A DNA stretch of 64,000 nt from Microbacterium schleiferi (GTDB taxonomy: Bacteria; Actinomycetota; Actinomycetes; Actinomycetales; Microbacteriaceae). Within the stretch, counting starts at the first letter, position 1. Each line of letters begins with the position of its first letter. Of this stretch, positions 1-64,000 are shown in pieces. The notes under the pieces were generated by a model, which made no database searches, had not been told where the DNA came from, and saw only the letters and a list, made by a program, of their open reading frames with translations. The translations under genes and the position numbers were made by a program. Location of the stretch: positions 3,162,001-3,226,000 of the forward strand of contig NZ_CP064760.1 in the NCBI RefSeq assembly GCF_015565955.1. Direction: 5' to 3'.

Positions 1-85
1 TGCGCGAGAAGCTCACTCACGCGCCCAGTCAATCACCCCTATCCCCGGGGCGGACGCATCAGCGCCTCATCCCGCGCGACTGGCC

Positions 86-479
86 CGGTCGCAACGGCGC
101 GGATCGTCGACGACACGCCGGGCCGAGGCATCCACCGCCGGCGTGCCGGGTGCCGGATGCGCCGTTGCGACCGCCCGCGCGCTGGATGCCGGATGCCGCC
201 ACAACGAACGCGGGACGGCATGACGAGATGGACGAGCCGGTCGCAACGGCGCGGATCGTCGTCGACACGCCGGGCCGAGGCATCCACCGACCGGCGTGTC
301 GGGTATCGGATGCGCCGTTGCGACCACGCGCGCGCTGGATGCCGGATGCCGCCACAACGAACGCGGGACGGCATGACGCGATGGACGAGCCGGTCGCAAC
401 GGCGCGGATCGTAGACAACACGCCGGGCCGAGGCATCCACCGACCAGCGTGCCGGGTGCCGGATGTGCCGTTGCGACCG
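86..479. repeat. 152-bp tandem repeat with internal inverted repeats
   Basis: Units begin at 86, 238 and 391 (152 and 153 bp, third unit partial) and differ at only a few bases. Each unit opens with CGGTCGCAACGGCG and, about 75 bp later, carries its reverse complement CGCCGTTGCGACCG (86-99/160-173, 238-251/313-326, 391-404/466-479), so each unit can fold into a long hairpin. The short frames across it are repetitive and Arg/Pro-rich with no recognisable protein, so I treat it as non-coding. It lies just downstream of the minus-strand hydrolase stop at 508. Confidence 0.85.
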
Positions 480-507
480 CCCGCCCGGAGGCGCACGCCG
501 GATGCCG

Positions 508-1311
508 TCAGCTGGCCGCGCTGAAGAACTCCAGGCCGGCGGCGCGGAAGTCTCGGGATCCCGGAGTGTTGAAGTGATGGCGGTCGGGAATCTCGACGAA
601 CGTGCTGTTCGGTGTCGCGTCGGCGAGGCGGCGGGAGCGCGGGAGGATCGCGTCCTCGCTGCCCGTCGCGAACAACACCGGCTGCTGCGGAGGCCGGGCA
701 GGATCGGGGTCCCCGGCCTCACCGAAGCGCATTCCCTCGGCGAGCGCGACGAGAGCTGAGAGGTCGTTCCCGGGCACCCGCTCGGCCAGCGTCACGTAGT
801 TGTTGGTGACCTTGTCGGTGACCGGAGTGCCCTCGGCGACATAGGCCTTGGCCTGATCGAGCTGGAGGCGGGCCAGCGGCGTGCCATCGGGGATGCCGCC
901 GAGGACCGCACGGGTCACCAGCTGCGGGCGGTCGACGGCCAGCTGCCACCCGACGCGAGCACCGAGGGAGTAGCCGAGATACCGAGCGGAGTCGATGAGG
1001 TACGTGTCGAGCACCGTCGCGAGGTCGTCGATGAACGAACGCATCTCATACGCGCGGCGGTCGTGTGGCTTGTCGCTCGCCCCGTGCCCGCGCTGATCGA
1101 CACCGAGGACGCGGAATCCGGCGCGGGTGAGGTCGCGCACCCAGCCCGTGTTCACCCAGTTGTCGCGGCAGCTCGACGAGAATCCATGGACCGCAAGGAC
1201 CGTCTCGGCATCCGGATCACCCCAGGAGTAGGTGGCGATACGGTACCCCTCGCCCACCATGACGTACTGCGGGTCGGGCATCTCGGTTAGCGGGCGCGGT
1301 GCGGCATCCAT
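508..1311 (-). CDS. alpha/beta fold hydrolase
   Basis: A 267-residue cytoplasmic alpha/beta hydrolase. It shows the oxyanion HGF motif near residue 42, VDQRGHGAS near 71-79, the nucleophile elbow GYSLGA (Ser about 115) and a C-terminal His in a DRHHF context near 244, so the Ser-His part of the triad is visible. The length fits single-domain esterases, epoxide hydrolases or C-C hydrolases; the substrate is not predictable. Translation could also start at Met11. It is single-copy and not obviously in an operon with its neighbours. Confidence 0.85.
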   Translation of the reverse strand: MDAAPRPLTEMPDPQYVMVGEGYRIATYSWGDPDAETVLAVHGFSSSCRDNWVNTGWVRDLTRAGFRVLGVDQRGHGASDKPHDRRAYEMRSFIDDLATVLDTYLIDSARYLGYSLGARVGWQLAVDRPQLVTRAVLGGIPDGTPLARLQLDQAKAYVAEGTPVTDKVTNNYVTLAERVPGNDLSALVALAEGMRFGEAGDPDPARPPQQPVLFATGSEDAILPRSRRLADATPNSTFVEIPDRHHFNTPGSRDFRAAGLEFFSAAS

Positions 1312-1458
1312 GCGCCCATTCTCGCGTCGGGGAGCCCCCGTGCGGGATGGATGCCGAGATCACGGCGCGTCGTCGACGAGATTATCGAGTCGGATCTCGG
1401 CACGTGCGGTCAACGGATGCCCGGAGGAGGGACCGACCCAGGCGCGCAGCGTGCAGCG

Positions 1459-1872
1459 TCAGTCGGTGAGCTGCTGAATGCGGATGAGGTTGCCGGCGGG
1501 ATCACGCACCGCACAGTCGCGCAGGCCGTAGGCCTGGTCGATCGGTTCCTGCACGATCTCGGCGCCAGCTGTCTCGAGTGCCGCGAAGGTCGCGTCAAGG
1601 TCACGGGTCGCGAGGTTGATCCCGAAGTATGAGCCTTTGGTGATCAGCTCAAGCAGCGTCGTGCGCTCCTGATCGGTCAGACCCGGGGTCGCAGCCGGCG
1701 GATGCAGCACGATCGCGGTATCGGGCTGTCCTGCCGGCCCCACCGTGATCCAGCGCATGTCCTCATAGCCGACATCGAGCCGAACCTCGTACCCGAGAAC
1801 GTCCCGATAGAAGGCGAGCGAGTCCTCAGGGTCGAGGTGAGGAAGAAAGCTCGAGTGGATCGTGGTCTCCAT
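1459..1872 (-). CDS. VOC family (glyoxalase/bleomycin-resistance-like) protein
   Basis: A 137-residue vicinal-oxygen-chelate protein. It begins METTIHSSFLPHLDPEDSLAFYRDVLGYEV, has the usual paired beta-alpha-beta-beta-beta halves, and ends with RDPAGNLIRIQQ, the typical metal-ligand C-terminus. I chose the ATG at 1872 because the open frame upstream lacks VOC sequence. Members act as lyases, dioxygenases or drug-binding proteins, so the specific function is unknown. Confidence 0.85.
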   Translation of the reverse strand: METTIHSSFLPHLDPEDSLAFYRDVLGYEVRLDVGYEDMRWITVGPAGQPDTAIVLHPPAATPGLTDQERTTLLELITKGSYFGINLATRDLDATFAALETAGAEIVQEPIDQAYGLRDCAVRDPAGNLIRIQQLTD

Positions 1873-1978
1873 ACCGCTCACGGTAGTCCCGGCATCCGTC
1901 TCGCGCTTCTTGATTCCTGCTCGACGTGGTGCTCGAAGCGCACTGTCGCGTGTCGGCGACCTGACATAGCCTTCGGGC

Positions 1979-2947
1979 ATGAATCGCGACGAACTCGAGC
2001 AGTGGCTGCTCGACTCCGACCCCACACTGCGCTGGCAGGTGCAACGCGATCTGCTCGGAGCACCCGAGCAGGAGTGGCGCGAGACGCGCGCGAGCATGGC
2101 ACACGACGGTGACGCTGCGAGGCTGCTCGCGGTGCAGGATGCCGATGGGCAGTGGGCCGGAGGAGCGTACTTTCCGGCGGGCTACACGGGGGAGGGTTCC
2201 GGACAGCCCTGGACCGCGACGACCTGGACACTCACAACGCTTCGCGAGTGGGGACTGGATGCCGCGGCCCTGGCCGGCACGGCAGAGAAGCTGCGTGAGA
2301 ACGCTCGGTGGGAGTACGACGACCTGCCGTACTGGGATGGCGAAACTGACGTCTGCATCAATGCGATGACTCTCGCCAACGGCGCGTGGCTGGGGGCTGA
2401 CGTCTCGCCGATCGTCGAGTTCTTGGCGACGAAGATGCTGCCCGATGGTGGATGGAACTGCGAGTGGGTCGAAGGGTCGACGCGGTCGTCGTTCCATTCC
2501 ACGATCAACGCCGTGCGCGGCATCCTGGCATACGAGCAGCTCACGGGTGATGACACCCTGACCGACGTCCGCCATCGCGGCGAGGAGTATCTGCTCGAGC
2601 GGCGGCTGCGCTACCGGTCGTCGACGGGCGAGCCGGTGGGATCGTGGGCTGATCTGCTGATGTACCCGTACCGCCACCCGCACACCGCCCTCAAGGCCGT
2701 TGACTATTTCACCGAGGCGGCGGTGCACGACGGCATCCGCCCCGACCCCCGAATCGCCGAGACCATCGAACGAGTGCGGGATGCCCGGCAACCGGACGGG
2801 CGATGGCTGCAGGGCGAGAAGCTCGAGGGCGCGGTCTGGTTCCCCCTGGATGTCGAACCCGGCGAACCGTCGAAGTGGGTGACCTTCCTCGCGCTGCGCG
2901 TTCTGCAGCGCTGGGATGCCGCGGTCAGCGGCGAATCGGCCGCGTGA
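1979..2947 (+). CDS. squalene cyclase/prenyltransferase-like repeat protein
   Basis: A 322-residue protein with the alpha/alpha-barrel repeat flavour of terpenoid cyclases and prenyltransferases: QDADGQWAGG, DGGWNCEW and QPDGRWLQG resemble QW motifs, spaced along helical repeats. There is no DXDD or DCTAE catalytic box that I can identify, so enzymatic cyclase activity is doubtful. Proteins of this size are common single-domain members in actinobacteria with unknown role. The last 23 bases overlap the convergent AraC-type gene. Confidence 0.7.
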   Translation: MNRDELEQWLLDSDPTLRWQVQRDLLGAPEQEWRETRASMAHDGDAARLLAVQDADGQWAGGAYFPAGYTGEGSGQPWTATTWTLTTLREWGLDAAALAGTAEKLRENARWEYDDLPYWDGETDVCINAMTLANGAWLGADVSPIVEFLATKMLPDGGWNCEWVEGSTRSSFHSTINAVRGILAYEQLTGDDTLTDVRHRGEEYLLERRLRYRSSTGEPVGSWADLLMYPYRHPHTALKAVDYFTEAAVHDGIRPDPRIAETIERVRDARQPDGRWLQGEKLEGAVWFPLDVEPGEPSKWVTFLALRVLQRWDAAVSGESAA

Positions 2948-3332
2948 CCTGTTTCGCGACACAGGGAATCAGGGCCGCCGCGTCGTGTTCGGCGCGTGCC
3001 CGATAGACGCTCGGCGGCATGCCGACAAGCTCGGTGAACCGGGTGCTGAAGGTACCGAGAGACGCGCACCCCACCGCGAGGCACACTTCCGTGACACTCA
3101 GATCTCCCCGTCGCAGCAGCGTCATCGCGCGCTCGATACGTCGGGTCATGAGATACGAGTACGGGCTCTCCCCGAACGCCGCCTTGAACTTTCGACTGAG
3201 GTGTCCGGGCGACATGTGCGCGCCCCGGGCGAGCTCCTCGACATCCAGGGGCGCGGCATACTCGCGATCGATGCGGTCGCGAACGCGGCGCAGAAGCACG
3301 AGATCGCGAAGATCGTCGGGATTCGGCGGCAT
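2925..3332 (-). CDS. AraC family transcriptional regulator (DNA-binding domain only)
   Basis: A 135-residue protein that is essentially only the AraC DNA-binding domain: first helix-turn-helix around ELARGAHMSPGHLSRKFKAAFG, second around VTEVCLAVGCASLGTFSTRF followed by the VGMPPSVYR signature. The start at 3332 (MPPNPDDL) is preferred because the upstream in-frame stretch is not family-like. No N-terminal effector domain is present, as in small MarA/SoxS-like members. The adjacent divergent flavin-binding protein at 3394 is a plausible target. Confidence 0.85.
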   Translation of the reverse strand: MPPNPDDLRDLVLLRRVRDRIDREYAAPLDVEELARGAHMSPGHLSRKFKAAFGESPYSYLMTRRIERAMTLLRRGDLSVTEVCLAVGCASLGTFSTRFTELVGMPPSVYRARAEHDAAALIPCVAKQVTRPIRR

Positions 3333-3393
3333 GCCGACGAGTCTCACACGGGGTGGCGCGCACTGTCGACGCGAGTGCGGCAAGATCGAGGGC

Positions 3394-3783
3394 ATGACCA
3401 CGGCTCTCACCCCAGACGGGCTGCGCTTCGTCACGGACTACCACCTCGCGACGCTGTCGACGCTCGCGCCCTCGGGCCTGCTGCACGTCGTCGCCGTCGG
3501 ATTCACCTTCGCGGATGGCCTCGTGCGGATCATCACGATGGACGGCAGCCAGAAGGTCCGCAACATCGAACGGGACGGACGAGCCACGGTGGCACAGATC
3601 GCCGGCCCGCAGTGGCTGAGTATCGCCGGGCATGCGACGGTGTCGCGCGATCCGGATGCCGTTGCACGCGCCGTGGAACTCTACGCAGCGCGCTATCGGC
3701 AACCCCAGCCCAATCCGCAGCGGGTCGCGATCGAGCTGCGGCCCGAGAAGATCATGGGCTCGGCGGGGCTCATCGCGCCGTAG
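3394..3783 (+). CDS. PPOX class F420/FMN-dependent oxidoreductase
   Basis: A 129-residue split-barrel protein of the pyridoxamine-5'-phosphate oxidase-like superfamily: FVTDYHLATLSTLAPSGLLH at the N-terminus, then GSQKVRNIERDGRATV, typical of small actinobacterial members that bind F420 or FMN. The ATG at 3394 is chosen because homology begins there; the frame upstream is antisense to araC. It is divergent from the AraC-type gene (61 bp between starts) and is followed after 31 bp by the FAD oxidoreductase, so the two may be co-transcribed. Confidence 0.8.
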   Translation: MTTALTPDGLRFVTDYHLATLSTLAPSGLLHVVAVGFTFADGLVRIITMDGSQKVRNIERDGRATVAQIAGPQWLSIAGHATVSRDPDAVARAVELYAARYRQPQPNPQRVAIELRPEKIMGSAGLIAP

Positions 3784-3814
3784 CCTCGACACACCCACGA
3801 TCCGGAGGATGAGC

Positions 3815-5100
3815 ATGGCACGGGCCCAGCACGACGTCGTCATCGTCGGTGCCGGGCTCGCGGGGCTCCGGGCGGCGATCACGCTGGGCCACGCCGGGCG
3901 TGACGTCGTCGTTCTGGAAGCCGCGGACGGGGTCGGCGGCCGGCAGCGCACTGACGTCGTTGACGGCTTCCTGCTCGATCGTGGGTTCCAGGTGCTCAAC
4001 CCCGCATACCCCGCCGTGCGGCGCTGGGTCGACGTGCAGGCCCTGCGCCTGAAGCCCTTCCCGGTCGGAGTGCAGGTACGCCGCGAGACAGGCCTCGTGA
4101 CGCTGGCAGATCCTCGTCGGCATCCGTCGCTCGTTCCCGCGACCCTGCGCAGCGGCCTTCTCTCCCCCGGGATGCTGCCTCCCTCGCACGCTGGGCCGCA
4201 TCGGGCCTGCTGGCTCCGCGCCGCGCGATCCGCCGGGCGATCGCAGGGCGGGATCGTCCCGTGCATGACGCGTGGGATCGAGCCGGATTGACGGGTCCGC
4301 TGCGTTCGGAGGTGCTCGAGCCGTTCCTGTCGGGCGTGCTCGCGGACGGGGAGTTCGACACATCCGACGCCTTCGTCCGGCTGCTCGTCCGCATGTTCGC
4401 GCTGGGGCGCCCAGGCCTGCCCGAGCGCGGCATCCAGGCCCTTCCCGAGCAGCTTGCCGCGTACGCCCGAACCCTCGGGGTGAGCATCGAGATGCATCGG
4501 CGCGTGACCGGCCTGCGCGACACTCCCACCGGGGTCGAGGTGGCCGTCGCGGGCTCTGATCCCGTCACCGCGCTGGGGGCGATGGTCGCCGTCGGACCGG
4601 AGGCGGCATCGGAGCTGGTTCCGGTGCCGGTGCCCGAGACTCACGGGTTGCAGACGTGGTGGTTCGCGACGGATGCTGCGCCTTCGACATCCGGGATGCT
4701 CGCCGTCGACGGCACCCGAAGCGGACCTCTCGTGAATACGGCAGTCATCTCGCACAGCGCTCCGTCGTATGCGCCGGCTGGCATGCACCTGGTCGAGGCG
4801 ACCTGTCTGCTCCCTCCCGTGGCGCGGAAAGAGCACGCTGCCGGACCGGCCGAGAGCGACGTGCGGCGCCACCTGACGCACATCTGGGGCGCGGATGTCT
4901 CAGACTGGCGCCTGCTGCGCCGCGACGACATCCCGCACGCTCTGCCCGTGCAGTCGGCGCCGCTTCGTCCCGTCTCGACGGCACGCCTGTCGGAGCGTGT
5001 GTACGTCGCCGGCGACCATCGCGACACCGCGTCGATCCAGGGCGCACTGGTGTCGGGGAACCGCGTCGCCCGCGCTCTGCTCGCCGACGCGGGCACCTGA
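3815..5100 (+). pseudogene. NAD(P)/FAD-dependent oxidoreductase (amine oxidase/phytoene desaturase-like), frameshifted
   Basis: A flavin amine-oxidase-like protein. The N-terminus has the Rossmann signature VVIVGAGLAGLRAAITLGHAG and VLEAADGVGGRQRT, and the C-terminus ends VYVAGDHRDTASIQGALVSGNRVA, the second FAD-binding stretch. GGAGG at 3804 sits six bases before the ATG at 3815. The frame breaks in the G run at 4169-4171: adding one G joins SGLLSPG to DAASLARWAAS in the same sense. With that base restored it is a normal-length protein of about 429 residues, so a missing homopolymer base is more likely than decay. Confidence 0.8.
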
Positions 5101-5128
5101 GGCTGCGCGCGCACAGCCGACCCGCGGG

Positions 5129-5836
5129 CTAGCGCGTCGGGGGCACCGCGAAGCTGTGCGATCGAGCGATGTCGCGCGCGGCATCGGTGCCCAGGAAGGA
5201 CAGAATCACAGCGGCAGCATCGGGCTCCGCCGATGTCGTCGCGACCGCGCCCGAGAACACCGTGTCAATCGCGCAGCCCTGCGGCATGACGCCCAGCACG
5301 GTGACGCCCGGTCGCCCGACGAGTTCACTCAGCTGCTGAAAGCCGAGATCCACCTCGCCATCGGCGAGCAGCTGAGCAACCGGGATACCCGGACGGGCCT
5401 GCACCAGCCGACCGCCAACCTCGGCGGTCAGGCCCCAGTCCTCGAGCATCCGCACCAGAGCCGTGCCGCTGGGACCTGTCGAGTATCCGATCTTCGTCGC
5501 CGCGCGGATGGCATCCCGAACGCCCGCGACACTCTCGAATGCGGGGTCGGTGGTCGCGGCGGCGGGAGTATCCGCGTCCGACGGAACCGCCACGGCGACC
5601 TGGGACAGCACGAGCGGGGTGACGGATGCCGGTGTGACGTGACCGCCGTCAGCAAGTTTCGCAAGAGCACCGTCGGCGAGGAAGACGAGGTCGAACTCCT
5701 CGCCCGCCGCGACGCGCTCGGCGGCATCGACCCCGCCGACGGACTCGGTCTCGACCTCGCCCAGCCCTGCCTCAGCGGCAGCTGTCATCAGGTCGGCGAG
5801 CAGCAGTCGCGTCGCCATGGACGAGATCGCCTTCAC
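5129..5836 (-). CDS. ModA-like substrate-binding domain protein
   Basis: A 235-residue periplasmic-binding-protein type II fold resembling molybdate-binding ModA (AERVAAGEEFDLVFLADGAL, IGYSTGPSGTALVRMLEDWG, VDLGFQQLSELVG), but it has no obvious signal peptide or lipobox. No permease or ATPase gene is nearby. It starts by a 4-base overlap inside the aldo/keto reductase and is the last gene of the protocatechuate operon, so it is probably co-expressed with it. A cytoplasmic ligand-binding role, perhaps for an aromatic acid or pathway intermediate, is inference. Confidence 0.7.
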   Translation of the reverse strand: MKAISSMATRLLLADLMTAAAEAGLGEVETESVGGVDAAERVAAGEEFDLVFLADGALAKLADGGHVTPASVTPLVLSQVAVAVPSDADTPAAATTDPAFESVAGVRDAIRAATKIGYSTGPSGTALVRMLEDWGLTAEVGGRLVQARPGIPVAQLLADGEVDLGFQQLSELVGRPGVTVLGVMPQGCAIDTVFSGAVATTSAEPDAAAVILSFLGTDAARDIARSHSFAVPPTR

Positions 5837-6807
5837 GCGGCATCCTCGAAGGTCTCGGCGTCCACTTCGGCGGTGTTCTGCGAGGAGTACCGCGGGCCCG
5901 ACACGGACGGGGTGTCGATGAGCTGCCCTGCGCGCTCCAGGATGTCGGGCGCGATCACCAGGTCGGCGACGGCGATGATCTCACGCAGGTGGTCGAGGTT
6001 CGTCGTCCCGGGAATCGGCACGACGTTGCCGCCGCGGGACGAGACCCACGCCAACGCGAGCTGGGCGGGGCTCACTCCCGCCTCGGCGGCGAGGTCTCGC
6101 CACGCGGGAAGAAGTGCGGCATTGGCCTCCCAGTGCGGGGGCTGGAACCGCGGCATCGCCCGGCGGATGTCTTTCGCAACGAGGTCGTCGGGGTTGCGGA
6201 CGGCGTCGGCGAGGAATCCTCGCGCGACCGGCGAGAAGGCCACGAGCGCGACGCCGTCAGCTTTCGTCGCCTCGAGCATGCCGAGCTCGGCGTTGCGGGT
6301 CCACAGCGAGTACTCGTTCTGCACGGCAGCGATCGGCGCGACCTGCTGCGCTTCCCGGAGGCGCGCGACGGAGACCTCTGACAGGCCGATCGCGCCGATC
6401 TTGCCGGCATCGACGGCTTCGGCGAGCGCGGCGACGCTCTCGGCGATCGGGACCGACTTGTCCCACCGGTGCAGGTAGTACAGGTCGATGTGGTCGACGC
6501 CGAGCCGGCGGAGGGATGCGTCGACCTGATGCCGCAGGGTCTCGGGGCGTCCGTCGATGACCCGCACGCCGTCGACCATCGCCATGCCGCCCTTACTGGC
6601 GAGCACGACCTCGTCGCGTCGGCCGGCGATGGCCGCACCGACGAGCTCCTCGTTGCGCCCGCCGCCGTAGAGCGTCGCGGTGTCGAGGAAGCGGACGCCC
6701 TCATCGAGCGCGGTCTGCAGCAGCCGAAGGCCCTCCTCGGGCGGTGGCGCGACCCCGTACGCGTGGCTGAGCGACATGCATCCGAGCCCGTACCGGGGCA
6801 GGTTCAT
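5833..6807 (-). CDS. aldo/keto reductase in the protocatechuate operon
   Basis: A 324-residue (beta/alpha)8 NADPH reductase of the Tas/AKR type: LGCMSLSHAYG, FLDTATLYGGGRNEE with catalytic Asp and Tyr, VLASKGG with Lys, DLYYLHRWD with His, and the C-terminal VPIPGTTNLDHLRE cofactor motif. It overlaps ligC and the ModA-like gene by 4 bases each, so it is translationally coupled within the lig operon. It might process an aldehyde or keto intermediate; the substrate cannot be read from sequence. Confidence 0.85.
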   Translation of the reverse strand: MNLPRYGLGCMSLSHAYGVAPPPEEGLRLLQTALDEGVRFLDTATLYGGGRNEELVGAAIAGRRDEVVLASKGGMAMVDGVRVIDGRPETLRHQVDASLRRLGVDHIDLYYLHRWDKSVPIAESVAALAEAVDAGKIGAIGLSEVSVARLREAQQVAPIAAVQNEYSLWTRNAELGMLEATKADGVALVAFSPVARGFLADAVRNPDDLVAKDIRRAMPRFQPPHWEANAALLPAWRDLAAEAGVSPAQLALAWVSSRGGNVVPIPGTTNLDHLREIIAVADLVIAPDILERAGQLIDTPSVSGPRYSSQNTAEVDAETFEDAA

Positions 6808-7760
6808 GCGAGCTGCTCCTCCAGCATGCCGAGCACGCGGTAGCAGTCGAACACCTGCCGGACCGACGAGTTGGGTTCGCGGCCCTCACGGATCGCGGCG
6901 ACGAACTCGCGGTCCTGCAGCTCGATGCCGTTCATGCTGACGGTAACCTGCGACACGTCGATCGGCTCTTCCTTGCCGTTGACGAGGTCGTCATAGCGAG
7001 CGATATAGGTGCCCGTGTCGCCGATGTAGCGGAAGAACGTTCCGAAGGGCCCGTCGTTGTTGAACGAGAGCGAGAGGGTGCAGATCGCTCCCGTCTCGGC
7101 TTTGAGCTGGATCGACATGTCCATCGCGATGCCGAGCTCGGGGTGGATCGGACCCTGGATGGCGTTGGCTTGCACGATGCGACCGGTCTGGTAGGCGAAC
7201 AGGTCGACGGTGTGCGCTGCGTGGTGCCACAGCAGGTGGTCGGTCCACGACCGCGGCTCGCCCTTCGCGTTGGTGTTCGTGCGACGGAAGAAGAAGGTCT
7301 GCACGTCCATCTGCTGGACGGCGAAGTCGCCCGCGGTGATCTTCTGATGCACCCACTGGTGCGACGGGTTGAAGCGCCGCGTGTGACCCACCATCGTGAC
7401 GCGGTCGGATGCTTCGGCCGCCGCGAGCGTGGCTTCGGCATCCGCGAGGGAGTCGGCGAGGGGGATCTCGACCTGAACGTGCTTTCCGGCCGCAAGCGCC
7501 GCCTGCGTCTGCGAGGCGTGCAGGCCGGTAGGGGTGGCGAGGATGACGGCATCCACGTCGTCGCGTTCGAGCACGGCGTCGTATCCGACGACGGCTGTCG
7601 GCACACCGTACTTGTCGGCGACAGCCTGGGTCGGTTCGGGTTTGGTTCCGCTGACGACGGTCACCTCGGCGTCGGGGATGTTCGCCAGGCCGTCGAGGTG
7701 CTTCATGCCGAAGGCGCCTGCGGCACCCACGACGGCGATCCGGACCTTGTCACTGCTCAT
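6804..7760 (-). CDS. ligC: 4-carboxy-2-hydroxymuconate-6-semialdehyde dehydrogenase (LigC)
   Basis: A 318-residue Gfo/Idh/MocA-family NAD(P)-dependent dehydrogenase: RIAVVGAAGAFGMKHLDGL at the N-terminus, then VQVEIPLADSLADAE and the HTRRFNPSHQWV region typical of LigC. It oxidises the hemiacetal form of the protocatechuate 4,5-cleavage product to 2-pyrone-4,6-dicarboxylate. The ATG at 7760 has AGGAG just upstream. It follows ligB after 72 bp and overlaps the aldo/keto reductase by 4 bases. The family alone is broad; the operon context makes the assignment strong. Confidence 0.9.
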   Translation of the reverse strand: MSSDKVRIAVVGAAGAFGMKHLDGLANIPDAEVTVVSGTKPEPTQAVADKYGVPTAVVGYDAVLERDDVDAVILATPTGLHASQTQAALAAGKHVQVEIPLADSLADAEATLAAAEASDRVTMVGHTRRFNPSHQWVHQKITAGDFAVQQMDVQTFFFRRTNTNAKGEPRSWTDHLLWHHAAHTVDLFAYQTGRIVQANAIQGPIHPELGIAMDMSIQLKAETGAICTLSLSFNNDGPFGTFFRYIGDTGTYIARYDDLVNGKEEPIDVSQVTVSMNGIELQDREFVAAIREGREPNSSVRQVFDCYRVLGMLEEQLA

Positions 7761-7832
7761 TCGCACTCCTTCTTCGAACGTGGTGCGCCCCGTGGGGACC
7801 GCGCGATCGATCCCCACGGAGCGGGTCTGTGG

Positions 7833-8822
7833 TCAGGCGGTCGCGCCGACGGGTACCTTCTCGTCCTCCGTGTCGGCAGCCTCGGTGGGGGCAGCGACAG
7901 GGTTGGTGATCACGAGGTGACCGACCGCGGTGTTGGAGGCGGGCACGTGGTAGAACCGGTGGTTCACCTCGGGCGCGCCGCCACCGAACTGATCGTCCAT
8001 CGCACCGCGGGCGATGAGCCACATCACCAGCTCGATGCCTTCCGAACCGGCCTCGTCGACGTAGTCGATGTGCGGCCACTCGGTCAGACCCAGCGGGTCC
8101 GAGATCAGCATGTCGAGGAACGCGTTGTCCCACTCCTGGTTGATGAGCCCGGCGCGGGGGCCCTGGAGCTGGTGGCTCATGCCGCCGGTGCCCCAGATCT
8201 GGACGTTCAGCTCGGGGCCGTCCCACTTGTCGATAGCGCGACGCAGAGCCTTGCCGAGCTCGTAGCACCGGCGACCCGAGGGCACCGGGTACTGCACGAC
8301 GTTGACCGCGAGCGGGATGACCTTCACGGGCCATTCCTCGACCTGGTCGTAGACGAGCGAGAGCGGCACGGTGAGGCCGTGGTCGACGACCATCTCGTTC
8401 ACGAGGGTCAGGTCGAAGTCATCCTGGATGACCGACTGGGCCAGGTGCGCGGCGAACTCGGGGTATCCCTTGACGTCCGGCACCGGGCGGGGGCCGTAGC
8501 CCTCGTCGGCGACGGGGTATTCCGCGCCCGTGCCGAGCACGAACGTGGGGATCAGCGAGGAGTCGAACGCCGTGGCGTGGTCGTTGTAGACCAGGATGAC
8601 GACATCCGGCGTGTTCTCCTTGGCCCACTTCCGCGTCCAGGTGTAGCCGTCGAAGACCTTCTTCCAGTACGGCTCTTCGGTCTTGCCGAGGTCCATCGCG
8701 GCACCGATCGCCGGCACGTGGGACGTGTACAGCGCCGAGGTCAGCTTGGCGGGAGCGTTCGGCCGCATGGTCTCGGCCTTCTCGCCGGGCTGCGGCGGCG
8801 TCCAGCCGTCGAGGTCCTTCAT
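7833..8822 (-). CDS. ligB: protocatechuate 4,5-dioxygenase beta subunit (LigB)
   Basis: A 329-residue class III extradiol dioxygenase catalytic subunit. The Fe(II)-binding SHVPAIG (His about 35), the YNDHATAF segment and the VDHGLTVPL and GTGGMSHQLQGPRAG segments are all LigB hallmarks. With LigA it opens the ring of protocatechuate between C4 and C5. The start at 8822 overlaps the ligA stop by 4 bases. The C-terminal tail rich in Glu, Thr and Ala is slightly longer than in proteobacterial LigB. Confidence 0.95.
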   Translation of the reverse strand: MKDLDGWTPPQPGEKAETMRPNAPAKLTSALYTSHVPAIGAAMDLGKTEEPYWKKVFDGYTWTRKWAKENTPDVVILVYNDHATAFDSSLIPTFVLGTGAEYPVADEGYGPRPVPDVKGYPEFAAHLAQSVIQDDFDLTLVNEMVVDHGLTVPLSLVYDQVEEWPVKVIPLAVNVVQYPVPSGRRCYELGKALRRAIDKWDGPELNVQIWGTGGMSHQLQGPRAGLINQEWDNAFLDMLISDPLGLTEWPHIDYVDEAGSEGIELVMWLIARGAMDDQFGGGAPEVNHRFYHVPASNTAVGHLVITNPVAAPTEAADTEDEKVPVGATA

Positions 8823-9190
8823 GCGGTTGCCCTCGGGCGGCGGCCGCCCGAGATCATCATGTCGCGGTAGGCGGCCTCGCTCATGCCGGTCATCGAGCCG
8901 GCCATCTGCTGGAAGCTCAGACCGTGCGTGGCGCCGAGCTTGGCGAGGAAGTAGATGTTCCCGCCCTCTGCCATGGCAGCGTTCAGGTCGAGGTCGAGGA
9001 TCGCCTGGCGCGCCTTGGGGGTCAGCTGCCACTCGTCGAGGTAGGCCTCGCGGTCGGCGAGGTACCGCTCGCGGTTCTCAGGCTTCATGAACGACATGCA
9101 GAGCTGGTTGATCTGGTAGCCCTTCCGGGCCTGCTCCGCGTCGAAGATGATCGTCCCGGGGACGTTCTTGTAGGGCTTGTCGAGTGCCAT
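8819..9190 (-). CDS. ligA: protocatechuate 4,5-dioxygenase alpha subunit (LigA)
   Basis: A 123-residue small subunit of the LigAB extradiol dioxygenase. INQLCMSFMKPENRERYLAD and the helical AILDLDLNAAMAEGGNIYFLAKLGATHGLSF section are characteristic; the subunit caps the LigB active site. It starts 2 bp after the ligI stop and overlaps ligB by 4 bases. The two subunits are separate genes here, as in Sphingobium, and not fused. Confidence 0.95.
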   Translation of the reverse strand: MALDKPYKNVPGTIIFDAEQARKGYQINQLCMSFMKPENRERYLADREAYLDEWQLTPKARQAILDLDLNAAMAEGGNIYFLAKLGATHGLSFQQMAGSMTGMSEAAYRDMMISGGRRPRATA

Positions 9191-9192
9191 GG

Positions 9193-10127
9193 TCAGTCTC
9201 CTTCTGGCCAGTAGAGTCGCCGCGGGTTCTCGACCAGCAGCTTCCGCTGCAGCTCGGGGGTCGTGGCGATCTGGGGGATGTAGTCGACCAGCAAGCCGTC
9301 ATCGGGCATGTGGTCTTTGAGGTTGGGGTGGGGCCAATCGGTCCCCCACAGCACGCGGTCGGGGAACTCCTCAACCACGCGTCGGGCAAACGGCACGACA
9401 TCGGTGTAGGCGTGCTGTTCGCCGTCGAGAGCTCGGGGCCGGTGATACTCAGCCGCTCCGGGCACGACACCTTGGTCCACACGTTCGGGTTCTCGCGCAT
9501 GAAGCGCAGGAAGAGATCGAACTCGGGACCATTGGGATCCTTGCTGACGTCGGGCCGGCCCATGTGGTCGACGACGACGTCAGTGGGAATGCTCGAGAAG
9601 AAGTCGTAGAGGTCGGGCAGGTCCTCGGCCTCGAAGTAGATGACGACGTGCCACCCCAGCGGCGCGATCTTCTCGACGATCTCGTGCAGCGAGTCGGTCG
9701 GCACGCGGTCGACGAGTCGCTTGACGAAGTTGAACCGCACCCCGCGCACGCCAGCCTCGTGCAGGTCGGCAAGCTGCTCGGCTGTCACATCGCGCCGCAC
9801 CGTGGCGACACCGCGAGCGCGGCCGTCAGCGCGTCGCAGCGCGTCGACAAGGGCCCGGTTGTCGGCTCCGTGGCACGTGGCCTGCACAATGACGTTCCGG
9901 TCGAACCCGAGCTGGTCGCGCAGGGCAAAGAGCTGGTCGGCGGATGCGTCGCAGGGCGTGTACTTGCGCTCGGGGGCATACGGGAACTGCTCCCCGGGAC
10001 CGAAGACGTGGCAGTGGGCATCCACGGCACCCTCGGGCACCTGGAACGTCGGGGTCGACGGGCCGTCGTACCAGTCGAGCCATCCGGGGGTCTTCTCGAA
10101 CCCCCCGCTCGTGTCGCCGTGAGCCAT
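9193..10127 (-). pseudogene. ligI: 2-pyrone-4,6-dicarboxylate hydrolase (LigI), frameshifted
   Basis: An amidohydrolase-superfamily lactonase that opens 2-pyrone-4,6-dicarboxylate. The N-terminal part shows VDAHCHVFGPGEQFPYAPERKY and the middle VDHMGRPDVSKDPNGPEFD; the C-terminal part, LWGTDWPHPNLKDHMPDDG, lies in another frame. The break is at the GGGG at 9435-9438 (plus strand): one extra base gives GPGALDGEQHAYTD, like intact LigI. With it restored the protein is about 311 residues, normal for the family. It is probably an assembly error, since every other pathway gene is intact. Confidence 0.9.
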
Positions 10128-10129
10128 CG

Positions 10130-10822
10130 TCAGTCCTCCACGTACTCGAGGCCGGCGGCGGCAAGCGGCTCGCGCATGCCATAGATGTCCAGGCCCAGCA
10201 CGCCTTCGCGGAACTTCTGGCGCTTGGCCTCTTCGTTGTCTTCGCGCTTCTGGCTGGCATCGGCTACCGCGCCGACCAGCTCACGGGGAACGACCACGAC
10301 GCCATCGACATCCGCGACGACGACATCACCGGGGTGCACCACAGCGTTCGCGACGACGACATCGACGTTGACCGACCCGAGGGTCGCCTTGACGGTGCCC
10401 TTGGAGTTGATGGCGCGGGAGAAGACGGGGAAGTCCATCTTTTCGAGGTCGGCGACGTCGCGGACACCGCCGTCGATGACCAGGCCCTTGCATCCGCGGG
10501 CGGTAAGGGAGGTGGCGAGGAGCTCACCGAAGAACCCGTCCTCGGACTCTGTCGTGCAGCCGGCGACGATCACGTCGCCCTCCTGCACCTGCTCGGCGGC
10601 GACGTGGAACATCCAGTTGTCGCCGGGCTGCAGCAGCACCGTGACGGCCGGTCCGCACAGCTTCGCGCCGGTGTAGGCGGGACGGATGTAGGGACGCAGC
10701 AGCCCCACACGACCCATCGCCTCGTGGATCGTCGCGACGCCGAACTGCGAGAGGCGGGCGACGTCGGCGGGGTCGGGCCGGTCGATCTTCGTGCGGACGA
10801 TGCCGAGGTTGTTCAGTCGCAT
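10130..10822 (-). CDS. ligK: 4-carboxy-4-hydroxy-2-oxoadipate aldolase (LigK, RraA family)
   Basis: A 230-residue RraA-like aldolase: GVATIHEAMGRVGLL, GDNWMFHVAAEQVQEGDVIV and the GLVIDGGVRD metal/substrate loop are visible. It cleaves 4-carboxy-4-hydroxy-2-oxoadipate to pyruvate and oxaloacetate, the last step of the protocatechuate 4,5-cleavage pathway, and often also decarboxylates oxaloacetate. It sits 10 bp after ligJ and 2 bp before ligI in one operon. Confidence 0.93.
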   Translation of the reverse strand: MRLNNLGIVRTKIDRPDPADVARLSQFGVATIHEAMGRVGLLRPYIRPAYTGAKLCGPAVTVLLQPGDNWMFHVAAEQVQEGDVIVAGCTTESEDGFFGELLATSLTARGCKGLVIDGGVRDVADLEKMDFPVFSRAINSKGTVKATLGSVNVDVVVANAVVHPGDVVVADVDGVVVVPRELVGAVADASQKREDNEEAKRQKFREGVLGLDIYGMREPLAAAGLEYVED

Positions 10823-10832
10823 GATGGTCCTC

Positions 10833-11861
10833 TCACTTGCCCTGTGCGGTCAGCGCCCGGTGCAGTCGCGGGTAAACGCGGCGGGCGTTGCCCTCGAAGA
10901 CGAGGTCGCGTTCGGCATCCGTCAGGTTCGGGGTGCCGTCGACGTACCGCTTGGTGTCGTCGAAGTAGTGGCCGGTGCGCGGGTCGATGTCGCGCACGGC
11001 GCCGATCATCTCGCTCGCGAACAGGATGTTCTCGGTCGGGATGACCTCGGTCAGCAGGTTGATGCCGGGCTGGTGGTAGACGCACGTGTCGAAGAACACG
11101 TTGTTCAGCAGGTGCTCTTCGAGCTCGGGCTTGCCGAGCGCCATCGCGAGTCCGCGGAACCGACCCCAGTGGTAGGGAACTGCGCCGCCGCCGTGGGGGA
11201 TGACGAACTTCAGGTCGGGGAAGTCGCGGAACAGGTCACCCTTGAGTAGCTGCATGAATGCTGTCGTGTCGGCACCGAGGTAGTGGTCACCCGTCGTGTG
11301 GAACTGCGGCTTGCACGACGTGGAGACGTGGATCATCGCGGGGATCTCGTACTCGACGAGCTTCTCGTAGATCGGATACCACGAGCGATCTGTGAGGGCT
11401 GGAGCGGTCCAGAGCCCCCCGGAGGGGTCGGGGTTGAGGTTGATCTCGACGGCGCCGAGCTCTTCGACGGCCCGGACGAGCTCGGGCACCGAGGTCGCCG
11501 GGTCCTCGCCCGGCGACTGGGGCAGCATCGCGCCGATGATGAAGCGGTCGGGGAAGAGCTCGCTGACCCGGGCCACGAGGTCGTTGCAGATGCGCGCCCA
11601 GGTCTGGCTGACGGCGAGGTCGCCGATGTGGTGAGCCATGAACGACGCGCGCGGGCTGAAGACCGTGAGGTCTGAACCGCGCTCGTTCATGAGCTTCAGC
11701 TGGTTGGCCTCGATGGTCTCGCGGATGTCGTCGTCACTGATGTGGAGAGCCGCGGGGTCGGGCGCCTCAGCCTGACCGTTCGCGAAGGCGATCTGCAGGT
11801 CACGCCACGCCCCGAGTTGGGCCGGTGCCGTGGTGTAGTGGCCGTGGATGTCGATGATCAC
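10833..11861 (-). CDS. ligJ: 4-oxalomesaconate hydratase (LigJ, amidohydrolase superfamily)
   Basis: A 342-residue metal-dependent hydratase: DIHGHYTTAP at the N-terminus, SFMAHHIGD, EINLNPDPSGG, FVIPHGGGAVPYHWGR, NVFFDTCVYHQPG, and LFASEMIGAVRDIDPRTGHYFDD near the end, matching LigJ. It hydrates 4-oxalomesaconate to 4-carboxy-4-hydroxy-2-oxoadipate. The start is GTG at 11861 with AGGACG upstream. It is the first gene of the lig operon and is divergent from the LysR regulator. Confidence 0.93.
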   Translation of the reverse strand: MIIDIHGHYTTAPAQLGAWRDLQIAFANGQAEAPDPAALHISDDDIRETIEANQLKLMNERGSDLTVFSPRASFMAHHIGDLAVSQTWARICNDLVARVSELFPDRFIIGAMLPQSPGEDPATSVPELVRAVEELGAVEINLNPDPSGGLWTAPALTDRSWYPIYEKLVEYEIPAMIHVSTSCKPQFHTTGDHYLGADTTAFMQLLKGDLFRDFPDLKFVIPHGGGAVPYHWGRFRGLAMALGKPELEEHLLNNVFFDTCVYHQPGINLLTEVIPTENILFASEMIGAVRDIDPRTGHYFDDTKRYVDGTPNLTDAERDLVFEGNARRVYPRLHRALTAQGK

Positions 11862-11942
11862 CGAGTGTCGTCCTTGTCACTGGATTGGGGGGTGCTGTCA
11901 CTGCCGGGGGATGTCCCTGTCTCGAGAGTAAGTCGAGGCATT

Positions 11943-11985
11943 CATATGGTCCAATAGATTCCAGAGTCGTTCTCCATAGATGGAG
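11943..11985. promoter_or_regulatory. candidate LysR operator between ligJ and the regulator
   Basis: The 131-bp gap between ligJ and the LysR gene carries CTCCAT-AG-ATGGAG (11972-11985), a perfect 6-bp inverted repeat ending 7 bases before the regulator ATG. A second imperfect AT-rich dyad, ATATGG-T-CCAATA, lies around 11944-11956. The region is clearly less GC-rich than its surroundings. Binding by the adjacent LysR protein is inferred from position. Confidence 0.5.
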
Positions 11986-11992
11986 TCAATGC

Positions 11993-12898
11993 ATGGCTAT
12001 CCCGGATCTGAACCAGTTGCGCACCTTCGTCGTGCTCTACGAGCTGCGCAGCCTGACGGCCACTGCCGAGTTTCTCCATGTCACGCAACCCACCGTGAGC
12101 TACACGCTCGCGCGGCTTCGAGAGCGCTTCGGCGACGACCTCTTCCGCCGCGAAGGTCACGTCATGGTGCCCACGACACGCGCCACCCAGCTGTTCGGCC
12201 CGCTGCACGAGGCGCTCGCACAGATCGAGTCGACGGTGAGCGACACTGCCACCTTCGATCCCTCAGCCTTCACCGGTGAACTCTCCCTCGGACTGACCTC
12301 CATCGGTGAGCAGACATTTCTGCCGCCGATCATGGCGGCCCTGGCCCGAGAGCGATCCACCGCGCGCCTCGCGGTGAAACGGTTGGATGCCGACGAGGTG
12401 GAGGAAGAGCTCGTGCGCGGGCACCTGGACCTCGCGATCACGGTTGCCCTGATGGATGCGTCGCGGCTGTGGCGCACGCCCGTGCGTGCCGTGGAGTACG
12501 TCGCCCTCACCTCGCGGCGGCATCCACTCCCGCCCCTGGGTCCTGACATGTTCGCCGGCCGGGGGTTCGTGCGCGTCTCCTCCCGCGGCGGGCACACCTA
12601 CCCGCTCCAGCTGCTGCTCGAGCACGGCCTCATGCCGCAGGTGGCGCTCACGGTCGAGGAGTACGGCACCCTCCCCGCCGTGCTGCAAGACACCGACCTG
12701 GTCACGTTCCTCCCGCGTCATGTCGCGGAGGTGTTCTGCGGCTGGTTCCCGGCGCTACGGATCGCCGACCTGCCGTGGCCGGGCCAGAGCACACCGGTGG
12801 CGATCTTCACACGGCGCGAGTCGAGCCTCACGCCGGCGCAGCGGTGGTTCCGCCGGCTGGTTCACGGTGCCGTCGTCGAACCGGGGACTGAGATCTAG
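11993..12898 (+). CDS. LysR family regulator of the protocatechuate operon
   Basis: A 301-residue LysR-type regulator: N-terminal winged HTH (LNQLRTFVVLYELRSLTATAEFLHVTQPTVSYTLARLRERFGDDLF), then a periplasmic-binding-like effector domain from about residue 90. The ATG at 11993 (MAIPDLNQL) is the family start; the upstream frame lies in the promoter. Divergent placement against ligJ is the classic arrangement, so it probably controls the lig operon with protocatechuate or a metabolite as coinducer. The last 4 bases overlap the convergent gene. Confidence 0.88.
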   Translation: MAIPDLNQLRTFVVLYELRSLTATAEFLHVTQPTVSYTLARLRERFGDDLFRREGHVMVPTTRATQLFGPLHEALAQIESTVSDTATFDPSAFTGELSLGLTSIGEQTFLPPIMAALARERSTARLAVKRLDADEVEEELVRGHLDLAITVALMDASRLWRTPVRAVEYVALTSRRHPLPPLGPDMFAGRGFVRVSSRGGHTYPLQLLLEHGLMPQVALTVEEYGTLPAVLQDTDLVTFLPRHVAEVFCGWFPALRIADLPWPGQSTPVAIFTRRESSLTPAQRWFRRLVHGAVVEPGTEI

Positions 12899-13548
12899 CC
12901 CCGGCGCGTCCGGTTCCAGCTCGCCTTGGCGGGGGCGAAGGGGCTGCGGACGTGGATCGACCAGGTGGAGTGCGGGTGGATCGACAGGATCGCCTTCTCC
13001 CACCACGTTCGAGCCTCTTCGGGAAGGGCGGGCAGGATGACATCCTTGTCCGCTTCGTCCTCCGGGTAGGGCCGCAGCGCTTTCCACACCAGCTGCACTT
13101 CGGGGGCGCCGGTCGGCACGCCGTCGATCTCGAGCACTGCCTTGTCCCACGGCAGCTGCAGGCGAGGGTCGCGGCGGTAGACCCAGCGGTCTGCCGTCCC
13201 GTCCTCGAGGTTGACCTGCAACACCCACGCATCCATCGCCGCATCGAAGATCCACGCCGCGGGGATGTCGGCGCCGTCGGGCAGGTCGGACCACAGGGTG
13301 AGATCATCGCCGACCTTCGCCCACGCGCTCATCCCGTCGGGAAGCGCATCGACGAGGGCGTCGAGCTGGTTGTAGACGGTGCTGATCGTCGTGCGATCGC
13401 GCTCCCGCAGCGGCTCGCCGCGCCACTGGTCGTAGGCGCTTCCACCCGAGAGCCACCAGCGCGCGTCGGTATCGGCGAGGAGGTCGGCGACGGATGCCGC
13501 ATCCAGCCGCACCCAGGAGGTGTCGAGGCTCGGCTGTGGTTCGCTCAT
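12895..13548 (-). CDS. nucleotidyltransferase-fold (aminoglycoside adenylyltransferase-like) protein
   Basis: A 217-residue protein whose WWLSGGSAYDQWRGEPLRERDRTTIST stretch resembles the GG...D-x-D/H entry of minimal nucleotidyltransferases of the ANT(2'') type, followed by a VWKALRPYPEDEADKDVILPAL region as in that family. The catalytic Asp pair is not convincingly conserved, so it may not be an active resistance enzyme. It is convergent with the LysR gene (4-bp overlap). Confidence 0.5.
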   Translation of the reverse strand: MSEPQPSLDTSWVRLDAASVADLLADTDARWWLSGGSAYDQWRGEPLRERDRTTISTVYNQLDALVDALPDGMSAWAKVGDDLTLWSDLPDGADIPAAWIFDAAMDAWVLQVNLEDGTADRWVYRRDPRLQLPWDKAVLEIDGVPTGAPEVQLVWKALRPYPEDEADKDVILPALPEEARTWWEKAILSIHPHSTWSIHVRSPFAPAKASWNRTRRG

Positions 13549-13581
13549 GGTCCTATTGTGCTCCGCTGCCGCTACCGGCGC

Positions 13582-14325
13582 TCAGCCGGGGAGGGCTTCG
13601 GCGAAGCCGCGCACGTGGGCGACCAGCTCGAGCGGGGTCGTGACCATGGGGAAGTGGCCGGTCGGGATCTCGACGACCTGCCACCCCGGTTCCTGCCGCA
13701 CCAGCCGGCGCACGGGTTCGATCGTCGGGTAGGCAGGATCCGTGCAGTCGACGAACAGGCGCGGCACGGACTCGAGCAGCGCGGCGTCGTAGTCGAGGGG
13801 CTGGCGGTACATGCCGAACGGATGCGGCACGTGGCGTCGATTGAGCCACGCGGCATCCTCGGGGCTCAGGTCGAAACCCGCTTCGGCGTTCGGAGCCGGC
13901 AGGGCGTTGTCGTGTTCGGCCGCGGCGGCCAGGCGCGCGGCAGCAACCTCGGGCGGGTGGGCGACGCCCCATCCGTCACCCGGTTGGGGGAACATGGCGT
14001 CGACGTAGACGAGGCCGGCGAGCACGCCCGGATGCTGCTGCTGGAGCTCGACCGCCGCTCCGGTGACCACCATCCCGCCGTAGCTGTGCCCGACCAGCAC
14101 GACCCGCTCGAGCTCTTCCATCTCGACCAGCCCGAGGACGTCGGCGATGTGGGTGTGCAGGTCGATGTCGGGTCGGCGCAGATGTGCACGCTCGCCATCA
14201 CCGGTCAGAGTCACGGTGTGAACCTCGAAGCCGGCGTCGCGCAGGGGGCCCAGCACGCGGCGCCAGACCCATCCGCCGCCCCATGCGCCGTGGACCAGGA
14301 CGAGACTCGGGGCAGGGGTGGGCAT
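13582..14325 (-). CDS. alpha/beta hydrolase (esterase-like)
   Basis: A 247-residue alpha/beta hydrolase of the HNL/EstC-like group: LVLVHGAWGGGWVWRRV at the N-terminus (oxyanion HG), VVLVGHSYGGMV nucleophile elbow (Ser about 78), VDCTDPAYPTIEPVRRL and the C-terminal IPTGHFPMVTTP His. The ATG at 14325 was chosen because homology begins at PAPSLVLVHG. Substrate unknown. It is the nearest neighbour of the ECF operon but separated by 88 bp. Confidence 0.85.
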   Translation of the reverse strand: MPTPAPSLVLVHGAWGGGWVWRRVLGPLRDAGFEVHTVTLTGDGERAHLRRPDIDLHTHIADVLGLVEMEELERVVLVGHSYGGMVVTGAAVELQQQHPGVLAGLVYVDAMFPQPGDGWGVAHPPEVAAARLAAAAEHDNALPAPNAEAGFDLSPEDAAWLNRRHVPHPFGMYRQPLDYDAALLESVPRLFVDCTDPAYPTIEPVRRLVRQEPGWQVVEIPTGHFPMVTTPLELVAHVRGFAEALPG

Positions 14326-14413
14326 TGCGGAATTCCTTTCGTCGCGGCGACGCTGCGGACGTGTGGAGGCTATCAGCGCGATCACAATCGCGTGGACTCG
14401 GCCACCGAAAGGA

Positions 14414-16003
14414 CTACGCCGCGGGGGTCGCCTCCGCGTCGACGGTCGCGATCGTCTCACCGCCGGGACCCGTTGCCGTGAGGGTGAACTGCGCGGTCAT
14501 CTCGCCGCATCGCTCAGCCTCGCCGGAGAGCGCGACCTCGTCGCTGCCCCAGGTCCCCGACAGTCGCACGGCATCGGCGTCGGTCGTCGACCATCGGATG
14601 CGGTACAGGAAGGGCGTCTCCGTCGGACAACCGGCCACGCCGACCCAGCCGGCACTGACCTCGACCGTCGGCACAGGGAGGGCCGGGGGCGGTTCTTTCT
14701 CGGGTGGGTCCGTCGGTACCGACGTGGTCGGTGTTGCGCTCGGCGTCGGGGTGGGCCGGGGAGTGGGTGGAGGCGTTGGCGTTGGGGTCATCGACGGTGG
14801 CGTTGGCGTTGGCGTGGCTGTCGTCGCGGGTGTGGATGCCGCGCCGAGTCCCAGCGAAACCGCGGCGATGCCTCCTGCGAGCAGCAGCACCGCCGCCACC
14901 ACGATGAGCGCGATGGCTCCGCGCGAGAGCGTGCGGCCGCGGGTGGCACGACGCGCGCCTGTCAGGGGGCTCGTCGCCTCGGATTGCATCGCGTCAGCGG
15001 CCCCGGATGCGGCGGCATCCGTCTTCGGCGCCCCGCCGTTCGAAGACCCGGGGCTCGGCGGTGGGCCCGCACTGTGTGCATCCGCGCTCGGGGCATCCAC
15101 GCTCGGGGCATCCACGCTCGGGGCATCCACGCTCGGGGCATCCACGCTGTGAGCTCCGCCGGAACCTGCGGCCCACGACGACGGCACCGGGACGCCCTGG
15201 GCGGCGAGGGCCTGAGCGCTCGCGGCCCGCAGGGATGGCGCCACCGCGACGAGCGGTACCGCCGCAAAGAGGGCAACCGGGCTGGTGAGGGTGCGTTGCT
15301 GCCGCGCGCACGCGTCGCACGCCTTCGCGTGCCGATCGATCACGCGAACGAGCTGTGGCCCGAATTCCTCGATCCGCGCGGCGGCAAGCTCCGCCGCCAG
15401 CTCGGTGCACCGGGGCGACCCCCGGTGCCAGAGGAGCCGGGCGCGAATGGCCGTTCCCAGCCGGCCCCGCATCCGGTGCAGCGCCTGATTGGCCGCGTTC
15501 GGTTCGATCCCTAGCTCGTCCGCGAGGTCCTTGGCTTCCAGGCCGTGTCGAAGGTGAAGATCCAGGATGCTCGCATCCCGCTCACCGAGGGCGGCGGCGG
15601 CATGCCACACCAGGTCGTGCGCCTCGCGCCGCTGCGCCTCCTGCTCCGGATCGCCCAGGCTCGCCGCCGTGTCGGCCGGCTCGAGCATCCACTCCTCATC
15701 GGTGGGGAGCATCCGCTGTTCGTGGGCGAGCCGATCCAGCGACCTATTGCGAGACATCCGCAGCACCCACCCGCCGAACGACCCGGGGGCGGTGAGCGTG
15801 TCGAGCTTCTGCCAGGCGGCGAGCATGACGTCCTGCGTGACCTCGGCGGCCCGGTCGCGGTCGCGCAGGATCCGCCACGACACCTCCCAGCACCGGTCGA
15901 ACCATGCTTCGACGAGCTGCGCGAAGGCATCCTTGTGGCCTTCGCGAACGGCTTCGACCAGCCGCGCGTCTCGCTCCGTCTCCGGTCGTGCCTGACCGTC
16001 CAC
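14414..16003 (-). CDS. ECF sigma factor fused to zinc-finger anti-sigma-like, transmembrane and extracellular segments
   Basis: A 529-residue multi-part protein. Residues about 15-95 are sigma-70 region 2 and about 130-190 are region 4 (LGERDASILDLHLRHGLEAKDLADELGI). Residues 225-232 read H-x3-C-x2-C (HAKACDAC), the zinc anti-sigma motif. A Ser/Pro/Ala linker with four SVDAP repeats follows, then one transmembrane helix (about 362-386), a Pro/Thr-rich extracellular stem and a C-terminal beta-rich domain with two Cys. This matches ECF groups in which the sigma factor carries its own membrane-anchored anti-sigma. The start is GTG. It follows the L,D-transpeptidase by 18 bp in one operon, suggesting envelope sensing. 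Confidence 0.85.
   Translation of the reverse strand: MDGQARPETERDARLVEAVREGHKDAFAQLVEAWFDRCWEVSWRILRDRDRAAEVTQDVMLAAWQKLDTLTAPGSFGGWVLRMSRNRSLDRLAHEQRMLPTDEEWMLEPADTAASLGDPEQEAQRREAHDLVWHAAAALGERDASILDLHLRHGLEAKDLADELGIEPNAANQALHRMRGRLGTAIRARLLWHRGSPRCTELAAELAAARIEEFGPQLVRVIDRHAKACDACARQQRTLTSPVALFAAVPLVAVAPSLRAASAQALAAQGVPVPSSWAAGSGGAHSVDAPSVDAPSVDAPSVDAPSADAHSAGPPPSPGSSNGGAPKTDAAASGAADAMQSEATSPLTGARRATRGRTLSRGAIALIVVAAVLLLAGGIAAVSLGLGAASTPATTATPTPTPPSMTPTPTPPPTPRPTPTPSATPTTSVPTDPPEKEPPPALPVPTVEVSAGWVGVAGCPTETPFLYRIRWSTTDADAVRLSGTWGSDEVALSGEAERCGEMTAQFTLTATGPGGETIATVDAEATPAA
15086..15145. repeat. four 15-bp direct repeats inside the ECF sigma gene
   Basis: Four exact copies of GCTCGGGGCATCCAC lie end to end (15086-15100, 15101-15115, 15116-15130, 15131-15145). 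On the coding strand they give four SVDAP pentapeptides in the cytoplasmic linker between the zinc motif and the membrane helix. The 15-bp unit keeps frame, so copy-number changes would alter linker length without breaking the protein. Confidence 0.9.
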
Positions 16004-16021
16004 ACGGGTACCTTTCCGTCG

Positions 16022-16783
16022 TCACGAGATCATCACCGGTGTTCCCAGGGGTAGCAGAGCTGCCAGTTCGGCAACAAGCCCGTTGTCGATGCGCAGGCAC
16101 CCGTGGGAGACCGCCTGGCCGATGCTGCTCGGCACGTTCGTGCCGTGGATGCCGACCTGACCGTCTCCCCCGGCGAACTCGGTGAGCACGTCGGAGTAGG
16201 CCGACAGGCCCAGCGCGTAGGGGCCGTAGCCGCCGTCGGGGTCGCCGGTTTCCAGTTTGTCGGTGACGTAGAAGCGACCCGTGGGCGTGGGGTGGTCGGG
16301 ATCGCCGATCGCCGTCGGCGTGCTCCACACGACCTCCTCGCCCTCCCGCAGCGTGAGCGTGCGCGCCGCGAGGTCCACCCGCACCTCGAGCGCGACCTCG
16401 CGCACCTCCACCGCATCGGAACGGATCCAGCCGAGGGTTCCGTTGGGCCTGCCCGGGAGCAGCACCTCGAGCCATCCGGCATCCTCGCCCGCTCCGACGC
16501 GCGTGATCAGCAGCACTGTCTGTGATCCGAAGTCGGTTGCGGCGGCCAGGGACCGCTGAACGGAGCCGCGGGGCGCGTCGAAGACGTCAGTCGCTTCGTG
16601 CAGGCGAGCCACGGTGGCGGGTCCCGCCGCGGCATCGGGCGAGGCCAGCGTCATCGCGGGCTCCGCAGTCGCGGGCGGCGCGGGGGCCGGACCCGCCGGC
16701 TCGCCGCAACCGGCGAGCACGGCGGACCCGAGAGCGAGGACGAGCACCAGCGCGAGGCGGTGCCGGATGCGTGCGATGTCCAT
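16022..16783 (-). CDS. L,D-transpeptidase lipoprotein
   Basis: A 253-residue YkuD-type L,D-transpeptidase. It has an N-terminal hydrophobic segment ending LAGC, a lipobox near residues 23-26, then an SH3-like region and the catalytic domain with IHGTNVPSSIGQAVSHGCLR, where the Cys is the nucleophile and the two His complete the site. It would form 3-3 peptidoglycan crosslinks outside the membrane. It lies 24 bp after the small secreted protein and 18 bp before the ECF gene, so all three are probably co-transcribed. Confidence 0.9.
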   Translation of the reverse strand: MDIARIRHRLALVLVLALGSAVLAGCGEPAGPAPAPPATAEPAMTLASPDAAAGPATVARLHEATDVFDAPRGSVQRSLAAATDFGSQTVLLITRVGAGEDAGWLEVLLPGRPNGTLGWIRSDAVEVREVALEVRVDLAARTLTLREGEEVVWSTPTAIGDPDHPTPTGRFYVTDKLETGDPDGGYGPYALGLSAYSDVLTEFAGGDGQVGIHGTNVPSSIGQAVSHGCLRIDNGLVAELAALLPLGTPVMIS

Positions 16784-16807
16784 GTCCGTCTCCTCTCGCT
16801 GCGGCGC

Positions 16808-17278
16808 TCAGCCCGTGAAGTCCGGGTTGGCCCGCAGCGGCAGATCGTTGTCGCAGTCGATGACGACCTCCTGCCAGTCGGATGCGTAGAACCCGGTGGT
16901 GGTGTGGAGGAGGGCACGCACGTCGAACAGTCCCTCGCCCGAGGGGACGGTCCCGGTCTGGGCGAGGCTCTGGCTCGTCGCGCCGTTCTCGTCCATCCAT
17001 TGGAACTCGACGCCGGTCGCGGTGACCGGGGCGTTGTGCGTCGTGATCACGTAGGCGATTCCGGCTGCGGTGCCGCACGAAGCGTCAGCGGTCACGGTGA
17101 CCTTGGGCTTCGGGGCGAGGTCGCCGTCGAGGTCGTCGATCGCGTGTCGCGCCGAGCCGGATGCCGTCAGCGCGGCGGCCTCTGCCGGAACCGCGACAGC
17201 TGGCGCCGCGACTCCGGCGATCAGCGCGACGGCGAGCGCGGCGCCCGAGCCGACGGTGAGGTGAGAAGTGAGGTCCAT
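16808..17278 (-). CDS. small secreted protein of unknown function
   Basis: A 156-residue protein with a clear Sec signal (hydrophobic AALAVALIAGVAAPAVAVPAEA, cleavage about residue 30-36). The mature part is beta-rich with two Cys, one in VTADASCGTAAG and one in VVIDCDNDLP, which could form a disulfide. The start at 17278 is the ATG directly before the signal peptide. I do not recognise a family. First gene of the LDT-ECF operon. Confidence 0.75.
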   Translation of the reverse strand: MDLTSHLTVGSGAALAVALIAGVAAPAVAVPAEAAALTASGSARHAIDDLDGDLAPKPKVTVTADASCGTAAGIAYVITTHNAPVTATGVEFQWMDENGATSQSLAQTGTVPSGEGLFDVRALLHTTTGFYASDWQEVVIDCDNDLPLRANPDFTG

Positions 17279-17422
17279 GATCGTCTCCTTACGGGGTGAC
17301 GGGGGCGGCTCTTCCGCTCCCATTCCCCAGTCCTGACGATCGACGGGCGACGCTCTTACAGGTTGTGCTCGACTTTTTTCCCGGAGGTGGTTTCCGTTCC
17401 AGTGGAGGTCACCGGTACGGCA

Positions 17423-18691
17423 TCACGGGTCAACGCGCACGATACGCACGGTCGCGATCCGTCGTCGATCCAGCGCAGTGACCTGAAGGGTCGCCCCGGG
17501 GATGTCGACCGTGTCGCCCACGATCGCGAGGCGCCCCAGCTGCTCGATCACGTATCCGGCTACCGTGTCGGAGCTGCCGCGCGGCAGCTCGATGCCGGTG
17601 CGTTCCTCGAACTCTTGGAGATTGAGGCGGCCCTCGATCGTGTCGCTGCCGACCATCGGATTCTCGGTGGTGTCGTATTCGTCGAAGATCTCACCCACGA
17701 CCTCTTCGACGAGATCCTCAAGCGTGACGATCCCATCGGTTCCGCCGTACTCATCGACGACGACAGCGATGTGGTGGCCGCGCGCTCGCAGACTTGTGAG
17801 CGTCGGAAGAACGCGTGCGGTAGCCGGCACGTACGGAATCTCCCGCGCCAGGGCCGTGACCGGTTGCGCACCGTCGTCGGCTGCCGCGTCGAAGAGGTCT
17901 CGTACGTGGACGAATCCGATGATGTCGTCGATCGAGGTATCGGCGACCGGGTACCGGGAGTAGGGCAGGTCGCGCACCCGTTCGATCGCCTCGCCGACGC
18001 TGGTTCCGTCATCCAGGGCGACGACCTCGGGCCGTGGGCGCATGACCTCGCTCACTTGTCGGCCCCGGAGCGACAGGACGTCGTCGAGGATGCGGCGCTC
18101 GTCTTCGGGCAGGCCCTGGTGGGAGGTGACGATGTCACGGATCTCTTCGTCGCTGAGCTCGTCGGCGGTCTTGTTCGGGTCGCCGCCGAGCAGCCGTACG
18201 AGCGCATTCGTCGACACCGACAGCAGCCAGATGACGGGACGCATCAGCACGGCGAACCCGTCCAGCACCGGCGCGACGGCGTACGCGAATTGCGCGTTGC
18301 GCTGGATCGCGAGTCGCTTGGGAACGAGTTCGCCCAGCACGAGCGAGAGGTACGCGATCGCGAGGGTCAACCCGATCGCCGCGACCGTCGCAGCGACCGG
18401 CTCCGCGAAGCCGAGAGCGGTCAGCAACGGCGTCACCGACGGGGCGATGGATGCTGCGCCGTACGCCGCCGAGGCAAAGCCGGCGACGGTGACCCCGATC
18501 TGCACCGCAGACAGGAACGTGTTCGGGTTGCGGGCAAGCGCCGCGACCCTCGCTCCCCGCTTGCCGCGCGCGGCGATCGCGTTGAGTTGACTCTCGCGAA
18601 GCGTCACGAGGGCCATCTCGGTCGCGGCGAACACGCCACCGATGAGCACGAACACCACGACAAGCGCGATGTTCCACCACAGTTCGCCCAT
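17423..18691 (-). CDS. CNNM/HlyC-CorC family membrane protein with CBS domains
   Basis: A 422-residue protein: an N-terminal CNNM (DUF21) domain with about four membrane helices (ALVVVFVLIGGVFAATEMALV, IGVTVAGFASAAYG, AIGLTLAIAYLSLVLGELVPKRLAI), then two CBS domains (VMRPRPEVVALDDGTSVGEAI and the VDEYGGTDGIVTLEDLVEEVVGEI segment), then a C-terminal CorC_HlyC domain. Members are divalent-cation (Mg2+) efflux or homeostasis proteins, formerly called hemolysins. The neighbouring manganese-linked terC fits a metal-ion theme. Confidence 0.9.
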   Translation of the reverse strand: MGELWWNIALVVVFVLIGGVFAATEMALVTLRESQLNAIAARGKRGARVAALARNPNTFLSAVQIGVTVAGFASAAYGAASIAPSVTPLLTALGFAEPVAATVAAIGLTLAIAYLSLVLGELVPKRLAIQRNAQFAYAVAPVLDGFAVLMRPVIWLLSVSTNALVRLLGGDPNKTADELSDEEIRDIVTSHQGLPEDERRILDDVLSLRGRQVSEVMRPRPEVVALDDGTSVGEAIERVRDLPYSRYPVADTSIDDIIGFVHVRDLFDAAADDGAQPVTALAREIPYVPATARVLPTLTSLRARGHHIAVVVDEYGGTDGIVTLEDLVEEVVGEIFDEYDTTENPMVGSDTIEGRLNLQEFEERTGIELPRGSSDTVAGYVIEQLGRLAIVGDTVDIPGATLQVTALDRRRIATVRIVRVDP

Positions 18692-18797
18692 CAGCGGGTC
18701 ACCCCGCCGTGCGCGGTCTCCCGGTTGCCGCCCGGGGTCACCCAGGCGCTGCGTCTGTCACCGAGGGCATCGGCACCCGCGGCCGTTCGCGTTGCGG

Positions 18798-19841
18798 TCA
18801 CGGGCGCTCCCGCGCGTCGGTGATCGCATCGGCGGCGGCATCCTCGTCGCTCGCCTTCTCGGCGATCGCGCTGGCGCGGCTGTCTTTGCGGGTCTTCGCC
18901 AGGCTCGCGACCGTGGCCACCGCGATCGTGCCCGCGATGAACAGCAGCGACACCCAGATCGGGATCTCGGGAATCACGGTGATCGGCTCTCCGCCGTTGA
19001 GGAACGGCAGCTCGTTCTTGTGAAGGGCGTGGATGAGCAGCTTCACCCCGATGAAGGCGAGGATGACGGCGAGGCCCTGTGCGAGGTAGACCAGGCGCTC
19101 CAGCAGCCCGCCGATGAGGAAGTAGAGCTGGCGAAGGCCCATGAGGGCGAAGGCGTTTGCGGTGAAGACGATGTACGCCTCCTGCGTGAGCCCGTAGATC
19201 GCGGGGATCGAGTCAACCGCGAAGATGAGGTCAACGAACCCGATCGCGATGATGACGAGGAGCATCGGGGTGACGAAGCGGCGTCCGTCCTTCTTCACCG
19301 TCAGTTTGTCACCGTTGTACTCGTCGCTCACCGGCAGGATGCGGCGCATGAACCGCATGAACTTGCCGTTGGCGGGGTCGGACTCGCCGTGGCTGAACGC
19401 CTGCCGGTAGGCGAGGTAGAGCAGCAAACCGCCGAAGATCCAGAAGACCCAGGAGAAGTTCTCGATCAGGGCAGCGCCGACGGCGATGAAGATGCCGCGC
19501 ATGATGAGGGCGATGACGATGCCGATCATCAGCACCTTCTGCTGGTAGATCTTCGGCACCGCGAAGCCGGTCATGACGATGAGGAAGACGAAGAGGTTGT
19601 CGATCGACAGAGCCTTTTCGGTCAGGTAGCCGGCGAAGTACTCGCCGCCGAAGTCCCATCCCGAGACGATCCCGATTCCCACACCGAACAGCAGGGCAAG
19701 CCCGATGTAGAACGCCGACCACCGGGCGGATTCGCCCAGGGTCGGCTCATGGGGCTTGCGCACATGCGCATAGAACTCGTACACGAAGAACGCGATCGTG
19801 ACCGCGATCGTGATGAGCCAGACCGTCAGGGTGACGTTCAC
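18798..19841 (-). CDS. terC: TerC family integral membrane protein
   Basis: A 347-residue TerC/Alx-type protein with about eight to nine membrane helices and the conserved acidic motifs LTEKALSIDNLFVFLIV and LIFAVDSIPAIYGL, thought to handle Mn2+ export or metalation of exported proteins. The start is GTG at 19841 with AGGAG nearby. A riboswitch-like leader lies directly upstream. A Ser/Ala/Asp-rich tail follows the last helix. Confidence 0.9.
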   Translation of the reverse strand: MNVTLTVWLITIAVTIAFFVYEFYAHVRKPHEPTLGESARWSAFYIGLALLFGVGIGIVSGWDFGGEYFAGYLTEKALSIDNLFVFLIVMTGFAVPKIYQQKVLMIGIVIALIMRGIFIAVGAALIENFSWVFWIFGGLLLYLAYRQAFSHGESDPANGKFMRFMRRILPVSDEYNGDKLTVKKDGRRFVTPMLLVIIAIGFVDLIFAVDSIPAIYGLTQEAYIVFTANAFALMGLRQLYFLIGGLLERLVYLAQGLAVILAFIGVKLLIHALHKNELPFLNGGEPITVIPEIPIWVSLLFIAGTIAVATVASLAKTRKDSRASAIAEKASDEDAAADAITDARERP

Positions 19842-19853
19842 AAGGGACTCCTG

Positions 19854-19985
19854 CCTTGGCGTTGATGATCAGATCTACGCCAAGGTCTTCTCCATCCCCG
19901 GAACGGGAACCGGCGGCCCGGAATGCGTTCGTCCGCATCCGTAATGACGAGCCAACCGTGGTGGAGTACTCCCCTTGGTTACGCG
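19854..19985 (-). promoter_or_regulatory. yybP-ykoY (manganese) riboswitch upstream of terC
   Basis: Read on the minus strand, the leader has CAAGGGGAGTACTCCACC (near 19979-19962) and CGTCATTACGG (near 19949-19939), the two conserved loops of yybP-ykoY Mn2+ riboswitches. The closing stem pairs CCAAGG (19978-19973) with CCTTGG (19885-19880). The same 3' strand, CCTTGGCG (19885-19878), is also perfectly complementary to CGCCAAGG (19861-19854), which runs straight into the AGGAG ribosome site. The two helices are mutually exclusive, which suggests Mn2+-dependent translation of terC. Confidence 0.85.
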
Positions 19986-20087
19986 CGACGATACCGGAAT
20001 CGCAGTTCCTATTTCTGAGAAGGGGCTGGGAGATCGGGAATCTGTTGCGGCCGCCCTTCTGCCCCCGGCGACTGCGAGGATGGCCCC

Positions 20088-20923
20088 ATGAGCGATTCGC
20101 GCGAGGCGCGGGCCGAGCAACGGCGCCGGGACGGCTCCAATGACCAGCCCGTCGAAGAAGAGATCGAGATCGAGTTCGAAGAGGTCGTCGGCGAGGGGCT
20201 GAGCGGCTGCACCGGACGTTTCGCGCGACGCTCGTCACCGGATTCCTGGGCGGGATCGAGGTCGGGATCGGCGTGCTCGTCTACCTCGGCATCCTCTACG
20301 AGACAGGGGATCAGCTGCTGGCGGGCCTCGGATTTAGCATCGGGCTCGTCGCGCTTCTGCTGGCACACAGCGAGCTCTTCACCGAGAACTTCCTGATGCC
20401 GATCGCCGCCCTGGTCGCTCGGGAAGGCACCGGAGTCGAGCTCGCCAAGCTCTGGGGCGGTACGCTGCTCGCCAATCTGCTCGGCGGCTGGCTGATCATG
20501 GCCATCATCGTCTTCGCCTTTCCCGACTGGCACCCGGTCCTCGCCGAGACCGCTCAGCACTTCATCGATGCCCCCCTCAGTCTCGAATTCGCTGCTCTCG
20601 CGATTCTCGGCGGTGCCGTCATCACTCTCATGACGAGGATGCAGACGGGCACCGAGTCCGTGCCCGCGAAGATCGCGGCGGCTGTTGCGGGCGGCTTCGT
20701 GCTCGCCGGCTTCCAGCTGTTCCACTCCATCCTGGATTCGCTGTTCGCCTTCGGGGCGATCATCAGCGGAGCTCCGATCACGTATCTGGATTGGCTGCTC
20801 TGGTTCCTGCCGGTGCTTCTGTTGAACCTGATCGGCGGCCTCCTGCTGGTCACCGTGCTGCGCATCGTGCGAACCGGGGAGCTGTTCGAGCTTCGACGCC
20901 ACAGGAACGCCGGGAGAGCTTAG
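20088..20923 (+). pseudogene. formate/nitrite transporter (FNT) family protein, frameshifted
   Basis: An FNT-like channel with six expected helices. The acidic N-terminus (MSDSREARAEQRRRDGSNDQ) ends out of frame with the channel part, which has VLVYLGILYETGDQLLAGLGFSIG, HSELFTENFL and ALVAREGTGVELAKLWGG. Restoring one G in the GG at 20205-20206 gives GLSGLHRTFRATLVTGFLGG and one continuous protein of about 278 residues. The stop TAG at 20921 lies inside the target-site duplication of the IS1380 element and is preserved. Confidence 0.8.
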
Positions 20924-22589
20924 CCTCGATCCACCGATGGACGGGGCGTTGAGCGAGCGTCGTGACGTAGAAATGCCCCTCTGATCAGGAAGAATAGAGC
21001 TTGCTTAGGGTTCTGTTCGTCTGGTCGGAGAGGCATCTCGTAGATGCAATTCAAGCACGCCCCCGCCGCAGTGTCTGCGGTGTTCGATGATCCGAATCTC
21101 GTGTCGGCCGCGGGGCTGGTGCCGATGCTCCGCCTGGCGCGTTCCGCGGGGTTGGACGAGCTCGCGCGTGAGCGGTTGAGCGTCCCGACGGATAAGGGCG
21201 CCAACGCGGGTGCGAAGGTGATGGCACTGGTCGCGGGCATGCTCGCCGGGGCGGACTCGATCGACGACATGAACCTGCTCCGCCATGGCGGAATGGGCCG
21301 GTTGTTCGACCGGACGTATGCGCCGTCGACGCTCGGGTCGTTCCTGCGGGAGTTCCGGTTCGGACACGTCCGCCAGCTCGACGCCGTCGCCTCCCGGGTG
21401 TTCGCGAATCTCGCTGTCGACGCGCCGCTGCTCCGAGCAGGCGATGGCGAGCGGGTGATGGTGGATCTGGACGACACCATCATCGAGGTCCACGGATACC
21501 AGAAGCAGGGCGCCGGTTTCGGGTACTCCGGCGTCCGGGGGCTGAACGCCCTCCTCGCCACGGCATCGACCACCTCGTCGGCGCCGGTGATCCTGGCCCA
21601 GCGGTTGCGGCAGGGGAAGACCGGGTCCCCGAAGGGGGCCGCGCGGATCGTCGGCGATGCTCTCGCCACCCTGCGCCGCACCCGCGCCGCGACCGGGGCC
21701 AGGCCGTTGCTGCGGGCGGACTCCGCGTTCTACGGACACGCGACCGTCGGCACCGCGATCAAGGCGGGCGCCGACGTGTCGGTGACCGTGAGGATGGACC
21801 CGGCGGTGAAGGCCGCGATCGCGACCATCCCGGATGATGCGTGGGAGATGATCGAGTACACCGACGCGATCCGTGACGAGACCACCGGGCAGCTGATCTC
21901 CAAAGCCGAGGTCGCCGAGGTCCCGTTCACCGCGTTCCGCTCGAGGAAGAAGGCGGAACAGGTCGCCGGACGGTTGGTGGTGCGGCGCATCCCCGATCTG
22001 AACCCGAGACAGGTGGAGCAGCCGACCCTGTTCGACGTCTACCGGCATCACGCGTTCTTCACCACCACAGCGAAGGAGGTGATGGACACGGTGGCCGCGG
22101 ACAAGACCCACCGCGGTCACGCGATCATCGAGCAGGTCCACGCCGACCTCAAAGCGGGGCCGCTCGCGCACCTGCCCTCCGGGGTGTTCACCGCGAACAG
22201 CGCCTGGCTCGTCATCGCCGTGATCGCATTCAACCTCACCCGCGCTGCCGGTCTCGTCGCCGACCGAGCGGGACGGCTCGCGAGAGCAACGACCGCGACG
22301 ATCCGCCGCACCCTGATCCACGTCCCCGCACGGCTGGCGCGCTCCGCGCGCCGAATCACGCTGCACCTGCCCGAGGCCTGGCCATGGCAGACCGCGTTCG
22401 ACCGGCTCTTCACAGCCACGCACGCGCCACCGCCAACGGTGACCACCTGACCATCGCCGCAACGCGGCACGACCGAGGACCAAGTGGACGACCGGGATGC
22501 GACGCCCGGAACTCAACCCTGCCCTCGACGCGTCACCGCGCCCCGATCATGCCGCCCCGGCACACCCACGGCTCATCGGTGGATCGAGG
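20924..22589 (+). mobile_element. IS1380-family insertion sequence, copy 1
   Basis: A 1666-bp element with terminal inverted repeats beginning CCTCGATCCACCGATG at 20924 and the complement ending at 22589, flanked by 5-bp direct repeats CTTAG (20919-20923 and 22590-22594). It encodes one intact transposase. It is inserted exactly at the end of the FNT gene, so that gene's stop is retained. The second copy at 24035 matches it apart from one visible base. Confidence 0.95.
21044..22450 (+). CDS. IS1380 family transposase (intact)
   Basis: A 468-residue DDE transposase. The N-terminal region ends with ADSIDDMNLLRHGGMGRLF; catalytic candidates are the Asp in VMVDLDDTI, the Asp in LLRADSAFYG and a Glu in HAIIEQVHADLKAGPLAHLPSG, with the usual IS1380 insertion between. 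The C-terminus is basic (VPARLARSARRITLHLPEAWPW). The complete frame and intact ends suggest this copy is capable of transposition and could act in trans on copy 2. Confidence 0.95.
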   Translation: MQFKHAPAAVSAVFDDPNLVSAAGLVPMLRLARSAGLDELARERLSVPTDKGANAGAKVMALVAGMLAGADSIDDMNLLRHGGMGRLFDRTYAPSTLGSFLREFRFGHVRQLDAVASRVFANLAVDAPLLRAGDGERVMVDLDDTIIEVHGYQKQGAGFGYSGVRGLNALLATASTTSSAPVILAQRLRQGKTGSPKGAARIVGDALATLRRTRAATGARPLLRADSAFYGHATVGTAIKAGADVSVTVRMDPAVKAAIATIPDDAWEMIEYTDAIRDETTGQLISKAEVAEVPFTAFRSRKKAEQVAGRLVVRRIPDLNPRQVEQPTLFDVYRHHAFFTTTAKEVMDTVAADKTHRGHAIIEQVHADLKAGPLAHLPSGVFTANSAWLVIAVIAFNLTRAAGLVADRAGRLARATTATIRRTLIHVPARLARSARRITLHLPEAWPWQTAFDRLFTATHAPPPTVTT

Positions 22590-22652
22590 CTTAGGCCCGC
22601 GACCCTGCGGGGGAGGCTGTCTCGCGGTCTCTATCCCGCCCCGTTCGACGAC

Positions 22653-23669
22653 TCACCCGTCCTCGCGCGGGCGGGCATGATCGGCGCGTTCCGGTGCGTA
22701 CCCAGCCTCTCCGCTGACATCGGAAATGGCATCGTTGTCTCCGGTCGCCGGTGCTGCAGGCGACGCTCCCTCGTCGAGGTCGTGCTTCTCCAGCCGAAGC
22801 GCGTCGCGAGCGTCTTCTCCCGACAACCCGAACAGGGTTCGAACGTGCACATCTCGCTGCGGGAACGGGATCTCGATGCTGTGACGCTGGAGCGCAGTAT
22901 GCAAAGCCCAGTTGTAGGCGGCTGTGACAGCGACCGGCTTCATGGTGGCTTCGGGATTGAGCCAGACGACGAGTTCGAATCCCAGTGCGCTGTCGCCGAA
23001 CTCGCTCAACCACACCTGCGGGCGTAAGGGACCTTCGAGGTCGAGTGTGAACGGCACCGCCTCCGCCGCTTCGAGCGCAGCCCTCTTCACCAACTCCTTG
23101 TCGGTACCGTACGCAACGCCGAAGGGGATGCGTACGCGGCGGCGTACCTCGCGGTGCGTCCAGTTGACGACCCGGCCTGTGACGAACTCGGAGTTCGGGA
23201 CGATGACGTCGATGTTGTCGTTGGTAACGATGGTCGTTGCACGCATCCGGATGTCGCGCACCTGCCCGGTCGCACCCGATTCGAGTTCGACGAAGTCACC
23301 GACCTTAAGTGACTTGTCCAGCAGCAGCACAATTCCCGCGACGAAGTTCGCGACGAGGGACTGCAGGCCGAACCCGAGTCCCACGCCAAGCGCACCGGCG
23401 AGGAGGGTGAACTCGCTCAGCGGAACACCCAGCTCAGAGATGACGAGAAAGAACCCGACCGTCAGGACCGTGTAGGTCACCAGGCGCGAGAGCGTGTACC
23501 AGGTGGCGGTGTGTGCCGTGTCCTTGCGCCGGGAGTAGCGCACGATCAATCGTCGCAGCACGATGGCTGCGATGATCGCGACGAACGCGATGATCGCGGC
23601 GGTGATCAGGTCGGACCACGCATACGTGTTGTCGAGGATCTCGACGACCTCCGCGTTGACGTCTGGCAT
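22653..23669 (-). CDS. MscS family mechanosensitive ion channel
   Basis: A 338-residue small-conductance mechanosensitive channel: three N-terminal helices, the pore helix LLAGALGVGLGFGLQSLVANFVAGIVLLLDK, then the beta domain (LKVGDFVELESGATGQVRDIRMRATTI) and mixed alpha/beta C-terminus. It would release solutes on hypo-osmotic shock. The gene is intact but lies between two IS1380 copies, so it could be mobilised with them. Its C-terminal tail is Asp/Glu/Ala-rich. Confidence 0.92.
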   Translation of the reverse strand: MPDVNAEVVEILDNTYAWSDLITAAIIAFVAIIAAIVLRRLIVRYSRRKDTAHTATWYTLSRLVTYTVLTVGFFLVISELGVPLSEFTLLAGALGVGLGFGLQSLVANFVAGIVLLLDKSLKVGDFVELESGATGQVRDIRMRATTIVTNDNIDVIVPNSEFVTGRVVNWTHREVRRRVRIPFGVAYGTDKELVKRAALEAAEAVPFTLDLEGPLRPQVWLSEFGDSALGFELVVWLNPEATMKPVAVTAAYNWALHTALQRHSIEIPFPQRDVHVRTLFGLSGEDARDALRLEKHDLDEGASPAAPATGDNDAISDVSGEAGYAPERADHARPREDG

Positions 23670-24034
23670 TTTCTCACCTCACCACAGACGACGACCGACC
23701 ACGAGCTGGCCCCGCCGGTGCGTCACAGACCGTCACCGATGCGAGGCGACCGTGGCGGAAACGAGGAGCCGAGTAGACATCGAGCACGCTTTGCATCGCG
23801 AGCGCATTCGACGGGTGGCCCGCTGAGCTATTCGATCCGGTACACGCGGGTCCGCATCCATTTGCCGGCTGCTCGAGCGGCGCGGTCCATCGGGCTTCCG
23901 AGCGGGTTGTCGCTGGTCATGTAGGTCCAGGTGGCTGATGGGCGGCGAAGCCCCAGCACAGTGATGTCCTGCCCCACCTGTGCAGGTGTGACTTCGCGAA
24001 TGATGTCGGCGGCGCGGTCGTAGGCGGCACTAAA

Positions 24035-25699
24035 CCTCGATCCACCGATGGACGGGGCGTTGAGCGAGCGTCGTGACGTAGAAATGCCCCTCTGATCAGG
24101 AAGAATAGAGCTTGCTTAGGGTTCTGTTCGTCTGGTCGGAGAGGCATCTCGTAGATGCAATTCAAGCACGCCCCCGCCGCAGTGTCTGCGGTGTTCGATG
24201 ATCCGAATCTCGTGTCGGCCGCGGGGCTGGTGCCGATGCTCCGCCTGGCGCGTTCCGCGGGGTTGGACGAGCTCGCGCGTGAGCGGTTGAGCGTCCCGAC
24301 GGATAAGGGCGCCAACGCGGGTGCGAAGGTGATGGCACTGGTCGCGGGCATGCTCGCCGGGGCGGACTCGATCGACGACATGAACCTGCTCCGCCATGGC
24401 GGAATGGGCCGGTTGTTCGACCGGACGTATGCGCCGTCGACGCTCGGGTCGTTCCTGCGGGAGTTCCGGTTCGGACACGTCCGCCAGCTCGACGCCGTCG
24501 CCTCCCGGGTGTTCGCGAATCTCGCTGTCGACGCGCCGCTGCTCCGAGCAGGCGATGGCGAGCGGGTGATGGTGGATCTGGACGACACCATCATCGAGGT
24601 CCACGGATACCAGAAGCAGGGCGCCGGTTTCGGGTACTCCGGCGTCCGGGGCTGAACGCCCTCCTCGCCACGGCATCGACCACCTCGTCGGCGCCGGTGA
24701 TCCTGGCCCAGCGGTTGCGGCAGGGGAAGACCGGGTCCCCGAAGGGGGCCGCGCGGATCGTCGGCGATGCTCTCGCCACCCTGCGCCGCACCCGCGCCGC
24801 GACCGGGGCCAGGCCGTTGCTGCGGGCGGACTCCGCGTTCTACGGACACGCGACCGTCGGCACCGCGATCAAGGCGGGCGCCGACGTGTCGGTGACCGTG
24901 AGGATGGACCCGGCGGTGAAGGCCGCGATCGCGACCATCCCGGATGATGCGTGGGAGATGATCGAGTACACCGACGCGATCCGTGACGAGACCACCGGGC
25001 AGCTGATCTCCAAAGCCGAGGTCGCCGAGGTCCCGTTCACCGCGTTCCGCTCGAGGAAGAAGGCGGAACAGGTCGCCGGACGGTTGGTGGTGCGGCGCAT
25101 CCCCGATCTGAACCCGAGACAGGTGGAGCAGCCGACCCTGTTCGACGTCTACCGGCATCACGCGTTCTTCACCACCACAGCGAAGGAGGTGATGGACACG
25201 GTGGCCGCGGACAAGACCCACCGCGGTCACGCGATCATCGAGCAGGTCCACGCCGACCTCAAAGCGGGGCCGCTCGCGCACCTGCCCTCCGGGGTGTTCA
25301 CCGCGAACAGCGCCTGGCTCGTCATCGCCGTGATCGCATTCAACCTCACCCGCGCTGCCGGTCTCGTCGCCGACCGAGCGGGACGGCTCGCGAGAGCAAC
25401 GACCGCGACGATCCGCCGCACCCTGATCCACGTCCCCGCACGGCTGGCGCGCTCCGCGCGCCGAATCACGCTGCACCTGCCCGAGGCCTGGCCATGGCAG
25501 ACCGCGTTCGACCGGCTCTTCACAGCCACGCACGCGCCACCGCCAACGGTGACCACCTGACCATCGCCGCAACGCGGCACGACCGAGGACCAAGTGGACG
25601 ACCGGGATGCGACGCCCGGAACTCAACCCTGCCCTCGACGCGTCACCGCGCCCCGATCATGCCGCCCCGGCACACCCACGGCTCATCGGTGGATCGAGG
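24035..25699 (+). mobile_element. IS1380-family insertion sequence, copy 2, inside secA2
   Basis: A 1665-bp copy of the element at 20924, with the same inverted repeats (CCTCGATCCACCGATG) and its own 5-bp target duplication CTAAA (24030-24034, 25700-25704). It is in the same orientation as copy 1. The one-base length difference is a missing G at 24648-24651 (GGGG against GGGGG at 21537-21541), which breaks the transposase. Independent target duplications show two separate insertion events. Confidence 0.95.
24155..25560 (+). pseudogene. IS1380 family transposase, frameshifted copy
   Basis: Same protein as at 21044 but split after SGYSGVRG-type sequence at 24655: the first 166 residues, then the remainder in another frame from about 24660. 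The halves match the intact copy. Both ends of the element are intact, so it could still be moved by the transposase of copy 1, if the missing base is real. Confidence 0.92.
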
Positions 25700-27830
25700 C
25701 TAAAGAACCCGTGGAACTCGCGCAGCGCGATGCGGTGGAACTCGTCGCGCGGGTTGACGCCGGCGAGGGCCTGCAGGTGGATTCCGTCGCGGATCTCGGT
25801 CAGGAGAGCAAGGTGGTCGCACCATTGCTCATCGAGGCACCACAGAGCGACGTCGCGGGCGAGACTGGCAACGGTCGAGGGCGACGATGCCGAGGCAAGG
25901 CGGTCGATCTCCTGCGGGATGCGTCGAGTGACCTCGACTGTGGCATGGTCACCGTTCATCACCTCGTCTCGCTCGGCAAGGACGGTGTCGCGCTGGCGAG
26001 CGATCGCGCGGTTGAAGTCCCAGGTATCACGGTGGCGGTCGCGTCGGATGCCCTCGGCGATCCGCTGCGCCTGGTCGACGATAGGTCTGAGCGTGGCCTG
26101 GTCAAGTTGCGGCCCTCCTCGTCGGATCTTCTCGAGCACGTGGTCGGGAGCGTTGGCCTGTACGAGTTCATCGGTAGTGCTCACGAACGTGAGAGTCGCG
26201 CCGGGATCGCCCTGCCTGCCTGAACGGCCGCGCAGTTGCGCATCGAGACGGCTGGACGGATACCGGCCAATCTGCAGCACCGCCAGGCCCCGCTCGCCGC
26301 GACGGCTCGATGACCGTGCTCATCGACGCCCCCAAGGCGGATATCTGTGCCACGCCCTGACATCTGGGTGGAGATCGTGACCGCCCCGAACCCCCCGGCC
26401 GCGGCGATGACCGCGGCCTCGCGCGAGTCATTGCGGGCGTTGAGCACCTGAGCGTCGATTCCCGCCTCGGCAAGCACGGTCGCGTACTGCTCAGACTGGG
26501 CGACGCTCTGCGTGCCCACGAGCACCGGCTGCCCTTCGCGATGACGCTCCCGGATCTCAACCATCACGGCATCCATCCGAGCGTGATCGTCGAGGAGGAC
26601 ACGCTGCGGCGCGTCTACCCGCTGGTTGGGTAGCCGCCGCTCGACTCGACCGGAGCGCAGCGAGTAGAACTCGGCGAGTTCCTCTGCGACAACGACGACT
26701 GTTCCGCTCATGCCCGACAGGGTCAGGTAGCGGCGCAAGAGATCCTGCACCGTGACCGTATCGAGAACGATGCCCGGCGAAGAGACGGTGAGCTGCTCCT
26801 TGGCCTCGACCGCTGCGTGCAGTCCGTCTGGCCACCGTTGCTGGTGCGCGACACGACCTCTCGCGGCGTTGATGAGTTTGATCGCGTCGTCGACGACCAA
26901 GTAGTCGACATCGCGACGAACGAGAACGCGAGCGTGGAGGGCGAGGTTGAGCCGTGTGAGTGTCGCCGTGTGTGCGGCGTCATAGAGGTTCACGCCGCCG
27001 AGCCTGTTTTCTAGGAGATCGAGGCCGGCGTCGGTCAGCGAGACAGTGGCTTGGTCGGCATCGACGACGTAGTGCACATCGATGTCGAGTTCCTGCACCA
27101 AGGCGTTAGCCAGTGTGAAGTCTCCGGGGGTGTCCGGGGACGTTCCGGCAAGAACGAGCGGTGACATCGCCTCATCGATCATCACGGCATCGGCCTCGTC
27201 GACAATCGCGACATCCAGCACCGGATGCACCCGGTCTGCTTCGGCCGTCGCGAATCGGTCCCGGAGCACGTCGTACCCGACCTCGCTGACCGGCGCGTAG
27301 ACGACGTCGCATCGGTACATCTCAGCGCGCGTCGACGGCGGCGTGTGCTGACCGACCCAGCCGACACGGATGCCGAGGAGCTCGAACAGCGGACGCATCC
27401 ACGCGGCATCGCGTTCCGCCAGGTAGTCGTTCACCGACAGCACATGCACCCGGCGACCCGCGACGACGAAAGCTGCCGCGGCGAGGGCGCCAGCGAGAGT
27501 CTTCCCTTCACCGGTGTCCATCTCGACCGCGTTTCCCGCTGCCAACGCGCAAGCCGCCAGCAACTGCTCATCGAACGGCTCCTGCCCGAGCGCGCGCAGG
27601 GCAGCCGTGCGGAGGACCGCTAACAGCTCAGCGGTCGGCTCGACCACAGCACCACGACCAGGGGAGATCAGTGCCTCCCGCGCGGCGCGTGACAACTCGA
27701 CGTCATTGAGATCGTCAGCCCACTGCCGGCTCTCGTTCGCCGCAGAGACGACTCGACGAAAGCCCCGGAACGACGCGGAGCCGGGCGCCCCGATCACTCG
27801 CTCCATCCACCGCCTCATGCCGCCATCCAA

Positions 27831-28107
27831 ACACGACGGCCCTGAGCGTTATGGAGTGAGCCCGGCGACCGAAGTGTCTCGATGGACATCCCGTGGACAT
27901 TTCATCTGCGAAATGGACAACTCCAACCGGAACCTCCACCTACTGTAGGTTCCCGCTCGAGATGGCATGAACCCCTCGCGATTCCACGGTAGTTGGCAAC
28001 GGTTTCAGGGCCAGGATTCCACGCGAAATGGCATTTTCCTACAGTTGGTCCGACTCAACTCAGATGCCCGCTTGCGGCAGGCAGATCGACCTAGAGTGTG
28101 TTAACGA
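27831..28107. other. intergenic region upstream of secA2
   Basis: 277 bp, noticeably more AT-rich than the surroundings, with no supported gene. It contains ACCTAC-T-GTAGGT (27938-27950), a perfect 6-bp dyad, and three near copies of a CGARATGG word (about 27908, 27959, 28024). It may hold the secA2 promoter; nothing more can be supported. Confidence 0.4.
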
Positions 28108-28289
28108 GTGAGCAGCCGCGCCGTTCAGAGGCGAGGGCGATCGCCGACGGGGCGGCTCACTCTTCTCCTCATCCCGGTGTTGCTCAGCGCGACCGGCGTC
28201 CTCGATCTCCGCATTCCTTGGCCGTGGCTCCATGGCGAGTCCGCGGGGGATCGTCCGGTCGAGCACTCACCCCTGAGAGCCCTGTCAAG

Positions 28290-28690
28290 GTGAGCTGGAC
28301 CGGGACAGCCGCTGGAGTGCTCTATCTCGCGTGGCTGGCGTCCGCAACCCTGCGCCCCGGCGGCAACGGGCTATTCGAGACACAATCCCACGCGCGCGAC
28401 TCCCGGTCGAAGCTGTTCCGGATGGGGCTCGTCACCAACCTGCTCAACCCCAAGGCCGCTGTCATGTAACTCGCGATCATCCCGCAGTTCATAGATCACG
28501 GGCAGGGAAACACGACCGCTCAGGGATTCGTTCTCGGCGGAGTTCAGATCATCGTCAGGATGATCGTCAACTCCCTCATCGTGCTGGGCGCCGGCACAAT
28601 CTCCGGATTCGTGTCGACGCGACTCACATGGATCCGGCACCCCGCTCGGCGCAGTGGCGGTCACGCTGGCCAGAGAGGTCCCGCAATGCA
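28290..28690 (+). pseudogene. LysE/RhtB family exporter remnant
   Basis: Reading from 28290 gives GVLYLAWLASATLRPGG, then GLVTNLLNPKAAVM followed by an in-frame TAA at 28467 and, in the same frame, LAIIPQFIDHGQGN and a hydrophobic VLGGVQIIVRMIVNSLIVLGAG. This is the NPKA-motif core of LysE-type amino-acid exporters. The N-terminus is absent and a further frame change occurs near 28640 (AVAVTLAREVP in another frame). It is clearly decayed. Confidence 0.65.
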
Positions 28691-28820
28691 TCTCGCCCCT
28701 GAACCGGGCGATCATGCTGCAGGACCTCCGTGAGACGCCGCTCAGATAGACCGTCCTCCGGAAGCTCGACGAGTACGAATGACCCTTTCTGAAGGGATTG
28801 AACAGGACTGTTGTTCTGCA

Positions 28821-28833
28821 CAGATTCTGCTAG
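28821..28833. promoter_or_regulatory. candidate operator shared with the dioxygenase promoter
   Basis: CAGATTCTGCTAG, 57 bp before the hydrolase start at 28890. Its core GATTCTGCTAG is the exact reverse complement of CTAGCAGAATC at 31341-31351, upstream of the dioxygenase and aldolase genes. Two copies in two promoter gaps of the same catabolic island suggest one regulator, perhaps the IclR protein at 36117. Confidence 0.45.
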
Positions 28834-28889
28834 GTAGAGTGGGATTCCATCCGACGGAACCCGCCGTCGGTGAACAAAGGAGTTCCAGA

Positions 28890-29603
28890 ATGCGCATCGT
28901 CTTGGTTCATGGAGGTTGGCAGGGTGGTTGGGCGTGGGACGGCGTTGTCGCTGAGCTCACGAAGGCAGGCCACGAGGTATGGGCCCCAACCTTGCAGGGT
29001 CACGGTGACAACGACGACCGTGCAGGTGTCACGCTCTCGACCATGGCGGACAATCTCATCGGCCGGATCGCCGACAAGGGGTGGGACCGGTTCGTCGTAG
29101 TCGGCCACAGTGGCGGCGGCCCGCTCATCCAACTCGTAGCTGAGGCGATGCCGGAGCAGGTGGAGCAGGCGATCTTCATCGACGCGTGGGTACTCGCCGA
29201 CGGCGAGTCGATCAATGCGATCCTCCCCGCCGAGTTGGCGAATTTCGCCCGTGGCACAGCCGCGTCCTCGCCCGACCAGAGCGTGCCGATCCCGCCGCAG
29301 CTATTCATGACGGCTTTCTTGCAGGACGGATCGGAGGAGCTTCACGCGCAGGTCGAGCCTCGTCTGGTGCCGTCGCCTGGCGGTTGGCTCGACGAGCCGA
29401 TCCGTCTTCGGACGGCCGGCACCGGTGACGTGCCGAGCGGCTACATCTTCCTGCAAGAGGATCGGGCTGTGCCGCAGGAGTTGTACCGCGCATCAGCAGA
29501 CCGGCTCACGAACCCGACGACCGCGAGCTCGCCGGGGAGCCATCAGGCCATGTTGACGCGCCCGGTGGAGCTGGCAGCAGCCATCGTCTCCGTTATGTCG
29601 TGA
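28890..29603 (+). CDS. alpha/beta hydrolase (EstC-like) of the aromatic island
   Basis: A 237-residue alpha/beta hydrolase: MRIVLVHGGWQGGWAWDGVV, TLQGHGDND, VVVGHSGGGPLIQ (nucleophile Ser near 77) and a late His in SPGSHQAMLTRP. AAAGGAG sits 7 bases before the ATG. The stop overlaps the start of the next hydrolase by 4 bases. In this context an ester hydrolase that releases an aromatic acid, for example from a phthalate ester, is plausible but unproven. Confidence 0.82.
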   Translation: MRIVLVHGGWQGGWAWDGVVAELTKAGHEVWAPTLQGHGDNDDRAGVTLSTMADNLIGRIADKGWDRFVVVGHSGGGPLIQLVAEAMPEQVEQAIFIDAWVLADGESINAILPAELANFARGTAASSPDQSVPIPPQLFMTAFLQDGSEELHAQVEPRLVPSPGGWLDEPIRLRTAGTGDVPSGYIFLQEDRAVPQELYRASADRLTNPTTASSPGSHQAMLTRPVELAAAIVSVMS

Positions 29604-30512
29604 CGACGTTTCGCTCTTTCGCGACTTCCGCTGGGACCGTCGCTTACGCCGAATGGCTGCCCGGCGGCCCCGCCCGTGCGACGGTGCTGCTCGTTCACGG
29701 CGGGGGGTGGGCCCCGGTGGCTGGAGTCGAGCGATCGGCGGGCGACCCGGGTGGGCACCCCGTCTCGCCGAAGCCGGATACCGCGCGGTCGTGATGACGT
29801 GGCCTGGGTTGTCGGCTGGCGGCGCATGGGACCCCGACACGCGGCTGGATGGGGCGGCGGTCGCCGGCGCGATCGTCGAGCTAATCGCTGCGCTCGGCGG
29901 CCCGGTCGTCCTCGTGGTCCACTCCATGTCCGCCGCTTTCGGCTATCGGGTCGCTTTCCACCATCGGGATTCACTGATCGCCCTAGTCGCGCTGGCACCC
30001 GCTCCCCCGGGGACATCCAGCCCGAGCCCGCCGTGCTGGAAGAGGACGCCGATCACATCGTCGTCCAGGGACGCCCGCTCACCTGGAGGCTTCCCCGTCG
30101 CGGCTGGTGGCATCCCGGACCAGAGTTCATCGAGGCGAAGCTGGTCGGTGCAAGCGAGCAGTTCCCACCCGGTCACCTGGACGAGCTCCGTTCGCAGCTG
30201 GTGCCAATCCCAGCCGGGCTCCTCCTCGAGCGGCAGAACGTCCGCGGTGCGCAGGTCCATATCGGCGACAGGGAGTTGGACGGCCTACCGACCCTCGTGA
30301 TGGTCGGTACCCACGACACCGATCATCCGATCGAGTCGGACCGCGCGACTGCTGACTGGCTCGCCGAGCGAGGCGGCGATGTCAGGTTCGTCGCGTTGAC
30401 GGCAGCGAACGTGGCTGGCAACGGCCACATGCTGATGCAGGAGTCGAACAGCGATGCGGTACTCACCCTGGTGACGGAGTGGCTCGGTCCAAATGTGCGC
30501 CTGCGGCGGTGA
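29600..30512 (+). pseudogene. second alpha/beta hydrolase, two frameshifts
   Basis: Another alpha/beta hydrolase, starting with GTG at 29600. The pieces lie in three frames: SAGTVAYAEWLPGGPARATVLLVHGGGW, then AEAGYRAVVMTWPG with VVLVVHSMSAAFGYR (a GHSMG-like elbow in which the first Gly is Val), then EEDADHIVVQGRPLTW to LTAANVAGNGHMLMQE. One added G at about 29709 and one at 30009-30012 rejoin everything into about 304 residues. Both breaks are single missing bases in G/C runs, as elsewhere in the window. Confidence 0.75.
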
Positions 30513-30563
30513 GGATGGTGCAGTTGATCGCGACCCGGGCTCCGGACATCTGTGATGGCCCGA

Positions 30564-31292
30564 CTACAGCAGGAGCCGTTGCTCAGCAAGTTCCTGCAGC
30601 AGGAATCGCCAGAGATGCCCGTCGTTGAATGCGTCACCCAGGTCGGGCAGGTCGGCGAGATCGTCGTCATCGATCGGCATAGGCTCGGCCCCTGCCTGCA
30701 GAACGGCGAGGTGCACGCGAGCCAGGCTGTCGACATTGATCGCGCGGATGACGGCCTGCGGGACGCTCTCGCCGACGGCCGTGAGGCCGTGACCGCGCAG
30801 GATGCCGACCGGCCGCGTGCCGAAATCGTCCGCCATGGCCGTCGCGCGTGCGTGGTTGCGGATCAGCGCAGACGAGGGGTGCGCGGGGATGCCGCCGCGC
30901 GCCATCCGCATAGCGGGGATGTTGAAGGCACCGACAATCGGTAGCAACGTCCGTCCGGTCAGCGAGAACGCGACGACAGCCGGCGGATGCGCGTGGACGA
31001 CGGATCGAGCCGCAGGATTGCGGCGCAGCAGCTCAAGATGCAGAGACAGCTCGTTCGGCGCCCGGTACCCGCCGGCGAGCTCGAACGATCCCTCAAGGGG
31101 CACGGCGAGGATGTCGTCGGCGGTGGTGAACCGCAGCCCCCGCTCCTGCGGTCCGCGGGCTCGGATGAGGACGGTGTCGTCGTCGACCCGCAGGCTGACG
31201 TGCCCGAGGATGTCGTCCACGAGCCCCCGGACCGCGAGCACGCGGCAAGCATTGGCGACGAGCATGCGTTCGTCGACGTAGTCGTTCATCAT
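30564..31292 (-). CDS. class II aldolase/adducin family protein, candidate dihydroxyphthalate decarboxylase
   Basis: A 242-residue class II aldolase fold: DILGHVSLRVD, the zinc-binding VVHAHPPAVVAF and GILRGHGLTAVG. In actinobacterial phthalate loci, 3,4-dihydroxyphthalate 2-decarboxylase (PhtC/PadC) is, to my knowledge, of this family, so that role fits next to a Rieske oxygenase. It is divergent from the oxygenase operon, with the shared operator-like dyad between. A sugar-phosphate aldolase role cannot be excluded. Confidence 0.75.
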   Translation of the reverse strand: MMNDYVDERMLVANACRVLAVRGLVDDILGHVSLRVDDDTVLIRARGPQERGLRFTTADDILAVPLEGSFELAGGYRAPNELSLHLELLRRNPAARSVVHAHPPAVVAFSLTGRTLLPIVGAFNIPAMRMARGGIPAHPSSALIRNHARATAMADDFGTRPVGILRGHGLTAVGESVPQAVIRAINVDSLARVHLAVLQAGAEPMPIDDDDLADLPDLGDAFNDGHLWRFLLQELAEQRLLL

Positions 31293-31340
31293 CCACTTCT
31301 CCTTCGAGGCGTGATCTCCGATTGCGAATTCCTGGAAAAT

Positions 31341-31359
31341 CTAGCAGAATCAGATTCTG
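31341..31359. promoter_or_regulatory. operator-like dyad between aldolase and dioxygenase genes
   Basis: CTAGCAGAATCAGATTCTG contains the 6-bp inverted repeat CAGAAT-CAG-ATTCTG (31345-31359) in the 145-bp divergent promoter gap. The left part CTAGCAGAATC recurs inverted at 28823-28833. The gap is AT-rich and suits a bidirectional control region. Confidence 0.5.
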
Positions 31360-31437
31360 TCTTAAAGAAAACCGGTCTCGACCGACATCATCTTCAAGGC
31401 GCGGAATAGGACTCTGACATCAGGAAGCAGCGACCCA

Positions 31438-32832
31438 ATGGCGAGCAAGACGACGATCTTCGAGGACGTGCGGCGCGGCATGATCCCGGCGCACATCTAT
31501 AACGACGAGGAGATCTTCGAGCAGGAGAAGAGCAAGCTCTTCAGCCGCGCGTGGATTTTCGTCGGACATGAATCCGAGATCCCTCAGCCCGGTGACTACG
31601 TGGTGCGGCATGTGCTCGACGACTCGTTTATCGTCGTGCGCGATGAGAGTGGTGAGATTCGGGCGCACTTCAACATGTGCCTGCACCGCGGGATGCAGGT
31701 GTGCCGCGCCGAGGTCGGCAACGCCTCCCACTTCCGTTGCCCCTACCACGGGTGGTCATACCGCAACGACGGCCGGATTATGGGCCTCCCGTTCCACGAG
31801 GAGGCCTACGGGGGTGAGGCAGGGTTCAACAAGAAGGGTGCACGACTGCTCCCGGCGCCGAACCTGGACACATACAACGGTCTGATCTTCATCAGCATGG
31901 ACCCGAACGCGCCGACCCTGCGGGAATACATCGGCGACTTCGCGTTCTACCTCGACTACTACACCGGGCAGAGCGCCAAGGGCATCGAGCTGCGTGGCCC
32001 GCAGCGGTGGCGCGTCAACGCGAACTGGAAGATCGGCGCCGAGAACTTCGCCGGCGACATGTATCACACGCCCCAGACCCACACCTCGGTCGTCGAGATC
32101 GGGTTGTTCCGTGAGCCGAAGGCGGAGAAGCGCAAGGACGGCAACACGTACTGGGCCGGCAACGGCGGCGGCACGACCTACAAGCTCCCGCCGGGCAGCC
32201 TCGAGGAGCGGCTGCGCTACGTCGGATATCCCGACGCGATGATCGAGCGGATGAAGGAGCAATGGTCGCCTGAGCAGCTCGATGTGATTGGCCGTGACGG
32301 GTTTATGATCTCAGCGGCATCGCTCTTCCCGAACATGAGTTTCGTGCACAACTGGCCGAAGGTGGAGGACGGGGACGACGTGCTGCCCTTCATCTCGATC
32401 CGTTCGTGGCAGCCCATTAGCGAGAACGAGACGGAGGTCTACTCCTGGTTCGCGGTCGATGCCGAGGCGCCGGAGGAGTTCAAGGAGCTCTCGTACAAGG
32501 CCTACCTTATGTGCTTCGGTAGCACGGGAATGTTCGAGCAGGACGATGTCGAGAACTGGGTCTCGCTGACCACGACTGCCAAGGGTTCGATGGCTCGACG
32601 GCTCCTGCTCAACAGTCGGATGGGGACTCTCAAAGACGACACTCCGGTCGTCGCTGCGCTGACGCCTGAACAGTTCGCCGGTCCAGGCGTCGCGCACGTT
32701 GGTTACGGCGAGTACAACCAGCGTCATCTGCTCGATCGCTGGGCCGACTACCTCGACACCGATGACGAAGTCGAGGTGCAGGTCGCGAGCATCGGTACAG
32801 GCATCACCAACAACGGGGAGGCACCCGCATGA
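31438..32832 (+). CDS. aromatic ring-hydroxylating dioxygenase alpha subunit (phthalate/PAH type)
   Basis: A 464-residue Rieske oxygenase large subunit. The [2Fe-2S] ligands are Cys81, His83, Cys101 and His104 (CLHRGMQV and CPYHGWSY). The catalytic Fe region is AENFAGDMYHTPQTH with Asp207, His210 and His215, and the EQDDVENW segment supplies the further Asp. The sequence resembles the NidA/PhdA and actinobacterial phthalate 3,4-dioxygenase group. It would install two hydroxyls on an aromatic ring. It overlaps the beta subunit by 4 bases and heads a six-gene operon. Confidence 0.9.
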   Translation: MASKTTIFEDVRRGMIPAHIYNDEEIFEQEKSKLFSRAWIFVGHESEIPQPGDYVVRHVLDDSFIVVRDESGEIRAHFNMCLHRGMQVCRAEVGNASHFRCPYHGWSYRNDGRIMGLPFHEEAYGGEAGFNKKGARLLPAPNLDTYNGLIFISMDPNAPTLREYIGDFAFYLDYYTGQSAKGIELRGPQRWRVNANWKIGAENFAGDMYHTPQTHTSVVEIGLFREPKAEKRKDGNTYWAGNGGGTTYKLPPGSLEERLRYVGYPDAMIERMKEQWSPEQLDVIGRDGFMISAASLFPNMSFVHNWPKVEDGDDVLPFISIRSWQPISENETEVYSWFAVDAEAPEEFKELSYKAYLMCFGSTGMFEQDDVENWVSLTTTAKGSMARRLLLNSRMGTLKDDTPVVAALTPEQFAGPGVAHVGYGEYNQRHLLDRWADYLDTDDEVEVQVASIGTGITNNGEAPA

Positions 32833-33422
32833 TGAACACCGAGACCGGTGTCCAGATATCCGAGCAATCGCCTCTCGGCGCCCACGCCACGCGCGCCGAT
32901 CGAGTCGGGCGGTCCCTACTGTTCTCCGACGAACTGCATCTCGAGGCGCATCGTTGGTTGATTGAAGAGGCTTACACCCTCGACGAGCAACGGTACGAGC
33001 ACTGGCTTGAGACGCTTACAGAGGATATTCACTACATCATGCCGGTGCGTCAGACGACGGCTCTCGGGTCTTCCTTCACGACGGCGAGGGGGATGTCGCA
33101 CTGGGACGAGAATAAGTACTCGCTCAGCCGCCGGGTCGCGCGATTCCTGACTGAACACGCTTGGACGGAGGACCCTCCCTCACGCCTGCGTCACTACGTG
33201 ACGAACGTGCGCGTGTTCCTGTCCTCGGTCGAGGACGAGCTCATCGTCGACTCCGCCGTCCTGCTGTTCCGCAGCCGGGGAGACGTCAACGAGCCGTCAA
33301 TCATCTCCGCTCACCGCGAGGACGTATTGCGTCGCGTCGGTGACGACCTGCAGTTGGCACGTCGGGTGATCATGGTGGACGAGTCGGTGCTCCGCACCCA
33401 GAACCTGGCGATCTTCCTGTGA
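32829..33422 (+). CDS. aromatic ring-hydroxylating dioxygenase beta subunit
   Basis: A 197-residue small subunit with the SnoaL/NTF2-like fold: AHRWLIEEAYTLDEQRYEHWLETLTEDIHYIMPVR, HYVTNVRV and RRVIMVDESVLRTQNLAIFL, the standard C-terminus. It forms the alpha3beta3 hexamer with the large subunit. It overlaps both neighbours by 4 bases, so the operon is translationally coupled. Confidence 0.92.
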   Translation: MMNTETGVQISEQSPLGAHATRADRVGRSLLFSDELHLEAHRWLIEEAYTLDEQRYEHWLETLTEDIHYIMPVRQTTALGSSFTTARGMSHWDENKYSLSRRVARFLTEHAWTEDPPSRLRHYVTNVRVFLSSVEDELIVDSAVLLFRSRGDVNEPSIISAHREDVLRRVGDDLQLARRVIMVDESVLRTQNLAIFL

Positions 33423-33733
33423 GCGGCCTCGACTGGGAGGGTGCCGACGTCGATCGTGATGCCGCGGCGGCTGCGGCGGCGGAGCGCGAGCGTCTTATTG
33501 CCCGCACCGTCGGAGAGCCGCTCGTCATCGCCAACGAGTTTTCGGAGATCGAAGTGCGCCGCGTGGAAACTCACAACGGCACGAGGCTACTGATCGACGC
33601 CCCGAAAACTGGCCAGTGGATCGCGATCGACCCCATGGAACTCGAGGCCCTGACCTGGCAGACCACGCAGACGTTCTCCGAGATGATCGCGCGGCCTGAC
33701 CAGCCGATGTTTCCCGAAATGCGACCGCAGTAG
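33419..33733 (+). CDS. conserved small protein in the dioxygenase operon, function unknown
   Basis: A 104-residue soluble protein with an Ala-rich helical N-terminus (DRDAAAAAAAERERLIAR) and a beta-rich middle (EIEVRRVETHNGTRLLIDAPKTGQWIAIDPMELEALTW). The start is GTG, overlapping the beta-subunit stop by 4 bases; ferredoxin follows after 14 bp. There are no Cys, His clusters or known motifs. Tight embedding between oxygenase and ferredoxin argues for a role in that enzyme system, for example as an accessory or assembly factor. Confidence 0.8.
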   Translation: MSGLDWEGADVDRDAAAAAAAERERLIARTVGEPLVIANEFSEIEVRRVETHNGTRLLIDAPKTGQWIAIDPMELEALTWQTTQTFSEMIARPDQPMFPEMRPQ

Positions 33734-33747
33734 AAAAGGAGAGACCG

Positions 33748-33942
33748 ATGGCACGGATCATCGCCGACCGCAGCGCCTGCCAGGGCTACGCCAATTGCGT
33801 TGTCGCCGCGGGCGACTACTTCGACCTAGATGACGACGCCCTAGTGATCGTTCTGCGCGAGGACCTGCCCGACAGTGACCGCAAGCGAGTAGAGGAGGCG
33901 GCGCGCAGCTGCCCCGTCTCCGCCTTGGTTGTGGAGGACTGA
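33748..33942 (+). CDS. [3Fe-4S]-type ferredoxin of the dioxygenase system
   Basis: A 64-residue ferredoxin: Cys11 and Cys17 (CQGYANC) and Cys55 (RSCPVSAL). The second Cys of a normal CxxCxxC is missing, which marks a [3Fe-4S] cluster as in actinobacterial P450 and phthalate-dioxygenase ferredoxins. AAAAGGAGAG precedes the ATG. It passes electrons from the reductase at 33944 to the Rieske oxygenase. Confidence 0.9.
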   Translation: MARIIADRSACQGYANCVVAAGDYFDLDDDALVIVLREDLPDSDRKRVEEAARSCPVSALVVED

Positions 33943-33943
33943 C

Positions 33944-35181
33944 GTGTCGCGGGTCGTCATCGTCGGCGCCTCTGTTGGTGGGCTCAAGACCGCCCAAGCC
34001 CTTCGAAGCGAGGGATTCGAGGGCGAGATCGTCCTGATTGACCAGGAACGCCATCCCACCTACGACAAACCTCCGCTCTCGAAGAAGTACCTCACCGGTG
34101 AGACGGCGCGACACGAGATCGAGCTTCTCTCCGAGCACGAGACGCGGGGGATCGGAGCCATCTCAATCTTCGGCACGCCCGCGGCATCCCTCAACCTCGA
34201 AGGCCAGGTTGTGACGCTCGAGGACGGTACAGCCGTCTCATACGACACACTCGTGATCGCCACCGGGTCACGCGCCCGTCGCTCTCCGTGGGGTGAAGGT
34301 GAGCATATTCACTTGCTGCGTACCAGCGGCGATGCCGAGCGCTTGCGGGATGAGCTGGCCACAGCGCGGCACCTTGTGGTCATCGGCGCAGGCTTCATCG
34401 GGGGGAGGCTGCCGCAACGGCGATCACGGCGGGCGTACGGGTCAGCATGGTTGACCCGTTCCCGGCGCCGATGTCGCGGGTGCTCAATGCCGAAGTCGGC
34501 CAGATCTTCAGCCGCAAGTATGCCCAGGAGGGCGTCGAGGAGTACTTCGGAAGGACAGTCGAAGGCGTCGAACAGACGGCAGACGGGGTGCGCGTGGTGC
34601 TCGATGGCGGCGAGATCATCGAGGCCGATGCAGCTCTCGTCGGTATCGGAGCTGTGGTCAACACAGAGTGGCTCGAGGGTTCCGGCATCGAACTCGACAA
34701 CGGGGTGACCTGCGACTCTGGGCTGCGGGCCATCGGGCATCCTGAGATCTTTGCCGTCGGCGATATCGCACGTTGGGCGAGTGCGTCGCGCAACGTCTCG
34801 CTGCGCCTCGAACATTGGACCAATGCCGTTGATCAGGCTCGCGTCGTCGCACACAACATCGTCCACCCTGATGATTGCGAGGACTACGACACGACCGAGT
34901 ATGTCTGGAGCGACCAGTACGACTGGAAGATCCAGATCGTCGGGCATACCGGATCTGATCACTGGACGATGGTGGGCGACCCTGCGCAGGACCGCTTCGC
35001 CGTCGTGTACGGCGAGAGCCAAGGGCAGGCCGAAGGTGCCGTCATCGTGAACTGGCCGCGTGCCCTCGTCGACGCCCGCCGCTCGGTCGCCTCGCGAGCG
35101 AAGGCGGACGAGCTGATACATCGGCTGCGCGCCCTCCTCGAGCCCTCGAGCACGGCTCCGGCGAAGGCGGCCGCCCGATGA
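33944..35181 (+). pseudogene. ferredoxin-NAD(P)+ reductase of the dioxygenase system, frameshifted
   Basis: A flavoprotein of the BphA4/putidaredoxin-reductase type: VVIVGASVGGLKTAQALRSEG (FAD), the YDKPPLSKKYLTG motif, VVIGAGFIGG (NAD) and the C-terminal IFAVGDIARW. The frame breaks in the six-G run at 34400-34405; one more G gives GAGFIGGEAAATAITAGV, the family norm, and a protein of about 412 residues. The start is GTG at 33944, one base after the ferredoxin stop. It overlaps the aldo/keto reductase by 4 bases. Confidence 0.88.
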
Positions 35182-36017
35182 GAGCTGACGACACCACCCT
35201 CCCCCTCCTGCACGGTCACCGCATCCCGCGAATCGGGGTGGGCACGTGGCCACTCACGGGAGACGAGTGCGCAACGATGGTCGAGAAGGCGGTCGGCTAC
35301 GGTTACCGCCTGTTCGATACGGCGTACAAGTACGCGAATGAGGAGGCCGTCGGTGCCGGTCTGCGTGCATCGGGCATCCCTCGTGACGAGGTCTTCATCA
35401 CGAGCAAGTTCAACAAGGAGGACCACAGCGTCGAGGGAGTGCAGCGCGCGTACGACCGATCGCTGAAGACCCTTCGCGTCGACTACCTCGATCTGTTCCT
35501 GATCCATTGGCCGGTTCCGGCCCTCGACCGATACGTCGAAGCGTGGAAGGGTCTGGTGAGACTGCTCGAAGAGGGACGAGTGAAGGCGATCGGCGTCTCC
35601 AACTTCAAGTCTCACCACCTTCAGCGCGTCGTCGACGCGACCGGTGTCGTCCCCGACGTCGATCAGATCCAGCTCAGCGTCGACATCGCCCGTGTCGAAC
35701 AGCGCAGCTTCCAGCGCGCTCACGGCATCCTGACCGAGGCGTGGAGCCCGCTCGGACGCGGAGGAGCCCTGCTGTCCGATCCCGCGGTGACCGCGATCGC
35801 GTCGAAGTATGACAAGTCGCCCGCACAGGTCCTACTGCGCTGGCACATCGAGGAAGGGATCGTTCCCGTCCCGCGCGCCGGCGATGAGAAGCATCTCGCG
35901 CAGAACATCGACGTCTTCGATTTCACGCTCAGCTCGGAGGATATGGCGACGCTGAGTGGGCTGGATCAAGGCGAAGAAGCCGCCCGCGACCCGGACGATC
36001 CGGCCAACGGGCACTGA
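35178..36017 (+). CDS. aldo/keto reductase, candidate dihydrodiol or aldehyde oxidoreductase
   Basis: A 279-residue AKR of the 2,5-diketogluconate reductase group: RIPRIGVGTWPL, YRLFDTAYKYANEEAVG (Asp and Tyr), FITSKFN (Lys), LFLIHWPVP (His), AIGVSNFKSHH and VPVPRAGDEKHLAQN. It is the last gene of the dioxygenase operon. No other dihydrodiol dehydrogenase is present in the island, so it may oxidise the cis-dihydrodiol; that is inference. Confidence 0.85.
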   Translation: MRADDTTLPLLHGHRIPRIGVGTWPLTGDECATMVEKAVGYGYRLFDTAYKYANEEAVGAGLRASGIPRDEVFITSKFNKEDHSVEGVQRAYDRSLKTLRVDYLDLFLIHWPVPALDRYVEAWKGLVRLLEEGRVKAIGVSNFKSHHLQRVVDATGVVPDVDQIQLSVDIARVEQRSFQRAHGILTEAWSPLGRGGALLSDPAVTAIASKYDKSPAQVLLRWHIEEGIVPVPRAGDEKHLAQNIDVFDFTLSSEDMATLSGLDQGEEAARDPDDPANGH

Positions 36018-36116
36018 GGCCCACGGCGGCGGGTCGGTCGCTCCCGCAGCCACGCTCATCAGCGGCGTGTTCGCGTGCGCAGCGCATCCATGGGCGCTAC
36101 GACGACCCGGGCCGGT

Positions 36117-36941
36117 TCACCCCAACAGTTCGGCGAGGCGGATCGCGGCGTCCTGCAGTGACCGCGCTAGGGACTTGACCTTGCCCGGCGGTAACCGCTG
36201 CACGGGCGCGGAGGCGTTGATCGCCAGTCGCAGTCCCGACGAGACGTGGACCGGGACCGCGACGCTCGCCACGCCGTCCTCGCTTTCCTGCCGATTCACG
36301 GCATAACCGTCCAGTCGTGTCCGAACCAGTTCGGCGACGAGTTCGTCTCGGGAACGTATGGAGTTCGGTGTGACGATCTCGAGCTGCTCGTCCGGGTACA
36401 GCCGGAAGAGCTGCTCGTCGCTCAGCTCGGCAAGCAGCGCCTTGCCGGTCGAGGTGCAATGCGCCGGCAGGGTCTTGCCCAGTCTCGAAACCACGCGCAC
36501 GGCCACATCGGGCTCGGCAACGGCGAGGAATCGGACATGGTTGCCCTCGAGCGTGCCCAGGTGGCAGGTCTCACCGAGGGCGGCGCTGAGGTCCTCGAGG
36601 ATCGGCTGCGCCAGTCTCGGGACATCCATCCTGCGCAGCACCGAGAAGGCCACCGTCGTCAGCGCCGGGCCAGGGCCGTAAGCCTTGGTCACCGGGTTCT
36701 GCCGCACGAAGCCGCGCCATGCCAGCATCGCGAGAAGTCGGTGCGCGGTCGAGGTCGCCACCCCGAGGAGGGCACCGGCGTCCGTGAGCCGCAGCTCGTG
36801 CTCCTCACCCAGCAGCAGGATCAGCTTCAGCGCGTTGTCGACCGACTCGATCGGATACTGGGGTGGATCGCCCGGCGACCCGAGCTGTCGATTCTGCACG
36901 GCAGAAAGCTTACTTGCAACGTGGGCGCGCTCCTCCTGCAC
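36117..36941 (-). CDS. IclR family transcriptional regulator
   Basis: A 274-residue IclR protein: winged HTH at about 30-90 (IESVDNALKLILLLGEEHELRLTDAGALLGVATSTAHRLLAML) and effector domain with LPAHCTSTGKALLAEL and GYAVNRQESEDGVASVAVPV. It is convergent with the dioxygenase operon. IclR regulators control phthalate and protocatechuate genes in actinobacteria, so it is the best candidate to bind the CTAGCAGAATC sites. A C-terminal stretch (ASAPVQRLPPGKVKSL) completes the domain. Confidence 0.9.
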   Translation of the reverse strand: MQEERAHVASKLSAVQNRQLGSPGDPPQYPIESVDNALKLILLLGEEHELRLTDAGALLGVATSTAHRLLAMLAWRGFVRQNPVTKAYGPGPALTTVAFSVLRRMDVPRLAQPILEDLSAALGETCHLGTLEGNHVRFLAVAEPDVAVRVVSRLGKTLPAHCTSTGKALLAELSDEQLFRLYPDEQLEIVTPNSIRSRDELVAELVRTRLDGYAVNRQESEDGVASVAVPVHVSSGLRLAINASAPVQRLPPGKVKSLARSLQDAAIRLAELLG

Positions 36942-37059
36942 CGCGCGCTCCGATGCCGACCCGACAGGCGGGAGGATCGTCTCCGCGGTGCCACTGCAGC
37001 CCGTGCCACCCCACGCCGCCCGCGTGGCTCCCTGTGACGGCCCCGACGGCCCAGGCGCT

Positions 37060-37193
37060 CTACGGTCGGAGCAGGACCTTCAGGCTGCTGGACGCGTCGC
37101 GGGACTGCTCGAAGGCGGCGGCGGCATCGTCGAAGGCGAACTCGTGGGTCGCCAGCGGCGACAGATCGATCCCCTGGGCGTCGGACGCCTGAC
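37060..37193 (-). pseudogene. alcohol dehydrogenase (MDR family) C-terminal remnant
   Basis: The last roughly 42 codons of a medium-chain dehydrogenase: SDAQGIDLSPLATHEFAFDD followed by AAAAFEQSRDASSSLKVLLRP, the usual ending. Nothing of the catalytic or Rossmann part is present; the upstream sequence belongs to a GntR remnant. A recombination scar. Confidence 0.65.
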
Positions 37194-37195
37194 GA

Positions 37196-37690
37196 TCGAC
37201 TCGAGGACGGCCTCGTACTCGCGATGAGCGATGGCGAACGACTGCGGGTGCCACAACTGATAGATGTGTAAGCAGCGTTCCGGGTAGGAGTCCACTACCC
37301 GCCCCAACGGGATGTCTGCACGCGCGACGCAGCAGCGGAGGAACGCGTGGTGCGCCACCAGCCAGGCGCCCATGTCACCGACTGCCAGCGCCGCATCCAT
37401 TAGCGTCCCGTACTCGCGCGAAGCGCCGATCTCGGAGCGCAGCATCCGTCCACCGTCCGGCGCGCGCCTAAGGACTCCAGCTGAAGCCGGACACCGTAGA
37501 GCTGGTCGACCTCTTCTACGTCCGGGTGATACACCGTCGCTCGGCGATGGTATCGGCCTCGTTTGAGCCTTTCTTCCCGCAGCAAGCGAAACGCCTCGTG
37601 CAAATGACCTCCCCGTCGATCCAGGTCTTTCAACTTTCCATCCTGCGTGAGGCGGCAGTGGCGGTGACACTCCACTGCTCGGAAGAGCAC
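37196..37690 (-). pseudogene. GntR family (FCD domain) regulator remnant
   Basis: Two overlapping frames carry pieces of one GntR/FCD protein: HEAFRLLREERLKRGRYHRR and HPDVEEVDQLYGVRLQLESL (end of the HTH and start of the ligand domain), then in another frame LMDAALAVGDMGAWLVAHHAFLRC and SFAIAHREYEAVLESIV (FCD core). The recognition helix region is incomplete and the two parts are out of frame near 37460. The sequence then runs into the alcohol dehydrogenase fragment. 37691-37796 upstream holds nothing recognisable. Confidence 0.55.
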
Positions 37691-37796
37691 TATTTCGCGC
37701 TATTGATCCGGACCCCGATGGTCGGAAGCTGTTCAGTGCCGCGTCATCGGCGCAATACGCTGGGAGACGGGGCTTCCTCTGCCCCGGGAGGACACC

Positions 37797-38351
37797 ATGC
37801 AACCAGATAACCTCACGGTCACGGCTCGGGTGGCGCGCACAGCCGTCCCCGGGCGGCTGGACGATCTCACCGAGTGGGCGCATGGTTTCACCGGCCGGGC
37901 CCAGTCGTTCCCCGGCTACCGGGAGTCGAAGGTCCGAGTCTCGGAACGGCACCGGCGCCAGGTTGTCGTCGAGATCACGTTCGCTTCCCCCCATGACCTC
38001 ATCCGGTGGGAGGACAGTAAGGAGCGGCAGGCGCACCTGCAACAGGCCGTGCCGCTCACGATCGGGCAGGCCCGTCCACTGACTCCGGACGCCCTCACCG
38101 GTGCAATCCCGACGGCCGGTCCCGCGCGCCCGCGGTGGTGGACGGCGATTTTAGTGTGGATCGCGCTGGTACCGCCTGCCATGTTCAACGCCTACTTCAT
38201 CGCTCCGCTCCTGACCGGCCTGCCGCCGTACCTCCAGATCCTATGTACGACGCCACTGACCGTCGCGTGCGTCATCTGGGTGATGTTGCCTCTATTGCAC
38301 GCGCTCGAGGAGAGCATCCGCCACTGGCTCGCGTGGCGGCGCGGGCGCTGA
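37797..38351 (+). CDS. antibiotic biosynthesis monooxygenase-like membrane protein
   Basis: A 184-residue protein: an ABM/dimeric ferredoxin-like domain at residues about 5-95 (VTARVARTAVPGRLDDLTEWAHG, FPGYRESKV, FASPHDLIRWEDSKERQAHLQQ), then two membrane helices (TAILVWIALVPPAMFNAYFI and LCTTPLTVACVIWVMLPLL). The family is widespread in actinobacteria without a firm function. GGGAGG lies 8 bases before the ATG. It survives among fragments at 37-40 kb. Confidence 0.75.
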   Translation: MQPDNLTVTARVARTAVPGRLDDLTEWAHGFTGRAQSFPGYRESKVRVSERHRRQVVVEITFASPHDLIRWEDSKERQAHLQQAVPLTIGQARPLTPDALTGAIPTAGPARPRWWTAILVWIALVPPAMFNAYFIAPLLTGLPPYLQILCTTPLTVACVIWVMLPLLHALEESIRHWLAWRRGR

Positions 38352-38394
38352 GCGTCTGCCCCATTAGGCGCTGTCGCGGCGGGCAAAGCCCTCT

Positions 38395-38775
38395 CCGCTC
38401 CCTCTTGTCAATCTTGCCTACCTTGGTGAGGGGCATGTCGTCGACGGCGATCAGCCGCTCGGGGTGCTTATGCTTAGCCACCCCGGCGGACTCCATGGCG
38501 GCGCGGATCCGTTCGAGCCCGAGCGGGCCGCCCTCCTTGAGACTCACGTAGACGCATACCCGCTCGCTGAACACGGGGTCGAGCATCGCGACGGCGGCCG
38601 CTAGATCGAAGCTGTCATAGCGGTAGACGAGGTCCTCCACCTCTTCGCACGAAATCTTCTCGCTGCCTCGGTTGATCATGTCGAGATGTAGCCATCCTCG
38701 GTGAAGGACCGCGCGTTCGTCTCAGGTGCGCGGTAGCATCCGCGCGGGGTGTAGCGGATCGGTTTCCTGCTCGAG
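38395..38775 (-). pseudogene. AMP-dependent aryl acid ligase (EntE-like) C-terminal fragment
   Basis: Sequence of 2,3-dihydroxybenzoate-AMP-ligase type: RYTPRGCYRAPETNARSFTEDGY near 38770-38690, then in a shifted frame DMINRGSEKISCEEVEDLVY and ending DDMPLTKVGKIDKR with the catalytic Lys of A10. The N-terminal two thirds and the natural stop are missing, and one frame shift lies near 38680. It might be a piece of an aromatic acid-CoA or siderophore ligase. Confidence 0.65.
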
Positions 38776-38838
38776 CATAGATCGACGGCTCATCAGATGC
38801 CTCCAGAGTTCTTTTCGTCGGTTATGTCGGTGTGGTGA

Positions 38839-39048
38839 TCAGCGGCGGCGCTGGCGCTTGCCGCCCCAGAACGCGCGGACTGCCATGGTGATCGCTTCGT
38901 CTTTGGTGAGGCGATCACCACGGGCCGCGGCTTCGTCGCGTGCCTGGTTGATGTACTCGAAGACGTCCGGAGGTAGTCGGAAGGTCGCGGGGTGTTTTTC
39001 GATGCGCTGGACATTGTACGGGCCGCGCTTCTTGCCGGTGCGGGGCGA
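38839..39048 (-). pseudogene. N-terminally truncated KRGPYNV-type ribbon-helix-helix protein
   Basis: The last roughly 66 codons match the C-terminal domain of the protein at 40865: KKRGPYNVQRIEKHPATFRL, then VFEYINQARDEAAARGDRLTKDEAITMAVRAFWG and a basic tail. The Ala/Pro-rich N-terminal arm is missing and the reading frame runs into the methylase fragment near 39050. It is either a remnant or, if an upstream start is used, a short DNA-binding protein. Confidence 0.6.
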
Positions 39049-39055
39049 CGTGTCA

Positions 39056-40135
39056 CACCCCAATCAGGGCGGCTTCGACGTCGTCATCGGCAACCCACCC
39101 TACGTCAACCGGCGCGAGCTCAGCTACCGCATCACCGGCTTCGAGACAGACAACGTCGACGACATCTACGCCTCCTGCTGCGAGCGCTCGGCGCAGATCA
39201 CGCGCCCGGATGGCCGGCTCAGCCTGATCGTTCCCATCCGCAGCCAGTTCGCCGATCGCGACGAGTCACTGCGGAAGTTCTACGAGCGGCGGTTCGATGC
39301 GATCTGGGTGAGCACCTTCCAGGAACGCCCGGCTGCCCTGTTCCAGGTGAAGGTGCGCAGCACGATCATCACCGCCGCCGGGTATGGCAGCGTCTCCGAG
39401 CTGCACACGACGCTCACCCACAGCTGGATCGAGGCGTTCCGTCCGCATCTGATGGCGACACTGCGGTATTCGCTTCGGCCCGCCGGCTCGCGGACCCCGA
39501 ACTGGATGCGCGCCAGCAGCGACGCGATGTTCGAGCTGATCGACACGCTGCTTGCGAAGGGCACGATCTCCTCGACGCCGCTTGTCCGTGTGAGCGACTA
39601 CTCCGTCGGTTTCAAGAAGACCGCCACGTACTTCCTGAGCACGTACACGGTGCCGCCGGTCACCTACGACAAGACCACGCACGCCACGGTGCCCCTCAAC
39701 GAGGGGAAGCTGTTCGTTCAGAACCGGAAGGACCAGCTCGCGGCCAGCGCGATCGCGGCGTCGCGGCTGGCGTTCCTGTGGTGGACGTTCACGGGCGACT
39801 GCTTCAACGTCACCAAGGGCACGATGTCGCAGATCCCATTCTCCCCGCACGCTTACGGGCAGGACACGTTCGATGCTCTGGTGGAGCTCGGCGAGAGGAT
39901 CGAGGAGGCGCTGCCGGCCGTGCGCTCCTGGGATCTCAACTCCGGGAAGTACGTGGGCGGGTACGCGATCCCCGAACTGCGTCATCTCACCGGTCAGGCC
40001 GACGAGATCATGCTGGAGGCGATCGGCCGCATCGATCTGCTGCCGGAGATCCAGTACGCCCACGCCCGGATGTACAAGAGCACCGGGATTTCCGCGACGA
40101 CACTGCGAAAGTTGCCGTTCGAGGTCGAGGTGTGA
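39056..40135 (+). pseudogene. N6-adenine DNA methyltransferase (Eco57I/type IIG-like), 5'-truncated
   Basis: The C-terminal part of a large restriction-modification methylase: QGGFDVVIGNPPYVNRREL gives catalytic motif IV (NPPY), followed by ITRPDGRLSLIVPIRSQFA (motif VI-VIII region) and a target-recognition domain ending with VRSWDLNSGKYVGGYAIPEL. The AdoMet motif I and anything upstream are absent; the join to unrelated sequence is near 39050. About 360 residues remain. Likely a relic of a type IIG or BREX-like system. Confidence 0.75.
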
Positions 40136-40403
40136 CGCGCGACATCCGCACGGGTCCTTTGCCCTCGAGCGACTGCGATCGTTCGTCCGGGTCAGGATCC
40201 TCTGAGTGATGGATATGACAGGTAGGCGCTACCGGATGAGTTGACCCATCTCCCAGTCGCCGAGAGGGATCGTCCGACAAGTTCTGTCAGCGGTCCAAGC
40301 GGGACGGTGGCGGTCAGGTTGATCATCGCCGCACAGCATAGAACGCGTTCTCGAACTCGATGGGCGGGACGACACACCGACAGCGGTGGGGTGCCTACCC
40401 TTC

Positions 40404-40829
40404 TCAGGCGGAGTCACGGAGCGAGGTGACAAGCTCCGCGGGGAGGGCAAAGACCTTCTCGAGCAACGGGAGAAGGTCCCGGACTGCCTCGAGGTGCTGC
40501 TCTTCGGTCAGATCGTCGATCGCCGGAGGCTCGTCGCCAGTCCAGCCGATCGCTTCCGCCACGATCGTCAGGGACCAGGAGTCCCACCTGAGCCGCCCCT
40601 CGGATCGCAGCTGCTCCCGGAACTGACCGAGCACGCCCACGGGCTGAAACGCATTGCGATCGCGCGCGAGCTCGTCGCGAACGTACAACATCGCCGTTTC
40701 GAAACCGAGCAGGAACGTGTGCACTCGCTCGAACGTGACGGGCTGCCCGATATACATTCCGGATCGCTTCACGAATGCCTCGGCGATCGAGTAGACCGGC
40801 AACTCGGCCGGCCCGTTAGTTTCACTCAT
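40404..40829 (-). CDS. hypothetical protein of the plasmid-like module
   Basis: A 141-residue acidic protein, mostly helical (SIAEAFVKRSGMYIGQPVTFERVHTFLLGFETAM, EEQHLEAVRDLLPLLEKVF). The 5' end starts 35 bp after the RHH gene stop on the same strand, so it may be the last gene of the PolB-like operon. No family recognised. 40136-40403 downstream shows no gene. Confidence 0.6.
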   Translation of the reverse strand: MSETNGPAELPVYSIAEAFVKRSGMYIGQPVTFERVHTFLLGFETAMLYVRDELARDRNAFQPVGVLGQFREQLRSEGRLRWDSWSLTIVAEAIGWTGDEPPAIDDLTEEQHLEAVRDLLPLLEKVFALPAELVTSLRDSA

Positions 40830-40864
40830 CTCGACTTCCCTGCCAGCAGCTCAGGAGACGGTCA

Positions 40865-41259
40865 TTACCCGCGGCGCCGTTTGCGGCCCCAGTAGGCGCG
40901 AAGCGCAACGGTGACGATCTCGTCCTTGGTGAGGCGGTCGCCGCGGCTGGCTGCATCCTGCTTGGCCCAGTCCATCAGTTCAAGCGCGTCGTCGGGGAGA
41001 CGGATCGAGACGGGCTTCTTCTGGACGTAGACGACGTTGTAGGGCCCCCGCTTCTTCTTCGCCGGCGGTGGCGTCTCCGCCTCGGCCGACTCAGGAGGCG
41101 TCGCGCTCGCCGCTGCCGGCTTCTGGCTTGCGCGAGGTGCGCGTGCGGGTGCTTCGGACGTCGCTGCCTGGTCGACGTCGCTGGTGACTTCCTCAGCGGG
41201 GGCGCGGCCTTGCGTGCGCGGGGCTTCGCTGCAGCTGTGGGCTTCTTCGGGGCGGCCAT
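40865..41259 (-). pseudogene. KRGPYNV-type ribbon-helix-helix DNA-binding protein, frameshifted
   Basis: The C-terminal domain (KKKRGPYNVVYVQKKPVSIRL, LELMDWAKQDAASRGDRLTKDEIVTVALRAYWG) looks like a CopG/ribbon-helix-helix fold. The N-terminal MAAPKKPTAAAKPRARKAAP lies in another frame; one extra base in the G/C run at 41198-41202 fuses the two through a long Ala/Pro linker to about 131 residues. The start at 41259 follows the HTH gene stop (41262) by 2 bases. Plasmid partition or copy control is a plausible role. Confidence 0.6.
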
Positions 41260-41261
41260 GG

Positions 41262-42086
41262 TCACTGACCACCTCCTCGGTTTCCACGGCGGCGAGCGCG
41301 GCGCTCCTCGATGCGCCGCTTCTCTTCCATGCTGATGAGCTCCGCCGGCGACAGCGAGCGGGGGCGGCGAGTGCGGCCGCGCTCGGCCTGCCTCTGGTAC
41401 TCGGTCGTCTTGGCCGTGCTGACGACGTTGAGGGTGACGCCGGTGATGGTGTCGCGGCTGGTGTCGAGGTTCACGTATCGGTTCTTCGACTCTTCGCGGA
41501 ACCAGCCGAGGGCGTCGCCGCCGTTCTCGTGGATGCGCTTGAGCATCGTCGAGGCGTTGTACGAGTTGACCTCCATCACGCGGCCGTTGGAGAAGGTCAG
41601 GTGGGCGGTGATCTGCTTCTGCTTGTCGTGGGACTGGCCCTTGGCGGCGTTGCGGACCTGCTTGATCAGTTCGGCGTTCGCCTGCTCGCGGCCCTTCGCG
41701 GTGCGGCCCTTGGGGATGCGCATCTCGATGTACCGGTCGCCCCCGGTGGCGTATGCCACGTCGACGCGCAGCCGACCACCCTGGCGACCCTCAACGTAGG
41801 TGCCGCTGAGGTCTTCGGGGATGACGGGCTTGGCGCCGGCCTTGCCTCGCACGGGGGCGATCGAGCCGTCCTTGCGCCGGCGCCGCGGCGGGACGTGGGT
41901 GAGGCGTCCGGTGTCAGCGAGCTCCTGGAGCGCCTGGCGGTAGAGGGCGCCGCTGGTTTCGCCGTTGAGGATCTTGCGGACCATTCGAGGCGAGCGGTGC
42001 AGCTCCTCGGCGATCTCGGCCGTGCTGATGCCCTTGCGCCGCAGATCGCGGATGAGGTCTTGGGCGGTGCGCTGCTGGTCAGCCAT
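41262..42086 (-). CDS. HTH-containing basic protein coupled to the PolB-like gene
   Basis: A 274-residue protein with an N-terminal resolvase-like helix-turn-helix (QDLIRDLRRKGISTAEIAEELHRSPRMVRKILNGE), a central beta-rich domain (GTYVEGRQGGRLRVDVAYATGGDRYIEMRIPKG) and a strongly basic tail rich in Arg. It starts inside the stop of the PolB-like gene, so the two are translationally coupled. A replication partner such as a terminal or initiator protein is a testable idea; no such homology is visible to me. Confidence 0.65.
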   Translation of the reverse strand: MADQQRTAQDLIRDLRRKGISTAEIAEELHRSPRMVRKILNGETSGALYRQALQELADTGRLTHVPPRRRRKDGSIAPVRGKAGAKPVIPEDLSGTYVEGRQGGRLRVDVAYATGGDRYIEMRIPKGRTAKGREQANAELIKQVRNAAKGQSHDKQKQITAHLTFSNGRVMEVNSYNASTMLKRIHENGGDALGWFREESKNRYVNLDTSRDTITGVTLNVVSTAKTTEYQRQAERGRTRRPRSLSPAELISMEEKRRIEERRARRRGNRGGGQ

Positions 42087-43714
42087 CAGCCCTTCTCCTC
42101 TGCCTGCTCGAGCGCCTTGGCGATGCCGGCCCGCTCGGCACGTGCTTTCAGCGCGTCACGCTGCCGCAGCGTCTCCGGCGTGATGAAGGATCCGTTGAGG
42201 TAGCCCTGCAGGCGCAGGCGCCCGGTCTTGCCGTCGTCGCCGCCGCCGATGAACCGGTCCGGCAGGGACCACGCCGGCAGCTTGGTCGTGTAGATCGCAT
42301 CACCCTGGATGCCGATGAGCGTCGAGGGGTCGACCGTGAGAGCACCGGAGGTGTAGCCGCCGAGGGAGCTGGGGCCGTGGAGGACGCGAGCGCGTGCGCG
42401 ACCCCAGACCTGGGCGGCGAGCTCCGGGTGGTAGAAGCTTCGGGTGCGGTCGTTCGGGCGCGACGGGATGCGATAGATCCAGAGGTTGCCCTGTCGCAGC
42501 ATCTTGGCCCTGTACTCGGGCGGGACGTCATCGGGCGACGCGGCGACGCGGGTCTCGTCGCGGCCCGCGGCGGCGAATGCACCGATCGAGTGCAGCATGA
42601 TGTTCCGCAGCGCGGCGAGCACAGCGCGGCGCAGGTCCGGGTGCATCTCGTCCTGCAGCTGGACTCGCTCGCGGGCGCGCGTCATGCGCTCGGTGAAGGT
42701 GTCTAGAGGCTTGGCCTTGCGGAACACCACGGCCTCGTGAGGGCGGATCTCCCACCCGTGCTTGAGGGCGACGTGGATCTCGCTGCCGTCGGCCCAGGTG
42801 TCGTGCACCGCTCCGGGCCGGTTCGGATAGAACCAGCCTTCGCGAACGTCCAGGTGCTTCACACCGAGCAGGCCAACGTGGTTCCAGCCCTGAGGGACGC
42901 GGAACCGCACGTGGAAGCGGGCGCGCGCGTAGGGGTCTTGCTCGAGCAGCTCGTACGCGGCGGCCTGGTTCAGCCGGATCGCGGGGCCGATACCGAGCTC
43001 GCGCCCGACGCCGGCGAACATGAACCGGCCGTCGACGTAGGCGAACTCGCTGATCTTCTTCGTCTTGGCCGGGTCGATCAGCGGGACGCAGTCCTCGTGC
43101 TTGGCGAACGACTCCCCCGCGACCAGGTGGTCGTAGTGGTGCAGGCCCGAGGTGAAGTGGATCTCCTGGGCGATGTCGTCTTCGACCGGCACGGGGTTGA
43201 TGTTCTTCGGCAGCGACAGCGCCCACAGGTTCGTTCCGGTGGCGGCAGGGCTGTTGAACAGGCGCGCGTTCTCGTCGGCGTGGCGAATGATCGACGCGGT
43301 GACGTTCCAGGCCAGACGAGCCTGGGCAGGGGTCAGCGGCCCGTCGCCGAACCACTCCTCCGCGGTGCGGACTTCGATCTTGAAGCCGGTGACCGCGTGC
43401 TCGAACCGACCGGTGGGCGGGCCGTTGTTGACCCAGTGGGCTCCGGGCTTCCAGTTCGGGGTCTGGACGTACAGCCAGTGCCGCACGCCAGGCGCAGGCT
43501 CGGGGCGCTTCCCGGTCAGCATGATGCGGTTAGCGCCGTACGAGGCAGCCGTGTCGAGCAGGTCCGTCAGGTTGGGGTTCTTGCGGCGCTCGCCGATGAC
43601 GGGGCGAACGGGCGTGCCGGCGTCGGTGACGCCTTGCCCGGTGGTCTGGTCGACCCAGATCGTGGGCACGTCCTTCGGCGTCCACGGCTTGGGTCGGTAG
43701 TTCAGCTCGTCCAT
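42086..43714 (-). CDS. putative divergent family-B DNA polymerase-like protein
   Basis: A 542-residue protein I do not match to a named family. The second half follows the order of a family-B polymerase palm and fingers: a motif A-like FAYVDGRFMFAGVG; a TWADGSEIHVALKHGWEI and VVFRKAKPLDTFTERM stretch; a motif B-like helix ending RNIMLHSIGAFA (usual form K-x3-N-S-x-Y-G, so several positions differ); VWGRARARVL; and a motif C-like IGIQGDAIYTT where D-x-D-S is GDAI. One Asp is kept in each of motifs A and C. An N-terminal domain (about 1-200) could be a decayed exonuclease domain. It heads the operon with the HTH and RHH genes behind a GGTTATATT promoter. Confidence 0.5.
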   Translation of the reverse strand: MDELNYRPKPWTPKDVPTIWVDQTTGQGVTDAGTPVRPVIGERRKNPNLTDLLDTAASYGANRIMLTGKRPEPAPGVRHWLYVQTPNWKPGAHWVNNGPPTGRFEHAVTGFKIEVRTAEEWFGDGPLTPAQARLAWNVTASIIRHADENARLFNSPAATGTNLWALSLPKNINPVPVEDDIAQEIHFTSGLHHYDHLVAGESFAKHEDCVPLIDPAKTKKISEFAYVDGRFMFAGVGRELGIGPAIRLNQAAAYELLEQDPYARARFHVRFRVPQGWNHVGLLGVKHLDVREGWFYPNRPGAVHDTWADGSEIHVALKHGWEIRPHEAVVFRKAKPLDTFTERMTRARERVQLQDEMHPDLRRAVLAALRNIMLHSIGAFAAAGRDETRVAASPDDVPPEYRAKMLRQGNLWIYRIPSRPNDRTRSFYHPELAAQVWGRARARVLHGPSSLGGYTSGALTVDPSTLIGIQGDAIYTTKLPAWSLPDRFIGGGDDGKTGRLRLQGYLNGSFITPETLRQRDALKARAERAGIAKALEQAEEKG

Positions 43715-43733
43715 CTCACCCCCTCATTCGTCA

Positions 43734-43772
43734 GGTTATATTAGTCAAGAGTACTTGAAAATTGCAATCAGA
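43734..43772 (-). promoter_or_regulatory. promoter of the PolB-like operon with GGTTATATT motif
   Basis: On the minus strand TTGCAA (about 43770-43765) and TAATAT (about 43746-43741) are 18 bases apart, a good -35/-10 pair, ending 27 bases before the ATG at 43714. AATATAACC (43742-43734), the complement of GGTTATATT, overlaps the -10. The same word occurs in two other promoters of this module. Confidence 0.55.
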
Positions 43773-43814
43773 TTTCGCAGTCGACGGGCGCTCCATGAAG
43801 GTCTGGCGGGGTCG

Positions 43815-44051
43815 CTAGGACGCGAGGCGGCCGCCGTAAGAGCGCCCGCGTCCGTGGTAGGACTTCTGCGCCTTCCGCAGCCCTTCCTCGGTCATCCCCA
43901 GCAGGAGGGCGATCTCTCGCTGGGTCAGCTCGGCCGCGCGCGCCTCGTCGACGACTTTGCCGCGGCGTTCGCGCAGCTCGTCCGCTTGCGCGAGCTGCTG
44001 GCCGATGCGACGGAGCTCCTCACGGATGGCGTCCGCGTCCTTGTTAGCCAT
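43815..44051 (-). CDS. small helix-turn-helix protein
   Basis: A 78-residue protein: a coiled, charged first half (ANKDADAIREELRRIGQQLAQADELRERRGKVV) and an HTH second half (LTQREIALLLGMTEEGLRKAQKSYHG). It resembles the short regulators of actinobacterial plasmids and phages. It is divergent from the gene at 44145, and the shared gap carries GGTTATATTC. It is a candidate for the protein that binds that motif. Confidence 0.65.
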   Translation of the reverse strand: MANKDADAIREELRRIGQQLAQADELRERRGKVVDEARAAELTQREIALLLGMTEEGLRKAQKSYHGRGRSYGGRLAS

Positions 44052-44113
44052 GCGCCCCAGCATCCCCAACCAAGTTGGGTCTGGTTGCCGCGGCGCGCCG
44101 TAACCGCGAAAGT

Positions 44114-44123
44114 GGTTATATTC
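44114..44123. promoter_or_regulatory. GGTTATATTC motif in a divergent promoter
   Basis: GGTTATATTC, identical to one arm of the palindrome at 47356, lies 22 bases before the ATG at 44145 and in the gap shared with the divergent HTH gene. It is AT-rich within an otherwise GC-rich gap and could include the -10 box. Confidence 0.5.
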
Positions 44124-44144
44124 ATCCAGCTGAGAGGAGCGCTG

Positions 44145-44678
44145 ATGACCGGACGGCACCTCACCACGGCGGACGTCGCCGAGAAGCTCGGCGTGTCCGT
44201 CGTCGCGGTCTACAAGATGCGCTCCATCAGCAACAAGCTGCGCAGAGCCGGCCAGGAGGGTCCTCTGCTCCCCGAGCCGGTTGCCATAGAAGGCAACTCC
44301 CCGCTCTACGACGAGGCCGCGATCGACGCATTCGCGCAGGAGCGCGCGCGCAGGGCGCCCTCGCAGCGCGGCCGCCGGCCGCGACTGATGCCGGGACTGG
44401 CGCGCGATGCGGCTTTCGCGGAGCGGTTGCGGGCGGCGATCGCGGACGGGGCGGGGGCGCCCGAGGTTCCCACGCAGGCGGCTCTGATCGACCTGCTCGG
44501 CTTGAACGTCGTCACGTTCGGTGAGCGGATGCGAGGGCGCACCCGCTGGACCGACGCCGAGCTCGAGGTGATCAGGCGCACCCTCGGTGTCGACACGACG
44601 GATGCGAACGAGGTCGTAGACCGCGCTCGCGCGGCCAAGCGTCAGGCGCGCGCGGCGAGATCCCACGCGGGTTCGTAG
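44145..44678 (+). CDS. DNA-binding protein with N-terminal helix-turn-helix
   Basis: A 177-residue protein. The N-terminus (HLTTADVAEKLGVSVVAVYKMRSISNK) is a MerR/excisionase-like HTH, followed by DEAAIDAFAQERARRAP; the C-terminal half (AALIDLLGLNVVTFGERMRGRTRW and AELEVIRRTLGV) may hold a second DNA-binding helix pair. The tail is basic. GAGAGGAG precedes the ATG at 44145. It is convergent with the HNH gene (5-bp gap). Confidence 0.7.
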   Translation: MTGRHLTTADVAEKLGVSVVAVYKMRSISNKLRRAGQEGPLLPEPVAIEGNSPLYDEAAIDAFAQERARRAPSQRGRRPRLMPGLARDAAFAERLRAAIADGAGAPEVPTQAALIDLLGLNVVTFGERMRGRTRWTDAELEVIRRTLGVDTTDANEVVDRARAAKRQARAARSHAGS

Positions 44679-44683
44679 CGGCT

Positions 44684-45436
44684 TCACGACATGCTCCCGC
44701 TCTCGTCGCTGGCTTGCTGGGCAGCGCAGGTTGAGAGCGTGTCCACGAGCGCACCGCGGTCGGCTTCGTCGACCGCGAGGTGCCAGGTGTCGACGATCTC
44801 CGTGTAGCGGGCGACGTAGGTGCACACGTAGTCGGCGTTCGATGGCAGCCACAGGGCTGGCCCGTGGTCGTTCTTGGCCGCATTCGTGTTGCCATCGACG
44901 GCGACGATGTTGTCGAACGAGTTGGCGAACTGAATGCGCTGCTGCTCGGTCCACGCCCACGCGCCCCCGGCGTGCGCCGCCGAAAGGCTGACGATGTGGT
45001 CGATCTGGACGCCGGAGCTTCCCGGGGCTCCAGGGGCGGCGATCCGGTCGTGCTCGAACTCAATGCGTGTGCCCGTGTACGGATCGGGGTCGAGCACGCC
45101 GGAGAGCACCGTGCAACCGTCACGGACGACGTCCTGCAGCTGGACGGCGAGGAGATCGTCTCGCTGATCGCAGCCGTTTCCCTCGATGTCGATCCAGCGC
45201 TCGCCGAACGTGGCGCGGCGATACTCGGGAATCTCCTCGGTGGGATCGATCAGCGGCAGCTCCTGCGCGACTGCGGCGAGCGCGGTGTAGTCGTAGGTCG
45301 GGTCCGGGGCGGGTGCCTGCGGGCGCGTCCATGTGTCGATCCAGGAGGTGATGCCCAGCTGGTGGGCGCCGAAGCCGAGCGCGAGAGCTGCGACCGCGGC
45401 GAGGGCTGTGCTGGCGCGGCGGGTGCGTCGGTTCAT
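44684..45436 (-). CDS. secreted HNH endonuclease family protein (DUF1524-like)
   Basis: A 250-residue protein with an N-terminal signal or anchor (ALAAVAALALGFGAHQLGI) and a C-terminal GmrSD/DUF1524-type nuclease domain: GVQIDHIVSLSAAHAGGAWAW supplies the DH of the HNH motif, and the NSFDNIVAVDGNTNAAKNDHGPALW segment the remaining N and K-x-D-x-G part. Four Cys suggest disulfides outside the cell. It is the last gene of a five-gene overlapping operon and overlaps its predecessor by 4 bases. Confidence 0.85.
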   Translation of the reverse strand: MNRRTRRASTALAAVAALALGFGAHQLGITSWIDTWTRPQAPAPDPTYDYTALAAVAQELPLIDPTEEIPEYRRATFGERWIDIEGNGCDQRDDLLAVQLQDVVRDGCTVLSGVLDPDPYTGTRIEFEHDRIAAPGAPGSSGVQIDHIVSLSAAHAGGAWAWTEQQRIQFANSFDNIVAVDGNTNAAKNDHGPALWLPSNADYVCTYVARYTEIVDTWHLAVDEADRGALVDTLSTCAAQQASDESGSMS

Positions 45437-45909
45437 CTGCGCTCCTTTGCCTGTGCGGTGTCGGCTTGGTCGAGCAGCAGTATGGTTCGGGCGATCTGGG
45501 TGCGTGCCTCGTCGATGACCTCGAGGGTTTCGTCGTCGGCGTCGAGCTCTGAGAGTGCGTGGCTCTGGCGGCGGAGCTGGTCGCCGAGGTGGAACATGCC
45601 GGCACTGAGGAGGACCTCGGCGAGCGCGGCCGCGCGGGCGCCTTGGTGGTCGGCGCTGACGGCGAGGTCGTCGATGATCTCGATGAGGGTTGCGCGGGAT
45701 CCCATCGTTGGGTCTTCTCCTGGAGTGAGCTCGCGGAGCGCTTCACGGTTGAGCAGCGTCTGGAAGAGCCTGTGCATCCGTTGGGTGAGGGGGCGGCCGT
45801 CGCGGCGGGTGCAGTTGAGCGCGAACTCGCGGAAGCTCCATCGGACGGTGACGGGTGTGCCGGTCTGGATGGTCATGGCTTCCTGGAGGCGCACGGCGAT
45901 GTCGGTCAT
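45433..45909 (-). CDS. hypothetical protein in the HNH-nuclease operon
   Basis: A 158-residue helical protein (FREFALNCTRRDGRPLTQRMHRLFQTLL, GARAAALAEVLLSAGMFHLGDQLRRQSHAL). Both ends overlap neighbours by 3-4 bases. No known domain; the Asp/Glu-rich C-terminal half could be a coiled coil. Perhaps an immunity or accessory protein for the nuclease, which is speculation from position only. Confidence 0.6.
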   Translation of the reverse strand: MTDIAVRLQEAMTIQTGTPVTVRWSFREFALNCTRRDGRPLTQRMHRLFQTLLNREALRELTPGEDPTMGSRATLIEIIDDLAVSADHQGARAAALAEVLLSAGMFHLGDQLRRQSHALSELDADDETLEVIDEARTQIARTILLLDQADTAQAKERR

Positions 45910-46210
45910 CAGTGCTCCTCGGTTCGGCCCAGGTGGGGGATCTGCTTGAGGTGGGCGCCGCGGCCGTTGCCGAGCTGGGGGAGATCGCGCAGCTGGGCAG
46001 GTGCAGTCTCGCGTTCGGCCCGTGGCCTGCTGCCGCGTGGGGTGTGGGCTGCCGCGTTGGCCGGGTGTGCCGGGCGCCTCGCTGAGTCAGCGGGAGGGGG
46101 TTGAAGCGCAGCGACAGGGCCCAGCGATGGCCGCCGAGCGCGCGGACGACCCGCAGCCACTCTCCCTCTTTGGTGGAGTCGATGGTGAAGGTGTTCGGCT
46201 GGTCAGACAT
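45909..46210 (-). pseudogene. small basic protein of the HNH-nuclease operon, frameshifted
   Basis: It starts MSDQPNTFTIDSTKEGEWLR and VVRALGGHRWALSLRFN at 46210; after the five-G run at 46096-46100 the meaningful frame changes to ADSARRPAHPANAAAH and ends QIPHLGRTEEH, whose stop overlaps the next ATG as in the rest of the operon. One added base gives a protein of about 100 residues. The clean end-to-start overlap is the main evidence for the corrected frame. Confidence 0.5.
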
Positions 46211-46454
46211 CTGCGGCTTCTTTCGGTGCGAAGGGGCTGTTCTTGGCGTCGCGGAGCATCTGCCGGGTGATCGGCTCGGTCTCCTCGAGCGAGGCGAGCG
46301 AGAAGTAGTGGCGGCGGGCGCGGGCCGCTTCGGTGCAGGTGAGCAGCTGGCGGTTGCCGTGGTTCGGGCATCCTCCCTTGCTGCGGCATCCGGCCAGGTA
46401 GCCGGCGGTGGTGCCGTGCAGGGCGGCTTCGAGGATGTCGAGCGTCTTGCTCAT
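46203..46454 (-). CDS. small Cys-containing protein of the HNH-nuclease operon
   Basis: An 83-residue protein with GYLAGCRSKGGCPNHGNRQLLTC, a Cys/His-rich segment like a small zinc-binding motif, then a helical EAARARRHYFSLASLEE. Its start overlaps the upstream stop and its end overlaps the next start by 8 bases. The Cys pattern resembles that at the N-terminus of the preceding gene (HLCGCRACMDGNARRRRDRY). Function unknown. Confidence 0.6.
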   Translation of the reverse strand: MSKTLDILEAALHGTTAGYLAGCRSKGGCPNHGNRQLLTCTEAARARRHYFSLASLEETEPITRQMLRDAKNSPFAPKEAADV

Positions 46455-47337
46455 CAGGCGGCCTGCCGGAGTCCGAGGTCGTCACGGTCGCGGTCGATGG
46501 TGCGGACGTCGACGCCGAGCAGGTCGCTGAGCTGGGTGAGGCTGAGTCCGCGTTCGGTCCCGCGTCGGGTGGCTTCGAGGCGCTCGTCTCGGGTGAGGCG
46601 GACGTTCTGGCCGGCGAGAGCGAGCTCGATCGCGATCTCGTCGAGCAGGGGTTCCTGCCCGGCTGTGGGCGGTGCCGGGTCGGTGTCGATGTCGTCCCAG
46701 GCCAGCGGCGGCAGCCAGCCGTGCCGGCGTGCGACCGTGAGTGCGTAGGAGCGGCCGACCCGCTGCGCTCGGGTGTGGGTGGGGGCTGCTGGTCCCAGAG
46801 CTCGTCGTAGAGCGCGGCGATGTCGTCGTGGACACGGATGTCCACGTAGGCGCCTTCGAGTGCCTTGTTGACCTTCCAGCGCGGGTAGCCGAGTCGGCGT
46901 GCGATCTCGTGGTGGTTCCATCCGATCGCGGCCAGAGCCTGGAGGCGCCGGCGGGTGCCGCGGCCGTTGACTCGGCCCTGCGCGGCGAGAGTGCTGCTGT
47001 CGGGGGTGACTGCGAGGAGTTTGCGGGCGGTGGCGCCGGTGACGAACCGTGCCGTCTCGCTGTTGAGCAGGCGACGGACCGTGGCGCCGCCGACGCCGGC
47101 GCTGATGGCGATCCGTTCGGGGATCATCCCGGTGTCGACCAGTGCCTGCAGGTGCTGCCGGATCGGCTCGATGGGTTGGTGCGCGTCCTGGTATCGCCCG
47201 TAGGCCAGGAGACGGTAGCGGTCGCGGCGGCGGCGCGCGTTGCCGTCCATGCAGGCGCGGCACCCGCAGAGGTGGACGACGTAGCAGGTGGAGGTCAGCC
47301 CGTGCTTGTGGTCCGGCGGGCAGGTGTGGGTCCGCAT
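46454..47337 (-). pseudogene. helix-turn-helix protein with N-terminal Cys cluster, frameshifted
   Basis: It begins with a Cys/His-rich segment (CPPDHKHGLTSTCY and HLCGCRACMDGN) that could bind zinc, then several HTH-like units (ERIAISAGVGGATVRRLLNSE, NHHEIARRLGYPRWKVNKALEG, SLTQLSDLLGVDVRTIDRDR). The frame breaks at the five-G run 46781-46785; one more base rejoins LWDQQPP to THTRAQRVGRSYALTVARRHG and gives about 294 residues. It is the first gene of the operon behind the perfect palindrome at 47356. Confidence 0.65.
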
Positions 47338-47355
47338 CTTCTCCTCCTCACAGAT

Positions 47356-47377
47356 GGTTATATTCCCGAATATAACC
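47356..47377. promoter_or_regulatory. perfect palindrome operator of the HNH operon
   Basis: GGTTATATTC (47356-47365) and GAATATAACC (47368-47377) form a perfect 10-bp inverted repeat with a 2-base spacer, 18 bases upstream of the ATG at 47337. Single arms occur at 44114 and 43734. It overlaps where the -10 box would be, so repressor binding would block initiation. Confidence 0.7.
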
Positions 47378-47489
47378 CGTTCCCGAGGGTTTGGAACCCC
47401 CTCACTGCTAAGGGGTGGCCCCAGAGGCTCGAAGTCGACAATCTGAACGAGCTACAACGTTTGTTGCGGTTTCTCGCTACACTGTGCGC

Positions 47490-48149
47490 ATGGCAGGATC
47501 AACTTTCGCTCGTCTGGGCGAGCTCGCGTCACAGCGTTGGGGCCTGGTGACCACCGCCCAGGCGCTCGAGGCTGGCGTGGCGCGCCCGACCCTGACGCGC
47601 CTCGCCAACAGCGGCGCGCTCATCCGCGTCGCGCGCGGCGTCTACCGCCTCGCCGGCGCGCCAGAGCACGAGCAGGAGGCGATCCTCGCGACCTGGCTCG
47701 CCCTCGGCGGCGCCGACCGTCCCCGCACAGACACCGGCGTCCCGCCCGTCGTCGCCGCAGGCCAGACGGCCGCGCAGCTGCATGGCATCGGCGACTGGTT
47801 CCCCGGGCCACTCGAGTTCGTCGTTCCCACCCGCCGCGGTACCCGCCTGGACGGGGTGCGGCTCCGCACCCGCGAGCTCGCGCCCACCGAGGTGGTCTCC
47901 GTCGACGGGATGCCGACCATGAGCGTCGAGCGCACGATCGCCGACCTGATCGAGCAGTGGGTCGACCGCTCCCTCGTCGCCGATGCGCTCGCCGACGCCG
48001 CGGACGCGGGAAAGCTGCTCTCCCCCGCCCGCCTGACCGAGTATCTGGAGCCGCTGGCCAAGCCCAACAAGTACCCCTCGGGTGCCGCGCTCGCGGCTGA
48101 TCTGCTCGCTCTTGCGGGCGTCGACGCGGTGGTGCCGGCCGATGCCTGA
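47490..48149 (+). CDS. AbiEi-type antitoxin (type IV toxin-antitoxin)
   Basis: A 219-residue protein: N-terminal winged HTH (GELASQRWGLVTTAQALEAGVARPTLTRLANSGALIRVARGVYRL) and the AbiEi C-terminal region (LEFVVPTRRGTRLDGVRLRTREL, TMSVERTIADLIEQWVDR). Such proteins repress their own promoter and counteract the AbiEii nucleotidyltransferase without direct binding. It overlaps the toxin gene by 8 bases, a typical arrangement. Confidence 0.85.
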   Translation: MAGSTFARLGELASQRWGLVTTAQALEAGVARPTLTRLANSGALIRVARGVYRLAGAPEHEQEAILATWLALGGADRPRTDTGVPPVVAAGQTAAQLHGIGDWFPGPLEFVVPTRRGTRLDGVRLRTRELAPTEVVSVDGMPTMSVERTIADLIEQWVDRSLVADALADAADAGKLLSPARLTEYLEPLAKPNKYPSGAALAADLLALAGVDAVVPADA

Positions 48150-49199
48150 GCCCGACGGCTACAAAGACTGGACGGGGCTTGCGCAGGCGATCAAGGCGGC
48201 CGCGACGAAGGCAGCCGGTGACGGCGCGAGCGCGCTGGATGTGAATGCGCAGATCGTGCAGGCACAGCACGATCGTTTCCTCAGCCGGGTCTTTGCGGAG
48301 GGGGAAGAGTCCGAGTGGCTGCTCAAGGGCGGCACGGCGATGCTCGCCCGGGTGCCGAAGTCACGGTCGACGAAAGACCTGGATCTGGCCTCGACCGGCG
48401 CCGCCGATCTGGATGCCGCGCAGCAGGCGCTCGAGCAGGCAGCCGCGCGTGATCTCGGCGACCATGTGCGGTTCCAGCTCACCCGTGCCCGTGCGACCGG
48501 GCGAGGAGAGAACCAGCCGGGTGTCGCGACCCGGCGCCTGGTGTTCACATGTCTGGACGCGAACACCGGCCGGAGGATCTCCGACATCCCCATCGACGTG
48601 GTCGTCGGCCCTCCCCGGTCGGCCGCGTCGAGACGATCGAGCCGTCGACGCGGCTGCAGCTGGGGCGGCCGGTCCCGTCGCACCCCTACCGGCTGTTCCC
48701 GATCTCCGATCAGGTCGCGGAGAAGGTCACTGCGACGATGAGCACCTACAACGGCCGCCCCAGCAGCCGCGCGAAAGACCTGGTGGACATCGTCACCATT
48801 GCACGCACGCAGCGCGTCGACCTGCGCGAGCTGCAGATGGCCATCGACGCGAAGCGTGCACTGTCAAAGCTCGACTCGTTCACTACGTTCACGGTCCCGG
48901 ACGGTTGGGACGGTCCCTACCGGGTGCTCGCGGCCGGCACGCCCTCAGCCGGCGGGATCACCGATCTGGGTGAGGCCGTGGCTCTCGCGCGTCAGCTGAT
49001 CGATCCCGCGCTCGCCGACGCGCCCGTGCAACCGGGGACGGTCTGGGTCCCTGGCTCAGGCTGGACACAGAACCCTCCGCCGCCGGAGCCGGGCGGCAGC
49101 GGATCCCCTTCGGGGGAGGTCCACGTGCGCGCGCACGTGCGCTCCGGTTATCCCGTCACGGAGCACTGGCGCGCAGCGCGCGGCTCAGCCCAGGAGTGA
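48142..49199 (+). pseudogene. AbiEii-type nucleotidyltransferase toxin, frameshifted
   Basis: Nucleotidyltransferase AbiEii/AbiGii: SEWLLKGGTAMLARVPKSRS and TKDLDLAS carry the GG...D-x-D catalytic pattern, PIDVVVGPP precedes the break, and the second half (VAEKVTATMSTYNGRPSSRAKDLVDIVTIA) lies in another frame. One C added in the run at 48613-48616 restores one protein of about 352 residues. If the base is really missing, the toxin is inactive but the antitoxin remains. Confidence 0.82.
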
Positions 49200-49204
49200 C
49201 CGCG

Positions 49205-49455
49205 TCAGTGCGCCGCGTCGTACGCCTCGAGGATGGACGCGGGAACCCTGCCGCGATCGCTGACCTGGTGTCCGTTCTGACTGGCCCATTCACGCACCGT
49301 GTTGAGATCGGCCCGTCCGCCCCGCGACGTCCTCGCCGGACGCCGGGTGGCTGCGCCGATGCGGCGCGCGCTCTTGGCCCAGGCCTCGAACTCGAGATCG
49401 ATCTCGAGTTGCTTTCCGTCGATCGCGAAGGTCGCGGGATCGAGCCGCTCGCCAG
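49205..49455 (-). pseudogene. lsr2: Lsr2 nucleoid protein, 5'-truncated
   Basis: On the minus strand the frame ending at the TGA (49205-49207) reads [21 protein letters not shown], then a basic linker with [16 protein letters not shown], and ends [17 protein letters not shown] followed by [14 protein letters not shown], the Lsr2 DNA-binding domain. The N-terminal oligomerisation part is cut at the join with the SDR fragment near 49456. Truncated Lsr2 could bind AT-rich DNA without bridging it, but expression is doubtful. Confidence 0.75.
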
Positions 49456-49456
49456 G

Positions 49457-49794
49457 TCGCGCACACCACCGCGAAGGGCGGCGTCATCGCGATGACGAAG
49501 TCGCTCGCTGCGGAGGGCGCCCGCTACGGCGTCCGCGCGAACTCGATCTCGCCTGGCTTCGTCAGCACCCCGGCGACGGACAAGGCGGTGGATGCGGAGG
49601 GCAAGGCCTGGCAGGTCGGCAACGCGCTCATTCAACGCCCCGGCACGGGCGAGGACATCGCGTACATGCCGCTCTACCTGGCCTCCGACGAGTCCTCTTG
49701 GGTGACCGGACAGAACTACAGCGTCGACGGCGGCGCGACCGCCGGGTGGCGGAACGACAGCGAGACGGACCGACTGGCCGCGAAGAACGGCTGA
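49457..49794 (+). pseudogene. short-chain dehydrogenase, C-terminal fragment
   Basis: It reads [23 protein letters not shown] then VRANSISPGFVSTPATDKAV and ends WVTGQNYSVDGGATAGW, the second half of a classical SDR. The Y-x3-K catalytic motif survives only as A-H-T-T-A-K: the Tyr position reads His. The Rossmann half is missing; the join with lsr2 is near 49456. It ends just before a strong terminator. Confidence 0.75.
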
Positions 49795-49819
49795 CACGCG
49801 GGTCGCGGCGCGACCGGTG

Positions 49820-49865
49820 ACGGACGTGAGGCACGGTGTCAGCTGACACCGTGCCTCCCGTCCGT
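49820..49865. terminator. strong bidirectional hairpin terminator
   Basis: A perfect 30-bp palindrome at 49828-49857 (arms GAGGCACGGTGTCAG), extended by ACGGACG and CGTCCGT on each side. It lies between two convergent SDR fragments, 26 bp after one stop and 15 bp before the other. Confidence 0.85.
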
Positions 49866-49879
49866 CGTGGCCACCTCGT

Positions 49880-50337
49880 CTAAATCGCGAGGTACCCGCC
49901 GTCGACGGCGAACTGCGCGCCGGTCGCGAAGGCGGCCGCGTCGGAACCGAGCCACGCGACCATCTCGGCGATGTCGTGCGGCGTGCCGAGTCGGCCGATC
50001 GGGTGCTTCGTCAGCAGCGCGTCCTTGAAGCCGGGGTAGGTCTCCTCCAGCGCGTCTATCATTGGCGTCTGGATCACCCCGGGCAGCACTGCGTTCACGC
50101 GGATGCCTTTGTCGGAGTACTCCACCGCGGCGGCTCGGGTGAGGCCGATGACGCCGTGCTTCGACGTGACGTAGGCGGACTGGTGGGCGATGGCGACCTG
50201 CCCGAGGGACGAGGCGGTGTTGATGATGGATCCGCCGCCCTGCGCCAGCATCTGCGGGATCTCGGCCTGCACGCCGGTTCAATATTCCGCACAGAGGAAG
50301 TTGGCCCCACGGCGTTACTGCAGTCAATCGTTCTGTT
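49880..50337 (-). pseudogene. short-chain dehydrogenase, 5'-truncated, fused to isochorismatase
   Basis: The C-terminal two thirds of an [44 protein letters not shown] (catalytic Tyr and Lys), NAVLPGVIQTP and QFAVDGGYLAI. Upstream, remnants NRTID and GANFLCAEY lie in other frames (missing base at 50305-50308 and an in-frame TGA near 50285). The N-terminal cofactor site is absent and the sequence continues into the isochorismatase frame. It is different from the SDR fragment across the terminator. Confidence 0.75.
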
Positions 50338-50988
50338 GCGCAAGCCCCGCAGGTAAGCACGTGCGTCGTCGAGGCTGACGACATCGCCGTACTTCGCGTC
50401 GATGTCAAAGAGGCTGGCCAGGTGCGGAAGGGCTGCCCGGTCGCCGACTGCCTCTTCGACGACGATGGTGTGGAAGCCGTAGGAGCAGGCGTCAACCGCC
50501 GAGGCGCGCACGCACCCACTGGTGGTGCAGCCGACGATGATGATGGTGTCGACACCCCGTGAGATCAAGCGTGCGGCGAGATCAGTTCCGAAGAAGCAGG
50601 ATGCGTACTTCTTCACCAGGGTCATCTCGTGGGGCAGCTGGCCCAGCCTGCTGTCGACCTCCACCCATTCGCTGCCCTCCACCAACAGGTGGTTGGACGG
50701 GATCTTCTTGATCCAGAGCCCCGCCTCCTGCAATTCGGTGTCGTACGCGACCGTCGAGAAGAAGATGGGGATCTCGAGTTCACGGGCGGGGACGAGTAAG
50801 GCATTGGTGGCGGCCAGCTGTGACTCCAGTTCGCCTGACAGGGGCGAACGGCTGTCCGTGAATCCGGTGATCAAGTCGACGATCAGCAGCGCCGGCTTCT
50901 CGCCGTAGCCGATCCGGCCGCCCAATCCCTTGGCCTTGAACTCGTCGCGCAGCCGTGCGTACTCATCGATCAGCTCCGTATTCGTCAC
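50338..50988 (-). CDS. isochorismatase family (N-carbamoylsarcosine amidase-like) hydrolase
   Basis: A cysteine hydrolase: [15 protein letters not shown] (Asp), a Lys in [16 protein letters not shown], and [21 protein letters not shown] with the nucleophile Cys. About 217 residues are family-like; the frame has no stop of its own and continues into SDR-derived sequence to 50095, so the C-terminus is a junction. Its start overlaps the deacetylase-like gene upstream by 4 bases; together they resemble amide or ureide catabolism pairs. The C-terminal fusion may leave the enzyme functional. Confidence 0.8.
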
Positions 50989-51853
50989 GAATCGGCTCTC
51001 CTGTTCCCCGTCGACTGATAGTGCGCCGCGATGGCATCGCTCGTCGTCACCCAGACACCATCGTGAGACGTGATGTGCTCGAGGGCCCGATCAAGGTAGC
51101 GGTGGCGGAACGGCTGGCCGACGATGAACGGGTGCAACGGCAGCGACATGACGCGACCCGAGTGCTCGGAGTCTGAATAGAGCTGATCGAACTGGTCGAT
51201 CACCGCTTCCAGGAACTGCGGGCCGGTATAGCTCTTACTCACGAACATCGTCACATCGTTGAGTTCTATCGTGTAGGGAACGCTGAACATCCCGTCGACG
51301 TTCAGCGGATACGGCTGATCGTCGTTCGTCCAGTCCAGGACGTAGTCATACCCCAGCTCCCGAAGGATCCGCGGCGTCTCGAACGTCTCTGTGAGCGCCG
51401 GGCCAAGCCAGCCCCGCGGCCGTACTCCGGTGGCGGAGGCGATTGTATCCGTCACGTCTTGAAGGTAGGCGCGCTCCGTGTCAGCACCCATTCCAGCTTG
51501 GAAGGTGGAATTGTCGCGGCCATGCGCGAGCCACGCCCAGCCGCGTTGCCGGCCTGCCTCGAGAATCTGGGGGTAGTGCCGACAAACGTCGGAGTTGAGA
51601 AGCACACTTGCGGGCACTCCATGTCGGTCGAGGCTCTCGATCATCCGCCACAGGCCTACCCGCGGACCGTAATCGCGCCAGCCGTAATTGAGTGGATCCG
51701 GCTGCAGCATCGCGGTACCGCCGAAGATGCTCGTGGAGGGCTTGTCGATCTGATAGTGCTCGATGTTCAGCCCGACATAGAACGCCACTCGGGCCCCATT
51801 CGGCCACGAAATCGTCGGTCGCTCCGTGATCGGGCTGTAATCGAAGCGGAAAG
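50985..51853 (-). pseudogene. polysaccharide deacetylase/allantoinase-like protein, 5' end removed by IS3
   Basis: NodB-like deacetylase fold: VAFYVGLNIEHYQIDKPS, MIESLDRHGVPASVLLNSDVC, GWLGPALTETFETPRILRELGYDYVLDW and [21 protein letters not shown], as in the PuuE-type allantoinase group. The open frame continues upstream of the GTG at 51788 as FRFDYSPITERPTISWPNGAR, which is normal family sequence, and then hits the IS3 end at about 51854 with no start codon. So the first few residues and the promoter were lost on insertion; about 290 residues remain. Confidence 0.8.
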
Positions 51854-51879
51854 TGTCAAGGCGGGTGAGACAGATTCCG

Positions 51880-52953
51880 TCAGGCGGTCTGTATGAGGGC
51901 CTCCTGTGAGGGCTGGTTGATCCAGGCGGCCTCGGGCAGCTTGGGCGCCTGGGGTCGGCGGTGGCCGAAGCGCTCGGGACGGGCGGCGTAGGCCGCGTCC
52001 AGGGTGGCCTGGCGCTGGGCGCGGACCTGCCCGGCGGTGCCGAAGTGGACGCTGGCGGGGGTGTGCAGCCCGATCCCGCAGTGGCGGTGCTCGTGGTTGT
52101 AGTAGGCGAAGAACTGCTCGGCGAACGCGCCGGCGTCGGCCAGGGACCCGAAGCGCTCGGGGAAGACCGGGGCGTACTTCAGCGTCTTGAACGCCGCCTC
52201 GCTGTAAGGGTTGTCGTTCGACACGTGCGGGCGGGAGTGCGACCTGGCCACCCCGAGGTCGACGAGCAGCTGAGCGACCGGTTTGGAGGTCATCGAGGTC
52301 CCGCGGTCGGCGTGGATCGCCTCCGGCACGCCATGGATGCCCATGGCGTGCTCGAGCAGGTTCTTGGCGATCTCGGCGTCCTCGCGGGCCGCGATGGTCC
52401 AGCCCACGACGAACCTGGAGAAGATGTCGAGCACGACGTACAGGTCGTAGTACACGCCCCGCTCCGGCCCCTTGAGCTTTGTGATGTCCCAACTCCACAC
52501 CTGCCCCGGCGCCGTCGCGACGAGCTCGGGCCGGGTCCGGGGCGGGTGGCTCGCCTGCCGGCGCCGTTCCCCGGCCATGTCGTGCTCGCGCAGGATCCGG
52601 TGCATCGTGGACATCGAGCACAGGTAGGTGCCCTCGTCCAGCAGCGTGGCCCAGACCTGGGCGACCGACTTGTCCGCGAACCGCTGGCTGGTCAACACGG
52701 CCAGCACGTGGGCCCGCTCGGCGGCGGACAGCTTGTTCGCCGGTGCCGGCCGCGGTGTCCGTGGACGTGGCGGTGGCGGGTTCTTGGCCCGGTAGTGACT
52801 GGCGCGGGAGCGACCCAGCAGCGCGCACGCAGCCGCGGTGCCGACGTGCTCGGCCAGCCCGTCGACGGCCGGGTTGATCACCGCGGCGACCGCGGCGGCT
52901 TGTCCGCGCTCTCGGAGAGCGTCTCCAAGAGCGCGTGTGCTTTTCCCATCAGG
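51880..52953 (-). CDS. IS3 family transposase OrfB (rve integrase domain)
   Basis: The catalytic part of the transposase: an HTH_21 region (LLGRSRASHYRAKNPPPP), then the DDE integrase core with Asp in SWDITKLKG, Asp in IHADRGTSMTS and Glu in NPYSEAAFKTLK. It is expressed by -1 frameshifting from orfA: the minus strand has GGAAAAGC at about 52939-52946, and slipping there converts GKAHALLE to GKSTRALGDALRERG. Coordinates start at that site. Confidence 0.88.
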   Translation of the reverse strand, partial: PDGKSTRALGDALRERGQAAAVAAVINPAVDGLAEHVGTAAACALLGRSRASHYRAKNPPPPRPRTPRPAPANKLSAAERAHVLAVLTSQRFADKSVAQVWATLLDEGTYLCSMSTMHRILREHDMAGERRRQASHPPRTRPELVATAPGQVWSWDITKLKGPERGVYYDLYVVLDIFSRFVVGWTIAAREDAEIAKNLLEHAMGIHGVPEAIHADRGTSMTSKPVAQLLVDLGVARSHSRPHVSNDNPYSEAAFKTLKYAPVFPERFGSLADAGAFAEQFFAYYNHEHRHCGIGLHTPASVHFGTAGQVRAQRQATLDAAYAARPERFGHRRPQAPKLPEAAWINQPSQEALIQTA

Positions 52954-53282
52954 TCCAGCGCCGCCCTGGTCTTGGCCAGCTCGGCCTCGGCCTTCTCCGC
53001 CCGGGCCCGTAGCGCCTGCAGCTCCCGCTCGCGCCGGTCCCGCGGCTTGCTGCCCAGCCCGGACAGCGAGCCGGCGGCCGCGGCCTTGCGCCACTCGATG
53101 ATGTGGGAGGTGTACAGGCCCTCCCGGCGCAGGATCTCCCCACGCCCAGAGCGGTCCGCGGCGTCGTACTCGGCCAGGATCGCCGCTTTGAACTCGGCGG
53201 TGAACGTCCGCCTCTTGGGCCGGTCAGCACGAGGAGCCATAGCCCCATCATCGGTGCCGACGTCAGCAACCGTCATCGTCAT
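52878..53282 (-). CDS. IS3 family transposase OrfA (HTH)
   Basis: A 134-residue protein: a helix-turn-helix of the IS3 OrfA type (RRTFTAEFKAAILAEYDAAD, ILRREGLYTSHIIEWRKAA) and a leucine-zipper-like C-terminal helix (ERELQALRARAEKAEAELAKTRAALDLM). It overlaps orfB, with a slippery A4 stretch in the shared part, as expected for programmed -1 frameshifting. Confidence 0.88.
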   Translation of the reverse strand: MTMTVADVGTDDGAMAPRADRPKRRTFTAEFKAAILAEYDAADRSGRGEILRREGLYTSHIIEWRKAAAAGSLSGLGSKPRDRRERELQALRARAEKAEAELAKTRAALDLMGKAHALLETLSESADKPPRSPR

Positions 53283-53470
53283 CTCAGTATTGGTCCGTTC
53301 TCGCCCCGTGCAGTGCGAAGGTCAGCAGTGCTGGTGTCTCACCCCATCCTGACGCACAGGGGTACCCCGATCGTCTGCCCGAGCAAAGGTGAGGTGCCGG
53401 TGCCGGACGCGTAAGAGATGAGTGCTTCATTGCTCATTCGCACATCATCGACGGACTCTCGCGACCTCAT

Positions 53471-53489
53471 CACCCCCATACAGGGGTGG
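53471..53489. promoter_or_regulatory. operator palindrome upstream of the LuxR-type regulator
   Basis: CACCCCCATACAGGGGTGG, a dyad with arms CACCCC/GGGGTG, 56 bp before the LuxR-type start. The same element, CACCCCCATTCAGGGGTGG, is at 58028-58046 upstream of the monooxygenase operon. Flanking identity extends further (TCATC on the left). Confidence 0.7.
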
Positions 53490-53545
53490 ATTACCGATCT
53501 CAAAACTGTGACAGTTGACCGCAGTAGAGAACGGGAGTATTCAGA

Positions 53546-54376
53546 GTGGAATCCGTCCTATCGTCATCCCTCGCGTCGATGCGGCGCGAGACCGGATTGC
53601 CTATCGCCTTCGGGGGCGAGGTCTCCGCGAACGGCACACGGATGGTGATCAACGAGTCTGTGGGAAACGCGAGTCGCGCGCTCAACGGGCTCGTGATTCG
53701 TGCCGGGCACGGACTTGGAGGCAAAGCGCTGCGCGGGGCGAAGATCGCGGCCGTCGCCGACTACCTATCGGAACCCAGCATCACCCACGAGTACGACCAC
53801 GCCGTCGCTGCTGAGCGCTTGCGATCCATCGTCGTAGTGCCCGTTGTCGTCAACGGAACGGTGCGGGCAATGCTGTACGGGGCACTCCGTGTGCCAGCGG
53901 AACTGGGCTCGTCCGTCTTGCGTGGAGTGCGCGAGATCGCTCGCAGGGTCGAGTTCGATATCGCCGTCGCCGACGAGGTCGCCCGGCAACTACGCACTCT
54001 TGAGGCTGCGACGATCACGGAAGCGGCGCGTTCCTCACCGGCCGATCCCGACCGGGCGGCGGTCAGCGCCGCTTATGCGGAACTGCGTGCTCTTGCCCGC
54101 GAAACCGATGACCGCGATCTACGCGTTCGCCTCGCGCGAATCTCGCACGGTCTGTCAGGCGGGCAGGCAGTCCATCGCTCACGCGTGTTGTCTCCCCGTG
54201 AGATCGACGTGCTCTCCCTCGTTGCGGTGGGCTACACGAACAAGGAGATCGCGGACCGCCTCGGAATCGAGGCAGAGACGGTCAAGAGCTATCTGCGGTC
54301 GATCATGCACAGACTGTCCGCGCACAATCGCACGCAAGCCGTCGCGCTCGCCCGGGCAATCGGCGAACTCCCCTAA
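53546..54376 (+). CDS. LuxR family regulator with GAF-like sensor domain
   Basis: A 276-residue regulator. Residues about 1-135 look like a GAF-type ligand domain (GLVIRAGHGLGGKALRGAKIAAVADYLSEPSITHEYDHAVAAERLRSIVVVPVVV), the middle is helical, and the C-terminus is a LuxR HTH (VLSPREIDVLSLVAVGYTNKEIADRLGIEAETVKSYLRSIMHRL). It lies next to and convergent with the monooxygenase operon. The shared palindrome suggests it regulates both that operon and itself, perhaps sensing the substrate. Confidence 0.85.
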   Translation: MESVLSSSLASMRRETGLPIAFGGEVSANGTRMVINESVGNASRALNGLVIRAGHGLGGKALRGAKIAAVADYLSEPSITHEYDHAVAAERLRSIVVVPVVVNGTVRAMLYGALRVPAELGSSVLRGVREIARRVEFDIAVADEVARQLRTLEAATITEAARSSPADPDRAAVSAAYAELRALARETDDRDLRVRLARISHGLSGGQAVHRSRVLSPREIDVLSLVAVGYTNKEIADRLGIEAETVKSYLRSIMHRLSAHNRTQAVALARAIGELP

Positions 54377-54458
54377 GCGGACTACTTCGGTGCATCTCGC
54401 CACGGCGGAGGGACTGGACCACCTGCTGGCCCGGCCCACGCCGGCCCGGTGCAACAAG

Positions 54459-54496
54459 AGCGAACCCCCAGCGATCGCCGACGCTGGGGGTTCGCT
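54459..54496. terminator. hairpin terminator between luxR-type gene and hydrolase
   Basis: Perfect 15-bp arms AGCGAACCCCCAGCG (54459-54473) and its complement (54482-54496) with an 8-base loop, followed by CCTTC. It serves convergent genes, so it probably terminates both directions. Confidence 0.85.
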
Positions 54497-54608
54497 CCTT
54501 CATCCTGGCGCGATCAGGGCGTGCTCGCACCGTCGTGCTGATCGGCTCCCTGCGGCTTGCGCGGTAGCGCCTTTCGAACTCCGACATTGCCACCGACCCG
54601 CGGCTTGT

Positions 54609-55538
54609 TCATCCCGTCTTCACGAGGGAGGCCATGAGCGCGGCCTGAAGCTGCACACCGACGAATCGGCGCGCGCTGTTGGCGCCATCGATGACTCCCG
54701 CCAAGTAGAAGAAGGGGTGAACCAACCCGTTGAATCGGACTGAAGTTACCGTGTTGCCTGCCTCCGCCATTGCCTGTGCGTAGGCCTCGGCCTGGTCCCG
54801 CAACGGGTCACACCCCCCTGTGATCACTGTCGCGTCGGGGAGGTTGCTCAGATCTGGGTTCAAGCCCGGCGACGCCAACACATCGCGCCGGTTTTCGCCT
54901 GCGTATGTCGAGTAGCAGTACTCGATATCGCGGACCGTGAGGTAGTAACCTTCCGCGAACTCCTCGAAGCTTCCGGTGAGGTCAGTCGATAGCTCGGTCG
55001 TGGGGTAGATCAGCGCCTGGTGCACGAGCGCGGGTTGGTGCCCTCGAAGCTGCTGCGCAGTGACTGCTGCGAGAGTGCCGCCGGCGCTGTCTCCCGCGAC
55101 GGCGACGCGCGAGACGTCTATCGGCAGCGCAGAGTCTCCACGAAGCACGGCCTCAGTTACCGCGAGAGCATCCTGAATCGCGGCGGGGAATGGCGCCTCC
55201 GGCGCCTTTCGGTAGTCAACGCTGACTACGAGGGCACCTGAGTACTTCGCCAGGTCGCGTGCGGTCGTATCTGCGATTTCGAGATCGCCGATAACCCAGC
55301 CTCCGCCATGGAAGTAGATCACGGCTGGCGCGTCATGCTCCACAGGGGTAGCGCTGTACAGCCGCACGGGAACGCCGGCAATCGTCGTGTCCTCGACATA
55401 TGGAAGTTCCGTTGTCGCACCTGTGAGTGGGAGCGCGTTGCTGAGGTCGGCGCGGTTCTGTTCAACTGTCTGAGTGTCCGCCGGCGGTGAGCCTGCGACG
55501 ATGTCGAGGAACCTTCTGGCATCAGGGTGCACTGTCAT
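54609..55538 (-). CDS. alpha/beta hydrolase (hormone-sensitive lipase family)
   Basis: A 309-residue HSL-type esterase: VIYFHGGGWVIGDLE (oxyanion HGGGW), VVSVDYRKAPEAPFPAAIQD, VAVAGDSAGGTLAAV (nucleophile Ser about 158), the DPLRDQAEAYA acid and the VHPFFYLAG His. The ATG at 55538 has GAAGGAG upstream. It is the fourth gene of the monooxygenase operon, after RidA. It could hydrolyse an ester made by oxygenation (Baeyer-Villiger-like) or one carried by the substrate. Confidence 0.88.
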   Translation of the reverse strand: MTVHPDARRFLDIVAGSPPADTQTVEQNRADLSNALPLTGATTELPYVEDTTIAGVPVRLYSATPVEHDAPAVIYFHGGGWVIGDLEIADTTARDLAKYSGALVVSVDYRKAPEAPFPAAIQDALAVTEAVLRGDSALPIDVSRVAVAGDSAGGTLAAVTAQQLRGHQPALVHQALIYPTTELSTDLTGSFEEFAEGYYLTVRDIEYCYSTYAGENRRDVLASPGLNPDLSNLPDATVITGGCDPLRDQAEAYAQAMAEAGNTVTSVRFNGLVHPFFYLAGVIDGANSARRFVGVQLQAALMASLVKTG

Positions 55539-55684
55539 TGTGTCTCCTTCATTTGCGCGAGTCGGCAAATCATGACAACCGATGCTAGCAGGTTTTCCCC
55601 TGAATAGCAGGGCTTGTGTTCGCCGGATACCCCGGCGGCGGGTGAGTTTGCTGTTGGGTGAGATTCGGCAGTGCGCACCTATGG

Positions 55685-56071
55685 CTAGACCGCCGCGATC
55701 GCGTCGATCTCGATTGTTGCTCCGTTGTACAACGAGTGCACACCGATGACGGTGCTCGCTGAGGGCTCGGCCACTTGCACAATTGCGTTTCGAGTCCGGC
55801 GCCACATGGCGAGCTTGTCTTGATCGAGCTGTGTGATGTAGACGTTCACGCGAACGAGGTCTTCGTAGGTCGCTCCGCCTGCCGCGAGTGCGCGCTCGAG
55901 TTCTGCATAGGTGAGCTCGATGGCGCGAACGAAATCGCTGGGGACCGAACCGTCCGCTTCGAATCCGACCTGGCCGGAGATGAAGAGAAGGTCACCTGCG
56001 GTTACTCGGACACTGTCCGAGATGCCAGGTACGACGGGCGCTCTCGTATGCGCAATTCTTCCGTTCGCCAT
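55685..56071 (-). CDS. RidA family protein
   Basis: A 128-residue YjgF/YER057c/UK114 protein: VTAGDLLFISGQVGFEADGSV, DLVRVNVYITQLDQ, and the C-terminal ATIEIDAIAAV. RidA proteins hydrolyse reactive enamine/imine intermediates, and members of this kind often accompany oxidative ring-degradation operons. It sits 55 bp after the flavin reductase and 146 bp before the hydrolase, same strand. Confidence 0.88.
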   Translation of the reverse strand: MANGRIAHTRAPVVPGISDSVRVTAGDLLFISGQVGFEADGSVPSDFVRAIELTYAELERALAAGGATYEDLVRVNVYITQLDQDKLAMWRRTRNAIVQVAEPSASTVIGVHSLYNGATIEIDAIAAV

Positions 56072-56126
56072 TCATTTCTCCTTTGGATGCGGTCGAATGG
56101 GCTCGATCTTGGGTAGCGCGGATCGC

Positions 56127-56702
56127 CTAGTCTCCACGGCCATATACGACGTAGAACGGAACCAGCGATTCGGGCAGCATCGACTTTCTGTCGAGCACGA
56201 ACCATTTTCGGTTGTGGTACACGAGCGGGTTCGGCTCCTGGCACGGTCCGTCCGCCCTACGTGGACTTGCCCCGATGGCTTCTACGACGACGAGCGTGGC
56301 GTCCCTCACTTCGAACCGGTCCGCGACTCGTCCCCGTATCCACGAGTTGGCTCGCGGGTAGTATGGTTCCCCCGATGGGAGCCTGTCCCATTCGATGTCT
56401 TCACCAAAGCGCTCAGCTCCGCTGCGAGCGCCCAGTTTGGCAAGCTGAACCTGGTCCGACGCCAGCATGTGCACGATCAGGGTCTCGGCGCGCGCGATGG
56501 TGGGGGTGCTCGACGAGCGCGCCGAGGCGGAGAAGACCAGCGTTGGCGGATCGATCGAGACGGAGGCTACCGAACTGACGGTCATCGCTACCGGTCCGTC
56601 ACCTGCGTCGGCGGTGACAATTGCAACCCCGGCGGGGTGGTGGCGAAAGGCGTAGGTGAACTCCTCCGCGGAGATGTTCTGATCGGCTCGTTCTCGGGAC
56701 AT
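56127..56702 (-). CDS. flavin reductase of a two-component monooxygenase
   Basis: A 191-residue split-barrel flavin reductase: FTYAFRHHPAGVAIVTADAGDGPVAMTVSSVASVS, PPTLVFSASARSSS, and LVYHNRKWFVLD, the HpaC/DszD-like family. It supplies reduced FAD or FMN to the oxygenase encoded just upstream (32-bp gap). The start at 56702 (MSRERADQN) was chosen because the upstream frame overlaps the oxygenase gene. Confidence 0.88.
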   Translation of the reverse strand: MSRERADQNISAEEFTYAFRHHPAGVAIVTADAGDGPVAMTVSSVASVSIDPPTLVFSASARSSSTPTIARAETLIVHMLASDQVQLAKLGARSGAERFGEDIEWDRLPSGEPYYPRANSWIRGRVADRFEVRDATLVVVEAIGASPRRADGPCQEPNPLVYHNRKWFVLDRKSMLPESLVPFYVVYGRGD

Positions 56703-56734
56703 CGATTGTCCTTCTCGCTGGGTCCGCGCGCCGA

Positions 56735-57937
56735 TTAGACGATCGGAAGCACGAATCGTGCTTCCTCTTCGCGTCCGCACAGCACCTTTCCGTATGCTTC
56801 GTACCCACTCATCCCGAGGGTGTGTCCATGGCGACTCGCCGTTGCCTGATCCCGCCATATGCGCTGGAGAACGGACGCTTCAGCGAAGCCCGCAGACCCG
56901 TGCGCGGTCATCAGTTCGTGGATCATGGTGGTGATGGTCTCGACCACCCACCCGGCCTTCGCGCGCATCTCGATCCGCTCGGCATACGGCGCATAGTAGC
57001 CTCGCTCGGCGGCATCGTAGATCTGATCCGCCACCTCCTCCGCCACCCGTTCGGCTGCGTCCAACTGGAGCGCGGCCTTCGCGATCTGTACCTGGAAGGA
57101 GGCGGAGTCTGATTGCTTCTCATAGCCGGTGTAGGCGATGGCCTTCGTGTCCGCCTTCGCGATCACAAAATCGAGTGCCGCGCGGCCCATCCCAAGCTGG
57201 GGTCCAACCAGCTTCATGAACAGCGACGGAACGAACACCGTCTGGTAGGTCTGTTCGGGATTGTCGCCAAGGTGTTGGCCGTCGACGGCGGCAGTGAGCG
57301 GCAAGATGCGATGGTCTGGGACGAAGACGTTCTCGGCTACTTGGATGACGCTGCCGGTTGACTTCATCCCAGCGACGAACCAGTTGTCCTCCAACGTCAG
57401 GTCAGTGGTCGGGATCAGCGCGAGGCCAGCATCGACCACTTCCCCCGCGTCATTCTTCAGAGGGATGCCGAGCAGCGACCAACCTGCGTGACGGCTCCCG
57501 GTCCCGTACGCCCATCGGCCGGTGACTTTGAGCCCGCCGGGCACCTGCTCCGTGTCGGATGTCGTCGCGAGAACGATCGATATGAAGGAATCCACACCGC
57601 CCTCCCCGCCCCAGACATCCTGCTGCGCCTGCTCGCTCATGAGGCTCAGAACCCAGGCGCCCGAGTCCAAGATTCCGCAAACCCATGCCGTGCCGCCGTC
57701 GCCCCGTCCGATCGCCCGCGCCACGGCGTTGCACTCCCGCGTGTTTGCCGCAAGACCGCCGAACTTGGTCGGGGCGGAAACGCTGAATGCGCCGGTCTTC
57801 GCGACGGCAGAGAACATCTCGTCGGGGATCCGCCGCAAGTCCTCGCCGGCCCTACCTCCAGCCGCAAGCGCCGCACGCATGTCATCAATGCGGTCGATAA
57901 CAGCGGCAACTTCGGGCCGAATACCTGCGTCTGACAT
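56735..57937 (-). CDS. flavin-dependent monooxygenase, acyl-CoA dehydrogenase fold
   Basis: A 400-residue group D flavin monooxygenase (HsaA/HpaH/DszC-like): RIPDEMFSAVAKTGAFSVSAPTKFGG, GDGGTAWVCGILDSGAWVLSLM, GRWAYGTGSRHAGWSLLG, and HTLGMSGYEAYGKVLCG near the end. It has the acyl-CoA dehydrogenase fold but lacks the catalytic Glu region, as in oxygenases. With the reductase it would hydroxylate an aromatic or heteroaromatic compound. It is first in the operon, behind the palindrome at 58028. The substrate is unknown. Confidence 0.85.
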   Translation of the reverse strand: MSDAGIRPEVAAVIDRIDDMRAALAAGGRAGEDLRRIPDEMFSAVAKTGAFSVSAPTKFGGLAANTRECNAVARAIGRGDGGTAWVCGILDSGAWVLSLMSEQAQQDVWGGEGGVDSFISIVLATTSDTEQVPGGLKVTGRWAYGTGSRHAGWSLLGIPLKNDAGEVVDAGLALIPTTDLTLEDNWFVAGMKSTGSVIQVAENVFVPDHRILPLTAAVDGQHLGDNPEQTYQTVFVPSLFMKLVGPQLGMGRAALDFVIAKADTKAIAYTGYEKQSDSASFQVQIAKAALQLDAAERVAEEVADQIYDAAERGYYAPYAERIEMRAKAGWVVETITTMIHELMTAHGSAGFAEASVLQRIWRDQATASRHGHTLGMSGYEAYGKVLCGREEEARFVLPIV

Positions 57938-58027
57938 CAAGTGACTCCTTCGTGGTCGACACTGGTCGCTGACAATCTCCAACTCATTGCCTGCTCGCTC
58001 ATCATCGAGGGAGTGCAGCGACGTCAT

Positions 58028-58046
58028 CACCCCCATTCAGGGGTGG
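58028..58046. promoter_or_regulatory. operator palindrome upstream of the monooxygenase operon
   Basis: CACCCCCATTCAGGGGTGG, 91 bp upstream of the monooxygenase start (57937), differing by one base from the element at 53471 in front of the LuxR-type gene. The 58047-58299 stretch beyond it holds no supported gene. Confidence 0.7.
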
Positions 58047-58299
58047 GCCGCTGATCAGGTGCGTCCGCTCGGCGAATGCGCGAGGGACACCCTCGGAGGC
58101 GAGATGGCCAGACATGATGTCGTCGGAAGGCCGGACACGGTGCGCCGGTCCAATCAGGCGCGTGAGGATCGCGCAAACAGAACACTGCATGTGAACGGGC
58201 GCGACGCGGCAGTCGAGTGGGTGACCGAGGCGAGACGAATTCCGTGCCCACGCCGTGCCCACAACTGAAACGATCCCTGACGGCCCCTCTCCGGCGGTC

Positions 58300-58956
58300 C
58301 TATGCGACTCGGGTGGCGTCGAGCTGAGCCTGGATGGCGTCGAGGATGAGGGTGAGGCCGTTGTCGAATTCGCTCGGATAGGTGTAGTCGCCGCTGCTCA
58401 GCAGTTCGGTCAGCGACCGTGAGAGGTTCGGGTAGGCGCCCGGGTCGGGTGAGACGGTTGCCGCGAAGTCAGCTTCTGCGCCCGGGTTGGGCTGGAACGG
58501 GAGATTGGTCTCACTGAGCGCAAAGCCGTAAACGAAGGCGTCCACGGTTGAAAAAGCGAGCGTCGCCAGTGGAGCGGTGAAGCCGGCGGCGAAGAGCCAT
58601 CCGAGGACCCTGTCGTGATGAGTCAGCAGGGCCGCGCTCGGCGCAGGCCGTGATTCGATCATCGCGATCGACCACGGGTGTGCGACGAATACGGCGCGGG
58701 CGGATCGAGCGCGCGTTTCCATTGCCTCTCGCCATGGCGCATCTGGCGGAGGAAGATCGATCTTGGCGATGGCCCATTCGGCGAGCGCGTCGAGGAGAGC
58801 GTCTTTGCTCGATACGTGGTGATAGAGCGACATGCCCTCGACTCCGAGCTCGCCGCCCACGCTGCGCATCGAGACACCAGCGAGACCGGACCGGTCGGCG
58901 ACGGCAGCCGCCGCGGCGATCACGCGTTCCCTTGTCAGGGTCCCTCGTCGGCTCAC
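58300..58956 (-). CDS. TetR family transcriptional regulator
   Basis: A 218-residue TetR-type repressor: N-terminal HTH (RERVIAAAAAVADRSGLAGVSMRSVGGELGVEGMSLYHHVSSKDALLDAL), C-terminal ligand domain of the TetR_C type (AFSTVDAFVYGFALSETNLPF). It is divergent from the membrane gene at 59043, and two CTTAC-N4-GTAAG sites lie between. A drug or membrane-active ligand is probable but cannot be named. Confidence 0.9.
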   Translation of the reverse strand: MSRRGTLTRERVIAAAAAVADRSGLAGVSMRSVGGELGVEGMSLYHHVSSKDALLDALAEWAIAKIDLPPPDAPWREAMETRARSARAVFVAHPWSIAMIESRPAPSAALLTHHDRVLGWLFAAGFTAPLATLAFSTVDAFVYGFALSETNLPFQPNPGAEADFAATVSPDPGAYPNLSRSLTELLSSGDYTYPSEFDNGLTLILDAIQAQLDATRVA

Positions 58957-58974
58957 TGTGACATCTTTGCGTAA

Positions 58975-59022
58975 CTTACGGTCGTAAGAGTAGGATCGGG
59001 CGGCAAGTCTTACATGTGTAAG
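58975..59022. promoter_or_regulatory. two TetR operators CTTAC-N4-GTAAG
   Basis: CTTACGGTCGTAAG (58975-58988) and CTTACATGTGTAAG (59009-59022), perfect 5-bp arms with 4-base spacers, 34 bp between their starts, in the 86-bp divergent gap of the TetR gene and the operon at 59043. The position would allow repression of both directions. Confidence 0.8.
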
Positions 59023-59042
59023 TTTTATCGCTGGGAGCCCGC

Positions 59043-59510
59043 ATGATCGTCGATCCTTCTTCCCCGTTCCGGCCGCTCGACCCGAGAGTCCGGCTCGCCG
59101 CGCTCTGGACGAGCGTCATGTTCCTCGTCGCGTTCGTCGACATCTTCGCGTTCTACCGCGCTGACCTCCGAGAGCAGATCGAGGCAGGACGCGCTTTCGT
59201 ATTCACCATCAACGAAGCCTTCATGTTGGGCATCGTTCTGTACGTCGCAGTGCCCTCACTGATGATCGCCGCGTCGGTACTGATCCCGCGCACGGTCAAT
59301 CGGTTGATGCAAATCGTGGTCGCGGCAGTGTTCGCCCTCACGATCATCGGCGCTGCGATCGGCGAGTGGAGCTACTACCTCGTTGCCAGCGGCATCGAGC
59401 TCGCACTCCTCGCAGGGGTCATCGCCGTCGCGGTCCGATGGAAGGACACTCCACTGGTCGCGGCGCGAGACCTCGCGGCAGCCCGAACCTCCCGGGACGC
59501 GCGAGGGTGA
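59043..59510 (+). CDS. DUF6326-like small membrane protein
   Basis: A 155-residue protein with four membrane helices (LAALWTSVMFLVAFVDIFAF, AFMLGIVLYVAVPSLMIAASV, LMQIVVAAVFALTIIGAAIG, GIELALLAGVIAVAVRW). It resembles actinobacterial DUF6326 proteins that often sit next to TetR regulators. It overlaps the CPBP gene by 4 bases (GTGA). Confidence 0.75.
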   Translation: MIVDPSSPFRPLDPRVRLAALWTSVMFLVAFVDIFAFYRADLREQIEAGRAFVFTINEAFMLGIVLYVAVPSLMIAASVLIPRTVNRLMQIVVAAVFALTIIGAAIGEWSYYLVASGIELALLAGVIAVAVRWKDTPLVAARDLAAARTSRDARG

Positions 59511-60724
59511 GCCCGCGAGTGACCCGCTCACGACAAGCGCGCACGTTCCTCACCATCACCTTCAGCGCTGTCCTGCTGCTGTGCCTCCCGGCGCTGCTCG
59601 GCGTCGATGCCGACTACCTGGGGGTTGCCACGCCTCTTGCGCAGTGGATTCCCGCACTTGCGGTCATTCTTGCGGTCAGACCCGTGCGCGGCAGCCGAGC
59701 CCTACGAAGCTTGTGGCGCGCCTCACCCTTCGGCGGGGCACGCACCTGGATTGTCATCGGGCTCACCACGGCCGCCATCCTCGTTGTCGCCGCGGCGCAG
59801 ATCGTTGTGGGCGTCGCCGTGGGCGTCGTCTCGTGGTCACCCGATCCCGCCCTCGGCGAAACCGCTTTGCTTGTTCTCCCCGTGGCGCTGCTCGCCTTCC
59901 TCTCCGCAACAGGTGAGGAGTTCGGCTGGCGGGGATTCCTCTGGACCCGCGTCCGAGGGAATCGTGGGTTCTGGTGGACCGCCCTCGCTGTCGGTGCCGT
60001 CTGGGCGGCCTGGCATCTCCCACTGCTCGTCGCATACGGCGCTCAGGGGGACCTGTCCTGGCGAACCGTGCTCGGAACGACGGTCGACCTCTTGGTGGCC
60101 TCACTCGTCCTCGGCGCCGGGCGCGAGCTTTCCGGGAGCGCGTGGCCGGCTGCATGGGGCCATGCACTGGTCAATTCCGTCCTCGTCTTCGCGTCGACCG
60201 CCTTCGTCACACCCGCGACGCAACTTCCCGATCCAGCGTTCTGGGTGTATAAGGCTCTCGGCTGGGCGGCGTGGGTGGGCGCGGCGGCGGGGATGCTCGC
60301 TCTTCGAAGGCGCCTCCTTATCGCACCCGCGCGAGACGTCACCGGGCGCAGCCTCGACGAAACCGAGGATGCGCTGCTGGAAGCGCTGCGCACGAGCGAT
60401 GTCGACGCCCTGCGCGCTTTGCTTGCCGAGGATCTGCGTTTCCGCCTGCCCGACGGTTCGGTGGTCGATCGCGCAGCCGATCTGCACGCACACGCGTCCG
60501 GAGCACTGAGGTTTCTGCAGATCGACGAGACGCACCGAACGACGGACCAGCAGAAAGGGAAGGGAAGCACAGTGTCGAGATCACGCGTTCACGTTGTCGA
60601 CCGCGGGCGCTTCGCGGAGGCGACGATGACCTATCGCCGTTCGTGGGCGATCGTCGGGGGCCGCTGGCAGGTCGTCGCGGGCAGCGCCGAGGTTGTGAAC
60701 GACGAGGAAGCGGTGGCACTGTGA
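59507..60724 (+). CDS. CPBP intramembrane protease with C-terminal SnoaL/NTF2-like domain
   Basis: A 405-residue protein beginning with GTG at 59507. Eight or so membrane helices carry the Abi/CPBP motifs: EEFGWRGFLW (EE-x3-R), WAAWHLPLL and WGHALVNS, the Glu and His of a Rce1-like glutamic protease. After about residue 280 a soluble domain (LDETEDALLEALRTSDVDALRALLAEDLRF to VVAGSAEVV) looks like a DUF4440/SnoaL-type NTF2 fold. This fusion of protease and pocket domain is unusual. Confidence 0.8.
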   Translation: MSPRVTRSRQARTFLTITFSAVLLLCLPALLGVDADYLGVATPLAQWIPALAVILAVRPVRGSRALRSLWRASPFGGARTWIVIGLTTAAILVVAAAQIVVGVAVGVVSWSPDPALGETALLVLPVALLAFLSATGEEFGWRGFLWTRVRGNRGFWWTALAVGAVWAAWHLPLLVAYGAQGDLSWRTVLGTTVDLLVASLVLGAGRELSGSAWPAAWGHALVNSVLVFASTAFVTPATQLPDPAFWVYKALGWAAWVGAAAGMLALRRRLLIAPARDVTGRSLDETEDALLEALRTSDVDALRALLAEDLRFRLPDGSVVDRAADLHAHASGALRFLQIDETHRTTDQQKGKGSTVSRSRVHVVDRGRFAEATMTYRRSWAIVGGRWQVVAGSAEVVNDEEAVAL

Positions 60725-60903
60725 CTACTTACGCTGAAACAACTCCTCCACCCACTGCGAGCAACTCCGATCTCCAGTACACGGTGCGGCAGGTGCTGGG
60801 GATCTGGGCCGCTGCGGCGATCCCGATGGCATCACTTGCGGCAGAGTGGGCGAACGACTTCATTCAGCGAATCGACGCGGCAATGACCAACGAGACAACC
60901 TGA
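60721..60903 (+). pseudogene. truncated second CPBP-like protein
   Basis: A 60-residue frame starting GTG at 60721 (overlapping the previous stop): DLQYTVRQVLGIWAAAAIPMASLAAEW is the usual N-terminal helix of CPBP proteases (VRQ-x-LGIW-x-A-AA-x-PM), but the frame then turns into unrelated sequence and stops. Probably a remnant cut near 60850 by rearrangement. Confidence 0.55.
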
Positions 60904-61385
60904 CGTCGGGCCCCTCGCGAGACAACATCCGCGGCCGCGGCCGCTGCCTCGACATCCGCCTCCGCGGCATTCTCCTCCTCGTCTTCGGCCGCATCCCCGG
61001 CGTTGACGTCGTCTGCGGCGCCTTCCTCGGCCCACGGCGCCCTCCGCGGCGTCTTCGCTCTCCCCGGATTCCTTCACATCGCCCGCGGGCAAAGAGCGGA
61101 TCGAAGTGACCGTCGTCGACGAACCACTCAAAGCCAGGTCTATAAAGCGCGTCGGACGCGGGTCGCTCTACGCCCGACTCGAGTTCGAGCAAGGCGTCTC
61201 GGGAAAGTGTCACGACAAGGGCGGCTCGATGCTCTCAACGCATGCCCGTTACGCGTGACATCCAGTGTCATCCCACCGCGTTACCGACAGGGGAGATGTC
61301 GGATGGGCGTTGCCATCGCATCGAATGCAACGACGTGCCGGCGCCCTGCGCGTTCGACACGGGGCCGGTCTGTCGGCGTGTCGCG
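60904..61385. other. intergenic region with low-complexity acidic-coding remnant
   Basis: 482 bp with no complete gene. On the minus strand, 61130-60905 contains an acidic Ala/Asp/Glu-rich frame (KESGESEDAAEGAVG, then GDAAEDEEENAAEADVEA in another frame), such as is found in linkers or C-terminal tails of mobilisation and division proteins. Its upstream end (LELESGVERPASDALYRP) does not match anything I recognise. It looks like a fragment. Confidence 0.4.
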
Positions 61386-62432
61386 TCAGATCTCGCGGTC
61401 GGTGGGGATCTTCCAGACGCGGGTGGGTTCCCCGCCGATCCGCACGGTCACGGTTCCGGTCTTGGATGTGATCAGGTGCAGGCGCCGCAGCGCCGCGGTG
61501 ATCGCTTTCGTGCTGAGAGTTGGGTCGCCGTGTGCGGCGCGGATGAATGGCAGCGCCTCAGTCGGGCGGATGTATAGGTAGTCGCGATCGGTGCGCCCGA
61601 TCACCCACTCCTTGCTGTCGCTGGCGTTGTCGGTGAGCTCTCCGCCGTTGGCGAGGAGATACCTGACGGCATCGCGTAGAGCCCAGACGATCTGATCGTC
61701 GGGGCTGAGCCATGAGGTCGCCGGGGTAGCGAGGGTGTCGAGCCCGAGGGTGCGCAGGATCGTATCGCCGAGGTAGAACGCTGCGTCGAGGCGGCGGGGC
61801 TTGTCGTAGTCGGGATGGCGAGCGATATTGATCGCGTGCTCGTTGAGGTCCAGGTGGCGTGTGCTCTGTTGCAGGTAGCTCGCGATGATGCGTCGGCCGG
61901 CGGCTGCCGGTTCGCTCTCCATGGCGCGAAGCGGTCGAAGACTGCGGGGACGCTGGGGCAACTCGATCGTGATGGAGCGTCCGGCGCTGAGTGGCTGGAT
62001 GGTCTGCGAGCTGGCGACGATGAGAGCGGAAGCGTCGCTGAGTGTGGTCGAGAACGAGACGAAGGACTCGATCTCGATCTCGTCGAGCATGCTCAAGGTC
62101 GACCGGGGACTGGTCTGCGGTACCTCGTCGAGGACGAGCGGCCTGCCAGGTGTTACGGCACGGCGAATCCCGTTGAGCGTGGGCGGGTCTATGTGCGGTC
62201 GTTCGATCTCGCCGGCGAGCTCAGCGAGTGCATTCGCGAGGGCTTCCCTCGTGAGGCGTGTTCCGCCGACGATGAAGATCGGGGTGGGGAGGGGCTCGAT
62301 GTGCGAGTAGGCGATCGCTCGGATGAGCTTGTCGGCATGGAGGGGGAATGCTTCGCGCAAGGGCTCGATCCCCGCGGCCCAGGCGCCTCGCGCGTGAGCT
62401 GCGGGGATCGGATCGGTGGCGAGTGCGTCCAT
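61386..62432 (-). CDS. hypothetical protein of the terminal plasmid-like operon, possible degenerate ATPase
   Basis: A 348-residue protein. The middle has RPLVLDEVPQTSPRSTLSML (Walker B-like) and FSTTLSDASALIVASSQTI (sensor-like), and IFIVGGTRLTREALANALAEL sits where a Walker A would be but lacks GK[TS], so ATP use is unlikely. The C-terminal part (STKAITAALRRLHLITSKTG) looks like a winged helix. I start at the ATG at 62432; a TTG two codons upstream is possible. It follows the 48-residue gene by 2 bases. Confidence 0.55.
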   Translation of the reverse strand: MDALATDPIPAAHARGAWAAGIEPLREAFPLHADKLIRAIAYSHIEPLPTPIFIVGGTRLTREALANALAELAGEIERPHIDPPTLNGIRRAVTPGRPLVLDEVPQTSPRSTLSMLDEIEIESFVSFSTTLSDASALIVASSQTIQPLSAGRSITIELPQRPRSLRPLRAMESEPAAAGRRIIASYLQQSTRHLDLNEHAINIARHPDYDKPRRLDAAFYLGDTILRTLGLDTLATPATSWLSPDDQIVWALRDAVRYLLANGGELTDNASDSKEWVIGRTDRDYLYIRPTEALPFIRAAHGDPTLSTKAITAALRRLHLITSKTGTVTVRIGGEPTRVWKIPTDREI

Positions 62433-62434
62433 GG

Positions 62435-62581
62435 TCAAGTGTCGGTATCCGTGCGGATGACGATGAGCTCGTGGCCTTCGGGGACTTGCGCCTCGAGCAG
62501 CTCGCGAGCCTCCTGGTAGCTATCAGCCTCGACGGTGATGCGTTCGGTGGCGGTGCTGCGAATGGTTCCGATGACGCGCAT
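62435..62581 (-). CDS. small 48-residue protein
   Basis: The minus strand reads MRVIGTIRSTATERITVEAD then SYQEARELLEAQVPEGHELI, ending VIRTDTDT. Beta-alpha-beta layout. It is in the same operon direction as its neighbours (9 bp after the 50-residue gene, 2 bp before the 348-residue gene). Similar very short proteins with a SYxEAREL helix are found in actinobacterial plasmids and phages. The compact spacing supports it being real. Confidence 0.6.
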   Translation of the reverse strand: MRVIGTIRSTATERITVEADSYQEARELLEAQVPEGHELIVIRTDTDT

Positions 62582-62590
62582 GTGCGGACC

Positions 62591-62743
62591 TTAGTGGTGG
62601 TCTCTGACGTTGGACGGCGATGGGGCGTCGGGGCTGTGCGCTGGCTCGTCGTCGTGCTGTGAGGCGCGGGCGAAGGCGTCGGCGATGAGGCTGCCCAGCA
62701 GCGCACCACCGGGCGTCTCTGCCCAACCTCGCTCCGTGGTCAT
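62591..62743 (-). CDS. small 50-residue protein
   Basis: MTTERGWAETPGGALLGSLI, then ADAFARASQHDDEPAHSPD and a Ser/Pro/Asp/His tail. It starts within the stop of the RHH gene (4-base overlap). A short amphipathic helix is all that can be seen. No family recognised. Confidence 0.5.
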   Translation of the reverse strand: MTTERGWAETPGGALLGSLIADAFARASQHDDEPAHSPDAPSPSNVRDHH

Positions 62744-63105
62744 GCGCTGGCCTGTAGGTGCCGTTGCACGTACTCGTCGAGCGCGGCTCGGACGACGTCG
62801 GAGTCGCTCTTCATCCCCAGCTGCGCACGCAGCTGATCGACCTCGCGCTTGCGGGTCGGGGTGACGCGGGTGCGGATCGTCGGGGACGAGCCAGCGCCGG
62901 CGGCCGTTCCCCCCACGCGGGGTCGTCCTCCCACCGCGCGTGCGACGGCCTGCGTGCTTCCGAGGGCGTCGAGAAGCATCTGCTGCCCGATGGCTGCGGC
63001 GTCCGCCCCGTGGGCGCTCTCCCCCGGCGTCGACGTGCCGGTGGGCTGTTCCTCGAGCGCGGCGAGCGCTGCGTAGCGCTCCTGGTCCTTCTTGCTGAGG
63101 GTCAT
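62740..63105 (-). CDS. ribbon-helix-helix (CopG-like) DNA-binding protein, candidate antitoxin
   Basis: A 121-residue protein. The C-terminal third (TIRTRVTPTRKREVDQLRAQLGMKSDSDVVRAALDEYVQRHL) is a ribbon-helix-helix with the usual beta strand and Lys/Arg face; the N-terminal part is Ala/Gly-rich. It overlaps the 92-residue gene by 4 bases. Together they look like a toxin/antitoxin or plasmid stability pair. Confidence 0.7.
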   Translation of the reverse strand: MTLSKKDQERYAALAALEEQPTGTSTPGESAHGADAAAIGQQMLLDALGSTQAVARAVGGRPRVGGTAAGAGSSPTIRTRVTPTRKREVDQLRAQLGMKSDSDVVRAALDEYVQRHLQASA

Positions 63106-63380
63106 CCGTTCTCCTCCTCCATCTGTCGGCGGTAGTAGGCGCCCAGCGGCATGACGTGATAGACGACGAAGTTGCCGCCGGGCTTGAGTTCAATGAGCAC
63201 TTCGATCAGCCGATCGGTCTGCGCGTGTTGCGGGCCGACGAAGACGCGACGCTGGTTGCGGGAGTCGCCCTCGTTGATCTTGACCTTGGTGCTCGTGTAG
63301 ATCGCGTTCTGCATGGCGTAGAGCGCATCGGCGTGGGGAATGTCGTGCTTGTCAGCTGACTTCGGCCACTCGATCCCCAT
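63102..63380 (-). CDS. BrnT-like small protein, candidate toxin
   Basis: A 92-residue protein: IEWPKSADKHDIPHADALYAMQNAIY, then RRVFVGPQHAQTDRLIEVLIEL and FVVYHVMPLGAYYRRQMEE. This follows the BrnT layout (N-terminal F/W-x-x-x-K-x3-H-x-I-x3-D/E-A and C-terminal H-x2-x-x3-x-x5-Y/R). Start at 63380 (MGIEWPKS), as nothing before it is conserved. Located directly upstream of the RHH gene. RNase activity is inferred only. Confidence 0.6.
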   Translation of the reverse strand: MGIEWPKSADKHDIPHADALYAMQNAIYTSTKVKINEGDSRNQRRVFVGPQHAQTDRLIEVLIELKPGGNFVVYHVMPLGAYYRRQMEEENG

Positions 63381-63470
63381 ACAGGTATTGTGCCACAAAA
63401 CTTAGACCCAGGAAAGGTCATCTGTGGAGAGATGGCCCGCGCGATCGGGCCGGAGGCGTAGCGTCGCGGA

Positions 63471-63611
63471 ATGGTCGACGACGGATTGGCGATCGGCGTT
63501 CAGCCGCACTGCTGCGGCGTAGTGATGCGCGATCGCCCCGGCGTTCTGGTGTGCGTGGTGTGCGGCGGTGAGGCCTCCCTGCCGCGCGTTGCCGCTCCCC
63601 GGTGTTTGTAG
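63471..63611 (+). CDS. possible small zinc-ribbon protein
   Basis: 46 residues: MVDDGLAIGVQPHCCGVVMR, then DRPGVLVCVVCGGEASLPRV. The CC and CVVC pairs could bind zinc. The ribosome site is weak (GGAGG 14 bases upstream) and there are no neighbours in the same direction within 300 bp. Could be chance. Confidence 0.35.
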   Translation: MVDDGLAIGVQPHCCGVVMRDRPGVLVCVVCGGEASLPRVAAPRCL

Positions 63612-63656
63612 GGGCGAGCCTCTACGGCGGGTGATCCCGGATGTTCTGGGCCGCGG

Positions 63657-64000
63657 CTAGAGGCTTTCGGGTTGGTTGGCGGCATCCTCGGGCTCGGTGA
63701 GCTCAACGAGGGCACCCAGTGCATGGGTGAGCTGATCGGCGTCAGGGAGCGCCTCTTGCTCGGCTGTGGGCAGCGAATCGTAGGTGTACGTGGAGATCGC
63801 CATCGGCTGAGTCGTCCCACGAAGCGCGTAGCGGACCACCGATTCGTTCTTCCCCGTGCACAGCAGGATCCCGACAGTTGGAGCGTGAGCAGGCTGACGG
63901 AGTCGCTCGTCGACGAGAGCGACATAGAAGCCGAGCTTGCCGGCGTACTCAGGCTCGAACCGCCCGATCTTGAGCTCGACGACCACGTAGCGCAGCTGGA
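63657..64000 (-). CDS. YhcG/DUF1016-type PDDEXK nuclease, C-terminal part (runs off the window)
   Basis: The last roughly 113 codons: RYVVVELKIGRFEPEYAGKLGFYVALVDERLR, GILLCTGKNESVVRYALRG and AISTYTYDSLPTAEQEALPD. The VVELK and the FEPEYAGKL segment are the catalytic end of the PDDEXK nuclease domain of YhcG-like proteins, which are associated with mobile DNA and defence. The N-terminal DUF1016 half lies beyond 64000. Confidence 0.85.
   Translation of the reverse strand, partial: QLRYVVVELKIGRFEPEYAGKLGFYVALVDERLRQPAHAPTVGILLCTGKNESVVRYALRGTTQPMAISTYTYDSLPTAEQEALPDADQLTHALGALVELTEPEDAANQPESL

What the first reader, a model, noticed from the sequence alone, without database searches (positions are those of the whole stretch)
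40404..43714. Possible new replication module with a divergent family-B DNA polymerase
The 542-residue protein keeps the order of family-B motifs (A-like, fingers helix, IGIQGDAIYTT as motif C) but with altered catalytic positions. It is coupled to a basic HTH protein and a ribbon-helix-helix protein. A plasmid or ICE with its own unusual polymerase, perhaps protein-primed or with a structural role, would be little described.
Basis: inference. Interest (0 to 1): 0.7.

Follow-up and report, generated by a model that had tools for sequence, protein, structure and literature searches.

The report
Telomere-copying polymerase pair from linear plasmids
Two neighbouring genes, a divergent DNA polymerase and its likely protein primer, appear to be the machinery that copies the ends of linear bacterial plasmids, and they hint that several end-copying proteins once thought unrelated are one polymerase family.

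Summary
The 542-aa protein keeps both catalytic aspartates of family-B polymerases (D228, D472) and is followed directly by a 274-aa HTH protein. Relatives of this ordered pair lie on actinobacterial plasmids, mostly recorded as linear, including pSCO2 and pFRL3, reported to have SCP1-type telomeres. So this is a Tac/Tpc-type telomere replication module: polymerase plus terminal protein. Here it sits on a chromosomal contig in a 25-kb block 99.9% identical to a Microbacterium plasmid recorded as linear. It is not a new system, and a 2022 paper already called the Curtobacterium relative phi29-like. What may be new is the wider link: profile comparison joins this family to Tac, Tap and pAL1.101 (both aspartates in 40 of 40 proteins) and, more weakly, to protein-primed viral PolB. 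A 2015 study showed that Tap and Tac polymerise but stated that they hold no polymerase motif. That is now testable by aspartate knock-outs. Against: Pfam scores below cut-off, no significant PolB match from Tap or pAL1.101 sets alone, and a failed AlphaFold model. The RHH protein looks like a partition gene.

The parts
42086..43714 (-). 542-aa Tac-like divergent family-B DNA polymerase (telomere-associated polymerase)
43031..43033 (-). codon of D228, motif A aspartate (YVDGRFMF)
   Evidence: Invariant in A2; 40 of 40 across the groups compared
42299..42301 (-). codon of D472, motif C aspartate (IQGDAIYTT)
   Evidence: Invariant in A2; 40 of 40
41262..42086 (-). 274-aa basic HTH protein, Tpc-type terminal protein (predicted protein primer)
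   Evidence: Directly downstream of the polymerase gene; homologous to the genes downstream of Tac-type genes
40865..41287 (-). 140-aa ribbon-helix-helix protein, probable partition-type DNA-binding protein; accessory
   Evidence: BLASTP to the small gene next to parA in pCSL1 E 1.5e-7
40404..40829 (-). 141-aa protein of unknown function; no relative at E 1e-3 in the 19 loci compared
43815..44051 (-). 78-aa protein just upstream of the polymerase gene, also upstream of it in pCSL1 and Microbacterium MYb54
   Evidence: E 3.4e-10 and 1.2e-16
28001..53362 (.). block 99.9% identical to a Microbacterium paraoxydans plasmid recorded as linear (NZ_CP064874); the left edge was not reached in the stretch fetched and lies between 25001 and 28001

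Best explanation
A Tac/Tpc-type telomere replication module of actinobacterial linear plasmids. The 542-aa protein is a divergent protein-primed family-B DNA polymerase and the 274-aa HTH protein is its terminal protein. On a linear plasmid, replication forks leave single-stranded 3' overhangs at the ends. The HTH protein would bind there and offer a hydroxyl group; the polymerase would attach the first nucleotide to it and add a short stretch, leaving the terminal protein linked to the 5' end. Shown here: homology of both proteins and their order, the two catalytic Asp, plasmid context. Shown by others for relatives (Yang 2015): Tac plus Tpc of SCP1 do protein-primed synthesis in vitro. Inferred: that this pair does so. 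In this genome the copy sits in plasmid-derived DNA on a chromosomal contig, so it may be idle or serve another replicon in trans.
For: tblastn finds relatives in 54 of 72,556 plasmid records (40 listed, 20 read). They include pLMV7 and pLMA7, reported to carry covalent 5' terminal proteins, and pSCO2 (E 2e-41) and pFRL3 (E 8e-23), reported as having SCP1-type telomeres; pSCO2 is reported to carry tac/tpc. The polymerase gene is followed at once by an HTH-type gene in 22 of the 22 loci outside the window whose neighbours I read: 20 plasmid records plus L010 and L020. Profile comparison: Micrococcales-type (18) vs Streptomyces Tac-type (8) P 1.2e-65 over 483 columns. HTH partners: 11 vs 8, P 2.9e-11; 1.9e-5 with the first 60 residues removed; scores 80.3 and 40.3 against at most 21.2 and 15.3 in five shuffled decoys each. 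PolB: Pfam DNA_pol_B_2 is hit at E 1 or better by 6 of 21 members, best E 4.4e-4; the next family by 2 of 21, best E 0.26. Win+Tac vs four tectivirus polymerases P 5.8e-5, score 48.1 against 20.5 at most in 15 shuffles; Tac-type vs tectivirus+phi29 polymerases P 1.2e-7 over 254 columns, for which no decoys were run. Independent in print: HHpred 98.47% to phi29 polymerase for gp137 of pCff1 (passages); the one relative on pCff1 is 67% identical to ours over 94% of it.
Against: The two members scored singly stay below Pfam's gathering score (ours 14.6 bits, the best member pSCO2 19.7, cut-off 25.8), and the model finds nothing in the window's own genome at E 0.001. PHROGs gives no hit annotated as a polymerase. 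The Micrococcales-type profile alone does not match phi29-type polymerases (P 0.3) and matches tectivirus ones only weakly (P 0.0011; P 0.034 with phi29 types added). SCP1's own Tac/Tpc could not be fetched. Six of 20 family-bearing plasmid records are labelled circular. Clear terminal or near-terminal inverted repeats were found in 3 of 8 records tested, and not in the Microbacterium record. No Ser/Thr/Tyr column of the HTH partners points to a priming residue common to all: Y176 and Y204 are kept in 11 of 11 Micrococcales-type proteins but in 0 of 8 Streptomyces-type ones.
Confidence: 0.84

Rival explanations
1. An active PolB that replicates the whole plasmid from its ends in the manner of phi29 (full protein-primed replication), not just end patching.
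For: Same protein kinds as in phi29: family-B polymerase beside a terminal-protein gene; published phi29-like model of the Curtobacterium relative (passages).
Against: The replicons are large, 19 kb to 2.8 Mb among the 40 records listed. Relatives with tested activity (Tac, Tap) make only short stretches. The profile matches to viral polymerases lie in the motif A-C region.
Confidence: 0.08
2. A polymerase-derived structural telomere-binding protein without catalysis, which only positions the terminal protein for a host polymerase.
For: Divergent motif B and loss of the first Asp of motif C; this was the older view of Tap.
Against: Both catalytic Asp are kept in 40 of 40 proteins, which is unexpected without selection for catalysis; Tac and Tap add nucleotides in vitro with no other polymerase added.
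Confidence: 0.06
3. A replication module of an ICE or circular plasmid unrelated to telomeres.
For: Chromosomal contig here; 6 of 20 family-bearing plasmid records are labelled circular.
Against: 14 of 20 are labelled linear; pSCO2, labelled circular, has described telomeres; inverted repeats span the whole 4 kb compared at the ends of NBC_00015 (99.98%) and lie near the ends of pC1b and the C. acnes plasmid.
Confidence: 0.02

Closest known systems
Tac/Tpc of Streptomyces linear plasmid SCP1 and SCP1-type plasmids (pSCO2, pFRL3)
   Same: Same two-gene order, homologous polymerase-like protein (P 1.2e-65 for the group) and homologous HTH partner (P 2.9e-11)
   Different: Ours lacks the long N-terminal extension (542 aa vs 645-745 aa in the eight Streptomycetaceae proteins) and is 25-29% identical to them; SCP1 itself not compared
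pCff1 gp137 (Curtobacterium flaccumfaciens), reported 2022 as phi29-like putative DNA polymerase
   Same: Direct relative, 67% identical over 94% of ours, same kind of neighbour gene; that the relative is gp137 is inferred from plasmid, position and description
   Different: In the passages I read that report did not connect it to Tac/Tpc, a neighbouring terminal-protein gene or telomeres
pAL1.101 / pAL1.102 of Arthrobacter linear plasmid pAL1
   Same: C-terminal part homologous to our family (P 7.3e-7; tblastn E 1.5e-6); followed by an HTH gene
   Different: 1,707 aa with a CHC2 zinc-finger region; pAL1.102 shows no significant match to our HTH protein (P 0.11)
Tap/Tpg of Streptomyces (NCBIfam NF047542/NF047541)
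   Same: Profile-level match of Tap to our family (P 3.5e-7) with the same motif order and Asp
   Different: Window protein does not hit the Tap model; Tpg matches our HTH proteins only weakly and only in the HTH stretch (P 0.006)
Protein-primed family-B polymerases of tectiviruses and phi29-like phages
   Same: Motif A-B-C order and the catalytic Asp pair
   Different: Much more divergent in sequence; no match to an exonuclease region seen in ours, though that was not tested separately

Membership tests
Tac/Tpc-type telomere pair | Polymerase-like gene followed by HTH terminal-protein gene in one operon | tested here: met
   Window, and 22 of 22 other loci whose neighbours were read; gene order only, transcription not tested
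Tac/Tpc-type telomere pair | Both proteins homologous to those of SCP1-type-telomere plasmids | tested here: met
   pSCO2, pFRL3
Tac/Tpc-type telomere pair | Homology to SCP1 Tac and Tpc themselves | not tested
   SCP1 record not found in the collections
Tac/Tpc-type telomere pair | Deoxynucleotidylation of the terminal protein; 5' protein-capped linear DNA | not testable with these tools
   Reported for SCP1; protein-capped ends reported for pLMV7 and pLMA7
Family-B DNA polymerase (DNA_pol_B_2, PF03175) | Invariant catalytic Asp of motifs A and C in order A-B-C | tested here: met
Family-B DNA polymerase (DNA_pol_B_2, PF03175) | Score above Pfam's gathering cut-off | tested here: not met
   14.6 bits (ours), 19.7 (pSCO2, best of 21), cut-off 25.8
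Family-B DNA polymerase (DNA_pol_B_2, PF03175) | Profile-profile similarity to protein-primed PolB above decoys | tested here: met
   Win+Tac vs tectivirus set P 5.8e-5 (48.1 vs 20.5 at most in 15 decoys); Tac vs tectivirus P 7.7e-4 (39.4 vs 24.9 at most); Tac vs tectivirus+phi29 P 1.2e-7, no decoys. Not met against the phi29 group alone with Win (P 0.3), Tac (P 0.064) or Win+Tac (P 0.45)
Family-B DNA polymerase (DNA_pol_B_2, PF03175) | PolB fold | tested here: inconclusive
   AlphaFold pLDDT 35; published model of the relative is phi29-like (passages)
Tap (NF047542) | Match to the Tap model | tested here: not met
   No hit at E 1 or better for the window protein or any of 21 members
pAL1.101-type | 1,707-aa enzyme with zinc finger and primase-like part | tested here: not met
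   Window protein is 542 aa and has no such Pfam or NCBIfam hit, pAL1.101 does

The most novel reading that the evidence does not exclude
Tap, Tac, pAL1.101 and this family are one lineage of divergent protein-primed family-B DNA polymerases, related to those of actinobacterial tectiviruses. The ends of Streptomyces chromosomes and of many actinobacterial linear plasmids would then be copied by a captured PolB with a recognisable two-Asp active site, not by an unrelated 'new class' of polymerase.
Probability: 0.6. Interest if true: 0.8.

Novelty: new member of a known kind. Interest (0 to 1): 0.57.

Why it matters
Yang et al. 2015 (abstract and passages) found that Tap and Tac make DNA on a protein primer, wrote that they contain no polymerase motif and share no homology with each other or other proteins, and called them a new class. 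If the link made here holds, the active site is known (motif A and C Asp), the puzzle that Streptomyces has protein-primed synthesis but no B-family polymerase is resolved, and two point changes test it. It also gives a function to mostly 'hypothetical' proteins on 54 plasmid records of Microbacterium, Micrococcus, Clavibacter, Curtobacterium, Cutibacterium, Streptomyces and others.

Tried and rejected
The second job was not used, as no deeper permitted alignment existed. Relatives in phages (0 of 50,697 records) and in IMG/VR (0 in two scans): none. Single-protein and profile PDB sequence searches: best E 0.28 and 0.24, no polymerase. IMG/VR scans for relatives of the Badulia, Transit and BP1 polymerases found none; two for L17. 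Tectivirus polymerase in plasmids: no match. Pfam on 5 Tap and 5 pAL1-like proteins: 0 of 10 hit PF03175. A fusion in L038 was considered and dropped: by eye the upstream frame looks non-coding. The idea that the RHH protein belongs to the core module was dropped.

Rows chosen or dropped before counts: of 54 plasmid records with a match, 40 were listed and 20 read. Tap set: 7 of the 9 matches over the cut-off (one with an internal stop and one without a locus left out) plus pFRL1. pAL1.101 set: pAL1 plus L088-L090, L111 and L116. Phi29 set: 13 of the 36 loci plus phi29, Transit, BP1 and L17 (one further locus dropped as too short). Family loci L002-L009, L011, L012, L036-L040 and L042 were not read for their neighbour gene.

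Literature: all ten searches used. No title or abstract start that I saw in the listings claims that Tap or Tac are family-B; only passages, and two short whole texts, were read. The library lacks most subscription papers. Kolkenbrock 2010 (pAL1.101) is not held; that it noted partial family-B motifs in the C-terminal part is recalled, so that part of the link may be old.
Full report
What is there. The four minus-strand ORFs exist exactly as described. The 542-aa protein (42086-43714) and the 274-aa HTH protein (41262-42086) overlap by one base. A 140-aa RHH protein and a 141-aa protein follow. The 542-aa protein hits one Pfam family, weakly: DNA_pol_B_2, E 0.015, residues 301-353. PHROGs and NCBIfam give nothing for it at E 1 or better.

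Where it occurs. tblastn finds relatives in 54 of 72,556 plasmid records (41 covering at least 80% of the query) and in 0 of 50,697 phage records. They are in Streptomyces 22, Curtobacterium 7, Micrococcus 6, Cutibacterium 5, Kitasatospora 4 and others. In sampled whole genomes it is rare: 3 of 299 in the family, one being the window's own and one a 51-residue fragment; 7 of 347 in the order, again counting the own genome and one short match; 1 of 58 close relatives, the own genome only. Ten of the 11 loci returned by a close-relatives scan of genome contigs encode a 100% identical protein, which suggests recent spread.

Context. The window lies in a single 3,296,665-base contig. By eye, the contig starts with dnaN-, gyrB- and gyrA-like genes and ends with parB-, parA- and yidC-like genes, so it reads as a chromosome. 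Window 28001-53362 is 99.9% identical to part of NZ_CP064874, a 177,760-base Microbacterium paraoxydans plasmid recorded as linear; the left edge was not reached in that stretch, but window 1-25000 has no match of this identity. Four near-identical insertion-sequence copies lie in the stretches compared: window 20901-22600 and 24035-25701, and in the flanks at C1:3125572-3127248 and C1:3236713-3238389. The natural reading is a linear-plasmid segment merged into the chromosome; mis-assembly is not excluded.

The pair. In 22 of the 22 loci outside the window whose neighbours I read (20 plasmid records plus L010 and L020), the polymerase-like gene is followed immediately by a 199-305 aa gene; those aligned or matched are of the HTH-protein type. 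Fourteen of the 20 plasmid records are labelled linear and six circular. Among the six, pSCO2 is described as having SCP1-type telomeres. pLMV7 and pLMA7 are reported to have proteins covalently attached to their 5' ends (whole short texts read). Inverted terminal repeats were tested in 8 records: clear in 3 (NBC_00015, the whole 4 kb compared at 99.98%; pC1b 301 bases at 99.7%, the right copy 436 bases inside the end; C. acnes plasmid 221 bases at 100%, the left copy 584 bases inside), absent in 4, and only short 74-79% matches in 1.

Which family. PMC8743542 (passages) reports SCP1-type telomeres on SCP1, pSCO2 and pFRL3, and says that SCP1 and pSCO2 carry tac and tpc. Our protein matches pSCO2 gene B446_RS35760 with E 2e-41 and pFRL3 HTE82_RS01655 with E 8e-23. 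The Micrococcales-type set (18) and the Streptomyces Tac-type set (8) are one family: hhalign P 1.2e-65 over 483 columns. Their HTH partners are homologous too: P 2.9e-11, and 1.9e-5 without the first 60 residues. That the pSCO2 pair is the paper's tac/tpc is an inference from its being the one match there; SCP1 itself could not be fetched.

Is it a family-B polymerase? Very probably. Motifs: YVDGRFMF (A), LRNIMLHSIGAFA (B), IQGDAIYTT (C), with a conserved stretch before motif B that I read as the fingers; Streptomyces members read, for example, YDRTFAYA and RTDALYLT. DNA_pol_B_2 is hit at E 1 or better by 6 of 21 members, best 4.4e-4 for pSCO2 over residues 291-475; the next family by 2 of 21 at E 0.26. 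The best member does not pass Pfam's cut-off, and the model finds nothing in the window's genome at E 0.001. Profiles: Win+Tac vs four tectivirus polymerases P 5.8e-5, score 48.1 vs 20.5 at most in 15 shuffled decoys; vs tectivirus+phi29 P 1.8e-4. Tac-type vs tectivirus P 7.7e-4 (39.4 vs 24.9 at most in 15 decoys); vs tectivirus plus phi29 group P 1.2e-7 over 254 columns. Win alone vs tectivirus P 0.0011, vs tectivirus+phi29 P 0.034. No decoys were run for the tectivirus+phi29 set. Phi29 group alone: Win P 0.3, Tac P 0.064, Win+Tac P 0.45; seven decoys of it score up to 17.7 against 17.4 observed for Win+Tac. Independently, PMC8929003 (passages) reports HHpred 98.47% to phi29 polymerase and an AlphaFold model resembling phi29 polymerase (superimposed at 5.8 A; model-quality score 0.39) for gp137 of pCff1. 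The one relative of our protein on pCff1 (113947-115587) has a 255-aa neighbour in the same place. That it is gp137 is inferred from position and description.

The wider link. pFRL1's Tap matches the NCBIfam Tap model over its full length (1111.8 bits); pAL1.101 matches the same model with E 2.2e-26, well below that model's cut-off (92.8 of 600 bits). The C-terminal part of pAL1.101 finds members of our family directly by sequence search, E 1.5e-6, 4.0e-5 and 2.1e-4 over about 80 residues, at places that our protein also finds. Profiles: Win+Tac (26) vs Tap (8) P 3.5e-7, score 65.5; vs pAL1.101-type (6) P 7.3e-7, score 64.3; Win alone vs Tap 3.4e-5 and vs pAL1.101-type 1.3e-7; Tac-type alone vs these 7.2e-4 and 5.6e-4; Tap vs pAL1.101-type P 1.7e-38. 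Decoys for these pairs (7 per direction tested) score 27.3 or less. The Asp of motif A (Tap: IDVNMAF) and of motif C (Tap: SDCVVY) are present in 40 of 40 proteins. The pooled 40-member profile matches the tectivirus set (P 2.3e-6; score 59.1 vs 18.9 at most in 15 decoys), tectivirus plus phi29 (P 3.9e-7) and the phi29 group alone (P 4.4e-5), the last two without decoys. Against: Tap alone (P 0.23-0.6) and pAL1.101-type alone (P 0.03-0.38 against the sets, 0.0025 against Badulia alone) give no significant match to PolB, and 0 of 10 Tap or pAL1-like proteins hit PF03175. So their PolB nature rests on the chain through Tac and on the motifs. The Tap model's N-terminal part rings widely (58 of 197 genomes, 4 of 14 controls; 8 of 197 and 0 of 14 over the cut-off), so only full-length matches were used as Tap.

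How it would work. Yang et al. 2015 (PMC4513846; abstract and passages) showed that Tap with Tpg, and Tac with Tpc, attach and extend nucleotides on the terminal protein without another polymerase, for a short length only (13 nt for Tap; not determined exactly for Tac). They wrote that the two classes share no homology and contain no polymerase motif. The present module fits that reaction, with the HTH protein as primer and the 542-aa protein as catalyst. No hydroxyl residue kept in all HTH partners stands out as the priming site; Y176 and Y204 are kept in 11 of 11 Micrococcales-type proteins only. Loss of a proofreading domain is my inference, since the profile matches cover the motif A-C region; it was not tested.

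Verdict. Ordinary as a system (a linear-plasmid telomere pair, with the Curtobacterium relative already in print as a putative polymerase). Interesting as a bridge that makes the nature of Tap and Tac directly testable.

Noticed in passing
window 5238-12861: Protocatechuate 4,5-dioxygenase pathway cluster, 76-82% identical to clusters on plasmids of Arthrobacter, Streptomyces, Microbacterium and others (12 of 56 records listed).
   Followed up: no
window 31436-36016 (approx.): Ring-hydroxylating dioxygenase / reductase / aldo-keto reductase cluster inside the block shared with the M. paraoxydans plasmid.
   Followed up: no
window 47490-49200 (approx.): AbiEi/AbiEii-type toxin-antitoxin pair in the shared block (annotated); a similar pair also lies downstream of the module in pCff1.
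   Followed up: no
window 38839-39063: Second RHH protein (74 aa), paralogue of the 140-aa RHH; 79% identical to the one behind the terminal-protein gene in Microbacterium MYb54.
   Followed up: partly
window 38999-40135: Methyltransferase-like frame resembling an Eco57I-type restriction-modification methylase of Microbacterium sp. No. 7 (80.7%), annotated as SAM-dependent methyltransferase in the plasmid.
   Followed up: no
window 44684-45436: HNH endonuclease family protein with a GmrSD C-terminal domain hit (E 7e-13).
   Followed up: no
L138, L139 vs window 61373-63637 and 8175-12108: Both recorded ends of the M. paraoxydans plasmid match internal window DNA at 81-87%, so that record's ends may not be true telomeres.
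   Followed up: partly
window 20901-22600 and 24035-25701: Two of four near-identical insertion-sequence copies (about 1.67 kb; 468-aa open frame that I take, by eye, for a transposase) near the plasmid-derived block.
   Followed up: partly
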